DNA of 64,000 nucleotides from assembly GCA_964017195.1 (NCBI GenBank), contig CAXHKT010000142.1, forward strand, positions 1 to 64,000, written 5' to 3'. Below are positions 1 through 64,000 of this stretch, in pieces. A program made the position numbers and the translations under genes. The notes under the pieces were generated by a model that worked only from the letters and a program-made list of their open reading frames with translations, was not told where the DNA came from and did not search any database. The stretch is from Siderastrea radians. Its lineage: Eukaryota; Cnidaria; Anthozoa; Scleractinia; Rhizangiidae. Numbering within the stretch: position 1 is the first letter of the stretch; every line of letters begins with the position of its first letter.

Positions 1-3000
1 GGACTCCCATGAGCCTAGAAACCACACGGGAGAGAAAAGAGAAGGGAGGGGAGAGAGGGGAGAAGAAAAAAGGACTGCTGGCACTCATGATTTTTATATT
101 GCCTACTTTGGAGATAGTTTCTGAACGACCAAAAAGTGCTCGCGACACACCGCTCGGGCACCTCAGCCGAGCGGTACCGTTTTCAAAAATCCGGGTATAT
201 ATTGGCATGAAATGGGCTAAAATGGCCAAGAAATGCTGAAGAGGCCGCTCATCAGCCAGAATTCGGTCATTTTTTGCCATCTGACAACAATTGCTTGCGA
301 TATCTACCTGGATTTTTGAAAAGGTGGCTCCTGAAGATTTGCCCACTTTGGCCGGAACGACACCGAAACCGGATTTTTTGGACTCCCATGAGCCTAGAAA
401 CCACACGGGAGAGAAAAGAGAAGGGAGGGGAGAGAGGGGAGAAGAAAAAAGGACTGCTGGCACTCATGATTTTTATATTGCCTACTTTGGAGATAGTTTC
501 TGAACGACCAAAAAGTGCTCGCGACACACCGCTCGGGCACCTCAGCCGAGCGGTACCGTTTTCAAAAATCCGGGTATATATTGGCATGAAATGGGCTAAA
601 ATGGCCAAGAAATGCTGAAGAGGCCGCTCATCAGCCAGAATTCGGTCATTTTTTGCCATCTGACAACAATTGCTTGCGATATCTACCTGGATTTTTGAAA
701 AGGTGGCTCCTGAAGATTTGCCCACTTTGGCCGGAACGACACCGAAACCGGATTTTTTGGACTCCCATGAGCCTAGAAACCACACGGGAGAGAAAAGAGA
801 AGGGAGGGGAGAGAGGGGAGAAGAAAAAAGGACTGCTGGCACTCATGATTTTTATATTGCCTACTTTGGAGATAGTTTCTGAACGACCAAAAAGTGCTCG
901 CGACACACCGCTCGGGCACCTCAGCCGAGCGGTACCGTTTTCAAAAATCCGGGTATATATTGGCATGAAATGGGCTAAAATGGCCAAGAAATGCTGAAGA
1001 GGCCGCTCATCAGCCAGAATTCGGTCATTTTTTGCCATCTGACAACAATTGCTTGCGATATCTACCTGGATTTTTGAAAAGGTGGCTCCTGAAGATTTGC
1101 CCACTTTGGCCGGAACGACACCGAAACCGGATTTTTTGGACTCCCATGAGCCTAGAAACCACACGGGAGAGAAAAGAGAAGGGAGGGGAGAGAGGGGAGA
1201 AGAAAAAAGGACTGCTGGCACTCATGATTTTTATATTGCCTACTTTGGAGATAGTTTCTGAACGACCAAAAAGTGCTCGCGACACACCGCTCGGGCACCT
1301 CAGCCGAGCGGTACCGTTTTCAAAAATCCGGGTATATATTGGCATGAAATGGGCTAAAATGGCCAAGAAATGCTGAAGAGGCCGCTCATCAGCCAGAATT
1401 CGGTCATTTTTTGCCATCTGACAACAATTGCTTGCGATATCTACCTGGATTTTTGAAAAGGTGGCTCCTGAAGATTTGCCCACTTTGGCCGGAACGACAC
1501 CGAAACCGGATTTTTTGGACTCCCATGAGCCTAGAAACCACACGGGAGAGAAAAGAGAAGGGAGGGGAGAGAGGGGAGAAGAAAAAAGGACTGCTGGCAC
1601 TCATGATTTTTATATTGCCTACTTTGGAGATAGTTTCTGAACGACCAAAAAGTGCTCGCGACACACCGCTCGGGCACCTCAGCCGAGCGGTACCGTTTTC
1701 AAAAATCCGGGTATATATTGGCATGAAATGGGCTAAAATGGCCAAGAAATGCTGAAGAGGCCGCTCATCAGCCAGAATTCGGTCATTTTTTGCCATCTGA
1801 CAACAATTGCTTGCGATATCTACCTGGATTTTTGAAAAGGTGGCTCCTGAAGATTTGCCCACTTTGGCCGGAACGACACCGAAACCGGATTTTTTGGACT
1901 CCCATGAGCCTAGAAACCACACGGGAGAGAAAAGAGAAGGGAGGGGAGAGAGGGGAGAAGAAAAAAGGACTGCTGGCACTCATGATTTTTATATTGCCTA
2001 CTTTGGAGATAGTTTCTGAACGACCAAAAAGTGCTCGCGACACACCGCTCGGGCACCTCAGCCGAGCGGTACCGTTTTCAAAAATCCGGGTATATATTGG
2101 CATGAAATGGGCTAAAATGGCCAAGAAATGCTGAAGAGGCCGCTCATCAGCCAGAATTCGGTCATTTTTTGCCATCTGACAACAATTGCTTGCGATATCT
2201 ACCTGGATTTTTGAAAAGGTGGCTCCTGAAGATTTGCCCACTTTGGCCGGAACGACACCGAAACCGGATTTTTTGGACTCCCATGAGCCTAGAAACCACA
2301 CGGGAGAGAAAAGAGAAGGGAGGGGAGAGAGGGGAGAAGAAAAAAGGACTGCTGGCACTCATGATTTTTATATTGCCTACTTTGGAGATAGTTTCTGAAC
2401 GACCAAAAAGTGCTCGCGACACACCGCTCGGGCACCTCAGCCGAGCGGTACCGTTTTCAAAAATCCGGGTATATATTGGCATGAAATGGGCTAAAATGGC
2501 CAAGAAATGCTGAAGAGGCCGCTCATCAGCCAGAATTCGGTCATTTTTTGCCATCTGACAACAATTGCTTGCGATATCTACCTGGATTTTTGAAAAGGTG
2601 GCTCCTGAAGATTTGCCCACTTTGGCCGGAACGACACCGAAACCGGATTTTTTGGACTCCCATGAGCCTAGAAACCACACGGGAGAGAAAAGAGAAGGGA
2701 GGGGAGAGAGGGGAGAAGAAAAAAGGACTGCTGGCACTCATGATTTTTATATTGCCTACTTTGGAGATAGTTTCTGAACGACCAAAAAGTGCTCGCGACA
2801 CACCGCTCGGGCACCTCAGCCGAGCGGTACCGTTTTCAAAAATCCGGGTATATATTGGCATGAAATGGGCTAAAATGGCCAAGAAATGCTGAAGAGGCCG
2901 CTCATCAGCCAGAATTCGGTCATTTTTTGCCATCTGACAACAATTGCTTGCGATATCTACCTGGATTTTTGAAAAGGTGGCTCCTGAAGATTTGCCCACT

Positions 3001-5572
3001 TTGGCCGGAACGACACCGAAACCGGATTTTTTGGACTCCCATGAGCCTAGAAACCACACGGGAGAGAAAAGAGAAGGGAGGGGAGAGAGGGGAGAAGAAA
3101 AAAGGACTGCTGGCACTCATGATTTTTATATTGCCTACTTTGGAGATAGTTTCTGAACGACCAAAAAGTGCTCGCGACACACCGCTCGGGCACCTCAGCC
3201 GAGCGGTACCGTTTTCAAAAATCCGGGTATATATTGGCATGAAATGGGCTAAAATGGCCAAGAAATGCTGAAGAGGCCGCTCATCAGCCAGAATTCGGTC
3301 ATTTTTTGCCATCTGACAACAATTGCTTGCGATATCTACCTGGATTTTTGAAAAGGTGGCTCCTGAAGATTTGCCCACTTTGGCCGGAACGACACCGAAA
3401 CCGGATTTTTTGGACTCCCATGAGCCTAGAAACCACACGGGAGAGAAAAGAGAAGGGAGGGGAGAGAGGGGAGAAGAAAAAAGGACTGCTGGCACTCATG
3501 ATTTTTATATTGCCTACTTTGGAGATAGTTTCTGAACGACCAAAAAGTGCTCGCGACACACCGCTCGGGCACCTCAGCCGAGCGGTACCGTTTTCAAAAA
3601 TCCGGGTATATATTGGCATGAAATGGGCTAAAATGGCCAAGAAATGCTGAAGAGGCCGCTCATCAGCCAGAATTCGGTCATTTTTTGCCATCTGACAACA
3701 ATTGCTTGCGATATCTACCTGGATTTTTGAAAAGGTGGCTCCTGAAGATTTGCCCACTTTGGCCGGAACGACACCGAAACCGGATTTTTTGGACTCCCAT
3801 GAGCCTAGAAACCACACGGGAGAGAAAAGAGAAGGGAGGGGAGAGAGGGGAGAAGAAAAAAGGACTGCTGGCACTCATGATTTTTATATTGCCTACTTTG
3901 GAGATAGTTTCTGAACGACCAAAAAGTGCTCGCGACACACCGCTCGGGCACCTCAGCCGAGCGGTACCGTTTTCAAAAATCCGGGTATATATTGGCATGA
4001 AATGGGCTAAAATGGCCAAGAAATGCTGAAGAGGCCGCTCATCAGCCAGAATTCGGTCATTTTTTGCCATCTGACAACAATTGCTTGCGATATCTACCTG
4101 GATTTTTGAAAAGGTGGCTCCTGAAGATTTGCCCACTTTGGCCGGAACGACACCGAAACCGGATTTTTTGGACTCCCATGAGCCTAGAAACCACACGGGA
4201 GAGAAAAGAGAAGGGAGGGGAGAGAGGGGAGAAGAAAAAAGGACTGCTGGCACTCATGATTTTTATATTGCCTACTTTGGAGATAGTTTCTGAACGACCA
4301 AAAAGTGCTCGCGACACACCGCTCGGGCACCTCAGCCGAGCGGTACCGTTTTCAAAAATCCGGGTATATATTGGCATGAAATGGGCTAAAATGGCCAAGA
4401 AATGCTGAAGAGGCCGCTCATCAGCCAGAATTCGGTCATTTTTTGCCATCTGACAACAATTGCTTGCGATATCTACCTGGATTTTTGAAAAGGTGGCTCC
4501 TGAAGATTTGCCCACTTTGGCCGGAACGACACCGAAACCGGATTTTTTGGACTCCCATGAGCCTAGAAACCACACGGGAGAGAAAAGAGAAGGGAGGGGA
4601 GAGAGGGGAGAAGAAAAAAGGACTGCTGGCACTCATGATTTTTATATTGCCTACTTTGGAGATAGTTTCTGAACGACCAAAAAGTGCTCGCGACACACCG
4701 CTCGGGCACCTCAGCCGAGCGGTACCGTTTTCAAAAATCCGGGTATATATTGGCATGAAATGGGCTAAAATGGCCAAGAAATGCTGAAGAGGCCGCTCAT
4801 CAGCCAGAATTCGGTCATTTTTTGCCATCTGACAACAATTGCTTGCGATATCTACCTGGATTTTTGAAAAGGTGGCTCCTGAAGATTTGCCCACTTTGGC
4901 CGGAACGACACCGAAACCGGATTTTTTGGACTCCCATGAGCCTAGAAACCACACGGGAGAGAAAAGAGAAGGGAGGGGAGAGAGGGGAGAAGAAAAAAGG
5001 ACTGCTGGCACTCATGATTTTTATATTGCCTACTTTGGAGATAGTTTCTGAACGACCAAAAAGTGCTCGCGACACACCGCTCGGGCACCTCAGCCGAGCG
5101 GTACCGTTTTCAAAAATCCGGGTATATATTGGCATGAAATGGGCTAAAATGGCCAAGAAATGCTGAAGAGGCCGCTCATCAGCCAGAATTCGGTCATTTT
5201 TTGCCATCTGACAACAATTGCTTGCGATATCTACCTGGATTTTTGAAAAGGTGGCTCCTGAAGATTTGCCCACTTTGGCCGGAACGACACCGAAACCGGA
5301 TTTTTTGGACTCCCATGAGCCTAGAAACCACACGGGAGAGAAAAGAGAAGGGAGGGGAGAGAGGGGAGAAGAAAAAAGGACTGCTGGCACTCATGATTTT
5401 TATATTGCCTACTTTGGAGATAGTTTCTGAACGACCAAAAAGTGCTCGCGACACACCGCTCGGGCACCTCAGCCGAGCGGTACCGTTTTCAAAAATCCGG
5501 GTATATATTGGCATGAAATGGGCTAAAATGGCCAAGAAATGCTGAAGAGGCCGCTCATCAGCCAGAATTCGG
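1..5572. repeat. Homogeneous block of the satellite array
   Basis: The leading partial unit and the 14 full units in 267-5,572 look identical; I saw no base difference between them. This implies very recent amplification, or sequence collapse and copying by an assembler. Confidence 0.85.
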
Positions 5573-8500
5573 TCATTTTTTGCCATCTGACAACAATTGC
5601 TTGCGATATCTACCTGGATTTTTGAAAAGGTGGCTCCTGAAGATTTGCCCACTTTGGCCGGAACGACACCGAAACCGGATTTTTTGGACTCCCATGAGCC
5701 TAGAAACCACACGGGAGAGAAAAGAGAAGGGAGGGGAGAGAGGGGAGAAGAAAAAAGGACTGCTGGCACTCATGATTTTTATATTGCCTACTTTGGAGAT
5801 AGTTTCTGAACGACCAAAAAGTGCTCGCGACACACCGCTCGGGCACCACAGCCGAGCGGTACCGTTTTCAAAAATCCGGGTATATATTGGCATGAAATGG
5901 GCTATAATGGCCAAGAAATGCTGAAGAGGCCGCTCATCAGCCAGAATTCGGTCATTTTTTGCCATCTGACAACAATTGCTTGCGATATCTACCTGGATTT
6001 TTGAAAAGGTGGCTCCTGAAGATTTGCCCACTTTGGCCGGAACGACACCGAAACCGGATTTTTTGGACTCCCATGAGCCTAGAAACCACACGGGAGAGAA
6101 AAGAGAAGGGAGGGGAGAGAGGGGAGAAGAAAAAAGGACTGCTGGCACTCATGATTTTTATATTGCCTACTTTGGAGATAGTTTCTGAACGACAAAAAAG
6201 TGCTCGCGACACACCGCTCGGGCACCTCAGCCGAGCGGTACCGTTTTCAAAAATCCGGGTATATATTGGCATGAAATGGGCTAAAATGGCCAAGAAATGC
6301 TGAAGAGGCCGCTCATCAGCCAGAATTCGGTCATTTTTTGCCATCTGACAACAATTGCTTGCGATATCTACCTGGATTTTTGAAAAGGTGGCTCCTGAAG
6401 ATTTGCCCACTTTGGCCGGAACGACACCGAAACCGGATTTTTTGGACTCCCATGAGCCTAGAAACCACACGGGAGAGAAAAGAGAAGGGAGGGGAGAGAG
6501 GGGAGAAGAAAAAAGGACTGCTGGCACTCATGATTTTTATATTGCCTACTTTGGAGATAGTTTCTGAACGACCAAAAAGTGCTCGCGACACACCGCTCGG
6601 GCACCTCAGCCGAGCGGTACCGTTTTCAAAAATCCGGGTATATATTGGCATGAAATGGGCTAAAATGGCCAAGAAATGCTGAAGAGGCCGCTCATCAGCC
6701 AGAATTCGGTCATTTTTTGCCATCTGACAACAATTGCTTGCGATATCTACCTGGATTTTTGAAAAGGTGGCTCCTGAAGATTTGCCCACTTTGGCCGGAA
6801 CGACACCGAAACCGGATTTTTTGGACTCCCATGAGCCTAGAAACCACACGGGAGAGAAAAGAGAAGGGAGGGGAGAGAGGGGAGAAGAAAAAAGGACTGC
6901 TGGCACTCATGATTTTTATATTGCCTACTTTGGAGATAGTTTCTGAACGACCAAAAAGTGCTCGCGACACACCGCTCGGGCACCACAGCCGAGCGGTACC
7001 GTTTTCAAAAATCCGGGTATATATTGGCATGAAATGGGCTATAATGGCCAAGAAATGCTGAAGAGGCCGCTCATCAGCCAGAATTCGGTCATTTTTTGCC
7101 ATCTGACAACAATTGCTTGCGATATCTACCTGGATTTTTGAAAAGGTGGCTCCTGAAGATTTGCCCACTTTGGCCGGAACGACACCGAAACCGGATTTTT
7201 TGGACTCCCATGAGCCTAGAAACCACACGGGAGAGAAAAGAGAAGGGAGGGGAGAGAGGGGAGAAGAAAAAAGGACTGCTGGCACTCATGATTTTTATAT
7301 TGCCTACTTTGGAGATAGTTTCTGAACGACCAAAAAGTGCTCGCGACACACCGCTCGGGCACCACAGCCGAGCGGTACCGTTTTCAAAAATCCGGGTATA
7401 TATTGGCATGAAATGGGCTATAATGGCCAAGAAATGCTGAAGAGGCCGCTCATCAGCCAGAATTCGGTCATTTTTTGCCATCTGACAACAATTGCTTGCG
7501 ATATCTACCTGGATTTTTGAAAAGGTGGCTCCTGAAGATTTGCCCACTTTGGCCGGAACGACACCGAAACCGGATTTTTTGGACTCCCATGAGCCTAGAA
7601 ACCACACGGGAGAGAAAAGAGAAGGGAGGGGAGAGAGGGGAGAAGAAAAAAGGACTGCTGGCACTCATGATTTTTATATTGCCTACTTTGGAGATAGTTT
7701 CTGAACGACAAAAAAGTGCTCGCGACACACCGCTCGGGCACCTCAGCCGAGCGGTACCGTTTTCAAAAATCCGGGTATATATTGGCATGAAATGGGCTAA
7801 AATGGCCAAGAAATGCTGAAGAGGCCGCTCATCAGCCAGAATTCGGTCATTTTTTGCCATCTGACAACAATTGCTTGCGATATCTACCTGGATTTTTGAA
7901 AAGGTGGCTCCTGAAGATTTGCCCACTTTGGCCGGAACGACACCGAAACCGGATTTTTTGGACTCCCATGAGCCTAGAAACCACACGGGAGAGAAAAGAG
8001 AAGGGAGGGGAGAGAGGGGAGAAGAAAAAAGGACTGCTGGCACTCATGATTTTTATATTGCCTACTTTGGAGATAGTTTCTGAACGACCAAAAAGTGCTC
8101 GCGACACACCGCTCGGGCACCACAGCCGAGCGGTACCGTTTTCAAAAATCCGGGTATATATTGGCATGAAATGGGCTATAATGGCCAAGAAATGCTGAAG
8201 AGGCCGCTCATCAGCCAGAATTCGGTCATTTTTTGCCATCTGACAACAATTGCTTGCGATATCTACCTGGATTTTTGAAAAGGTGGCTCCTGAAGATTTG
8301 CCCACTTTGGCCGGAACGACACCGAAACCGGATTTTTTGGACTCCCATGAGCCTAGAAACCACACGGGAGAGAAAAGAGAAGGGAGGGGAGAGAGGGGAG
8401 AAGAAAAAAGGACTGCTGGCACTCATGATTTTTATATTGCCTACTTTGGAGATAGTTTCTGAACGACCAAAAAGTGCTCGCGACACACCGCTCGGGCACC

Positions 8501-8604
8501 TCAGCCGAGCGGTACCGTTTTCAAAAATCCGGGTATATATTGGCATGAAATGGGCTAAAATGGCCAAGAAATGCTGAAGAGGCCGCTCATCAGCCAGAAT
8601 TCGG
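5573..8604. repeat. Mixed-variant block of the satellite array
   Basis: Units begin to differ here. Class B has CCACAG instead of CCTCAG in the hairpin loop plus GGGCTATAAT instead of GGGCTAAAAT (units at 5,573, 6,710, 7,089, 7,847). Class C has GAACGACAAAAA instead of GAACGACCAAAA (units at 5,952 and 7,468). Consensus class A units lie at 6,331 and 8,226. No fixed order is apparent. Confidence 0.85.
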
Positions 8605-11600
8605 TCATTTTTTGCCATCTGACAACAATTGCTTGCGATATCTACCTGGATTTTTGAAAAGGTGGCTCCTGAAGATTTGCCCACTTTGGCCGGAACGACA
8701 CCGAAACCGGATTTTTTGGACTCCCATGAGCCTAGAAACCACACGGGAGAGAAAAGAGAAGGGAGGGGAGAGAGGGGAGAAGAAAAAAGGACTGCTGGCA
8801 CTCATGATTTTTATATTGCCTACTTTGGAGATAGTTTCTGAACGACAAAAAAGTGCTCGCGACACACCGCTCGGGCACCTCAGCCGAGCGGTACCGTTTT
8901 CAAAAATCCGGGTATATATTGGCATGAAATGGGCTAAAATGGCCAAGAAATGCTGAAGAGGCCGCTCATCAGCCAGAATTCGGTCATTTTTTGCCATCTG
9001 ACAACAATTGCTTGCGATATCTACCTGGATTTTTGAAAAGGTGGCTCCTGAAGATTTGCCCACTTTGGCCGGAGTGACCCCGAAACCGGATTTTTTGGAC
9101 TCCCATGAGCCTAGAAACCACACGGGAGAGAAAAGAGAAGGGAGGGGAGAGAGGGGAGAAGAAAAAAGGACTGCTGGCACTCATGATTTTTATATTGCCT
9201 ACTTTGGAGATAGTTTCTGAACGACCAAAAAGTGCTCGCGACACACCGCTCGGGCACCTCAGCCGAGCGGTACCGTTTTCAAAAATCCGGGTATATATTG
9301 GCATGAAATGGGCTAAAATGGCCAAGAAATGCTGAAGAGGCCGCTCATCAGCCAGAATTCGGTCATTTTTTGCCATCTGACAACAATTGCTTGCGATATC
9401 TACCTGGATTTTTGAAAAGGTGGCTCCTGAAGATTTGCCCACTTTGGCCGGAACGACACCGAAACCGGATTTTTTGGACTCCCATGAGCCTAGAAACCAC
9501 ACGGGAGAGAAAAGAGAAGGGAGGGGAGAGAGGGGAGAAGAAAAAAGGACTGCTGGCACTCATGATTTTTATATTGCCTACTTTGGAGATAGTTTCTGAA
9601 CGACCAAAAAGTGCTCGCGACACACCGCTCGGGCACCTCAGCCGAGCGGTACCGTTTTCAAAAATCCGGGTATATATTGGCATGAAATGGGCTATAATGG
9701 CCAAGAAATGCTGAAGAGGCCGCTCATCAGCCAGAATTCGGTCATTTTTTGCCATCTGACAACAATTGCTTGCGATATCTACCTGGATTTTTGAAAAGGT
9801 GGCTCCTGAAGATTTGCCCACTTTGGCCGGAACGACACCGAAACCGGATTTTTTGGACTCCCATGAGCCTAGAAACCACACGGGAGAGAAAAGAGAAGGG
9901 AGGGGAGAGAGGGGAGAAGAAAAAAGGACTGCTGGCACTCATGATTTTTATATTGCCTACTTTGGAGATAGTTTCTGAACGACCAAAAAGTGCTCGCGAC
10001 ACACCGCTCGGGCACCTCAGCCGAGCGGTACCGTTTTCAAAAATCCGGGTATATATTGGCATGAAATGGGCTAAAATGGCCAAGAAATGCTGAAGAGGCC
10101 GCTCATCAGCCAGAATTCGGTCATTTTTTGCCATCTGACAACAATTGCTTGCGATATCTACCTGGATTTTTGAAAAGGTGGCTCCTGAAGATTTGCCCAC
10201 TTTGGCCGGAACGACACCGAAACCGGATTTTTTGGACTCCCATGAGCCTAGAAACCACACGGGAGAGAAAAGAGAAGGGAGGGGAGAGAGGGGAGAAGAA
10301 AAAAGGACTGCTGGCACTCATGATTTTTATATTGCCTACTTTGGAGATAGTTTCTGAACGACAAAAAAGTGCTCGCGACACACCGCTCGGGCACCTCAGC
10401 CGAGCGGTACCGTTTTCAAAAATCCGGGTATATATTGGCATGAAATGGGCTAAAATGGCCAAGAAATGCTGAAGAGGCCGCTCATCAGCCAGAATTCGGT
10501 CATTTTTTGCCATCTGACAACAATTGCTTGCGATATCTACCTGGATTTTTGAAAAGGTGGCTCCTGAAGATTTGCCCACTTTGGCCGGAGTGACCCCGAA
10601 ACCGGATTTTTTGGACTCCCATGAGCCTAGAAACCACACGGGAGAGAAAAGAGAAGGGAGGGGAGAGAGGGGAGAAGAAAAAAGGACTGCTGGCACTCAT
10701 GATTTTTATATTGCCTACTTTGGAGATAGTTTCTGAACGACCAAAAAGTGCTCGCGACACACCGCTCGGGCACCTCAGCCGAGCGGTACCGTTTTCAAAA
10801 ATCCGGGTATATATTGGCATGAAATGGGCTAAAATGGCCAAGAAATGCTGAAGAGGCCGCTCATCAGCCAGAATTCGGTCATTTTTTGCCATCTGACAAC
10901 AATTGCTTGCGATATCTACCTGGATTTTTGAAAAGGTGGCTCCTGAAGATTTGCCCACTTTGGCCGGAACGACACCGAAACCGGATTTTTTGGACTCCCA
11001 TGAGCCTAGAAACCACACGGGAGAGAAAAGAGAAGGGAGGGGAGAGAGGGGAGAAGAAAAAAGGACTGCTGGCACTCATGATTTTTATATTGCCTACTTT
11101 GGAGATAGTTTCTGAACGACCAAAAAGTGCTCGCGACACACCGCTCGGGCACCTCAGCCGAGCGGTACCGTTTTCAAAAATCCGGGTATATATTGGCATG
11201 AAATGGGCTAAAATGGCCAAGAAATGCTGAAGAGGCCGCTCATCAGCCAGAATTCGGTCATTTTTTGCCATCTGACAACAATTGCTTGCGATATCTACCT
11301 GGATTTTTGAAAAGGTGGCTCCTGAAGATTTGCCCACTTTGGCCGGAACGACACCGAAACCGGATTTTTTGGACTCCCATGAGCCTAGAAACCACACGGG
11401 AGAGAAAAGAGAAGGGAGGGGAGAGAGGGGAGAAGAAAAAAGGACTGCTGGCACTCATGATTTTTATATTGCCTACTTTGGAGATAGTTTCTGAACGACC
11501 AAAAAGTGCTCGCGACACACCGCTCGGGCACCACAGCCGAGCGGTACCGTTTTCAAAAATCCGGGTATATATTGGCATGAAATGGGCTATAATGGCCAAG

Positions 11601-14600
11601 AAATGCTGAAGAGGCCGCTCATCAGCCAGAATTCGGTCATTTTTTGCCATCTGACAACAATTGCTTGCGATATCTACCTGGATTTTTGAAAAGGTGGCTC
11701 CTGAAGATTTGCCCACTTTGGCCGGAACGACACCGAAACCGGATTTTTTGGACTCCCATGAGCCTAGAAACCACACGGGAGAGAAAAGAGAAGGGAGGGG
11801 AGAGAGGGGAGAAGAAAAAAGGACTGCTGGCACTCATGATTTTTATATTGCCTACTTTGGAGATAGTTTCTGAACGACCAAAAAGTGCTCGCGACACACC
11901 GCTCGGGCACCTCAGCCGAGCGGTACCGTTTTCAAAAATCCGGGTATATATTGGCATGAAATGGGCTAAAATGGCCAAGAAATGCTGAAGAGGCCGCTCA
12001 TCAGCCAGAATTCGGTCATTTTTTGCCATCTGACAACAATTGCTTGCGATATCTACCTGGATTTTTGAAAAGGTGGCTCCTGAAGATTTGCCCACTTTGG
12101 CCGGAACGACACCGAAACCGGATTTTTTGGACTCCCATGAGCCTAGAAACCACACGGGAGAGAAAAGAGAAGGGAGGGGAGAGAGGGGAGAAGAAAAAAG
12201 GACTGCTGGCACTCATGATTTTTATATTGCCTACTTTGGAGATAGTTTCTGAACGACAAAAAAGTGCTCGCGACACACCGCTCGGGCACCTCAGCCGAGC
12301 GGTACCGTTTTCAAAAATCCGGGTATATATTGGCATGAAATGGGCTAAAATGGCCAAGAAATGCTGAAGAGGCCGCTCATCAGCCAGAATTCGGTCATTT
12401 TTTGCCATCTGACAACAATTGCTTGCGATATCTACCTGGATTTTTGAAAAGGTGGCTCCTGAAGATTTGCCCACTTTGGCCGGAGTGACACCGAAACCGG
12501 ATTTTTTGGACTCCCATGAGCCTAGAAACCACACGGGAGAGAAAAGAGAAGGGAGGGGAGAGAGGGGAGAAGAAAAAAGGACTGCTGGCACTCATGATTT
12601 TTATATTGCCTACTTTGGAGATAGTTTCTGAACGACCAAAAAGTGCTCGCGACACACCGCTCGGGCACCTCAGCCGAGCGGTACCGTTTTCAAAAATCCG
12701 GGTATATATTGGCATGAAATGGGCTAAAATGGCCAAGAAATGCTGAAGAGGCCGCTCATCAGCCAGAATTCGGTCATTTTTTGCCATCTGACAACAATTG
12801 CTTGCGATATCTACCTGGATTTTTGAAAAGGTGGCTCCTGAAGATTTGCCCACTTTGGCCGGAACGACACCGAAACCGGATTTTTTGGACTCCCATGAGC
12901 CTAGAAACCACACGGGAGAGAAAAGAGAAGGGAGGGGAGAGAGGGGAGAAGAAAAAAGGACTGCTGGCACTCATGATTTTTATATTGCCTACTTTGGAGA
13001 TAGTTTCTGAACGACCAAAAAGTGCTCGCGACACACCGCTCGGGCACCTCAGCCGAGCGGTACCGTTTTCAAAAATCCGGGTATATATTGGCATGAAATG
13101 GGCTAAAATGGCCAAGAAATGCTGAAGAGGCCGCTCATCAGCCAGAATTCGGTCATTTTTTGCCATCTGACAACAATTGCTTGCGATATCTACCTGGATT
13201 TTTGAAAAGGTGGCTCCTGAAGATTTGCCCACTTTGGCCGGAACGACACCGAAACCGGATTTTTTGGACTCCCATGAGCCTAGAAACCACACGGGAGAGA
13301 AAAGAGAAGGGAGGGGAGAGAGGGGAGAAGAAAAAAGGACTGCTGGCACTCATGATTTTTATATTGCCTACTTTGGAGATAGTTTCTGAACGACCAAAAA
13401 GTGCTCGCGACACACCGCTCGGGCACCACAGCCGAGCGGTACCGTTTTCAAAAATCCGGGTATATATTGGCATGAAATGGGCTATAATGGCCAAGAAATG
13501 CTGAAGAGGCCGCTCATCAGCCAGAATTCGGTCATTTTTTGCCATCTGACAACAATTGCTTGCGATATCTACCTGGATTTTTGAAAAGGTGGCTCCTGAA
13601 GATTTGCCCACTTTGGCCGGAACGACACCGAAACCGGATTTTTTGGACTCCCATGAGCCTAGAAACCACACGGGAGAGAAAAGAGAAGGGAGGGGAGAGA
13701 GGGGAGAAGAAAAAAGGACTGCTGGCACTCATGATTTTTATATTGCCTACTTTGGAGATAGTTTCTGAACGACCAAAAAGTGCTCGCGACACACCGCTCG
13801 GGCACCTCAGCCGAGCGGTACCGTTTTCAAAAATCCGGGTATATATTGGCATGAAATGGGCTAAAATGGCCAAGAAATGCTGAAGAGGCCGCTCATCAGC
13901 CAGAATTCGGTCATTTTTTGCCATCTGACAACAATTGCTTGCGATATCTACCTGGATTTTTGAAAAGGTGGCTCCTGAAGATTTGCCCACTTTGGCCGGA
14001 ACGACACCGAAACCGGATTTTTTGGACTCCCATGAGCCTAGAAACCACACGGGAGAGAAAAGAGAAGGGAGGGGAGAGAGGGGAGAAGAAAAAAGGACTG
14101 CTGGCACTCATGATTTTTATATTGCCTACTTTGGAGATAGTTTCTGAACGACCAAAAAGTGCTCGCGACACACCGCTCGGGCACCTCAGCCGAGCGGTAC
14201 CGTTTTCAAAAATCCGGGTATATATTGGCATGAAATGGGCTAAAATGGCCAAGAAATGCTGAAGAGGCCGCTCATCAGCCAGAATTCGGTCATTTTTTGC
14301 CATCTGACAACAATTGCTTGCGATATCTACCTGGATTTTTGAAAAGGTGGCTCCTGAAGATTTGCCCACTTTGGCCGGAACGACACCGAAACCGGATTTT
14401 TTGGACTCCCATGAGCCTAGAAACCACACGGGAGAGAAAAGAGAAGGGAGGGGAGAGAGGGGAGAAGAAAAAAGGACTGCTGGCACTCATGATTTTTATA
14501 TTGCCTACTTTGGAGATAGTTTCTGAACGACCAAAAAGTGCTCGCGACACACCGCTCGGGCACCACAGCCGAGCGGTACCGTTTTCAAAAATCCGGGTAT

Positions 14601-17600
14601 ATATTGGCATGAAATGGGCTATAATGGCCAAGAAATGCTGAAGAGGCCGCTCATCAGCCAGAATTCGGTCATTTTTTGCCATCTGACAACAATTGCTTGC
14701 GATATCTACCTGGATTTTTGAAAAGGTGGCTCCTGAAGATTTGCCCACTTTGGCCGGAACGACACCGAAACCGGATTTTTTGGACTCCCATGAGCCTAGA
14801 AACCACACGGGAGAGAAAAGAGAAGGGAGGGGAGAGAGGGGAGAAGAAAAAAGGACTGCTGGCACTCATGATTTTTATATTGCCTACTTTGGAGATAGTT
14901 TCTGAACGACCAAAAAGTGCTCGCGACACACCGCTCGGGCACCTCAGCCGAGCGGTACCGTTTTCAAAAATCCGGGTATATATTGGCATGAAATGGGCTA
15001 AAATGGCCAAGAAATGCTGAAGAGGCCGCTCATCAGCCAGAATTCGGTCATTTTTTGCCATCTGACAACAATTGCTTGCGATATCTACCTGGATTTTTGA
15101 AAAGGTGGCTCCTGAAGATTTGCCCACTTTGGCCGGAACGACACCGAAACCGGATTTTTTGGACTCCCATGAGCCTAGAAACCACACGGGAGAGAAAAGA
15201 GAAGGGAGGGGAGAGAGGGGAGAAGAAAAAAGGACTGCTGGCACTCATGATTTTTATATTGCCTACTTTGGAGATAGTTTCTGAACGACAAAAAAGTGCT
15301 CGCGACACACCGCTCGGGCACCTCAGCCGAGCGGTACCGTTTTCAAAAATCCGGGTATATATTGGCATGAAATGGGCTAAAATGGCCAAGAAATGCTGAA
15401 GAGGCCGCTCATCAGCCAGAATTCGGTCATTTTTTGCCATCTGACAACAATTGCTTGCGATATCTACCTGGATTTTTGAAAAGGTGGCTCCTGAAGATTT
15501 GCCCACTTTGGCCGGAGTGACACCGAAACCGGATTTTTTGGACTCCCATGAGCCTAGAAACCACACGGGAGAGAAAAGAGAAGGGAGGGGAGAGAGGGGA
15601 GAAGAAAAAAGGACTGCTGGCACTCATGATTTTTATATTGCCTACTTTGGAGATAGTTTCTGAACGACCAAAAAGTGCTCGCGACACACCGCTCGGGCAC
15701 CTCAGCCGAGCGGTACCGTTTTCAAAAATCCGGGTATATATTGGCATGAAATGGGCTAAAATGGCCAAGAAATGCTGAAGAGGCCGCTCATCAGCCAGAA
15801 TTCGGTCATTTTTTGCCATCTGACAACAATTGCTTGCGATAATTATTGGCATGAAATGGGCTAAAATGGCCAAGAAATGCTGAAGAGGCCGCTCATCAGC
15901 CAGAATTCGGTCACTTTTTGCCATCTGACAACAATTGCTTGCGATATCTACCTGGATTTTTGAAAAGGTGGCTCCTGAAGATTTGCCCACTTTGGCCGGA
16001 ACGACACCGAAACCGGATTTTTTGGACTCCCATGAGCCTAGAAACCACACGGGAGAGAAAAGAGAAGGGAGGGGAGAGAGGGGAGAAGAAAAAAGGACTG
16101 CTGGCACTCATGATTTTTATATTGCCTACTTTGGAGATAGTTTCTGAACGACCAAAAAGTGCTCGCGACACACCGCTCGGGCACCTCAGCCGAGCGGTAC
16201 CGTTTTCAAAAATCCGGGTATATATTGGCATGAAATGGGCTAAAATGGCCAAGAAATGCTGAAGAGGCCGCTCATCAGCCAGAATTCGGTCATTTTTTGC
16301 CATCTGACAACAATTGCTTGCGATATCTACCTGGATTTTTGAAAAGGTGGCTCCTGAAGATTTGCCCACTTTGGCCGGAACGACACCGAAACCGGATTTT
16401 TTGGACTCCCATGAGCCTAGAAACCACACGGGAGAGAAAAGAGAAGGGAGGGGAGAGAGGGGAGAAGAAAAAAGGACTGCTGGCACTCATGATTTTTATA
16501 TTGCCTACTTTGGAGATAGTTTCTGAACGACCAAAAAGTGCTCGCGACACACCGCTCGGGCACCACAGCCGAGCGGTACCGTTTTCAAAAATCCGGGTAT
16601 ATATTGGCATGAAATGGGCTAAAATGGCCAAGAAATGCTGAAGAGGCCGCTCATCAGCCAGAATTCGGTCATTTTTTGCCATCTGACAACAATTGCTTGC
16701 GATATCTACCTGGATTTTTGAAAAGGTGGCTCCTGAAGATTTGCCCACTTTGGCCGGAACGACACCGAAACCGGATTTTTTGGACTCCCATGAGCCTAGA
16801 AACCACACGGGAGAGAAAAGAGAAGGGAGGGGAGAGAGGGGAGAAGAAAAAAGGACTGCTGGCACTCATGATTTTTATATTGCCTACTTTGGAGATAGTT
16901 TCTGAACGACCAAAAAGTGCTCGCGACACACCGCTCGGGCACCTCAGCCGAGCGGTACCGTTTTCAAAAATCCGGGTATATATTGGCATGAAATGGGCTA
17001 AAATGGCCAAGAAATGCTGAAGAGGCCGCTCATCAGCCAGAATTCGGTCATTTTTTGCCATCTGACAACAATTGCTTGCGATATCTACCTGGATTTTTGA
17101 AAAGGTGGCTCCTGAAGATTTGCCCACTTTGGCCGGAACGACACCGAAACCGGATTTTTTGGACTCCCATGAGCCTAGAAACCACACGGGAGAGAAAAGA
17201 GAAGGGAGGGGAGAGAGGGGAGAAGAAAAAAGGACTGCTGGCACTCATGATTTTTATATTGCCTACTTTGGAGATAGTTTCTGAACGACAAAAAAGTGCT
17301 CGCGACACACCGCTCGGGCACCTCAGCCGAGCGGTACCGTTTTCAAAAATCCGGGTATATATTGGCATGAAATGGGCTAAAATGGCCAAGAAATGCTGAA
17401 GAGGCCGCTCATCAGCCAGAATTCGGTCATTTTTTGCCATCTGACAACAATTGCTTGCGATATCTACCTGGATTTTTGAAAAGGTGGCTCCTGAAGATTT
17501 GCCCACTTTGGCCGGAGTGACACCGAAACCGGATTTTTTGGACTCCCATGAGCCTAGAAACCACACGGGAGAGAAAAGAGAAGGGAGGGGAGAGAGGGGA

Positions 17601-17805
17601 GAAGAAAAAAGGACTGCTGGCACTCATGATTTTTATATTGCCTACTTTGGAGATAGTTTCTGAACGACCAAAAAGTGCTCGCGACACACCGCTCGGGCAC
17701 CTCAGCCGAGCGGTACCGTTTTCAAAAATCCGGGTATATATTGGCATGAAATGGGCTAAAATGGCCAAGAAATGCTGAAGAGGCCGCTCATCAGCCAGAA
17801 TTCGG
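8605..17805. repeat. Higher-order repeat block, pentamer C-T-A-B-A
   Basis: Class C units at 8,605, 10,121, 12,016, 15,048 and 17,048 are each followed by a class T unit, where GGAACGACACC becomes GGAGTGAC(C/A)CC. The order C-T-A-B-A is seen exactly at 10,121-12,015 (5 x 379 = 1,895 bp). It recurs with an extra A-B-A from 12,016, and with the 105-bp insertion from 15,048. The run starting at 8,605 is a four-unit version whose third unit carries only half of the B variant. T units lose the upstream start of the plus-strand ORF, which makes them easy to recognise. Confidence 0.8.
15841..15945. repeat. 105-bp internal duplication within a satellite unit (copy 1)
   Basis: After the normal ...TTGCTTGCGAT the sequence repeats 101 bp of the same monomer, joined by the four bases AATT, giving a 484-bp unit. 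This copy has one private change, TCACTTTTTG for TCATTTTTTG, near 15,914. Confidence 0.95.
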
Positions 17806-20114
17806 TCATTTTTTGCCATCTGACAACAATTGCTTGCGATATCTACCTGGATTTTTGAAAAGGTGGCTCCTGAAGATTTGCCCACTTTGGCCGGAACGAC
17901 ACCGAAACCGGATTTTTTGGACTCCCATGAGCCTAGAAACCACACGGGAGAGAAAAGAGAAGGGAGGGGAGAGAGGGGAGAAGAAAAAAGGACTGCTGGC
18001 ACTCATGATTTTTATATTGCCTACTTTGGAGATAGTTTCTGAACGACAAAAAAGTGCTCGCGACACACCGCTCGGGCACCACAGCCGAGCGGTACCGTTT
18101 TCAAAAATCCGGGTATATATTGGCATGAAATGGGCTAAAATGGCCAAGAAATGCTGAAGAGGCCGCTCATCAGCCAGAATTCGGTCATTTTTTACCATCT
18201 GACAACAATTGCTTGCGATATCTACCTGGATTTTTGAAAAGGTGGCTCCTGAAGATTTGCCCACTTTGGCCGGAACGACACCGAAACCGGATTTTTTGGA
18301 CTCCCATGAGCCTAGAAACCACACGGGAGAGAAAAGAGAAGGGAGGGGAGAGAGGGGAGAAGAAAAAAGGACTGCTGGCACTCATGATTTTTATATTGCC
18401 TACTTTGGAGATAGTTTCTGAACGACCAAAAAGTGCTCGCGACACACCGCTCGGGCACCTCAGCCGAGCGGTACCGTTTTCAAAAATCCGGGTATATATT
18501 GGCATGAAATGGGCTAAAATGGCCAAGAAATGCTGAAGAGGCCGCTCATCAGCCAGAATTCGGTCATTTTTTGCCATCTGACAACAATTGCTTGCGATAT
18601 CTACCTGGATTTTTGAAAAGGTGGCTCCTGAAGATTTGCCCACTTTGGCCGGAACGACACCGAAACCGGATTTTTTGGACTCCCATGAGCCTAGAAACCA
18701 CACGGGAGAGAAAAGAGAAGGGAGGGGAGAGAGGGGAGAAGAAAAAAGGACTGCTGGCACTCATGATTTTTATATTGCCTACTTTGGAGATAGTTTCTGA
18801 ACGACCAAAAAGTGCTCGCGACACACCGCTCGGGCACCTCAGCCGAGCGGTACCGTTTTCAAAAATCCGGGTATATATTGGCATGAAATGGGCTAAAATG
18901 GCCAAGAAATGCTGAAGAGGCCGCTCATCAGCCAGAATTCGGTCATTTTTTGCCATCTGACAACAATTGCTTGCGATATCTACCTGGATTTTTGAAAAGG
19001 TGGCTCCTGAAGATTTGCCCACTTTGGCCGGAACGACACCGAAACCGGATTTTTTGGACTCCCATGAGCCTAGAAACCACACGGGAGAGAAAAGAGAAGG
19101 GAGGGGAGAGAGGGGAGAAGAAAAAAGGACTGCTGGCACTCATGATTTTTATATTGCCTACTTTGGAGATAGTTTCTGAACGACAAAAAAGTGCTCGCGA
19201 CACACCGCTCGGGCACCACAGCCGAGCGGTACCGTTTTCAAAAATCCGGGTATATATTGGCATGAAATGGGCTAAAATGGCCAAGAAATGCTGAAGAGGC
19301 CGCTCATCAGCCAGAATTCGGTCATTTTTTACCATCTGACAACAATTGCTTGCGATATCTACCTGGATTTTTGAAAAGGTGGCTCCTGAAGATTTGCCCA
19401 CTTTGGCCGGAACGACACCGAAACCGGATTTTTTGGACTCCCATGAGCCTAGAAACCACACGGGAGAGAAAAGAGAAGGGAGGGGAGAGAGGGGAGAAGA
19501 AAAAAGGACTGCTGGCACTCATGATTTTTATATTGCCTACTTTGGAGATAGTTTCTGAACGACCAAAAAGTGCTCGCGACACACCGCTCGGGCACCTCAG
19601 CCGAGCGGTACCGTTTTCAAAAATCCGGGTATATATTGGCATGAAATGGGCTAAAATGGCCAAGAAATGCTGAAGAGGCCGCTCATCAGCCAGAATTCGG
19701 TCATTTTTTGCCATCTGACAACAATTGCTTGCGATATCTACCTGGATTTTTGAAAAGGTGGCTCCTGAAGATTTGCCCACTTTGGCCGGAACGACACCGA
19801 AACCGGATTTTTTGGACTCCCATGAGCCTAGAAACCACACGGGAGAGAAAAGAGAAGGGAGGGGAGAGAGGGGAGAAGAAAAAAGGACTGCTGGCACTCA
19901 TGATTTTTATATTGCCTACTTTGGAGATAGTTTCTGAACGACCAAAAAGTGCTCGCGACACACCGCTCGGGCACCTCAGCCGAGCGGTACCGTTTTCAAA
20001 AATCCGGGTATATATTGGCATGAAATGGGCTAAAATGGCCAAGAAATGCTGAAGAGGCCGCTCATCAGCCAGAATTCGGTCATTTTTTGCCATCTGACAA
20101 CAATTGCTTGCGAT

Positions 20115-20219
20115 AATTATTGGCATGAAATGGGCTAAAATGGCCAAGAAATGCTGAAGAGGCCGCTCATCAGCCAGAATTCGGTCATTTTTTGCCATCT
20201 GACAACAATTGCTTGCGAT
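20115..20219. repeat. 105-bp internal duplication within a satellite unit (copy 2)
   Basis: It has the same breakpoint and the same AATT joint as the copy at 15,841, so both descend from one event. It lies in the third unit of a D-A'-A trimer, which is followed by an extra A unit. Confidence 0.95.
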
Positions 20220-22872
20220 ATCTACCTGGATTTTTGAAAAGGTGGCTCCTGAAGATTTGCCCACTTTGGCCGGAACGACACCGAAACCGGATTTTTTGGA
20301 CTCCCATGAGCCTAGAAACCACACGGGAGAGAAAAGAGAAGGGAGGGGAGAGAGGGGAGAAGAAAAAAGGACTGCTGGCACTCATGATTTTTATATTGCC
20401 TACTTTGGAGATAGTTTCTGAACGACCAAAAAGTGCTCGCGACACACCGCTCGGGCACCTCAGCCGAGCGGTACCGTTTTCAAAAATCCGGGTATATATT
20501 GGCATGAAATGGGCTAAAATGGCCAAGAAATGCTGAAGAGGCCGCTCATCAGCCAGAATTCGGTCATTTTTTGCCATCTGACAACAATTGCTTGCGATAT
20601 CTACCTGGATTTTTGAAAAGGTGGCTCCTGAAGATTTGCCCACTTTGGCCGGAACGACACCGAAACCGGATTTTTTGGACTCCCATGAGCCTAGAAACCA
20701 CACGGGAGAGAAAAGAGAAGGGAGGGGAGAGAGGGGAGAAGAAAAAAGGACTGCTGGCACTCATGATTTTTATATTGCCTACTTTGGAGATAGTTTCTGA
20801 ACGACAAAAAAGTGCTCGCGACACACCGCTCGGGCACCACAGCCGAGCGGTACCGTTTTCAAAAATCCGGGTATATATTGGCATGAAATGGGCTAAAATG
20901 GCCAAGAAATGCTGAAGAGGCCGCTCATCAGCCAGAATTCGGTCATTTTTTACCATCTGACAACAATTGCTTGCGATATCTACCTGGATTTTTGAAAAGG
21001 TGGCTCCTGAAGATTTGCCCACTTTGGCCGGAACGACACCGAAACCGGATTTTTTGGACTCCCATGAGCCTAGAAACCACACGGGAGAGAAAAGAGAAGG
21101 GAGGGGAGAGAGGGGAGAAGAAAAAAGGACTGCTGGCACTCATGATTTTTATATTGCCTACTTTGGAGATAGTTTCTGAACGACCAAAAAGTGCTCGCGA
21201 CACACCGCTCGGGCACCTCAGCCGAGCGGTACCGTTTTCAAAAATCCGGGTATATATTGGCATGAAATGGGCTAAAATGGCCAAGAAATGCTGAAGAGGC
21301 CGCTCATCAGCCAGAATTCGGTCATTTTTTGCCATCTGACAACAATTGCTTGCGATATCTACCTGGATTTTTGAAAAGGTGGCTCCTGAAGATTTGCCCA
21401 CTTTGGCCGGAACGACACCGAAACCGGATTTTTTGGACTCCCATGAGCCTAGAAACCACACGGGAGAGAAAAGAGAAGGGAGGGGAGAGAGGGGAGAAGA
21501 AAAAAGGACTGCTGGCACTCATGATTTTTATATTGCCTACTTTGGAGATAGTTTCTGAACGACCAAAAAGTGCTCGCGACACACCGCTCGGGCACCTCAG
21601 CCGAGCGGTACCGTTTTCAAAAATCCGGGTATATATTGGCATGAAATGGGCTAAAATGGCCAAGAAATGCTGAAGAGGCCGCTCATCAGCCAGAATTCGG
21701 TCATTTTTTGCCATCTGACAACAATTGCTTGCGATATCTACCTGGATTTTTGAAAAGGTGGCTCCTGAAGATTTGCCCACTTTGGCCGGAACGACACCGA
21801 AACCGGATTTTTTGGACTCCCATGAGCCTAGAAACCACACGGGAGAGAAAAGAGAAGGGAGGGGAGAGAGGGGAGAAGAAAAAAGGACTGCTGGCACTCA
21901 TGATTTTTATATTGCCTACTTTGGAGATAGTTTCTGAACGACAAAAAAGTGCTCGCGACACACCGCTCGGGCACCACAGCCGAGCGGTACCGTTTTCAAA
22001 AATCCGGGTATATATTGGCATGAAATGGGCTAAAATGGCCAAGAAATGCTGAAGAGGCCGCTCATCAGCCAGAATTCGGTCATTTTTTACCATCTGACAA
22101 CAATTGCTTGCGATATCTACCTGGATTTTTGAAAAGGTGGCTCCTGAAGATTTGCCCACTTTGGCCGGAACGACACCGAAACCGGATTTTTTGGACTCCC
22201 ATGAGCCTAGAAACCACACGGGAGAGAAAAGAGAAGGGAGGGGAGAGAGGGGAGAAGAAAAAAGGACTGCTGGCACTCATGATTTTTATATTGCCTACTT
22301 TGGAGATAGTTTCTGAACGACCAAAAAGTGCTCGCGACACACCGCTCGGGCACCTCAGCCGAGCGGTACCGTTTTCAAAAATCCGGGTATATATTGGCAT
22401 GAAATGGGCTAAAATGGCCAAGAAATGCTGAAGAGGCCGCTCATCAGCCAGAATTCGGTCATTTTTTGCCATCTGACAACAATTGCTTGCGATATCTACC
22501 TGGATTTTTGAAAAGGTGGCTCCTGAAGATTTGCCCACTTTGGCCGGAACGACACCGAAACCGGATTTTTTGGACTCCCATGAGCCTAGAAACCACACGG
22601 GAGAGAAAAGAGAAGGGAGGGGAGAGAGGGGAGAAGAAAAAAGGACTGCTGGCACTCATGATTTTTATATTGCCTACTTTGGAGATAGTTTCTGAACGAC
22701 CAAAAAGTGCTCGCGACACACCGCTCGGGCACCTCAGCCGAGCGGTACCGTTTTCAAAAATCCGGGTATATATTGGCATGAAATGGGCTAAAATGGCCAA
22801 GAAATGCTGAAGAGGCCGCTCATCAGCCAGAATTCGGTCATTTTTTGCCATCTGACAACAATTGCTTGCGAT

Positions 22873-22977
22873 AATTATTGGCATGAAATGGGCTAAAATG
22901 GCCAAGAAATGCTGAAGAGGCCGCTCATCAGCCAGAATTCGGTCATTTTTTGCCATCTGACAACAATTGCTTGCGAT
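22873..22977. repeat. 105-bp internal duplication within a satellite unit (copy 3)
   Basis: Same joint as the other two copies. It again lies in the third unit of a D-A'-A trimer, here followed directly by a D unit. Confidence 0.95.
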
Positions 22978-24763
22978 ATCTACCTGGATTTTTGAAAAGG
23001 TGGCTCCTGAAGATTTGCCCACTTTGGCCGGAACGACACCGAAACCGGATTTTTTGGACTCCCATGAGCCTAGAAACCACACGGGAGAGAAAAGAGAAGG
23101 GAGGGGAGAGAGGGGAGAAGAAAAAAGGACTGCTGGCACTCATGATTTTTATATTGCCTACTTTGGAGATAGTTTCTGAACGACAAAAAAGTGCTCGCGA
23201 CACACCGCTCGGGCACCACAGCCGAGCGGTACCGTTTTCAAAAATCCGGGTATATATTGGCATGAAATGGGCTAAAATGGCCAAGAAATGCTGAAGAGGC
23301 CGCTCATCAGCCAGAATTCGGTCATTTTTTACCATCTGACAACAATTGCTTGCGATATCTACCTGGATTTTTGAAAAGGTGGCTCCTGAAGATTTGCCCA
23401 CTTTGGCCGGAACGACACCGAAACCGGATTTTTTGGACTCCCATGAGCCTAGAAACCACACGGGAGAGAAAAGAGAAGGGAGGGGAGAGAGGGGAGAAGA
23501 AAAAAGGACTGCTGGCACTCATGATTTTTATATTGCCTACTTTGGAGATAGTTTCTGAACGACCAAAATGTGCTCGCGACACACCGCTCGGGCACCTCAG
23601 CCGAGCGGTACCGTTTTCAAAAATCCGGGTATATATTGGCATGAAATGGGCTAAAATGGCCAAGAAATGCTGAAGAGGCCGCTCATCAGCCAGAATTCGG
23701 TCATTTTTTGCCATCTGACAACAATTGCTTGCGATATCTACCTGGATTTTTGAAAAGGTGGCTCCTGAAGATTTGCCCACTTTGGCCGGAACGACACCGA
23801 AACCGGATTTTTTGGACTCCCATGAGCCTAGAAACCACACGGGAGAGAAAAGAGAAGGGAGGGGAGAGAGGGGAGAAGAAAAAAGGACTGCTGGCACTCA
23901 TGATTTTTATATTGCCTACTTTGGAGATAGTTTCTGAACGACAAAAAAGTGCTCGCGACACACCGCTCGGGCACCACAGCCGAGCGGTACCGTTTTCAAA
24001 AATCCGGGTATATATTGGCATGAAATGGGCTAAAATGGCCAAGAAATGCTGAAGAGGCCGCTCATCAGCCAGAATTCGGTCATTTTTTACCATCTGACAA
24101 CAATTGCTTGCGATATCTACCTGGATTTTTGAAAAGGTGGCTCCTGAAGATTTGCCCACTTTGGCCGGAACGACACCGAAACCGGATTTTTTGGACTCCC
24201 ATGAGCCTAGAAACCACACGGGAGAGAAAAGAGAAGGGAGGGGAGAGAGGGGAGAAGAAAAAAGGACTGCTGGCACTCATGATTTTTATATTGCCTACTT
24301 TGGAGATAGTTTCTGAACGACCAAAAAGTGCTCGCGACACACCGCTCGGGCACCTCAGCCGAGCGGTACCGTTTTCAAAAATCCGGGTATATATTGGCAT
24401 GAAATGGGCTAAAATGGCCAAGAAATGCTGAAGAGGCCGCTCATCAGCCAGAATTCGGTCATTTTTTGCCATCTGACAACAATTGCTTGCGATATCTACC
24501 TGGATTTTTGAAAAGGTGGCTCCTGAAGATTTGCCCACTTTGGCCGGAACGACACCGAAACCGGATTTTTTGGACTCCCATGAGCCTAGAAACCACACGG
24601 GAGAGAAAAGAGAAGGGAGGGGAGAGAGGGGAGAAGAAAAAAGGACTGCTGGCACTCATGATTTTTATATTGCCTACTTTGGAGATAGTTTCTGAACGAC
24701 CAAAAAGTGCTCGCGACACACCGCTCGGGCACCTCAGCCGAGCGGTACCGTTTTCAAAAATCC

Positions 24764-24788
24764 GGGTATATATATATATATATATATA
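24764..24788. repeat. (TA)n tract at the satellite array edge
   Basis: The last monomer runs normally to CCGGGTATATAT and then, where other copies read TGGCATG, it continues as TA dinucleotides into non-satellite DNA. The boundary therefore lies inside the monomer's own TATATAT, which suggests a microhomology or slippage-mediated junction. Confidence 0.95.
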
Positions 24789-25734
24789 AAATATTGAAAC
24801 ATTTATTGATTTTTTAAATATTTTGTTTTGTCATCACTTTTCTTTGCAATTTTTAATTCAATAGACTAAATTGGTGTTCTAAAGCTATAACGAGATATAA
24901 AAGAGCAAGTTGTGAAAGCCTCGGATTTCTTCCTAAAGGTACACAAAGGGATGTTAATAAATATCAGATGTGAATGTGATTCCCAACCCCGCCTTTTGGA
25001 TCTCAATATAGCGTTGCCAGCGTGCTTCTTTTTTGTTTGTTTCTTGTCTACACGTGGAAACAGCCTTACATTTCTAGAGAAGTTTCTAGAACAACTTAAT
25101 TAGCTTTTCGGAAATAAAGAAACTTGATAGCTGGCTGTTTTGCTCCCAGAAAATGTTCCCGTTTTATTTTAGAGTGTGACTAAAATCATTATTTGTGGTC
25201 ATACGGAGCAGATGCTAAGCAACATATTCGCGTGGAAGATGATATGTTGCTGACTAAGCTATAAGATTTTTGTTGAGAAAAATTTCTCATAAAAAGAAAG
25301 TTTGATATTCGCTGTTAATTATACGTCTTAACACTTTAAAGAGAAGGTCAGTGTACAATATTAATACTGCCTGTAAAGTATAAAGGATAGTCAAGAAGCG
25401 TCTCATGAACAAACTTTGTTATTGCTTTTTTCCGTTGAATGAAGTAAGCTGTATACGCTCACTGGAAGCAAAGGCCCGTTTTTTGTTTAGATTTTTAGAC
25501 GAATAGCTTTTTTAAGCACGATGAAGGGTATAGATGGAACAGATGGCACACTGTTATGTGGACAGATTAGTTTCTCAGGGCTGATTCAATGACATTGTCT
25601 TAGTCAGTACACGGTTGGTAACAGTACTGAAAAAAAGAGACTTCATCTGGTCAAAAGAGATTTCATCTCAGTCAAAACAGGCAAATTACTTTCCTCACTG
25701 ATCAACAACATACTGCATTTTTGTGTCAAATACC
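24789..25734. other. Non-coding DNA upstream of the GPCR pseudogene
   Basis: AT-rich sequence in the left arm with a matching counterpart at 38,085-39,060. Short ORFs are present, but none is conserved in frame between the arms as far as I could check. I see no gene here. Confidence 0.6.
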
Positions 25735-26717
25735 ATGAACTTAACTGGCAACTCTTCTGGGACAACCGAAGAAGCCAATTCATATTTTACGGCCGCGGAA
25801 ATCGTCATCAAGAATCGACAGCTGTTGTCTTCTTGACGCTTTTAGCATTCTCAGGAAATTCTCTAACTTGCGTTGTCTTCTGTCGAAGATCACATCTTTG
25901 TAATCCAACCAATGTCGCGATCGTCATTTTAGCTACCAGCGATGTATTGTCAGCCGTTTTGGTGATGCCCTTTTTGCTTGCATCTTTTATTAGAGATGGA
26001 TGGGTTTTAGGGCAGGCAGCCTGTTTGTTTAATGCCTACTTGACGATTGCCTTGTTAGGTGTGACGATCATTTTGATGGCGTGTACAGCATTGATTCGTT
26101 ACTTCCGTGTTGTAAGACGATCCCCTCAGCACTACCTAAGGTCAAAGCGAACCTTTCTTGTTATTTCGACGTTGTGGTTAGCATACTATATAGCGATCTC
26201 GCTTCCTGTTTCCTTACAATTCCCAGAGGGATATTCCAACCAAAAACGCGGTTTCTGTAGGTAGCATTATAAAAAAAGGGAAGTCAGGACGTTCGCAAGA
26301 ATCGTATACAACATCTTATTAACGTTTGGATTTTTTTTCGTTCTGATCATGTTCACCGCCTATTACAAAGTGTTCTGTTTTGTTCATAACCACAACCAAA
26401 TGGTAGAGTCAAACCTACAGCAAGGAATATCGCGAAACATTGAAGAAGCAAAAGTAACAAAAACGCTCGCAACTGTTGTCGTTGGGTTTATTGGGTGTTG
26501 GATTCCAACCGGAATTATTCAAGCTGTCAAAAAGACCAAGCCTTTCTACAAAATTGACGTGGCAGCTTTTATATTATTTTTACAAACAATATTTATTTTC
26601 ACCAGCAGCACCATAAGCCCATTTATCTATACTTTTACAAATGGACGATTGCAAAAAGAGTATGTAAGGTTCTTGCGAAACATATTGCCAACCAGGGAGC
26701 AGATTCAGCCTGTTTAA
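25735..26717 (+). pseudogene. Rhodopsin-like GPCR pseudogene (left-arm copy)
   Basis: This is the inverted-duplicate partner of the intact receptor at 37,104-38,084. It starts with the same MNLTGN sequence and ends with QPV. Two lesions break it. Near 25,810 the sequence ATCGTCATCAAGAATCG replaces ATCGTCATCGGATCG, a +2 frameshift. At 26,262-26,264 a TAG replaces the TTG codon after GFCR in extracellular loop 2. Downstream of the frameshift one frame stays open except for that stop, so decay is recent. The NPxxY-type motif of TM7 reads SPFIY instead of NPFIY, and the third transmembrane region keeps IRY. A functional receptor would need both lesions bypassed, which I consider unlikely. Confidence 0.92.
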
Positions 26718-27255
26718 TTAACCCTGAAACGTAGTTGTCCCCTAAAAATGCTCTGCAGCCACAAATTCCATTCTAAACACATAAACTAAATATGCTCGCT
26801 GGCAACAAGTCAAACAGAAGGGGCTTCCTAACCACGCCCTGTCAACTCAATTGTTGCCATGGGTCTCCATCTAAACAAATTTAAAAATAAGCAAGTCTGC
26901 AACACCTAAATTATTTGCTGCTACCGAGCCGTGGCCCGTGAATATGTGTTACCATAGTTTCACATATAAATACGAAAACAAATATACCATTCGGTAACAC
27001 CTTGAACATGCTGCACCCTTACCACGCCCAGTACGTTGTCAAGGGTTCCAACCTAAATATTTCCACATGCTTCTGTTGTTTCCATGGTGATTTTTCTATA
27101 CAACAGGTTGCAATTGCTATAAATTTCTAAATTTTCAACTTTAAGGCATCAGTGCCTCGCAATTGAGGTTGTCGTATTGACTCGGATTTGCCAAACGTGA
27201 TGTCTTTATTTCGAGAACGAAACTGTTATGAGCAAAAGAAAACGGTCCATCGCAG
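26718..27255. other. Spacer between GPCR pseudogene and repeat-protein pseudogene
   Basis: Non-coding, with a diverged counterpart at about 36,600-37,100. It is rich in short phrases such as GGTTACCATAG-type and CCATGGTG-type sequences. I see no gene or RNA here. Confidence 0.55.
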
Positions 27256-28330
27256 ATGAAGGAAAAAGGCACGAAGAAACACTGCTTCTCGTCATTTAAA
27301 AAACGAAAACCGAGATCTCTGTCATTGGATTGCGCACCTAGCAATCAGCCACTGAGAGCCTTAAAAAAGAGACCAAGCAGAAAAGTCCATAATCAGCTGT
27401 TCAGAGTCGCGGAACTGTCTTCACTTTCGAGAATGAACATCTTTTAAAAGCGAACGAGAAGAGCAGTGACAAGAACTGCTTGTTTTCATTTAAAAAACGA
27501 GAACCAAAACCTTTGTTACTGGACAGTGCGCCCAGTGAGCTACAGAGAACAAAAGAAGAAACTGAACATGAAAGTCCACAATCTGCTAACCTCAGTCATG
27601 CAAATGTCCTCTATTGCGAGAATCAAAGAATGCAAAGCAAGAAAATTGATCTAGAACATCAGAGAAAAAGGACGAGGAGACGAATTGCCTGCCGTCGTTT
27701 AAGAAACGAAAACCAAAATCTTTTTCATTGGATTGTGCATCCAGTTATCATCAACAACCACAGAGGCTCCAAGAAGAGACCAAACAGAACAGTCCACAAT
27801 TACCTGTCCTCGGCCTAGGACCTGTCTTCACGATCAAGAACCGCTGTTTAAGCAAGAAGGGAAAGGCCAAGGAGAACATCGACCTGCCTTCATTTGAAAA
27901 ACCAAACCCTGCACCTAATGAGCCACAGCACCCCAAAGAAGAGACCGAAGAGAAAATGGGACAACAAGCTGTCCTCATCCCTGCAATTGCCTTCACTTTC
28001 GAGAATGGAAGGGTTCAGGGTGAGAGAGATACTCCAAGACAGCAGAGAGAAAACCACAACGAGAGCAACTGCTCACCGTCTCTTAAAAAAAGAAAAACAA
28101 AAGTTTTGTCATTGGACTGCGCACTCAGTGAGCCGCAGAACCCAAAAGAAGAGACCAAACAGAAAATTCCACAATCAGCAGACCTCAGCCCCGGGACTGT
28201 TTTCAATTTTGAAACTGGACATGTTTTGGAAAAGAAACCTGTAACCTTGGACAGACTAGAGGTAAAAGACAAGCAGCAACCTCCAAGCAGTCCAAAATTA
28301 TTGCTTCCCATTATCGTTATTCTCGGCTGA
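27256..28330 (+). pseudogene. Degenerate gene of five ~64-residue repeats (left copy)
   Basis: Five related segments begin near 27,291, 27,484, 27,693, 27,888 and 28,078, spaced 190-210 bp apart. The recurring pattern is SFKKRKPKxLSLDCA, a short variable stretch, KEETKQKxPQSAxLS, then GTVFTFEN. The fourth unit lacks the LSLDCA part. The last unit runs into a hydrophobic end, KLLLPIIVILG, and a stop at 28,330. Units 1, 2 and 3-5 lie in three different frames, and unit 1 has a TAA inside its conserved core, so this is not one open gene. It lies about 540 bp downstream of the GPCR on the same strand. I do not recognise the family; the Lys/Arg-rich pattern could suit a nuclear protein, but that is a guess. 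Alternating exons joined by splicing are possible, though I see no convincing splice sites. Confidence 0.65.
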
Positions 28331-29236
28331 AAAGAACTGTTATGTCACTTAAAATCTATCATAGAAAAGAACTAAACGATATGTACAAAGAAGCTTTTAA
28401 TTCAATTTAGCGGTTTTTACTTGTATGACAGATGACTTTGCTGTTGTAAGTTTTAGCATGACGGTATTCGTAAAATACAAAATGTGTATCTTGATCCGCT
28501 TTATGAAACAAATAAAGCGTCAATAATATTCTTTCCATAGTTCAGGTTATGTTTGCTTTCCTTGTGCCTGAACGTAGTCACGCTGCTTGAGCAGACCAAA
28601 TTGATCATGATAATGAAACGAAACTGTGGTGAATTGTTCTACCTTTTAGCTCGATCGTACCTATCGTAATTGGCATATGTTTTTTGTGATATGTAACTGA
28701 TATGTTGACTAACCTTTTATTAAAACCAGCCTGTTATTGGGATCATATCGGCAAGGCCACAAGTTCCCGCTTAATACCCACTGGACTTACAATGGAAGAG
28801 TGGTTAAGGAGTGTCCAGATTTCAGTGCCTATGACACTGTAGCTTTACTTGATTTGATTACTAGAGGAAATGCCGACGCGATCGTCTAACTAATTAAAGA
28901 GACAAAAAAAGATGTACGCAACGCCTCATCCCTGAACTGCACTCTAACTGCACTCTAACCTCCTTATCCTCACACACTGTGCTGTTATCGATTCTAAATT
29001 TCTTTTATCTTGTTTCCATTGTGATGTTCAAAAAAAAAGTACATTGGTTTAAATTCGAGAAATAACACTGACGCTCAGATACCGATATCTAGACGTGAGG
29101 CAGTTTTAAGGTGCCTTGGAGTTATGAAAACGTTACGTGGAGCTGCCTGACTTTATTTAAACGATGAACACCAAAGTCAATAACCCAATAATTCCAAAAC
29201 CGGAATTACGTGCCAATTTTGTTTCCATGGTAATGT
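28331..29236. other. Non-coding tail of the left inverted arm
   Basis: Matches the reverse complement of about 34,605-35,506, including a stretch around GTGTCCAGATTTCAG and the phrase TTATCGATTCTAAAT. No ORF is conserved. It could hold 3' UTR or unrelated intergenic DNA. Confidence 0.55.
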
Positions 29237-29764
29237 TTAAGACAAACGTTACAGCAAGGAGCTCAAAAGTGTGACCACTTTTAATTAATTCGTATTCTTT
29301 CGTGCAGGTTATCCAATCAGAAGCCGAGGATGACTTCAAGAAAAATAACTCAAACCGCAAAGCGATGTTGCGGCGAAGGCGAAGTTGCTTTTTCATCCAT
29401 GGATGCCTGTGTTTTTTTTTTGAGGATTTAACTTGTCAACTTTGGAGTTTTTGCCTTTGAAATCCTACGCTAGACAAATTTGCAACTTGAAATGCGAAAA
29501 TCAGAGAAATCGATAAGGTGTTTTTTCTTTTTTGGTAAAATTGTTCCTGTTCTCAGTCGAACGGGCCGGGTAAGTGTAGCTAACTGTATAAAGGCTAAAA
29601 GCTCGAAGTGTAAGTAATTTCTACCGCCAGCATAAATGCATTTTTGCTTACTTTTACTTATAAATAACGCGTGGTTACTGTTCATATTTTTCACTGCCAG
29701 TCTTGTGGCTTTTACTACGTCTTTCAGTTAGCGAAGATGTAGCGGTTGACTTCACAGTAATTTT
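29237..29764. other. Non-coding start of the spacer
   Basis: Unique-looking AT-rich DNA just inside the left arm. Short ORFs occur on the minus strand without recognisable protein features. I see nothing to annotate. Confidence 0.5.
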
Positions 29765-30180
29765 CAAAGAGTTATTTTAACTCCAAAAATGGAGTTAAAA
29801 TTTTAGGTTAAAAATAACCCATTTTTTTGGGTATTTTAACTCCTTAATTTAACTCCAATTTTGAGATTATAATTACTCCAGTGGGGGCGTCACTTTAACT
29901 CTATAGAAGGAGTTATATAAACTCCATATGGGAGTTACTATAACTCCAAAAGTGGAGTAAAAACTTTAGGTTAAAAAATTACTCCTTTTGGGGGGTCATT
30001 TTAACTCCCAAATTTAACTCCAATTTCGGAGTTATAATAGCTCCAACGAGGAAGTCACTTTAACTCTACTCCGTCAAAGACTAGGGTTATTTTAACTCTG
30101 CTCCATCAAAGACTAGAGTTATTTTAACTCCATAATCAGAGTTGTAGTTACCCTGAAATCTGAGTAAAATTAACTCCGGT
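29765..30180. repeat. Palindrome-rich AACTCC/GGAGTT repeat cluster
   Basis: TTTAACTCC and its complement GGAGTTA alternate many times, so most of the segment can fold on itself. Two tandem units of about 163 bp start at 29,779 and 29,942, sharing AACTCCAAAA(A/G)TGGAGT and CACTTTAACTCT. They are followed by a 32-bp unit repeated twice from 30,069 (CTCC(G/A)TCAAAGACTAG...). No protein coding is apparent. It may be a non-autonomous element or simple foldback DNA. Confidence 0.8.
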
Positions 30181-30377
30181 ACATTCACCCTATTAGCTTT
30201 TTAGATAAAAGGCAACATCACACAAATTGACTGTCACTATAAAAGATACAACATTATTAATTTAATCCTATTTCATTTTCTTATATGAACAACAGTTTCT
30301 TACAGAATTTGAATTAACAGTAACATAAATGTAAATTTCTAAGACGCTATAATCACACAAATGTATAATTATATAAA

Positions 30378-30850
30378 ATGAAAATAAAGCATGTACAAGT
30401 ATGTATAAATGAAACATGATTTCAAAATATATATTAAAATTCTCTTAAAATTTTTTTGTATTTTATATTTCCAAAAAATCTCATAAATGTTCTTCAATAT
30501 GACTACCTCCATCTGCATGCATCCATGGAGCATAGAAAGAACTTTTTAATCAAGGCTGAATCGTTTTGTGAAATATCCTCTAGAAAGACTGATGTCCTAT
30601 AGAACCTCTGATTATTCAATCTACTGAAAATACATGGTTAAATAAAACCTTTTCAAATTGTTTCAAATTTTGACTGAAAAAGCGGAGGAGCTCTGGTAAA
30701 GCCCTAATGAACAATCTTCCCAGGTAAGAAAGTCAAAACTTTATGAATTCGAATTTGAAGAAAGTTGGAATTTAAAATGACAATACAGGAGAATTCAGCA
30801 ACTCTATCTTTTGTTTAAAATTATAACTGGCTTAAAATTAATTGTCTTAA
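30378..30850 (+). repeat. Diverged direct duplication, copy 1
   Basis: It shares AAAATGAAAATAAAG, a run near ATATATATTAA, the CTGCATG...GGAGCATA segment and CAATCTTCCCAGGTAAGAAAG with the copy starting at 31,117, in the same order. Offsets are about 740 to 860 bp because of indels. Non-coding. Probably two copies of an old repeat. Confidence 0.75.
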
Positions 30851-31116
30851 ATTATTATCTGGAACAGGAACAACAAATTTCTTTTGTGTGCTTTAAATAC
30901 ATTTAAAACTTTTTCCCCCTTAAGGAGCATTGAGGGTTTTAAGTCACTATATATACCGGTATACACCTAATGGCAATAATGTTGCGATAGAACAATGAAA
31001 AAAAAAAGAGAACAGAACGAAGCCAAATAGGAATTCATTAGCCATGGAAATTACATTGTCAGATATGTATCAATTGAGTTGATAAGGCAACAGTATTGCA
31101 ATTAGACTACAAAGCT

Positions 31117-31690
31117 AAAATGAAAATAAAGAAAGTACAAGTGATTTACAATTAAAACATGATTTTAAAATATATATTAACAATTCTCTTAAATTTTTTC
31201 TGTATTTTGTATTTCAAAAAAACCTCAAAAATTAATGTGATTTTTCTTCAATGTCACTACCTTCAGCTGCATGGATGCAGGCATGTATGGAGCATAAAGA
31301 ACTCTATAAGTGAGGCTGCAACAAACAGGATACAATAATTTTTAAAATGTGCCTTCAGAAACACCAATGTGCTATATCACCTCCAATTATTAATCTGCAT
31401 AAATGCAGGGTTACAGATTTCATTTTTGCCCCTTGTGATATAAGCAAATATCAGCTACAGTGGTTACTAATCACATGATCACCCATGTGAATTTTGGCAA
31501 ATTCAATTAAAACTAAAATTAATTGTACTAAATTTTGACTTGAAAAACGCTGGACAGGAGCCAAATGATGAACAATCTTCCCAGGTAAGAAAGTCAAAAT
31601 TTTATGAAGAAAAAATGAGAATATGAGAATAAAGCAAAATTCAGTGCATGTTTGTTCCAACGCAGCTCCATCTTTTCTTTAAAATTATAA
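31117..31690 (+). repeat. Diverged direct duplication, copy 2
   Basis: Second copy of the segment at 30,378-30,850, with indels. It ends next to the inverted repeat at 31,695. I see no gene between or inside the two copies. Confidence 0.75.
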
Positions 31691-31694
31691 CCAT

Positions 31695-31895
31695 AAGTCT
31701 GTGAAGTATGATTGTCTGGTGGAGTGTACTCCTGAGAAGGACTGTTTGTGGTGACATTAACTGACTTTGACATCATCAGAGCCAGCTGGCTTGGTCCTGA
31801 TGATGAATTCTGCTCAGGTTGTCGAAGCGTCAGTCAATGTCACCACAAACATTCCTCTCGGGACTACACTCACCCGGACGATCATACTTCACCAA
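31695..31895. repeat. Head-to-head inverted repeat, Penelope-like terminal repeat candidate
   Basis: About 75 bp ending in GTCACCACAAAC...GACTACACTC...CGATCATACTTCA (right half, 31,812-31,884) recurs inverted in the left half. The two are joined by a centre with CATCATCAG (31,771-31,779) and CTGATGATG (31,797-31,805). The right half contains CTGATGA followed 19 nt later by CGAAGCGTC, which resembles the boxes of hammerhead ribozymes known from Penelope-like retroelements (CTGANGA ... GAAAC). The second box has one substitution. A related copy is at 34,187-34,272. The assignment is inference. Confidence 0.45.
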
Positions 31896-32710
31896 CTCAT
31901 GACATGACACATGGGTCCAAACCTTTTACAAAATTACAACCGCCTTAAATTTTAATTTTCATTCAAGGCCCACCTTCACCCAAATGGCCTTGCGCACTGC
32001 AGTTGCTGTTTATGAATTTCGTGTAACATGAAATTGTTTGTGATCAGGTTATCTTTGAAAATCCGTTTCCTCAAGAGTCATCTTGTTGAAAATCGTCCAT
32101 AAGCATGCAGGAATTTATTCTTCAGTTATCAAGCTGTTGTTTCCTGGAATTATTTTGTGACTGTGCTGGCCAAACATATTTTTTTCACTCTTACTTTGTC
32201 CAATATGTTTCCTGCCAAAGATACCTCGCAGTTGAAGATGCTATACGGTTATCCCGAAGGAGAATATTGTCAGTATTCGTCTCAGAGGAGCTTGTGTTAT
32301 GAAGCAAAAAACCCCAGAGATTTAATCTATCTTTTGTAGTGATCTGATTGTATTGGATGTAGGACTTTCGCAAGTAAGTTTGATTCCTATGATTCGATTT
32401 TATTTGCGGGTCAGTAAACAGAATGGCTCGCAATTGTGTAATAAATGAATGGTTTTGCAGAACTGTTTTCTTTTTTCTTCCTCTTTAATTAATTCACATA
32501 TAACAATCGTCACTTAAGTATAATTGCCTACTATTATCAGCTCACACTGAATAAGATATGAAACTACTCGAACATAATTCGTCAATTTGTTCTTCAGTCG
32601 AGTGTTCAAATATATATCTCAAAGCTGAAAGTAACGAATAAGTAAGATGACGAGTTGAACAGGCCATTCACTTCTTTTTTTTTCATTGCTATACAAATAT
32701 TAGTATAATT
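31896..32710. other. Non-coding spacer DNA
   Basis: AT-rich sequence with only short overlapping ORFs on both strands. No motif or family recognised. Confidence 0.5.
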
Positions 32711-32820
32711 GCTCAGGGGATTATAGGGATTCTCACTTTCTGATTGGTCGAGGATTACGTCATATGTCGCTATAATAACCCCTCGCGGGGTAATTGAGCA
32801 AGAGTGCTAAATTTAAGGCA
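32711..32820 (+). promoter_or_regulatory. Possible promoter of the recombinase pseudogene
   Basis: A short segment directly upstream holds an ATTGG (inverted CCAAT) box at about 32,743 and TTACGTCAT (CRE-like) at about 32,755. It also has an imperfect inverted repeat: TTGCTCAGGGGATTATAG against the complement of CTATAATAACCCC...TAATTGAGC. Such a cluster next to the first exon suggests a promoter. No transcript evidence is available. Confidence 0.3.
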
Positions 32821-34155
32821 ATGTTACCGAGGAAGAGATGAACGCCTTGAAAGGAAATTAAATTCCGAAGAGCGCAAAAGATGCCACTAAGTTTGGCGTA
32901 GCACTTTTCAAAGGTAAGATATCAATGTTTTGCTGATAAAATCAAATTAACCTGTTAAATACTAATGGAAAAATTGTAGCAAAATCTGCGTAATGCTTTC
33001 TTCATTTACAGAATGGTTTCAACAACAAAACGAATTTAAAACATAATTAGAAAACATGAAAGTAAACGAAACGAGACGAAAAGACAGCAGTTTTTACAAG
33101 AAGACTAGCTTGTCGTTGCGAGCGGCTCTCGACCGTCATCTAAAGTCACTAAAGCACAACAAAATATTTTTCCATTTGCGATAACCACTTATTCAGCGAA
33201 GCCAATAAAACACTCAACTGCTACCTGAAACAACTTGTCTCCGAGGGCAAAATAGCTGGCACAGTTCACAAAAATATACTTACTGATGAAACCCTCAGGA
33301 AATTGTATGGCGAATGCCGACACTCCCAATTCTCGACTTTTAATTCAAACAGCCTGGTTCTTCGTCTCCATCTACTTTGGAAAGAGGGGAAGGGAAAATC
33401 AACATTTGCTGAAGAGGTCGATGCTTCGCCTCATGAAAACGGCTGATGGGGAAGGGTACTTTGAATTAAACAAGAGTGAGCCAGGAGCTGTATTGAGCAG
33501 CAAAAACAATACAGGGGGTCTCCACGGGTCCGAAGATCACTAGGACGGCAAAGTATTTCCTTTGGCCACTTCAAAGAGATGTCCGGTGTATTCTAGCCAT
33601 CTCCCAAACTCAGAAGCGTTATTTCAAAGGCCAAAAGATCTCAGCTCTGCGAAGTTCAATCCCCCAACCGACAACACTTGGTGCGAAGAACGAAAACTCG
33701 GGCACATACCTTCGAAACATGCTGCGGAAGATGACAGAAAAAGCAGGCATCGTGCCTAATCTTACAAACCATTCCTTGAGAGCGACAACAGTCACTGTCT
33801 TGTCCACAAATAACATCGAAACGCGGAAAATGAAGGCCATAACTGGGCACAAAAGTGATACAAGTATGGAAGGCTACTGTGAGCGACCAACGCTCAATCA
33901 GTCCAAACAAATGTCATCAGCCTCACCTCTTTCATCAACGGCATAGAAAGTCCCGAGACATCTCTTTCAGTTCCATCAACTTCCACGACTACAGTTCCTG
34001 CAATGGACTCTTCAAGCAAGCAAAGATTCCCGTTGGGAAGACACGAGAAAAACTTCCAGCTGTCCACAGGTTTGAATCTTGGAGCGATTCCTCCTTCTGG
34101 AAATTTCCACAATTGCTCGTTCACCTTTAATGTCAATGTAAACAATGGCCCTTAA
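32821..34155 (+). pseudogene. KIAA1958-like (DUF3504) tyrosine-recombinase pseudogene
   Basis: Two exons can be read. Exon 1 ends at 32,913 before GTAAGA, with the peptide TKFGVALFK just upstream. A 98-bp intron ends in TTTACAG at 33,011, and exon 2 begins EWFQQQNEF. Exon 2 then shows family-like pieces in changing frames: KKTSLSLRAALDRHLKS, NHLFSEANKTLN, ASEGKIAG-like, FGKRGRENQHLLKRSML, EPGAVLSSKNNTGGLHGSED, and a recombinase C-terminal core TNHSLRATTVTVLS ... ITGHKSDTS ... GYCERPT. The last contains the HxLR, GH and Tyr positions of tyrosine recombinases. It ends with SGNFHNCSFTFNVNVNNGP and TAA at 34,153. Several frameshifts (for example near 33,540-33,600 and 33,920) and stops inactivate it. 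This family is thought to derive from Crypton transposons. It lies in the spacer of the inverted duplication and is flanked by related ~73-bp direct repeats. Confidence 0.85.
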
Positions 34156-34186
34156 CTTTTCGGATTGAACTGGCCGCAATTGGCTT

Positions 34187-34272
34187 CTTGATAGACCCGC
34201 TCAGGTTGTCGAAACGTCAGTCAATGTCACCTTAAAGAGTCCTTCTCAGGACTACACTCACCCGGCCGATCA
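34187..34272 (+). repeat. Second copy of the Penelope-like repeat fragment
   Basis: 34,199-34,272 matches 31,812-31,884 in the same orientation: GCTCAGGTTGTCGAA(A/G)CGTC, then GTCAATGTCACC, then GACTACACTCACCCGG(C/A)CGATCA. Here the GAAACGTC box is intact, but the upstream CTGATGA-type box is degraded to CTTGATAG. Confidence 0.6.
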
Positions 34273-34300
34273 CAATTTACCGAATTAAGGTCAGTTCTTG

Positions 34301-34510
34301 TTAGTTGAATACTATTATAATGGAAAATAAAAATTTAGGCCTACTGCCACCATTCTGTTCTTTGTCATTTGCTACATGATGAGTTGAATGAGCTTTTTTG
34401 CTTAGAACGTCTCCTTTTTCGATAGTAAAGACAGCTCCTGGACTGAGGACTGCTGATTTGGAATCTTTCTGTATGGTATCTTCCCTGTGGACCTTGTGGC
34501 TTTGAAACAC
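34301..34510 (-). pseudogene. Third, diverged C-terminal fragment of the repeat protein
   Basis: The 69-codon minus-strand frame reads REDTIQKDSKSAVLSPGAVF, then a variable part, then GGSRPKFLFSIIIVF and a stop. It parallels the last repeat and hydrophobic tail of the genes in both arms (KEETKQKIPQSADLSPGTVF ... SSPKLLLPIIVILG). It lies outside the inverted arms, about 1 kb from the right-arm copy. No upstream repeats are visible, so it is a fragment or a lone exon. Confidence 0.6.
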
Positions 34511-35506
34511 ACATTGAAATAATTACATTAGAATCGATAACAACACGTTGGTTGAGAGGAACGGCGTGTAATTAACGTTTATTTATCCTGTCCTCTAAGT
34601 CCACTACCATGGAAACAAAATTGGCACGTTTCAGTAATTCCGTTTTAGTAATTATTGGGTTGTTGACTTTGGATTCATCGTTTAAATAAAGTCAGGCAGC
34701 GAGACATAACGTTTTGATAACTCCAAGGCACCTTAAGGTCGCTCACTGCTAGATATCAGTATCTGAGGGTTGGTGTTATTCCTCGAATTTAAACCAATGT
34801 ACTCTTTTTTACCATCGCAATGGAAACAAGATAAACGAAATATAATTTAGAATCGATAACAGCACAGCGAGTGAAGAAAACGAGGTTAGAGTGCAGTTCA
34901 GGGATGAGGTGTTGCATATATCTTTTTTTGTCTATTTAGTTAGACGATCGTGTTAGCATTTCCTCTGGTAATCAAATCAAGTAAGGCTACAGTTTCATAG
35001 AAACTGAAATCTGGACACTCCTTAACCACTCTTCCATTGTACGTCCAGTGTGCATTAAGCGGGAACTTGTTGCCTTGCTGATATGATTCCAATAACAAAC
35101 TGGTTTTAATAACAGGTTAGTGACATCTCAGAAACCACAAAAAATATGCCACACGATAGCTACGATCGAGCTAAAAGGTAAAACAATTCACCGCTGACAG
35201 TTTTTTTTTTTCATTGTCATCATCAATTTGGTTTGCTCAAGCGGCGTTTTACGTTCTTCTGTTCAGGCACTAGGAAAGCAAACATAACTTTAACTATGGA
35301 AAGAATATATTTAATTTGAGCTTTATTTGTTTTATAAAGCGACTCAAGTAACAATTTTTGTATTCTACGAATACCGTCATGCTATAGCTAACAACATCAA
35401 AGTCATCTGTCATACAAGTAAAAAGCGATAAATTGAACTAAAAGCTTCCCTGTACATGACGGTTAGCTCTTTTCTATGGTAGATTTTAAGTGATATACTT
35501 TTCTGT

Positions 35507-36595
35507 TCAGCCGAGAATCGCGATAATAGGAAGCATGAATCTGGGACTGTTAAATGGAGCTTGCTCCTTGTCTTTTATATTACCTCTAGTCTGTGCAAGC
35601 TTAGAGGTTCCTTTTCCAAAACATGTCCAAGTTTCAAAAGTGAAAACAGTCCCGGGGCTAAGGACTGCTGATTGTGGACTTATTTGTTTGATCGCTTCTT
35701 TTGGGTTCTGCGGCGCACTGAGTGCACAGTCCAATGACAAAACTTATGTTTTTCTTTTTTTGACAGACGTTGAGCAGTTGTCCTCGTAGTGGTTTTCTCT
35801 CTGCTGTCTTGGAGTATCTCTCTCACCCTGAACGCTTCCATTCTCAAAGTGAAGGCAATTGCAGGGCTGAGGACAGTTGATTGACCCATTTTCTGTTTGG
35901 TCTCTTCTTTTGGGCTCTGTGGCTCATTAGGTGCAGGGTTTGGTTTTCAAATGAAGGCAGGTCGATGTTCTCCTTGTCCTTTCCCTTCTTGCTTAAACGG
36001 CGGTTCTCTATCGTGGATACAGGTCCTAGGCCGAGGACAGGTAATTGTGGACTTTTCTGTTTTGGTTCTTTCTTCGAGCCTCTGTTGTTGTTCATGATCA
36101 CTGGATGGTTTTCGTTTCTTAAACGACAGCAGGCAGTTCTTCTCCTTGTTTTTTTTTCTCTGATGTTCAAAATCAGTTTTCTTGCTCTGTATTCTTTTAT
36201 TCTCGCAAAGAAGACAGTTGCAGGACTGAGGGTAGCAGATTGTGGACTTTCATGTTCAGTTTCTTCTTTGGTGCTGTGTAGCTCACTGGGCGCACTGTCC
36301 AGTAACAAAGGTTTTGGTTTTCGTCTTTTAAGTGAAGAGTCAAACAGCTCTTGTCACTGCAGCTCTTCTCGTTCGTTTTTAAAAGATGTTCATTCTCGAA
36401 AGTGAAGACAGTTCCGCGACTCAGAACAGCTGATTGTGGACTTTTCTGTTTGGTCTTATTTTTAGGACTCTGTCCCTGATTGCTAGGTGTGCAATCCAAT
36501 GACAGAGATCTCGGTTTTCGTTTTTTAAATGACGAGAAGCAGTGTTTCTTCATGCCTTTTTCTTTCTGCTGCGATGGACCGTTATCTTTGCTCAT
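35507..36595 (-). pseudogene. Degenerate gene of five ~64-residue repeats (right copy)
   Basis: It has the same five-repeat arrangement as 27,256-28,330 on the opposite strand, read from 36,595 down to 35,507. Unit 1 is the best preserved: a frame with FSSFKKRKPRSLSLDC followed by KQKSPQSAVLSRGTVFTFEN stays open, then passes out of frame into unit 2. Later units lie in other frames, and the end reads SPQSAVLSPGTVFTFE ... RFMLPIIAILG with the stop at 35,507. Different frames are broken in the two arms, which argues for independent decay after the duplication or for undetected splicing. It lies about 510 bp downstream of the intact GPCR on the same strand. Confidence 0.65.
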
Positions 36596-37103
36596 AACAG
36601 TTTCGTTCTCGAAAATAAAGAAATTACATTTTGGGAAATCCGAGTCAATACGACAACCTCAATCGCCAGGCACCGATACCTTAAAGTTGAAAATTCACAA
36701 ATTTATAGCAATTGCAGCCTGTTGTATAGAACAATCACCATGGAAACAACAGAAGCATTTGGAAATATTTAGGTTTTAATCCTCCACAACGCACTGGGCG
36801 TGGTAGGGTGCAATACGTTGAAGGTGTTACCTAAAGGTATATTTGTTTTGGTATTTATATGTGAAACTATGGTAACACATATTCGTGGGCCGTGGATTGG
36901 TAGCAGTAAATAATTTAGGTGTTGCAGACGTGGTTATTTTTAGATTTGTTTAGATGGAGACTCATGGCAACAAATGCGTTGACAGGGCGTGGTTAGGAAG
37001 CCCCTTCGGTTTGACTTTTGCCGGCGAGTATATTAGTATGTGTTTAGATTGGATTTTGTGGCTGCAGAGCATTTTTGTGGGACAACTACTGTTTAAGGGT
37101 TAG

Positions 37104-38084
37104 TTAAACAGGCTGAACTTGCCCCCTGTTTGGCAATATGCTGCGCAAGAACCTTACATACTCTTTTTGGAATCGTCTATTTGTAAAGGTATAGATAAAT
37201 GGGTTTATAGCACTGCTGGTGAAAATAAATATTGTTTGTAAAAATACTATAAACGCTGCCATGTCGATTTTGTGGAAAGGCTTGGTCACTTTGATGGCTT
37301 GAATAATTCCGGTTGGAATCCAACACACAATAAACCCAACGACAACAGTTACGAGCGTTTTTGTTACTTTTGCTTCTTCAATGTTTCGCGATATTCCTTG
37401 CTGTAGGTTTGACGCTACTATTTGGTTGTGGTTATGAACAAAACGGAATGCTTTGTAATAGGCGGTGAACATGATCAGAGCGAGAAAAAATCCAAACGTT
37501 AATAAGATGTTGTATACGATTGTTGCGAACGTCCTGACTTCCCTTTTCTTGTAATGCAACCTACAGAAACCGCGTTTTTGGTTGAAATATCCCTCTGGGA
37601 ATTGTAAAGAAACAGGAAGCGAGATCGCTGTTAAGTATGCTAACCACAATGTCGAAATAACAAGAAAAGTTCGCTTTGACCTTAGGTAGTGCTGAAGGGA
37701 TGGTCTTACAACACGGAAATAACGAATCACTGCTGTACACGCCATCGAAATGATCGTCACACCCAACAAGGCAATCGTCAAGTAGGCATTAAACAAACAG
37801 GCTGCCTGCCCTAAAACCCATCCATCTCTCATAAAAGATGCAAGTGAAAAGGGCATCACCAAAACGGCTGACAATACATCGCTGGTAGCTAAAATGACGA
37901 TCGCGACATTGGTTGGATTACAAAGATGTGATCTTCGACAGAAGACAACGCAAGTTAGAGAATTTCCTGAGAATGCTAAAAGCGTCAAGAAGACAACAGC
38001 TGTCGATCCGATGACGATTTCCGCGGCCGTAAAATATGAATTGGCTTCTTCGGTTGTCCCAGAAAAGTTGCCAGTTAAGTTCAT
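37104..38084 (-). CDS. Class A (rhodopsin-like) G protein-coupled receptor, orphan
   Basis: A single-exon 326-residue frame. The outside N-terminus has two N-glycosylation sequons (N2 LT, N6 FS). Seven hydrophobic segments fit about 22-48, 57-83, 96-118, 138-160, 186-210, 243-265 and 276-299. Landmarks are G40-N41 in TM1, D69 in LATSDVL of TM2, C96 with C174 for the loop disulfide, CWIP at 254-257 in TM6 and NPFIY at 294-298 in TM7. The DRY box at the end of TM3 is IRY (120-122), an unusual acidic-residue loss. Intracellular loop 3 is short. This start matches the start of the left-arm copy, and no longer frame is available. The receptor should sit in the plasma membrane and signal through G proteins; ligand unknown. 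Many cnidarian receptors of this kind are weakly similar to melatonin or other amine/peptide receptors, so no finer name is justified. Confidence 0.93.
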   Translation of the reverse strand: MNLTGNFSGTTEEANSYFTAAEIVIGSTAVVFLTLLAFSGNSLTCVVFCRRSHLCNPTNVAIVILATSDVLSAVLVMPFSLASFMRDGWVLGQAACLFNAYLTIALLGVTIISMACTAVIRYFRVVRPSLQHYLRSKRTFLVISTLWLAYLTAISLPVSLQFPEGYFNQKRGFCRLHYKKREVRTFATIVYNILLTFGFFLALIMFTAYYKAFRFVHNHNQIVASNLQQGISRNIEEAKVTKTLVTVVVGFIVCWIPTGIIQAIKVTKPFHKIDMAAFIVFLQTIFIFTSSAINPFIYTFTNRRFQKEYVRFLRSILPNRGQVQPV

Positions 38085-39075
38085 GGTATTTGACGCAAAA
38101 ATGCAGTATCTTGTTTATCAGTGAGGAAAGTAATTTGCCTTTTTGACTGAGATGAAATCTCTTTTGACCCAGATGAAGTCTCTTTTTTCAGCACAGTTAC
38201 CAACTGTGTACTGACTAAGACAACGTCATTGAATCAGCCCTGAGAAACTAATCTATCCACATAACAGTGTGCCATCTGTTCCATCTATTCCCTTCATCGT
38301 GTTTAAAAAAGCGATTCGTCTAAAAATCTAAACAAAAAACGGGTCTTTGCTTCCAGTGAGCGTATACAGCTTACTTCATTCAACGGAAAAAAGCAATAAT
38401 AAAGTTTGTTATTGAGACGCTCTTGACTATCCTTTATACTTCACAGGCAGTATTGTACACTGACCTTCTCTTTAAAGTGTTAAGATGTATAATTAACAGC
38501 GAATATCAAACTTTCTTTTTAATGAGAAGTTTTTCTCATACAGTCAGCAGCATATCAAAAAAGATGTCCCACCGGCAAATATGTTGCTTAGCACCTGCTC
38601 CTTAAGACCACAAATAACGATTTTACTCACACACTCTAAAACAAAACAGGGACATTTTCTGGAAGCAAAACAGCCAGCTATCAAGTTTCTTTATTTCCGA
38701 AAAGCTAATTAAGTTGTTCTAGAAACTTCTCTAGAAATGTAAGGTTGTTTCCACGGTTATATAAGAAACAAACAAAACAGAAGCACGCTGACAACGCTAT
38801 ATTTGAGTTCCAAATGGCGGGGTTGGGAATCACATTCAGATCTGATATTTATTGACATCCCTTTGTGTACCTTTAGGAAGAAGTCCGAGTCTTTCACAAC
38901 TTGCTCTTTTATATCTCGTTATAGCTCTAGAACACCAATTTAGTTTATTAAATTAAAAATCGCAAAGAAAAGTGATAACAAAACATTTTAGAATTAGAAT
39001 TAATATGATTATTTCATATATTCATATTCAAAACATTTTAATTTAAAAAAATAATAAAAATTTCAATATATTACA
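38085..39075. other. Upstream region of the intact GPCR
   Basis: Non-coding outer part of the right arm, homologous to 24,789-25,734. It should contain the receptor's promoter (transcription runs leftward), but I could not identify a TATA box or start site with confidence. Confidence 0.5.
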
Positions 39076-40086
39076 TATATATACTAGCAATGTATACTGG
39101 GAGAGATAATAGTCTACAGAGAACTTGTTACTTTCATCTCGTTATATTCGTTCACAGGAAGTTGCGAACTCTGAGGAATCGTTTCGAAATGATTTCATGA
39201 AATCATTTCAACATATCTTGTCTTTTCTTTCTTATTAGCATCTCTAGGAAGTGTCACTTTAGGTTATTTTTCTTACACATGCTAGTGTTTATTTTTAAGA
39301 AGGTGTCTTATTTTGATATTTTCAGACTTCCTTTTTCATTAAACAAATGCACAGCCAAGTCTGAAAACAGAAATTCAATTTGTGCTTCCTGGAGGTTGAG
39401 ATGATCAAACGACGTTATTTAATGAACTTTTTCAATGAGCACGCTGGTTTTGTCCTGTAGCTTTATAATAATTTGCATTGTGCCTATGTTTGACGCATTT
39501 TAATTTGAATTTGGCAAGTTTGAGATTAGAAACATCTTTTAAATTTTTACTGTCAACATGCTCCACATTATTAATTAGCATCAATTGTTTTTGATGCGTG
39601 GTCGTCATGTCTACGCATAAATATTTGACGAGATTTCACCTTTCTACATTGCATGGTATCTTTAGGCATACACGTTGTTCCAGGATGTGAACCTTGTGCA
39701 TGCACTAAATTGTTTTTCACATTATTAGGAAATTGAAGTGAAATAAATTTATCTAGATTATCGATAACGGCTGACAGGATATTTTATAGCGTTAAGATAG
39801 ACAAACTTCGAATTGACTGCCACCAAGCTCAAAGTGCACTGCCGACCTCCGACCTGATCGCAGCACATCGCCAGCCGGTTCAAAGAACACTGCAACCGAC
39901 TCACCATCTCTAATGCAAAGTCTAATCAACAGATTCTTTCCGATTGATAAATGACTGCCCTGCCTAGATTAGCAGCTGCAACGTGTGGGCCAGTCTACTG
40001 ATGTAAGGATTTTTTTTTAAATAAAGGACTGAACGTTAAAAGTTTAAAGTTGACGCAACACAAAGGCGCCTTCCAAAACAGCATAA
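39076..40086. other. Intergenic DNA with a 24-bp perfect palindrome
   Basis: No gene recognised. At 39,186-39,209 GAAATGATTTCA is directly followed by its own complement (TGAAATCATTTC), a perfect 24-bp palindrome. The segment near 39,830-40,030 ends in AAATAAAGGACTG and could be a decayed retroelement tail. Confidence 0.45.
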
Positions 40087-41017
40087 TCATGCATACGGTG
40101 GCCCATAAGGGACACCACTTTGAGTAAAAAGAATTGACAAATATTTAAAATATCAGCAGTTACAAGTTAAGTATTCACTACAAACAAAAAAAAGCCGCAC
40201 ACTGCAACTAAAATAAATCCGCACATTGCAAATAAAATGACTCGGCACACTGCAAACAAAATAAATTCGCTCACTTCAAACAAAACAAATCCGCTCACTT
40301 CAAACAAGATAAATTCGCTCACTTTAAACAAAATGAATTCGCACACTACAAACAAAATAAATGCGCACACAACAAGCAAAATAGATCCGCACGTTTCAAA
40401 CAGAATATACCCGCACGCTGCAAACAAAATAAATCCTCACACTGCAAACAAAATTAATCTGCACGCTGCAAACAAAATTAATCCGCACGCTGCAAACAAA
40501 ATAAATTCGCACGCTGCAAACAAAAATAAAAACTATGCGCGCGCGCACATGCTCGAGTAGGCCTGAAACCTAACTTCCGGTTCTAATCTCGTGCCATTTT
40601 TAAAAGATATTTTAAAAAGTTCAAACTGGTAGGACCCCAGCATATATTTTTGACTTTGTATACCCAAAGTTTGCTTTCGTCTCCTTTGTCTTTCTTTTAC
40701 TGCCGTAAGTATCAGTCTTACCGTATGTAAATATATTTTATTTCAAGTGTCTAGATACCCGGCATGTTTCCAGACTAAATACCCGGCAGTCCGAAATTTT
40801 CGAAGGTCTTCGACCGGAAAAAGGCCTATTATAACCTCCTCTGAAAAGTATTCAATGTTTTTTAGAATTGCCAAGCGATGAGAAAGGTATTTTGGTTTTG
40901 TAGTTGACGAGTTTTCCGAGCTTGTGCACACTTACTTAATTACCGAAACTGCCGGATGTTTAATACACTTTAAATTATTTGTTGTTGGACCCGCCAGTCA
41001 GAAACGCACAGAATTTG
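40087..41017 (+). repeat. Left arm of a second inverted repeat
   Basis: Matches the reverse complement of 44,008-44,890: GGTGGCCCATAAGGGACACC at the outer end, the 24-bp minisatellite, the CTAGATACCCGGCATGTTTC segment, and GCCAGTCAGAAACGCACAGA at the inner end. Non-coding; the ORFs here come from the minisatellite. Confidence 0.88.
40165..40535 (+). repeat. 24-bp minisatellite (about 15 copies)
   Basis: A unit like CGCACACTGCAAACAAAATAAATC is repeated with frequent single-base variation. Because 24 is divisible by three, it stays open in several frames and yields artificial 8-residue repeats on both strands (for example CGFILFVV on the minus strand). Confidence 0.92.
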
Positions 41018-42032
41018 GAGGGAATTTCTCATTCAAACGTCCTGGGAGTATCCGAAGTTTGTTTAAATTTACAAAGCGATTTAATAAAAAAGACCAATTT
41101 CGTTTTGTAGTTCGTTCGTTTCCGAGCTTAAGGACGTTCGCGCGAAAAACTTCTACAATACAGATTTTTTTCATACTTTGGCTACAGTTATATAATGAGT
41201 TACCTATGTCAGAAATGGAAAAAAATTGGGGGGTCACCGACTTCGTTTTCGAAATAAAGCACGTCAAAAACTACCCCAATTTTGACAAATCGGCCCTCAT
41301 AACTCGACATGGCCTCAGTGCTTGTTAGTTGACAAATATTTAAAATGATTCGCTGTAGACCCACTTTCTTAGTCAAATTTTACTTAAGTGGGTCTGTTAA
41401 ATAAATAATTTGAACCGGTGGCACCCTTTTAGTTAAACTCAACCTCTAAGATGGACGTTAACGAACACACTGCAGCTTCAATAATAGTAGAATTCGATGA
41501 TGTGAGGGCAGAAAAGTTAAAAAAAATCAAACTTCTACAATATAGATTTTCTTTAATTTTTCACAAAACGTAGATAATCGACAAAGAAAGTGATCTATCA
41601 AAAGAAGATATGGGGTCACCGAACATTTAAGAGAGTTAAACCCGTGCATAGATATTAAAGTCCCCACTAGCGCTATATATCTCCACATTTCTTCAACAGT
41701 GCGCGCGCTCAATACATGACGTGGCATGACATCACGAAGTGAATTGCGTGCGCAGAAAGGATGCGCAGAAACAATTGGCGCGAACGTCCTTAAAATAGCT
41801 TGCCTGCTTGATCCTAATCTGACCCGATCCGTCACGCCACTATTGTGACATGTCACGGATGCTGTAGAGTTTCCATCCTGTCAGAAATGAGGCTAAGGAA
41901 ACAAAACAAAAGAAAAGGAAAGAAAACAAAACAAAACAACACACACACACACACACACACACACGATAGTTTCGATTCACTTGCCAACGCCATACAAAGT
42001 TAGCAAGCCCTTAATAATAGGGTTGACTCTAC
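41018..42032. other. Non-coding repeat-derived DNA with an (AC)n tract
   Basis: This stretch includes phrases that recur elsewhere in the region (CTGGGAGTATCCGAAG-like, AAGGACGTTCGCGCGAAAA) and an (AC)n run at about 41,938-41,964. Short ORFs on both strands have no recognised domain. I take it as old repeat sequence. Confidence 0.45.
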
Positions 42033-42451
42033 ATAGGGACCGATTACATGAGGCGGGCTGACCCGAAAATCAAATTCGCGATTTAACATAGTTTTGCCAT
42101 GTAATCGCGATTGCTGGGCCAGCTCGGCTAGCCGGGCGGATATTTTCTCCTCACAAGATTTCGCTTCAGACCAAAATAGCTCACCAGAAGATCGATATTT
42201 CTCTTTTTGATTAACACATATTAAAGGTTTATCAGACCACAAGAACCACAAAGCTACATACAACTGAAAATAATACGTCAAAATAATGGATTAGCGAAAG
42301 TAAAACACGCCATGCGATTCATTCTCTTTGATGTAGAAATCTTTTCATAGGACAGCTTTAGCCGTAGGCGAGCTGGTACGCCCCATGTAATACCGGGCTA
42401 AGCAGTCATCTCGAGCCAGCCCGGCTCACGATCACTGCAATCAGTCCCTAT
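42033..42451. mobile_element. MITE-like element candidate with short terminal inverted repeats
   Basis: The left end ATAGGGACCGATTACATGAG and the reverse complement of the right end (ATAGGGACTGATTGCAGTGA) share the first 13 positions with one mismatch. Inner parts also pair loosely (GGCGGGCTGAC against the complement of GCCAGCCCGGCT). No transposase. Target-site duplication not clear. Confidence 0.4.
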
Positions 42452-42609
42452 CTCGAGCCTCGGATAATTCTCCGAGACCAGTGTGCCAGGTGTTAAGCTT
42501 TTTCATGAAAACTGCGCCCGGATGCCGGCATGTAGACGCGGTTATTAAGGTTTAAGGCTAAATGCCCAGCACTCTGGTCTCGGAGGATTATCCGCCAGGT
42601 TTGAGATAG
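42448..42609. repeat. Foldback: 39-bp stem around ATCCTCCGAGACCAG
   Basis: CTATCTCGAGCCTCGGATAA and the bases after it to about 42,486 match the complement of 42,569-42,609 with a few mismatches. The loop is about 80 bp. It abuts the MITE-like element on its left. Confidence 0.6.
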
Positions 42610-42959
42610 AGCCAACCCTGAGACGGAGTCCAAATTTTGTGTGTTTCTGACTGGCGGCTCTAGCCACAAGAAAATTTAAGTGTGGCAAACAGTAGCGACT
42701 TTCTACACAGGCTCGGAAAATTTGCTAACTACAAAACCAAATTAACTCTAAACAAACTTCTAACAAATTCGAATATTCTCAGAACGTTTGAATGAGAAAT
42801 TCCCGTCCAAATTCTGTGTGGTTCTGATTGGCGGAAGTAGCCACAAGTAATGTCGCAAACATCGCGATGTTTTAGTATGCACAAGCTCTAAGAACTCGTC
42901 AACTACAAAACCAAAATACGTGTCTGAATTGCTGGCAATTCTAAACAAATATCAAATGC
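42610..42959. repeat. Two diverged copies of a repeat shared with the inverted arms
   Basis: AATTCTGTGTG(T/G)TTCTGA(C/T)TGGCGG occurs near 42,633 and 42,813, each followed by a GCCACAAG ... AACTACAAAACCAAA stretch. The same phrases occur at 44,015-44,140 and, inverted, at 40,890-41,010. Confidence 0.65.
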
Positions 42960-43206
42960 TTTTAGAAAACGCGGGGTCGGAGTGCGGGGTGCGGGGTGCG
43001 GGGTGGGAGGTGCGGGGTGTGGGGTGCGGACTGCGGGTCAACAAACACCGAAAAAAAACACAATAATAATAAAACAGCCAAAATAAAAAGGAAAAACAAA
43101 ACAAAATAGCTAAATACATACAAAAATACAATTAAAAAAGACGAGAATATAAAAACAGAGCGAGAATTGAATATTTGACTGTCACGCGAACCAATAAAAA
43201 AGTTAA

Positions 43207-43241
<35 letters not shown>

Positions 43242-43260
43242 ATAGATTAGGACCCACCCC
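42960..43260 (+). repeat. Left arm of inner inverted repeat with G-rich minisatellite
   Basis: It pairs with the reverse complement of 43,660-43,880: AAAACGCGGGGTCGG, GGGTCAACAAACACCGAAAAA, then the bases to GTCACGCGAACCAATAA. The G-rich part (42,971-43,035) has about ten GCGGGGT-type units and could form a G-quadruplex on this strand. It ends in an (AAAT)n run at 43,203-43,246. Confidence 0.82.
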
Positions 43261-43659
43261 ATCCTTCCTATCAAATACATAATGGTCCATCCCTTACTGG
43301 CACTGGCATCTCCTAGGCAATGAAATAGTGCATGACTCTATTTTCGTGCGTGAAAACAACATCGTGCGAACCGCAAATTCTGATTCGCTCGGATCGCTCA
43401 ACATACAGTTTTTGGTCACAGAAGTGGTGAAGATGCATCAGAAATGAAATGAAATTAAAAAAGAGAGTGAAAAAAAAAGTGTCCCACAGAGACCTCACGA
43501 TTCTTACAAATGACAAAAATTTCTTCTTATTTATTTATTTATTTATTTATTTATTTTATAGTTTTAGTACAGAGGGCCACAAGTTTATTAGTATGTATAT
43601 ACTATTATGTGTTTTACCCTCTTTAAATAAAGGCTTTACTTACTTACTTACTTACTTAC
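43261..43659. other. Centre of the inner inverted repeat
   Basis: Non-coding. It contains (TTTA)n at about 43,525-43,556 and (TTAC)n at about 43,636-43,659. No gene recognised. Confidence 0.5.
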
Positions 43660-43880
43660 TATATTCACTTATTTATTGGTTCGCGTGACAGTCAATAATT
43701 CAATTCTCGCTCTATTTTTGTATTCGCTTGTATTTTTTTATTGTATTTTTGTATGTATTTAGCTATTTTCTTTTGTTTTTTCTTTTTATTTTGGCTGTTT
43801 AATTATTATTGTTATTTTTCTATTTTTTCGGTTTTTGTTGACCCGCACCCCGCACCCCGACCCCGCGTTTTCGGAACACC
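43660..43880 (-). repeat. Right arm of the inner inverted repeat
   Basis: Complement of 42,960-43,200. The G-rich minisatellite is shorter here, with only three C-rich units (43,843-43,867), so that part expanded in the left arm or contracted here. Confidence 0.82.
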
Positions 43881-43904
43881 CTAAGAATAAGCCTAATTTC
43901 CCGG

Positions 43905-44300
43905 TCGTAATCCTTCGAAAATTTCGGACTGCCGGGTACTTAGTCTGGAAACGTGCTGGGTATCTAGACACTTCAAATAAAATATATTTACATACGGTAA
44001 GACTGGTACAAATTCTGTGCGTTTCTGACTGGCGAGTGTAACAACAAATAATTTAAAGTATCAAACATCCGGCAGTTTTCCAGTAATTAAGTAAGTGTGC
44101 ACAAGCTCGGAAAACTCGTCAACTACAAAACCAAAATACCTTTCTCATCGCTTGGCAATACTTTTCAGAGGAGGTTAGAATAGGCCTTTTTCCGGTCGAA
44201 AACCTTCGAAAATTTCAGACTGCCGGGTATTTAGTCTGGAAACATGCCGGGTATCTAGACACTTAAAATATATTTACATACGGTAAGACTGATACTTACG
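43905..44300. repeat. Local direct duplication of the TACCCGGCA segment
   Basis: CCTTCGAAAATTTC(G/A)GACTGCCGG and the following ~80 bp to GGTAAGACTG occur at about 43,911-44,008 and again at about 44,203-44,292, in the same orientation. The inverted-arm copy is at 40,743-40,812. Confidence 0.75.
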
Positions 44301-44890
44301 GCAGTAAAAGAAAGACAAAGGAGACGAAAGCAAAATTTGGGTATACAAAGTCAAAAATATATGCTGTGGTCCTACCAGTTTGAACTTTTTAAAATATCTT
44401 TTAAAAAGGGCACGAGATTAGAACCCGAAGTTAGGTTTCAGGCCTACTCGAGCATGTGCGCGCGCGCATAGTTTTTATTTTTATTTGCAGCGTGCGAATT
44501 TATTTTGTTTGCAGTGTGTGGATTTATTTTGTTTGCAGCGTGCGAATTTATTTTGTTTGCAGCGTGCGGGTATATTCTGTTTGAAGCGTGCGGATTTATT
44601 TTGCTTGTTGTGTGCGCATTTATTTTGTTTGTAGTGTGCGAATTTATTTTGTTTTGAGTGAGCGAATTTATTTTTTTGAAGTGAGCGGATTTGTTTTGTT
44701 TGAAGTGAGCGAATTTATTTTGTTTGCAGTGTGCCGAGTCATTTTATTTGCAATGTGCGGATTTATTTTAGTTGCAGTGTGCGGCTTTCTTTTGTTCGTA
44801 GTGAATACTTAACTTGTAACTGCTAATATTTTAAATATTTGTCAATTTTTCACTCAAAGTGGTGTCCCTTAGGGGCCACCGTACATGCAA
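44008..44890 (-). repeat. Right arm of the second inverted repeat
   Basis: Reverse-complement partner of 40,087-41,017, including the 24-bp minisatellite at 44,470-44,805 (units like TTTATTTTGTTTGCAGTGTG). Non-coding. Confidence 0.88.
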
Positions 44891-45639
44891 TACCTATGAC
44901 TGAACTAGCAAAGGCCAGAAAGGCACAGATGGCCAACATGGGGCCACTAATGCTCCACTGAAGTTAAATCGAAACATGAAAATAAGCACCTTGGATAGCT
45001 CCTTTTGGCACTCTCGTGTTCCGTGGAATATCTGACAACCCCATTCCAGCATTGAAAAGGTTAACGATTTCGTTCCTTGCATTAAAAGGCAAAGATTTAC
45101 TCGTTCCTTGCATTAGGAGGCAAAGATTTACTCGTTCCTTGCAGTAGAAGGCAAAGGTTTACCAGGATCCTAAAAGCTCCCAAGCGAATTTCTTGCCATT
45201 TGGAGTTAGGAAACCTAAACTTTCATGTTCCGATCATGTGCAAACCTATGTAGACCGCAACACACCGCGGCGAAAACCGTTACAGGTTTAAAATTGTGGC
45301 GGCTGTTGTTTATATTTTCTGCGGGTTTCCGATTTAGCCACGAAACCTCCAGCCAAAGAATTAGTGCCTTGTTAAAATTAGAGACTCCGTTGGATTTTCT
45401 TTCTAAGGATTTTCTCTTTACGGGTTATTTTTGTCGGCTTTATGTTCTCGCCATTTTTTGCGCCAGCTTGAAAACAATAAAAATATCACGCGTGACATAC
45501 CGGAAAATTGAGCTAAAAAAGCTAACTTCTCAGTTCTGTTCGGAAAGTTTGAATTATTATTACGATGTAACAAAGAAAATTTCGAATAACTAAAATAGTG
45601 TTTCGAATATAGAATCCAGGTTTCAAAGAATCGCTAATT
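44891..45639. other. Intergenic DNA with a 31-bp x3 tandem repeat
   Basis: CGTTCCTTGCA(T/G)TA..AGGCAAAG units start at 45,071, 45,102 and 45,133, period exactly 31 bp. A 122-codon plus-strand ORF at 45,225-45,593 shows no domain I recognise and is doubtful. Confidence 0.6.
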
Positions 45640-45818
45640 TTTTTGAAGAATGAAATCGAGGGGGGGGGACAGGGGGGTTTAAACCTCCCGCTTCCCGTAC
45701 CCTTTAATCCCGGTTCCCGCCCTGTATTTTTTGGCTCCCGCCACTTTGCATTTTTTCAATTGCAAAATATTGCGCAATGTTGCGTAATTTTTCTCTTTTC
45801 CTCCCGCTTCCCGCCCCC

Positions 45819-45819
<1 letters not shown>

Positions 45820-45871
<52 letters not shown>
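45820..45871 (+). repeat. (GA)n microsatellite at the left flank of the 12-kb element
   Basis: A pure GA/AG run of about 50 bp that ends exactly where the left terminal inverted repeat begins. The same-strand AGAG run resumes at 58,027 on the far side of the element. Confidence 0.95.
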
Positions 45872-45873
<2 letters not shown>

Positions 45874-45898
45874 AGATTCAGGTGGGTATTTGCTACTT
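45872..45898 (+). repeat. Left terminal inverted repeat
   Basis: TTAGATTCA, GGTGGG, TATTTGCTACTT, starting at the first base after the GA microsatellite. It pairs with 57,998-58,026. Confidence 0.8.
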
Positions 45899-46110
45899 AA
45901 ACTGGGTATTTGCTACCGTAGCAAGTACTCATTTGTGCGTATTTGCTACCTTAGTGAGTATTTGCTGCGGTAGCAAATACTCACCTGTGAGTATTTGCTA
46001 CGAAAAGTCGGTATTTGCTACGGTAGCAAATACGGAGGGTTAGTATTTGCTACCAAAAGTAGGTATTTGCTACCGTTGCAAATACGGATAGTAGGTATTT
46101 GCTACCCTTG
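45881..46110. repeat. Left subterminal GTATTTGCTAC repeat cluster
   Basis: About a dozen copies of GTATTTGCTAC or its complement GTAGCAAATAC at irregular 20-35 bp spacing, several as palindromes such as GTATTTGCTACGGTAGCAAA. Subterminal motif clusters are typical binding sites for transposition proteins; that role is inferred here. Confidence 0.85.
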
Positions 46111-46324
46111 TGACGTTTTTGCTTTCAAAAGTAACTATTTGAAATCGTAATTATAAATATATACCCGTTGGCTTCAAAGATTCATTTATGCATGTCCAAA
46201 ATATACATTGGCAGTGCAAAAAAGAAATTTTCATGAAAAGTCAATACTTTGTTGCCCATTGCCCCTAACTATGTAAACAAGTGTAAGCTTCATTTGTATC
46301 GAGCTTTAATTTGACCATACTTTT
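46111..46324. other. Short non-coding stretch
   Basis: AT-rich sequence between the subterminal repeats and the retrotransposon fragment. Nothing recognised. Confidence 0.5.
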
Positions 46325-46960
46325 CTTATTGTAGTTAGGTTTGGTATCACTGTGGAAGAAGAAATATAGAAAAACTGGAAAGAACAAATGCGAGGGCCTT
46401 GAGATTTGCGTACGAAGCGCTCTTACGGCGTATCGGATCAACATCAACCTTAGAAAATCGACGCACTCAAGACATGTTACTGACTGTGAACAATATTGTT
46501 CAAGGCAGGGCTCAATCCAGCCTCAAAAATCTTATAACTAAGAAGAGAACAGCGTACAATATAATCTTCGCGGAAATTTCAATCTTTCCATACCTAAAAT
46601 GAACACTACCAGGTACGGTCTTAAGTCGTGGCGTTATGCTGCAGCAAAGCACTGGAACATGCTACCTCGTAATATTCGTTCCATGGCAGGCTCAAAAGAC
46701 TTTTTGAAAAAGATTCGGCAAACTGATTTTCACGTTTGATACATTTTGATTATATTTCATCGCTTTTATCTTGGCTTTTTTCTGAATTAACTTGATGTTT
46801 TTAAGCGATTTTAAATTAGCCGATGTAAATACTTTTTTTAAGTTTTTATGATGTTGTACATTACTTAATTTAAATCATGGAGCACCTGTAAACTAGCGAA
46901 CAGCTAAGCGTGTACTTGTCCATGTTAAATAAAGTATGTCTATGTCTTTGTCTATTATGC
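46325..46960 (+). pseudogene. 3' end of a non-LTR retrotransposon (LINE)
   Basis: The reverse-transcriptase C-terminal region is readable in two frames: KLERTNARALRFAYEALL ... RRTQDMLLTVNNIV, then after a frameshift near 46,570-46,590 YGLKSWRYAAAKHWNMLPRN and a stop at 46,739. A 3' tail follows, ending with AATAAAGTATGTCTATGTC repeats. It is 5'-truncated and has no endonuclease or catalytic YxDD segment. It is probably nested inside the larger element. Confidence 0.82.
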
Positions 46961-47049
46961 ATATTGTCTTAAATCTAATTTCGTTATACAATCTGAAAGG
47001 AGACAGAAATTTGTGAAACAGCGCGCGCTGTAGTTGTCCAGCAGTAAAT

Positions 47050-47650
47050 TACTGGACACATGGCGTAAAATAAAACAAACATAACATGAGGAAAGCGCCT
47101 GGGATCACAACAGAAGAAGGAGATAGCATATCACTAAGGAGGGAAGAAGGACAACACAAAGACTGCGCATAGCACTAAAGAAACAAAAAAACAACTTAAA
47201 GGAAGCGCGTAACACCAGACAAACAAACTAAAACACAAAGACACCGCTTAGTACCAAACAAACAAGAGACAGCGCGTAGCATTAAACAAACAAGCAACAA
47301 CACAAAGACAGGGCGTAGCACTAAACAAACAAACAAACAACGACACAAAGACTCAGACACTAAACAAACTACCAAATAAGCAAAAAAGACAGCGCGTAGC
47401 TCTAAAGAAACAAACGACACAAAGACAGCGCGTAGCACTAGACAACCAAACGACACAAAGACAGTGCGTAACACTAAAGAAACAAACAAAAAAACACAAA
47501 GACGACGCAAAGCACTAATCAAATTAAAAAACAACACAAAGGCAGTGGGTATGAGTAACGTACAAACAAACACCAAGGAAAGAAAGCGCATAGCATTAAC
47601 GTATAAAACACAAAAAAGACAGCATGTAGCATTAACGTAATGCGACTGAA
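47050..47650 (+). repeat. ACACAAAGACAGCGCGTAGC minisatellite (left)
   Basis: Units of roughly 30-45 bp built on CACAAAGACAGCGCGTAGCA and AAACAAACAA recur about 15 times with variation. They yield a long artificial minus-strand ORF rich in Leu, Phe and Val (47,196-47,816). A related minisatellite lies near the other end of the element at 56,095-56,870. Confidence 0.88.
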
Positions 47651-47939
47651 TAATTAGCGAGATCACCGCTCTTTTTAGGCATTGATGTTTCCTAGAAAGG
47701 GCAAGAAATTGTGATTTTTTCAGAATTATAGGTCCACAAGTAATATAATATATATGTAAATATGAGTGACATTTAACTTTTCTGGCAAAAAATCCAATTT
47801 TGACCTGTGGTCGCAAACAATACTACATATTCACACACTAGATGGTTGGTAAGTACACAGAGTGGTAAAGGCTTTTTTAGCTTCGAAAAGGGATATTCAC
47901 TTTATATATTAGCTGCTTTCCAAACTATGTCGTCAATGT

Positions 47940-48092
47940 AACAACTCACTGTCCACAGAACAAGGCGTTCGCGCAAATCGCTGGGCTATTAATTCACAGC
48001 CAATCACGGCAGATGTTGGGCTCCCTTCCCATGTCACGCGTCACGCGTAACGCCAGTAACACAGAGACAGTGACTGACGCCAGCCAGTTCAG
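47940..48092 (+). promoter_or_regulatory. Possible promoter and 5' non-coding exon of the recombinase gene
   Basis: A locally GC-richer segment has AGCCAATCACGG (CCAAT box) at about 47,998 and several CACGCGT motifs at 48,033-48,050. It ends in a strong splice donor, TTCAG|GTGAGTCC, with GT at 48,093. The matching acceptor, TCTTATTGTCCTAG, ends at 50,684, just upstream of the recombinase start codon. This gives a 2.6-kb intron in the 5' UTR. The linkage is inferred from splice signals only. Confidence 0.42.
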
Positions 48093-48772
48093 GTGAGTCC
48101 ATTGGTTTGCTACTTCTATAAAGTAAATTACATACTTTAAGAGCCAAACTTCGCGAATTGCCAACACTGTCCAGTTTCTAAGAAGTTATGAATCCTTTTC
48201 ATTAATAGCGTCTTTAAAAAGCAAAACAACTGAGCAAAACGTCGCATATTTCTTCAATGGACGCAAAATCAATGCATGCGACTGAATCGTTGCGACTTAT
48301 GCGACGTTTTTAAGCCATACGGTAGCGATACATTCTTCAACCATTTTAACGATATTGAATTTAACTCGATTCTGTATTGCACGTCTGATAACTTTTGAAT
48401 TACATAAGGATCAGTCGTTTAGAAAACTAAAAAGCACATGGAAAAATGGAGCAAAGCACATGGTCGCTGTATTCGATCAAGCATGACCGATGACGTCAAC
48501 TCACTTTGGTTGGCTTTTTTTATTTGTCAGTGTACCATAGTGCATGCGTTGCACTTTTATTCTCAAAAATTAGAGTTTATTAATGAATATTTCAAAAATA
48601 ATGTTAGTGTTTTTTTAGTGGTAAAATTATACTGCGATTAATTAAAAAAAAAAACATTGCGCAGTTGTTATAAGACGCAGTACATAAAAAAACTAAAACG
48701 AGGGGTTCACCATGCCTGCTTCACTATATTGGGCTCTGGTATACAACTACTTTGCTTTCTTGTGACAGTAAT

Positions 48773-49103
48773 ATACCGTAAACTTCCGGTTGTAAGCCTT
48801 GTGCTTATACAACCTGGTTAGGGGTTTTATTTGGGCTTATAAACGGAGGGGCTAATATCCGCAAGGGGGGTGGGGCTATAGGCGGAATAAAACACGTTTC
48901 GAAACGAGCCACGGCATTGTTGATTGAAATACGTTTTTAGTTGAGAAGTCATAATAAGGCAACATTAAGGCTTGTTCAGTACTGTCATCCAGCAGAGGAA
49001 AGCTTATATCCTGGGGGAGACATAACCGGATGTTTTTTTTGGGTTTGCTGGGAGATGGGCCTATAACCGGGGGGGGGGGACTATAACCGGAATTTTACGG
49101 TAG
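48773..49103. mobile_element. MITE with CCGTAAA(A/C)TTCCGGTT terminal inverted repeats
   Basis: The left end TACCGTAAACTTCCGGTTGT and the complement of the right end TACCGTAAAATTCCGGTTAT are inverted copies with two mismatches. The interior is rich in GGCTTATAA and GGGGG phrases, and there is no ORF. About 330 bp long. The target duplication is unclear. Confidence 0.72.
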
Positions 49104-49457
49104 ATATATATAAAGCTAGCCTTAAGCAAGAGACACCCGCTACTTTCTGAAAGGTATTGGTAGCAATGGAATGTTATTAATATTCTTCTGATAGTACAAA
49201 ATGTTACAGTGAACAGCTAAAACACATAAAGTTTTCCAAAAAAAATAATGAAACTAGTGAAATAATAGGGTAATTTAGGACGCTTTTAGTGAAACGCCTA
49301 AATTAAAGCAGATTGGGATAAAGACTTCATGAGAATGTTTCAATATATCATGGACAGGCTTTAGTAGGAGAAAACTTACCTGCCAACCTTTTAGCCTGAA
49401 AGAAATCCTGAATGTTCGGTATGAGCGCAATGTCGCACGCACGCTTATAATGCAAGA

Positions 49458-49510
49458 AATTATGTACGGCAGGATGCGCACTGCCAGTGCGCATCCTGCC
49501 GTGCATAATT
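49458..49510. repeat. 53-bp near-perfect palindrome
   Basis: 26 bases starting AATTATGTACGGCAGG pair with the next 26 bases around a single central C at 49,484, with one mismatch. It has no loop to speak of, so a cruciform or foldback structure is likely. It lies within the presumed intron. Confidence 0.93.
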
Positions 49511-50670
49511 CAACGGAATAACCTTAGGAGTATATCCATAATACAATGAATAAGATATTTTCAAAAGGTTTGTTTACATGTTGAAAACTCCTTAATCTAG
49601 TCTGTGACTTCTTGTGTGTCTGTTGGGGGTATTAATGACATACCACAAAAAGTACGTTTCAAATGGTAAATTACTTGTAGTCTTCGGATCTATAATTACC
49701 TTTTTAGAAAAAAAAACAAACACAGCATACTTTCTGCGCGATTGGCTAAGTGTTACGCGGAAAATGATCTAAATGATCTAAAAAAAGCCTTGAAACGAAT
49801 CTGATGTCCCACGTACAGAGCTAGATAGAAACCTCTAATTAAAGACCTTTCACCTTTTCTACGCCATTTTTTAGCCACGAAATTTGCATCAGAAATAACA
49901 AACATGAGCGCGAAAAACATATACAGACGCACTGACATTTTGATAAAATGTTGGTAGAAGAAATGAAGAGGATACTGCATCTGAAGATATGTTGCTTGCG
50001 TCATATGTGTAAACCAGCATTTTGGGCTAAAAAGATCAGTCTATTACCACTCATTTGAAAAGTTTATTCAATGCTACCTCATAATTCAGTTGAGAGCGGC
50101 AAAATAATATGCGGGGTCCTAACGGCAGGCGCTTCCCACCATCCCATTTAATATCTTGCTCCTCTGACACCGCGCCCTTTATAAACTCAAGCGCCTGTTA
50201 CGTTCCCATATCACTGGCCATTTGCGGTCAACTATGACTAAGAAGACCAATACCAGCTAGAAACATAAAATTTTATAGGCAACAATAGACAAAGTTATTG
50301 TATTTCGAAGAATAAAAGGGTCCAATTATTAACTACAGTTTGGCAGCTCTGTTTTCACCGACGCCTGACTGCAGATTCACATTTACTGCTCCAAATGTAA
50401 ATCCCCTGGCACTGTCAGAAGGTTTTCCTCGCATACTGAATTAGACTATTAATAAAAATGAACTCGCGGGATATTAATCACAATAGAAAAATTGATTAAA
50501 AGACTAAACAGCTATACACTAATTTGCAATGTTTGAATCATATTCCGGCCATGCTCGTGGGGCACGCTCGTGATTCATTGTTTTCGCGCGTCACCTTGTT
50601 TTGATAACAAAGCACTTATAACACGTACAGAAATATACAATATTAATAGATTTATTTATTTCAACCTCTG

Positions 50671-50699
50671 TCTTATTGTCCTAGCTTTCAATTCAGAGA
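50671..50699 (+). promoter_or_regulatory. Splice acceptor and start context of the recombinase
   Basis: TCTTATTGTCCTAG ends at 50,684, followed by 15 bases to the ATG at 50,700. No upstream ATG intervenes in the exon, which supports this start. Confidence 0.55.
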
Positions 50700-53600
50700 A
50701 TGAGTGAAGCGGAGAAAGGTAGTGGCGAGGTGGGCTCTTCCGCCGACGCTGAAGCTGGAGGTTCAAATCCACCCAAAAAACGGAAGTCGAAGAAATGTTC
50801 GCAGTGTCAAGCGTATGTGCAGAACTTAAGTCGGCACCAGAAAGAGGTTCATGGTATGACAAAAATAAGACGGAAACTCAGTGAATACTTAACTGGTGAA
50901 AAGAAGCCACCTAGGGGTAAGGTGAAGTTCTGTCCATTATCCCCCTGCAAAAGACACCGAACGCCCATATTCCAACTCCACAAACACCTACAGTCAAACG
51001 TGCACAAACTTAAGTAAGGCAGCCCAAGTTATGTCAGTGCATTGGGCAAAGCGAAAAGAGTAGCACTCAAGGATTTTGACTCCTACCTGAAAGAGAAGAG
51101 AAAAAAGCGAGAGGCTAGCAGGAAAACACGTGATTCCAATGAAGATGCCCAAACTGACGAAGACAAAAGTCTTGAAAACGATGGCGGCCTAGACCCACGG
51201 GAACAGAATACGAGTAAAATGCTAAAGACTGGAGGATTGTATGGAAGAGTCCCCGACTGCCACGAAAGAAAGGAATTTGAGAAGTCTCAAGACGAGAGCA
51301 GTGATAGTGAACAGGAGAACGCCAGGGAAGAAGAGTACGAAGCTTTGGCCAGAAGAAGTCGCGAAAATGAGAAAGACAAGTTTAACAGTGTCCAGAAGCG
51401 TCCGAACAGTGACAAGGAGAGGAAACTAGAAGAAGAGAGAATGGAGAAGGCTCAGGAAGAGAAGAGAGTCAGTGATGAAGAGTATGATGATTTAGCGGAA
51501 AGGGTGTGGAACACACACGAATCAAACAGGGCCTCTTTCTCTAACGTTACAAGATTGCCAAGAGTGAAGAGTGCGGAAGAATGCATGCATAGTGATAAAA
51601 ATCACGAAGATCTTCAAAATAGCGAAGATATTACCAGTATGGAGGTGCCTGAAATAGTTACTCTCTCTGATAGCGATGAGGCTACAGAATACGATCCTTA
51701 TGACGATTCAGACACAGATGAATCTAGCGAAGTACAGTGGACTGAAACTTCTTCTTCTCTATCACAAGAATGCGACCAATTAATGACTGAGTTAGTGGAA
51801 GTTATCGGTAAAGACAATTGTCAAAATGATTCATTTTTAGACAATGAAGAGCCCTGGAAGAAAGTTGTCAATCGGTTCATCAATGTTAAAACAAGCGAAG
51901 GCTTCACATTTAAGACTCCTGCAGAGTCGGCGAACGTTTGCAGGCAAGACTTAGAAGAGATGGAACAATGCAGTCAAGAAGATCTATTTAAAGAACTATT
52001 TCAAGAGTATGCAAGCGACAATGATGATGCGTTGGAAGAATGGGTGGCTAGTGACTGCGAAACAGAGGGTGTACAGACTTCTTGTGAACGAGAACCTGAG
52101 CTCAATAGAGAAAATGTAAGTATGGATCATGATGATGATTTACTCGCGGAATTTTACATGTGACTGGTTGATGTTGATGGAGGCTATCGAAACGAAAAGA
52201 TTGCCCAGCAATACAAGAATCAAGTGCGAAACGTTATTCACAGGTTGACCCTCACAGAAGCAGTCACCACGGAAAGGCAGGAGAAACGCCCTTCAGTACA
52301 GTTGCTGCTAATTCCTGGAAAGGACGGGGACACATTCTTGAAGAGTTGGCTTTCATATGCTGTAAACCGCTATCAGCCAGGAACTGTGCAATCGTATCTG
52401 ATGAGTCTCCGGCTATTTTACAAATTCCTTATTCAAGAGCAAAAAGACATTGCCAATGTTACCCTGGAGACATTAAATGCACGACGCGATCTGATGAGTT
52501 CATGGTCAGCGGCACAGAAGAAAAAGGTTGCCAAGAGGAAGCTAGAAAAGCGTGACGAAGATTTCAAGAAACTGCTCTCAAGCGAGCACCTTTTCCAGAT
52601 CTGCCATGGAAATCAGCGTGTCAATGCTATTAAGCAGCTCGCTTCATCATCGGAACCCACTGATGGTGTAGAGGATGCGTCAAAAGTTCTCAGTGACAAG
52701 TCACATTGTGAAGTGCGTGATTGGTTGATGACCCGTCTACTTATAGACAACAGTGGCAGAAGTGGAGTGGCTGCAAATATGAAGATAAGCGAATTTAAGG
52801 AGGCTGTGTATTATCCTGGTACGGATGAAGATCCAGCACGGTACAGGATTCTGGTAAATGATCATAAAACTGCTGGAGTGTATGGAGCAGCAGTGGTCTG
52901 GGTGCACGACGACTTGTACAAGCTTGTGGAGATGTACTTGAGAACTGTAAGAAGCCAGATTACATCATTGGCTCCACACGTCGAGCAAGTATTTGTCTCA
53001 AGCAATGGCATGCCTCTGACTTCATCACAAGTATCCACCTGTGTTTACAGAACAGTTCAGAGAGAAGGAATTGAGACAAATGGAAGGATCTGCGCCACAA
53101 CAGTACGAAAATCACTTGCAACGGGGATGCACGTGCATATGCCTGAAGAGAAAGATCATTTAGCAGCCCTGTCTCTGCACAAGACAAAGACGCAAGCCGA
53201 CTACTACCGTGTTCATGATAAAGTAAATGAGACTGATTTAGGTCGTAGAGCAGTCCAGAGGCTCGTTTCCCTTAAAACTGAAAATACTCATCACGCAAAA
53301 GTCGAGAAGCCTACCCCATGGACGGAGGAAGAAGTGAGTGGACTGAAAGATCTGTTCAAAGAAGAAATTGCGACTGGAGCTATTAACGAGGGTGAGATAA
53401 TAAAAAAAGTCTCAACAGAAAACATTCTGAAAGCACATTCGGTTAAGGCAATCGTCCTAAAGCTACGGCGAATGAGCGATGAATTCAGAAAGGATATCCC
53501 ACTTCCTACTGAGCAGGAGACAAGCACGGAGAGGGTTCTGAAATTTCTTTCTTCAGCACCGTGTGAGAGTGATAAATCTGGTCCAGTCCACGCCCCGTCC

Positions 53601-53876
53601 CTAGCATCCGCGACTTCCACATTTTGGAGGAAATTTACGGATGAGCAAACCAGCCATCTACTCAGCTTGACACAAGACCTTGTGAAAAACAACGCTGTTA
53701 AGAGAGAAGACGTCTGGCAAAGAGTAAAGGATGATGCAAGATCTCTGGAACTTGGCATGATAACAGGAAAAGAAGTAGAAGACGAGGAAGAATTAAAGAA
53801 GTGTAAGCAGCGTTTAGTTGACAAGGTGCGTAAAGAAATGCGCCAGGCAAAGCGGCAAAAACAAAAGAAGAAATAA
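50700..53876 (+). pseudogene. Crypton-like tyrosine recombinase with zinc fingers and Myb/SANT-like segments
   Basis: One frame runs 1,058 codons with no frameshift, broken by TAA at 51,015 (codon 106) and TGA at 52,161 (codon 488). In order it has a basic stretch PKKRKSKK (25-32), a C2H2 finger C33-x2-C36-x9-H46-x4-H51, a second Cys/His cluster from C78 and C83 to H102, a long acidic linker, and the recombinase core. Catalytic candidates are Arg in NSGRSG (52,758), Lys in DHKT (52,866), TTVR (Arg at 53,106; Thr replaces the usual His), His in LSLHKT (53,178) and Tyr in DYYR (53,205). Two Myb/SANT-like stretches follow (PWTEEEVSGLKDLF; FTDEQTSHLLSLTQ) and a Lys-rich tail. Sequence across the TGA stays protein-like (EFYM, stop, LVDVDGGYRN), so TGG-to-TGA is plausible. 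A 93-nt phase-0 intron (GTAAGT at 52,116, CAG at 52,208) could instead remove it. It is either newly dead or rescued by readthrough or splicing. It should act on element ends in the nucleus. Confidence 0.85.
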
Positions 53877-53877
53877 A
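53872..53877 (+). terminator. Poly(A) signal overlapping the recombinase stop codon
   Basis: AATAAA spans the TAA stop (AAA TAA ATC). If used, the 3' UTR would be very short. No other clear AATAAA is seen before the foldback at 53,889. Confidence 0.45.
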
Positions 53878-53888
53878 TCATCTTCTTC

Positions 53889-54190
53889 AAGCGCAACAAG
53901 CAAACGCAAGCGCAAATGCAAATGCAAGCCATTTTCACACGCGTAAAGCAAGCGCAAGGAATATAAAGCATGCAGGCGCAGTTAAGCTTTTTTTTTCAAT
54001 GCCAGATAAAGATATTATATCCGCCGGACCATGGTACAAACACTGGTCAATACTTTTTCGCCTCACGCTTACGATTTCCCTGTTCAAGCACAAGCACAAG
54101 AAAATAAACCTCTTCCATTCCTTGCGCTTGCGTTTGCTTGACAGTAGCTCACACATTCTTGAGCTTGCTTTGCACTTCTGAACCAGGCAT
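53889..54190. mobile_element. Foldback/MITE-like repeat rich in GCAAGCGCAA
   Basis: CAAGCAAACGCAAGCGCAA at 53,897-53,915 pairs with TTGCGCTTGCGTTTGCTTG at 54,124-54,142, and GCAAGCGCAAGGAAT near 53,950 pairs with ATTCCTTGCGCTTGC. Ends are not sharply defined. It lies immediately downstream of the recombinase reading frame. Confidence 0.6.
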
Positions 54191-54199
54191 AAGCAATAA

Positions 54200-56094
54200 G
54201 AATAACGACCGGTTTCCATCAAAATGCAGCTACCATTATTATCACAAAAAGGTTATTTGCCTTTGTTTACGCAGACGGTAAAAAAAGGAAATAATAAATT
54301 CGAAATTTGTGCTTTTAAGTAACTAGTGTTACCAAAGAGCAGTTTCTATAAACGAGAACAACTTTTGAGAAATAGAAAACTTTTAGGTTTGCAGTGGAGA
54401 CATACAAGAGTTCTGTGTTCATATGTAATTGAATGAAGTCAATCTGATTTTATTTTCGAAGAAAGGTGGATACAAACCACTTATTAAGTGCGTTTCAATG
54501 TTAACTAAACGCGTAAAATGTCTTATCCTGTTGAAAAGATCCGGGTTAAGTCAAATCGTTTTTTCTTCACAACGTTTAATTACAGTTAGTGATCCGACCC
54601 GGGAAAAGTCTTGACAAAAAAGAGAGCAACCGTCAGTTAAAAAACGCCATGTGAATGATACTTACAAGTCATCTTAATTTGATAGATCTTGAGCCTTGAA
54701 CATATGACCTCCTAACATTCGGCACGTTTCGTTTGTCAAATTTCGCAGTGTGGGGATTGATATTATACTACTTTGTGTAAATTGCGCTAGTGATATTTAA
54801 AGATACATGCTTTGAATTGATAATTTTCCGCAGTGTAAAGATTCTAAGAAACATTCTAAATTTTTAATCAAAGTCATTATATTGACGTTTACTCAGTTGA
54901 AAACCCAGTATGTCATACTTGAAGACAAGAATACTTTAAAACATTTGAGATTGATGTAACATCATGTTTAGTTTCGTTTAACTGCTGCCACGTTAGGCGG
55001 TACGATTTTCTTCATTACCCAGGTTTGGTAAAAGGATATTTTTATAAATTGTTATAACTTCGCATGTTTTTAGAATTAATTTTAAATGTGATTGGATATC
55101 AATTAAGGATTTGTGGTACCCACAAGCAAAGCTTCCTTGTCACTCTAACTTGCACACGCGGCCGACTGTTTGGCAAAAGCATCCCGTGGTCAATTTGCAA
55201 AGCCAGGAAATCACAGTAGTTGGTGGACGCTTGGTCACCAACGTAATTGTCCCTGCCGACGAACTGACCACAATTCAAATCTGGCCTAGTTTAATTAACT
55301 TTTCATTCATTTTCTGTAAATACCTTTTGTAAGGTTATGTCAAACATCTGATTGTCTTACAAGAGCCGAAATAATTTATACAGCTCGGTTACGCCGTTAG
55401 AACGACAAGGTTTTTTTAATTCTAGAAACTATTAAGAATTTCTGTGACTATTTCAATAATGTTTAGTGTATTCGCTTAAAAAGTTAGCTTAGAGTAAGTT
55501 CGTGCGCGTAGGAGTACGGAACTTTGGTTTCCGTTACCGAACAGTGGAACACTCTAACTAAAGCTCGTTTAGCTACACAAAGTATGAAGCAGTTTTAGCC
55601 GTTTTGCTGATAAAATATTGGATCGCGTCGTTACGATTAAGGAGCACTCTGTCCGGTCTGTGTGATGATTGGTACCAAATTCGACAGTTTAAAAAGCACA
55701 GTTAGCCAAATGAATCTTAGACTTTCAGTTTTATATGTTATTTGCTAAATTTTTACTCAAGATTCGAAGCACGTCTTTGAGTATCAAAAACACCAATGTT
55801 TGGATGCCCTTCCGCACATTTCTGAAAACAAATTGCTTGTCAACCAATCAGAGCTCAGGCGCGGACGTGAGTTTTGCTGATTCAAGGTAGACTGCTAAAA
55901 ACAGTCTGCAGTTTACTAGGACGTAATTATAGCATTGCTCAGTTTTCATTGATATTCAAGAAAGTTACAAATGTGAATTAAAGATTGCGTTTTGATAAAT
56001 TAATCTTGTTGTTGAATTAATCCTGTTCATAGTCAATTGGTATATGGACTCACCTAAACACCTGTTGCATAGCAAATAGGTTTCGGATTCACAA
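54200..56094. other. Non-coding interior of the 12-kb element
   Basis: AT-rich sequence with only short ORFs; the one at 55,111-55,332 has no recognised features. I see no second gene. Confidence 0.5.
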
Positions 56095-56870
56095 GTTCTT
56101 GAAGCGAAGCCAAGTGTCTATACCCGTTAAAACTCACAAACATAAAACAAAGAGAGTGCACATCACAAACGTACTAATCAAACACAACACACAGAGAGCG
56201 CGCATCACAAAGATGACAATCAAGCACAAAACAAACAGAGGGCAGAGCACGAACATAACAATCAAACACAACATAAACAGAGCGCACATCACTAACGTAA
56301 CAATCAAAGAACAAAAAGAACACGCATAGCACTAACTTAACAATCAAGCACAACACAGATAGCGCACATCACCAACGTAACCAAGAAACACAACACAAAG
56401 ACAGCGCGTAGCACTAACGTAATTTAATTGTAATGCGCATTTGAACATATACACATGGAATTCGCGCATAACAAATTCATAATGTTATTATTATGATCAT
56501 TAACGCAACAATCAAACACATAAAAAAGAGAGCGCACACCATTAACGTAACGAACAAACAAAACAGAGAAAGCGCGTAGCGCTAACATAACAATCAAACA
56601 TGACAAAGAGAGTGCACATCACTAACGTAACGAACAAACACAACACAGACACAGCGCCTAGCACTAACGAAGCAATCAAACACATAACAAAGAGAGCGCA
56701 CTTCATTAACGTAACGAACAAACACAAAACAACGAAAGCGCCTAGCACTAACGTAACGATTAATCACTTAACAAAAAGAGCGCAAATTACTGTAACGAAC
56801 AAACACAACACAAAGACAGTGCCTGACACAAACGTCTAGCACTAACGTAACAATAAAATTGATAACAAAG
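56095..56870 (+). repeat. ACACAAAGACAGCGCGTAGC-type minisatellite (right)
   Basis: About 18 units of roughly 35-45 bp combine CACTAACGTAACAATCAAAC with AAGAGAGCGCACATCAC-like parts. One unit (56,393-56,420) reads CACAAAGACAGCGCGTAGCA, identical to the left minisatellite core at 47.2-47.6 kb. The orientation is the same as on the left. Long ORFs across it are repeat artefacts. Confidence 0.88.
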
Positions 56871-57997
56871 AGTTAATTGATTATTAACTCGAAGTTGATA
56901 AGGTTAATGAACCGCCGTAGCGAATTTCTAGTAGCTGACGTTTCGCGCGTTAGCCTTTCGTCGAAGCAAAGAGAGCGCATACTGCAAAAGAGGATGTTAA
57001 TTTGAAATGTACACCGATTTTCAATGCAATTACTCGGAAAAAGCAGTTTTTGTTTTGCCTACGATAGTACAACTCAGTGATAGGTAGAAGTGGGTATTTG
57101 CTACACAAGTGGGTATTTGCAACTACACGACTTCTTTTTTGGAATATAAGAGTCCAAAATGCCCAGATACTTCTCCGGAACGGTTACCACTTTTCTAATC
57201 AGCTGAGACAACGTGTATTAGAGAAGAATTCTAAAAAAATTGAGCAAAAAAGGATTTATTCCACAAAAACCCTTAAAAACACATAAAAACAGAAAAAATT
57301 GATCTGTATTTGATGTAAAATAGACGGCGATACTCAGATATGGACGGGTAGAATTGTACTTTTCATATCCTTTGATGAGACTTTTGCCCGTGTATCCTAT
57401 TGTATTTAATCGATGATCTTTCCCCAGCGAAAAACGAAAGTGGGTATTTGCTGCAAAATTGCGTATTTGCGACGAAATGGCATTTTGTCCATAAATACGT
57501 TTAAATGAAATAAATTCTAGTCAAACAATGTAGAGGCGGTTCTTACAACAAAGCGCCATGTTTCTGTGAAGAAAAAGTAAGAAAAAAGACCTAGAAATGC
57601 ATTTTAAAGGCAAAAAGAAGATTTGCAGCTTTCGAAAAAATTTCGGACTTTCAGGTGAAGTTTACATCATAGCTTACAACAGGATATTTTTCTAAAATCA
57701 ACTTGTCAAAGAACAAAAAATATTTCAGATCGCCGGGGTCTTTTGAGGCAATTGTCTAAACCTTAAGGACCTTCCGAATCTGCTTCAATCGCGAATTTTT
57801 TTGTAATTTTCGGATCGCGTACCTAAGAATGGGTATTTGCTACGTTGATCTGCTAGATTGGGAAAATTTAATGTCTGAAAAAGTAATTTTTGTAACTTGG
57901 TTAATATTTTCTTAAAATTTAAAGATAAATCTTTATAATGGAAAGATTAAAATCGTGTTTAAACGTTTCTAAAGCCATTGAATAATATATGGAAAAC
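56871..57997. other. Right subterminal region with sparse GTATTTGC motifs
   Basis: GTATTTGC-type motifs occur at about 57,091, 57,111, 57,441, 57,464 and 57,832. A fragment GCTGACGTTTCGCGCGTTAG (56,934-56,953) resembles, on the minus strand, the GAAACGTCAGC box of the Penelope-like repeats at 31.8 and 34.2 kb. No gene recognised. Confidence 0.55.
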
Positions 57998-58026
57998 AAG
58001 TAGCAAATACGCACTCATGAATCTAA
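57998..58026 (-). repeat. Right terminal inverted repeat
   Basis: AAGTAGCAAATA, eight bases, TGAATCTAA; inverted partner of 45,872-45,898. The AG microsatellite starts at the next base. Confidence 0.8.
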
Positions 58027-58103
<77 letters not shown>

Positions 58104-58172
58104 GACAGAGACAGAACAGAACAGAACAGAACAGAACAGAACAGAACAGAACAGAACAGAACAGAACAGAAC
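58027..58172 (+). repeat. Compound microsatellite (GA)n-(GACA)n-(GAACA)n
   Basis: AGAG runs to about 58,047, GACA to about 58,100 and GAACA to about 58,170. Read on the minus strand this is the simple-repeat tail, (TGTTC)n then (TGTC)n, of the adjacent retrotransposon. Confidence 0.95.
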
Positions 58173-58795
58173 ACTTTATTTATACACGGAATTTCTTCAA
58201 TTACAGCGAATTGTTTTCCGAGAAAGCCGTGTTAAAAACTATTACATTGATAATTAAATATGTACTATATACAAATATCTACATAGAAATAAGTTACAAG
58301 TAAGAGTATTACATACTATTGGAGACCGAGTGTGTATAGACGCTTTCGAAATGACTCAAGACACTCCTCTGATTTCATCTTGTTTGGAAGTGAATTCCAC
58401 AATTTAGCCCCACGATAAAAGAAACTCTTTTTTCAAGATTTCAGTTCTAGGTTTTTGGAGAGCTAAATTTTAGATTGAGTCTCTGAGGCTGTAAGCAGTG
58501 CCATCACGAACCAGGTTTATTTCTTCAGTGAGGTACTCTGGAGCCCTATTATGCAAGATTTTATGCATCATAATTGCTGTATGTTGTTCGCGTCGAACTC
58601 CAAGAGTATCCCACTGAAGCATCTTTAAAATCGGTCTGCAGATCTAGTCTCCCAGTTGCTCTGAGTGATGATCCGAGCTGCTCTATTATATAGTTTATCG
58701 ATTCTTTCGGACAGGCCCTTGTTTAGACCTGCCCAGACTATATCACAATAATCAAAGTAAGGAAGAATCAGCGCTTTAAAAATTGGAATCAAAAC
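58160..58795 (-). pseudogene. 3' end of a second non-LTR retrotransposon (LINE), minus strand
   Basis: On the minus strand the RT C-terminal part reads [35 protein letters not shown], then in another frame LQWDTLGVRREQHTAIMMHK, LHNRAPEYLTEEINLVRDG, AYSLRDSI. It ends with a 3' UTR, AATAAAGTG and a (TGTTC)n tail. It is 5'-truncated at the GACAGA microsatellite near 58,800 and carries at least one frameshift. Confidence 0.88.
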
Positions 58796-58799
58796 CTCA

Positions 58800-58981
58800 A
58801 AAAAGACACAGGAAGACAGAGAGACAGAGACACAGAGACAGAGACAGAGACAGAGACAGAGACAGAGGCAGAGACAGAGACAGAGACAGAGACAGAGACA
58901 GAGACAGAGACAGAGACAGAGACAGAGACAGAGACAGAGACAGAGACAGAGACAGAGACAGAGACAGAGACAGAGACAGAT
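58800..58981 (+). repeat. (GACAGA)n microsatellite
   Basis: About 28 near-perfect GACAGA hexamers. It reads as Asp-Arg repeats on the plus strand and Cys-Leu repeats on the minus strand, which are artefacts. Confidence 0.96.
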
Positions 58982-60069
58982 CGGATTCTGTATTACTTCC
59001 TGTGACAACGCAGGATGGAGACCCATATAATTTGTATTGGCACTTTACTGAACGAGATTTCTCCAGTATTTCCTGAAATGAATTGCAGACAACAACACGT
59101 GCATTACCATGACCATCACCTTAGTGCAGTAGAGACCTGAACTGTTTAAACGAAAACCGCTTGCCTGGTTATTTATTTACTTATTTATTTATTTATTTAT
59201 TTATTTATGGTTTGCCACAAGACCAAAATTCAAACTAAGACAAATAGAAAGAAGAGTACGAGGTAAAAAGATAATAGTAATTAAATAAAAAGGAGGCTTA
59301 AACTGTGTCAGGGGACTGACATCCCAACTGAAAATTGTCCCTTATAAAACCAGGGAAAAGTTAAGGGCTTGCATCTCAGTCGTCCATATGACTGGAAAAT
59401 AAGTCTTGCACGGTAGAGTTGCTAAGGGATGATTAACTGGCAATGAATAGTCAAACTAAATTCCAGACATCTCTGAGGGCATAGTTTTTTCGTAAGTCAG
59501 AAACTTGACAGACTAGGATTTACTTACGTGGGCATCTTTTTCCTTTGCAAATGACTTAGGTCTTTGGTTAGCAGTCACTTCAACCGTTGCCACCTCCTCC
59601 TGTCTTGAGCTCATTTCACCAACCCACGTGACGTCATCTTAGCCTTGTGCTCCTCGTGCTCCTCTGCCTCCTTGGTTTACTCTAACCAACACATCGGTAG
59701 TTTCCTGACAAACACAAACAAAATAGATCCATTCAAAGTGATTCTTTTGTCACTAGACTGAGAAACGAACAACAGAGACAGAAAAATAAAAAAAATTTGC
59801 CTTGTTTCCATAAATTATGACAAACTTAAAGCGTCATGGCAGCACTTATAGAAAGCGTTTGGGAGAACTCGAAAAAGGTGTAGACACTTTCAAAACTTAA
59901 TAATTAGTCCCTTCGGAAAACATCAGCGCATCAAGTTTTGGCAAACACATAACAGTGATGACAATCCGCAAATCAGTTTAAGATAATTGTTAAGAACTGT
60001 CTTAGGGGGCACCGTCTTGGGAGGCGGGGGGGGGGGGCAGTGCACGAAGCGCAATCTAGTGTGTGCTCG
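58982..60069. other. Intergenic DNA
   Basis: No gene recognised. It contains a (TTTA)n tract at about 59,169-59,207 and an 11-G run at about 60,027-60,038. Confidence 0.5.
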
Positions 60070-60480
60070 CTGAGTGTGGCTTTCATCTTGTTACGTAATA
60101 ACAAATGTAGGAGTTTGTATTGTTTCCAACTGAAGCATTGCCTAGATCAAAGGCAGGCCAGGCTCAAAGTATGTATGGGTCTTAACCTGTTACTTGATAA
60201 TAAATATAATGGATTGTATAGATTATACAAATGCATTGTCTAGAGCACAGGCAAACCAATCTTTCGCTTTGAAGTTGCGTAATAGTAAGTATAAGGGTTT
60301 GTATGCAAAATGGAAATATTGCATTGCCAGAGCACAGGTAGCCCATTTCCAACTTTGAAAGTGTGTCATCGTGTGACGTTATAACAAATAGAAGGGTTTA
60401 TATGACAATTTTCCAAATGCACTGCCTAGAGCAAAAGCACCTATGTTGTGATATGTAATAAAAAGTATAACAATTGCATT
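60070..60480 (+). repeat. Degenerate tandem repeat, period about 95 bp
   Basis: Four to five diverged units each contain, in order, GTAATAACAAAT-like, GGGTTTGTAT-like, AAATGCATTG-like and CCTAGAGCA(C/A)AGGC-like segments. Units begin near 60,090, 60,190, 60,280, 60,378 and 60,450 (partial). Non-coding. Confidence 0.7.
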
Positions 60481-61466
60481 GACATATGACATACGTATCC
60501 ATTCTCGAGAAGCTTTGATTTGACCTTGAATTACTAGTTTTCGGTTATCAATGGAAGTGATCAAACAAAATCGTGATTGTTTCATTTTTTAAATAGCTAT
60601 AAATAGCAAAAAGGCCTTGTGAGTTCGTTTTGAATCACGCTCGTTCGTATTGAACGAATCTTGTTTGTTTGTGACTGGAAAACAACAGCAACAAAGGCTT
60701 CCATATCCATGTGTGTACGCAGCTCTATATCCTAAACGAAAACTGGAAAAAATCATCACGTGTACCACAGAAACTACAAAGATAAATCACATCACCTCTT
60801 ATGCAAGTATTGTAACAAACGTGTCCTATAGAGCGATAATTTTGTCTAAATTTAAGACCGTTTTCAAAAACGTCGATCATGCAAGGTTACAACCTTAACA
60901 TGTGGCTATTGTTTTAACATTCTGAAAATCCTGTGGTAAAAGAACTCGAACGTGTATTTACTTCTGAGTTATTTCTTTAAGCACGTCTCTAGTGTGTTTT
61001 CCTGGTGTGTGTTACAAAAAAGGATTTGTATTGCGTTCTTGTCATTTATTTAAAGCGTAGCTAAGGGTCCACATTCAGTTTCATCATTTGATACTAGTGA
61101 ACTAAATACGTTGGATATATTTACAAAAAGAGAAAAACACATACGTTTGCCTACTCGCGTTTTGTTGTTAATTAAGAAAAGTATCAGTGGCAATCAGATG
61201 TTTCATTTCCCTTGAAACATAACTATTCTCCCTCCTCTGTCTTGTTGTTTCAAATGCGTTTGGTCGAAAGGGCAAAGATCAAGGGTTTTGTTTGTTGCTT
61301 TTATGCATATTTGGCATTGTCCCTTTCAGGGCTCAGCGTTAAAGAGGTCTCTTTATTTTTGTTGAATTTTTTGGGTTGCAGACCACGTTTATTTTTATCG
61401 TCCAAACATTATTGGAAAGGGACTTTTGCTCTAGAAACGACGGAATCCGGTCTGCATTGAAGTCCA
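60481..61466. other. Intergenic DNA
   Basis: Short ORFs only, none with recognisable features. Nothing to annotate. Confidence 0.5.
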
Positions 61467-61720
61467 CCCTAAGGGGAGGGGGGTATTCCCTTAAATGGCC
61501 CACACGAGGACGTGCCGCTGGCCAGGTTATGGATTTTCGCCTCTCTGTCCTGGACAGGGTATATAATTTTACGCGCGTCTGTCCTCAAAACGGTACCCCT
61601 ACACCCAAACATGAGTCAAGTGCCCCCCCTCCCCCATTCCGGGCGTTCACCATTACGGGAGAGCGATTCCCTAGTGAGAGATGTCTTGGCAAAACTCCAA
61701 TCATTAGTATTCGATTCGTA
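61467..61720 (+). repeat. Probable dispersed GC-richer repeat fragment
   Basis: A segment of GGGTATTCCCTTAAATGGCC, GTGCCGCTGGCCAGG and GGGTATATAATTTTACGCG differs in composition from its AT-rich surroundings. It resembles a dispersed invertebrate repeat from memory; I could not verify this. Confidence 0.3.
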
Positions 61721-63189
61721 ATACGGGTCGATTGTCACATACTGTTTTCATCGTATTTCATCGTTTGTAACAAAATATATATTTACTGAGAGCGATTCCA
61801 GATTATTCCAGAGGAAAAGGAGGTCCATTCCATTCTCCTTTACCGAACTTCCCACCCGCTTCCCGACGCCTTAACTTTCACCCCACCCCCTACCTCTCAA
61901 CAACCTTTTACACGGTAGTGCCATCAACAGAAGAACTCTATAAGGAGTTAAGGTGTAAAACCACTCTATCGTTTAAATAGGCCACTAACATTGAGAGAAC
62001 TTGCTTAGTAGTACGTGTCACCGATTTGGACGTAAAAAAATATATTATCATAAGTATATATGCAATAGAAGCTCTGTTTTTCCTTTTTTCCCCTACTTTT
62101 TTTCCTATCAAGCACAAGTCTTCGCCACCATCAGGCGGTGTGCGTCACGGCCCACAAAGGGTCATGGGTAAAAATATAACTGATGTCCATTTCACTCTAG
62201 ACACGATGGAGTAAACATCTCACGAGAGACCTTACAATGGCGGTAAAAATGAGAATTAAGACTCTGTTTCCCGTTTTGAAAAGAATAACTGAGGACACGA
62301 ATGTGGATTGTTTTGACTGGTTAATTTTTTGGTTACATGGACCAGGTGAATACGTTTTTTACGTTTTTTCACGATTCGGAGTCGATCGAATGTGCAAACG
62401 TGCAGACTACTAATAATGTAAATAAGAGCTGAAACCAGTTCGTTTCTCGGAAAGTGTTTCGTATTTGTTTGGCACTTTGACTAGATCAGCGGTAAAAGAG
62501 ATCCACAACACTTAGTTTGCTGGTATCGTTCACGGACTTACGCTACTGGGAAAGATTAGAGAGCGCGGACAACGAGCAAGGTGAAAAAGCCGGCTGACGT
62601 ACGCGTGTGATTATGATTTTTCACAAACATGGACTTGAAATCAGATCTTCCTTCAGGCAAAGAAAGCAACACAAGGAAATAGCCTAACAACTTACTGAAA
62701 ATGTATTAGACAAAACATTACTTGTGGTAGTCGTCCTGGAAATTCAAGTCTTTCCTGATAACAGCCATTCAAAGGGATTCCCCAAGTTTGCTGATGTGAG
62801 CTCACGGCCACACAAAAATAAAAACTTTGTTGTCTTAATAACATCATTTACGCTCTTGTCCTTGGTTTTACAAAAGGTTTGTACTTCATCAAGCATGTTT
62901 TATTTTCTCTTATATCAAACACTGCACATTAGTTTTCTCAATCTTGCTATAAGACTAGTGATGCTGATCCCAAGGCAGAGCCATACATCCATGTATATAT
63001 ACTCCTCTGCTTCCTATTTTAACAAGTCACTAACCTACATTCCTACAGTCACTGATTATAAAAAAAATTTGATACCGATGTTGTTCATTGACCTTCTTGT
63101 CTGCTTAAGAGAGGTGTTTCCTTTTACCGAAAATATGTGAAAATAATTTGGTCCAAAGGTTTCACTGTAAAAGATTGTATTCAAGCAAA
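61721..63189. other. Intergenic DNA
   Basis: No convincing gene. A 138-codon plus-strand frame at 62,724-63,140 is hydrophobic but lacks recognisable motifs or splice-bounded exons. Confidence 0.45.
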
Positions 63190-63404
63190 TAATAGAAAAA
63201 CTTTTTCTGTGTTTGCATAGCCTGATATAAACACGAGAATGGTTGGGAGAATTCAAGAGTTATGCAAACCCTTGAGGGTTTGCAGGGAGTGCCCAGCCTG
63301 GGTTGTGTATAGACTTTTGAAAATCCCCCCTCCCCCCCCCCCCCCCACTTGAGTGTTTGCTGTATATCAGGCCATCCAAACACAGGAAAAGTTTTTCCTT
63401 GCCT
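63190..63404. mobile_element. Palindromic MITE with ~40-bp terminal inverted repeats
   Basis: GAAAAACTTTTTCTGTGTTT and the next 20 bases (63,196-63,235) match the complement of 63,352-63,400 (GGAAAAACTTTTTCCTGTGT...GGCCTGATATA...). The interior has a poly-C run at 63,327-63,347. There is no ORF of its own. The ends are AT-rich and I could not fix a target duplication. Confidence 0.75.
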
Positions 63405-63675
63405 TATTCAACTGTGTTCACACACTCGCATGCAAACACACATCTCAGCCACTCAGAGTGCACGTTGTATCTTAGTTATTTTAAAACATAAAATGTATTT
63501 CTCTGTCTTGTCTGTACCAAGTCAGTTGAAAAGTATGGAACATTTGAGTGGATTGCTCCTTCACGTGGACATGTGTAGGCTGGATAGTAAATAATGTTAT
63601 CTGATCTGGTAATTGAAACATCACATATTTGACAGTGTGTACTATCAGAGCTCAGGGATAATTTTTCCCTCTAGG
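63405..63675. other. Intergenic or intronic DNA
   Basis: Nothing recognised until a pyrimidine-rich tract just before 63,676. Confidence 0.4.
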
Positions 63676-63855
63676 AATACCTTGCCTGCAAAGCCAGTGC
63701 CCTTGCTGAAGTCTGATGAGAAGAAATTTATAGCAAAGCCAGGAGCTTACAGCTTTGCCATGAATTTTTTTTTACCACACTCCAGTAATACCACAAAAGA
63801 CACTCACAAGCTAGGGAATGCTGACGGTTCCAGAAATACAGGCAAGGATTGTTGA
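63676..63855 (+). CDS. Possible terminal exon of an unidentified gene
   Basis: An acceptor-like TTTTTCCCTCTAG ends at 63,675. It is followed by an open frame with balanced composition, NTLPAKPVPLLKSDEKKF, then AKPGAYSFAMNFFLPHS and a Thr/Asn/Asp-rich end, stopping at 63,855 (TGA). Upstream exons are not seen in the window and no domain is recognised. It may equally be a chance frame. Confidence 0.28.
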   Translation, partial: NTLPAKPVPLLKSDEKKFIAKPGAYSFAMNFFLPHSSNTTKDTHKLGNADGSRNTGKDC

Positions 63856-64000
63856 GAAAGCCCTTCATATGTGACAGCTTCAATTGTTACTTCACTTTCA
63901 GATCACTTCAAATTTCCTTTTAATCCCTGAGGACACTTTGTGATGGCTATCATGATAATTGCCTCTAAAATATCTCACTGGCCTGTGTTTCTGGACATAT
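63856..64000. other. Non-coding right edge
   Basis: No feature identified; it would be the 3' UTR of the possible exon if that is real. Confidence 0.4.

Follow-up and report, generated by a model that had tools for sequence, protein, structure and literature searches.

DIRS/Ngaro elements are tyrosine recombinase (YR) retrotransposons that also encode a reverse transcriptase and RNase H. They are named beside Cryptons in the sections of Kojima and Jurka (2011, PMC3212892) drawn on here, in which the animal Cryptons (CryptonA and CryptonI) are described as lacking terminal repeats and a C-terminal domain, a circular intermediate is proposed, and Crypton boundaries are described as hard to characterise. 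In the relevant part of another report (PMC10871703), the endogenous nimaviruses of crustaceans carry telomere-repeat-associated YRs with C2H2 and SAM-like parts and are inserted in (TAACC)n, the genomes of clopoviruses measure 410–580 kb, and the one case described as entering a dinucleotide repeat, (AT)n, is of DDE type (Ginger2-like). The passages of PMC12134995 used here describe fungal Starships as YR-mobilised DNA elements 15–700 kb in length that carry cargo, a 5′ DUF3435 captain and sometimes inverted repeats, and whose choice of target the captain family is believed to affect.

The window analysed here (64,000 nt of DNA from the coral Siderastrea radians) contains a 12-kb element, for which the closest precedent seen is the nimavirus recombinases associated with telomere repeats, as in both cases an animal YR having C2H2 and SAM-like parts is associated with insertion into a simple repeat. 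It differs from the nimaviruses of the cited part in being 12 kb long with one large gene and located in a dinucleotide AG tract, rather than being a large viral genome in (TAACC)n. Like the animal Cryptons it resembles a DNA transposon with a YR gene as sole large gene and, judged by ORF size, no reverse transcriptase. It differs from the described animal Cryptons in its inverted ends (17/18 copies, with the left end alone in the 18th) and C-terminal extension, as well as in its subterminal arrays, N-terminal zinc-finger-like motifs and (GA)n target. At E 0.1, 43 family members gave no listed match to the Crypton-derived DUF3504. The parallel with Starships, raised earlier, fits in part, as the element is apparently recombinase-mobilised DNA with inverted ends, which some of the Starships in the passages used here share, but its gene lies 4.8 kb from the left end, and its modest size and lack of a second large ORF mean that it is not Starship-like in cargo; DUF3435 was not among the listed Pfam matches of the 43 family members. 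With DIRS/Ngaro the element shares a YR gene, but it contains no ORF of reverse transcriptase size; a retroelement was rejected.

Table 1. Features of the 12-kb element and its flanks (positions in the window)
Feature	Position	Strand	Remarks
Left target tract, (AG)26	45820..45871	+	AG tract at 18/18 left ends
Whole mobile element, 12,155 bp	45872..58026	+	Inverted ends; same ends on 18 copies, one right end not found
Left terminus, TTAGATTCA + N5 + GTATTTGCTACTT	45872..45898	+	
Left subterminal array, 13 GTATTTGCTAC copies in both orientations, ~52-bp period	45886..46105	.	≤1 mismatch
Internal minisatellite, relative of that at 56100..56870	47050..47640	.	
Recombinase gene, single frame, encoding 1,058 aa where intact	50700..53876	+	Protein P0089, same length
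Two Cys/His zinc-finger-like motifs near N terminus	50796..51005	+	By eye; no Pfam call
Tyrosine recombinase core, SAM-like core-binding part and catalytic domain	52224..53210	+	Pfam below cut-offs; predicted fold
C-terminal extension, two Myb/SANT-like helical stretches	53310..53770	+	By eye; no Pfam call
Internal minisatellite, 42-bp	56100..56870	.	
Right subterminal GTATTTGCTAC copies, 6, scattered	57094..58010	.	≤1 mismatch
Right terminus, TTAGATTCA + N7 + GTATTTGCTACTT, read on reverse strand from 58026	57998..58026	-	
Right part of (AG)n target tract, 21 pure AG bases, then (CAGA)n	58027..58047	+	

The inverted termini reported earlier were confirmed (Table 1), with the TATTTGCTACTT recorded at 6 and 8 bases matching, and the termini pattern TTAGATTCAN{3,10}GTATTTGC is found twice in the window, whereas the expectation from 100 shuffles is 0.01. 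At ≤2 mismatches the motif GTATTTGCTAC is present 36 times in the whole window, compared with 16.5 expected, and a count of 36 was reached by 0/100 shuffles; this subterminal motif was absent from the earlier description. The recombinase gene is indeed the single large gene, since all other ORFs listed in the element are ≤234 codons. One 87-codon LINE-like scrap was noticed by eye inside the element, and a search of positions 24700–64000 against Rfam at the gathering threshold gave no match.

The element is a young mobile element with near-identical copies. The host genome (805 Mb) contains at least 18 copies, which are 99–100% identical over 1,650 bp of the recombinase and differ by 0.12–0.52% from the column majority over the left 6.4–6.9 kb; four of them form a subfamily with 15 sites in common, and the flanks of the copies are mostly unrelated. 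As the 18 copies were found via the gene, a search with the termini served as a gene-independent test, and the exact pattern gave 32 matches in the 805 Mb and none when reversed as a control. The 18 copies account for 31 of these, and the remaining match marks one end of a diverged relative (C5:27.34), so that no exact termini without the recombinase were found. The ends are thus present on 17 copies besides that in the window, and bound the recombinase copies on the left in 18/18 and on the right in 17/18 cases; for the remaining copy (C1:28.9), no right end was found either in a 1.1-kb piece or with the termini pattern. None of the three refuting outcomes set out earlier was encountered for this family.

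The window copy has GA-type microsatellite on both outer sides in the same orientation, as originally proposed, and its left (AG)26 and the 21 AG bases on the right rejoin into one in-phase AG tract. All 18 left ends and 17/18 right ends adjoin (AG)n in a single orientation and a single phase, with the junctions on the gene strand always being GAG/TTAG and CTAA/AGAG at the ends examined. Since every junction seen lies inside a GA run in one orientation, the element appears to dock at a common simple repeat, and we infer that the (AG)n tract pre-dated the insertion, which is strongly supported.

AG tracts also border four older relatives, with C8 having such a tract at both ends, C12 and C36 at their right ends, and C5:27.34 having one end preceded by a short degraded CT run; no left end of the C12 relative was found in a 3.5-kb piece. 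A looser termini pattern gave 85 matches (control 17), comprising 31 ends of the 18 copies, one each of C5:27.34 and C8, six resembling C5:27.34, 25 representing one repeat (TTAGATTCGAGTCTGTA..., many paired ~4.4 kb apart) and 21 various sequences. The same AG tracts are occupied by a different element of 5,256 bp (element X), with no match to the recombinase of the 12-kb element in the 8.8 kb searched, and hence more than this enzyme may use these tracts. At 5/18 sites (C9, C5:3.2, C14:18, C1 and C7:27) element X ends, or appears to end, on the opposite side of the same tract, and two elements at C12 are separated by a 26-bp AG-rich remnant. A second recombinase family (family 2, 31–32% identity) has an open frame of up to 1,049 aa, and its ends were not reached within ~15 kb; the point where its copy B breaks off, which has no AG tract, was rejected as an end because the sequence runs on at this point in copy A and three others. 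No relatives were found in viral contigs (two protein scans) or in GTDB genome contigs, collections in which the genome of the window itself, or very close ones, may be missing, and 86 viral-contig stretches with the termini pattern were taken as chance, as none has >2 TATTTGCTA copies.

The recombinase frame is stop-free over 1,058 codons in 11/18 copies, and is broken in the window copy by in-frame stops at 51015–51017 and 52161–52163. Its core matches Pfam Phage_int_SAM_1 and Phage_integrase with scores under the Pfam cut-offs, and its predicted fold matches XerH, XerD, Cre and lambda Int. The best-ranked 34 of 188 PDB fold matches are all YRs, with just one at E ≤0.001, and the two matches at E ≤0.001 in a viral library are both phage integrases. 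The residues R200, K236, R316, H340 and Y349 are conserved in alignment A1, and we take these to have the catalytic roles. The protein therefore has the predicted fold of YRs and the presumed catalytic Arg, Arg, His and Tyr of the superfamily, with the first His of HxxR, a tyrosine recombinase motif, replaced by a non-His residue in this family. Approximately 220 aa follow the putative catalytic Tyr, and are partly conserved in relatives. The tyrosine recombinase of the original prediction is supported by the predicted fold, while its zinc fingers and Myb/SANT-like parts are seen by eye, with no Pfam call.

Overall, the earlier interpretation was supported, and we consider it very likely that this is a coral DNA transposon moved by its own tyrosine recombinase, with (GA)n as attachment site and probably via a circle. 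The recombinase would bind the subterminal GTATTTGCTAC arrays and the TTAGATTCA ends, and the ends would be joined into a circle with the junction TGAATCTAA-(AG)k-TTAGATTCA, which may then recombine with a chromosomal (AG)n tract as attachment site, by a proposed strand exchange over a spacer of presumed length. An AG spacer common to circle and target would explain both the fixed orientation and phase and the lack of a visible target duplication.

Alternatively, the (AG)n runs may belong to the element's own ends, with insertion occurring anywhere, as AG is found at the ends of each copy seen (18/18 left, 17/18 right). This is very unlikely, given that the pure tract length ranges from 4 to 124 on the left and from 7 to 51 on the right among near-identical copies, although microsatellites can change fast, and that the flanking microsatellites are compound, such as at C4:50.4, where (AAAG)n lies on either side. 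Furthermore, some tracts each separate two different elements, and the same pattern is seen in the diverged relatives C8, C12 and C36. That the 18 copies arose by segmental duplication and not by transposition is extremely improbable: one repeat is common to three left flanks and another to two right flanks, and there is an 86-bp match between two right flanks, but these shared repeats are the ends of another repeat, the other flank pairs gave no match at E 1e-8 (2–2.5 kb left and ~0.6 kb right compared), and the match to the window extends no further than the AG tract.

Some DDE transposons likewise typically have inverted ends with arrays of subterminal motifs, and the recombinase might be a passenger in an element moved, through these sequences, by a DDE-type transposase encoded elsewhere. 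The similar layout of element X, with no match to the recombinase, is in line with this, as are the six diverged ends resembling C5:27.34, none of which has a recombinase nearby among the 43 of 510 candidates scored. Such a passenger role is nevertheless unlikely, as 31/32 exact ends, found independently of the gene, sit on gene-bearing copies, the recombinase also adjoins the ends of the C8, C12 and C36 relatives, no other ORF in the element exceeds 234 codons, and the strict orientation and phase are in keeping with site-specific recombination.

Returning to movement by the element's own recombinase, we lean towards a new coral superfamily of YR DNA transposons that uses (GA)n as attachment site, in which the AG spacer of the circle would pair with the tract, and the tracts would be a shared niche of several families of the same layout with different subterminal motifs. 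The 18 young copies fix the ends, target, orientation and phase to the base, and 11 genes are stop-free, which makes the circle-and-integrate model directly testable. A recombinase that puts 12 kb into dinucleotide repeats would have practical interest, and would give corals an inherent source of insertion polymorphism at microsatellites.

The element has inverted ends, the left terminus reading TTAGATTCA-N5-GTATTTGCTACTT and the right terminus, when inverted, TTAGATTCA-N7-GTATTTGCTACTT, and both ends lie within a single AG microsatellite, which bears out the inverted termini and flanking GA-type tracts of the original prediction. The ends pattern was matched twice in the window, against 0.01 matches expected. 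Inward of the ends there is a subterminal array of GTATTTGCTAC, a feature absent from that prediction, numbering 13 copies at the left side and 6 at the right (≤1 mismatch). The proposal of a single large gene inside the element agrees with the ORF sizes, as there was no ORF of >234 codons in the element outside the recombinase gene.

Coordinates of the element and of associated features (window positions, or positions on named contigs of the host assembly)
Feature	Position	Size	Remarks
Whole element	45872-58026		Inverted ends
Recombinase gene	50700-53876	1,058 aa	One frame
Minisatellites	47050-47640 and 56100-56870	36-42 bp	Related; flank the recombinase gene within the element
Inverted repeats	53897-54182	19 bp (perfect repeat)	Immediately 3' of the gene; second repeat imperfect; possible hairpin
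Long tandem array	1-24773	379-bp unit	Unit from ORF spacing, and from TRF from 24000 on
Inverted duplication	24824-29235 and 34602-38985	4.4 kb	89%; one GPCR-like ORF per arm (by eye)
Foldback-like element	40094-44883	0.9-kb inverted ends	Ends 91%, each bearing an array of a 24-bp repeat
C8 relative	C8:48047439-48061000	13.6 kb	Motif array, TTAGAT-type ends
Element X	C9:12628051-12633306	5,256 bp	Complete; own motif array
Family Y end	C12:24692835-24693096		(AG)n then CTAGATGTATTGGCACTTTTGTAAC; shares AG remnant with C12 recombinase relative

The predicted existence of further copies was confirmed in the host assembly (804,772,777 bases in 439 contigs, with the window in contig C132), which contains at least 18 copies of the recombinase at 99–100% identity, including that of the window, and at least two remote matches at 67–68% (all 20 candidates scored). 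Junctions were surveyed in the window, in the left flanks of the 17 other copies and in 1.1-kb pieces spanning their predicted right ends, and proved to be fixed: GAG is followed directly by TTAGATTCA in 18/18 copies, and TGAATCTAA directly by AGAG in 17/18, the right end of the copy at C1:28.9 (contig:position in Mb) not being found in the 1.1 kb searched. Every junction observed has the same orientation and the same phase of the AG tract, with pure AG lengths of 4 to 124 at left ends (n = 18) and 7 to 51 at right ends (n = 17), and two tracts carry an impurity ≤8 bases from the element. Over the left 6.4–6.9 kb, individual copies diverge from the column majority by 0.12–0.52% and are also separated by indels, the longest of 318 bp, and shared changes are few, with the exception of a four-copy subfamily with 15 common sites. 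We read this low divergence and scarcity of shared changes as a recent burst from few sources.

Since the 18 copies had been found via the gene, a search for the ends alone served as the independent test of whether the recombinase is always inside. The exact pattern gave 32 matches genome-wide versus none in the control. Of these, 31 belong to the 18 gene-bearing copies (14 left ends, 17 right ends) and the remaining one is an end of a diverged relative; the four left ends escaping the pattern have one motif change each and are visible in the junction survey. A looser pattern gave 85 matches versus 17 in the control: 31 ends of copies, the relatives at C5:27.34 and on C8, six ends of the form TTAGATTCATSAYWRCATATTTGC, which resemble the C5:27.34 end, 25 places with one repeat, and 21 various. 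The one-to-one link of ends and gene thus holds for the 18-copy family and may or may not extend to its wider clade. The six diverged TTAGATTCAT...CATATTTGC ends lie at C3:20437997, C7:23305823, C9:13717505, C9:32896796, C13:22398132 and C14:28483211, with no recombinase at these places among the 43 of 510 recombinase candidates that were scored, and may be decayed or gene-less relatives. The 25 places hold TTAGATTCGAGTCTGTA[TC]TATTTGC (e.g. C12:3375008 and C12:3379445), with many same-strand pairs about 4.4 kb apart, and probably represent another repeat family.

Judging from the sequences at the junctions, the AG tract is a target and not a component of the element. The flanking microsatellites are compound, such as (AAAG)n at both sides of the C4:50.4 copy, and other elements share the tracts. 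On C9, the right end of a copy is followed by an AG tract, a complete element X and (GA)38(GT)23; X has the left end CCAGAGGAAAGGGCACTTTTGTAAC and an array of GGG[CA]ACTTTTGTAAC, and itself sits inside (AG)n, oriented as in the 18-copy family. With C9, X ends, some diverged, adjoin 5/18 copies (the others at C5:3.2, C14:18, C1 and C7:27), and X downstream of its first 0.6 kb showed no match to the 18-copy recombinase and no ORF ≥150 aa. On C12, the right end of an older relative (55–57% identity) and the left end of family Y have a 26-bp AG-rich remnant between them. This right end and that of the C36 relative (56%) abut AG runs, and the C8 relative, with recombinase pieces at 41–57% identity, has (AG)n at both sides, all oriented as in the 18 copies; the C5:27.34 end, preceded by a short degraded CT run, is a weaker case. 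Ends and target have therefore been retained in these older relatives, although almost half of the protein has changed.

The gene lacks stops in 11/18 copies, and in six of seven copies translated separately, besides that of the window, the frame stays open from the first zinc-finger motif onwards to its end; the copy in the window is interrupted by two in-frame stops. By eye, the protein contains two Cys/His zinc-finger-like motifs, an acidic region, the tyrosine recombinase (YR) and two Myb/SANT-like stretches. Pfam detected the YR parts alone, below cut-offs, plus stray weak matches. Of the domains originally proposed, the recombinase is upheld by its predicted fold, and the zinc fingers and Myb/SANT-like parts received no Pfam call. 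For the structure predicted over 550 aa (mean pLDDT 72, pTM 0.48), the 34 best fold matches were all YRs, including XerH, XerD, Cre and lambda integrase, with one of the 34 at E up to 0.001. In the alignment Arg, Lys, Arg, His and Tyr, which we take to have the catalytic roles, are conserved at the expected positions, with the first His of HxxR replaced. Among the matches listed, most of them unnamed, the organism-named relatives are corals (Stylophora, Pocillopora, Oculina and Montipora), with one distant eukaryote match at 27%; no relatives were found in viral or GTDB contigs. A second recombinase family of about 31% amino acid identity and a zinc-finger-like N terminus (by eye) was observed at C5:12.36, C2:33.5, C1:7.95, C14:18.98 and C1:35.5, with open frames of up to 1,049 aa and two copies 99.8% identical across about 15 kb, within which its element ends were not reached.

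We liken the working mode of the element to that of Cryptons and integrative elements. Sites of YRs are typically two inverted repeats of 11–13 bp around a 6–8 bp segment (PMC3212892). In the proposed mechanism the recombinase would bind the ends, and these would be joined into a circle with the junction TGAATCTAA-(AG)k-TTAGATTCA, representing an AG spacer of inferred length with a 9-bp arm on each side. Strand exchange needs identity of spacer and target, so a (GA)n tract would be accepted, in just one orientation and phase, which is the pattern observed at the junctions. Two impure tracts (C13 right and C7:16.5 left) hint at a short duplicated overlap, or may reflect later mutation.

Animal Cryptons are reported to lack terminal repeats and a C-terminal domain (PMC3212892), whereas the element departs from both descriptions. 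Endogenous nimaviruses are described as having telomere-repeat-associated YRs (PMC10871703), so the association of a YR with a simple repeat has an animal precedent, and Starships as carrying DUF3435 captains and cargo (PMC12134995). The words Crypton and microsatellite were absent from the searched text of a review of giant eukaryotic transposons (PMC6431247), and the titles and abstract openings listed from the open-access literature, a scope that takes in few subscription papers or Repbase entries, yielded no YR transposon in (GA)n. We file the element as a variant of YR DNA transposons; the new transposon group suggested originally is retained as a possible new superfamily. The family is real, young and probably autonomous, with (GA)n target specificity.
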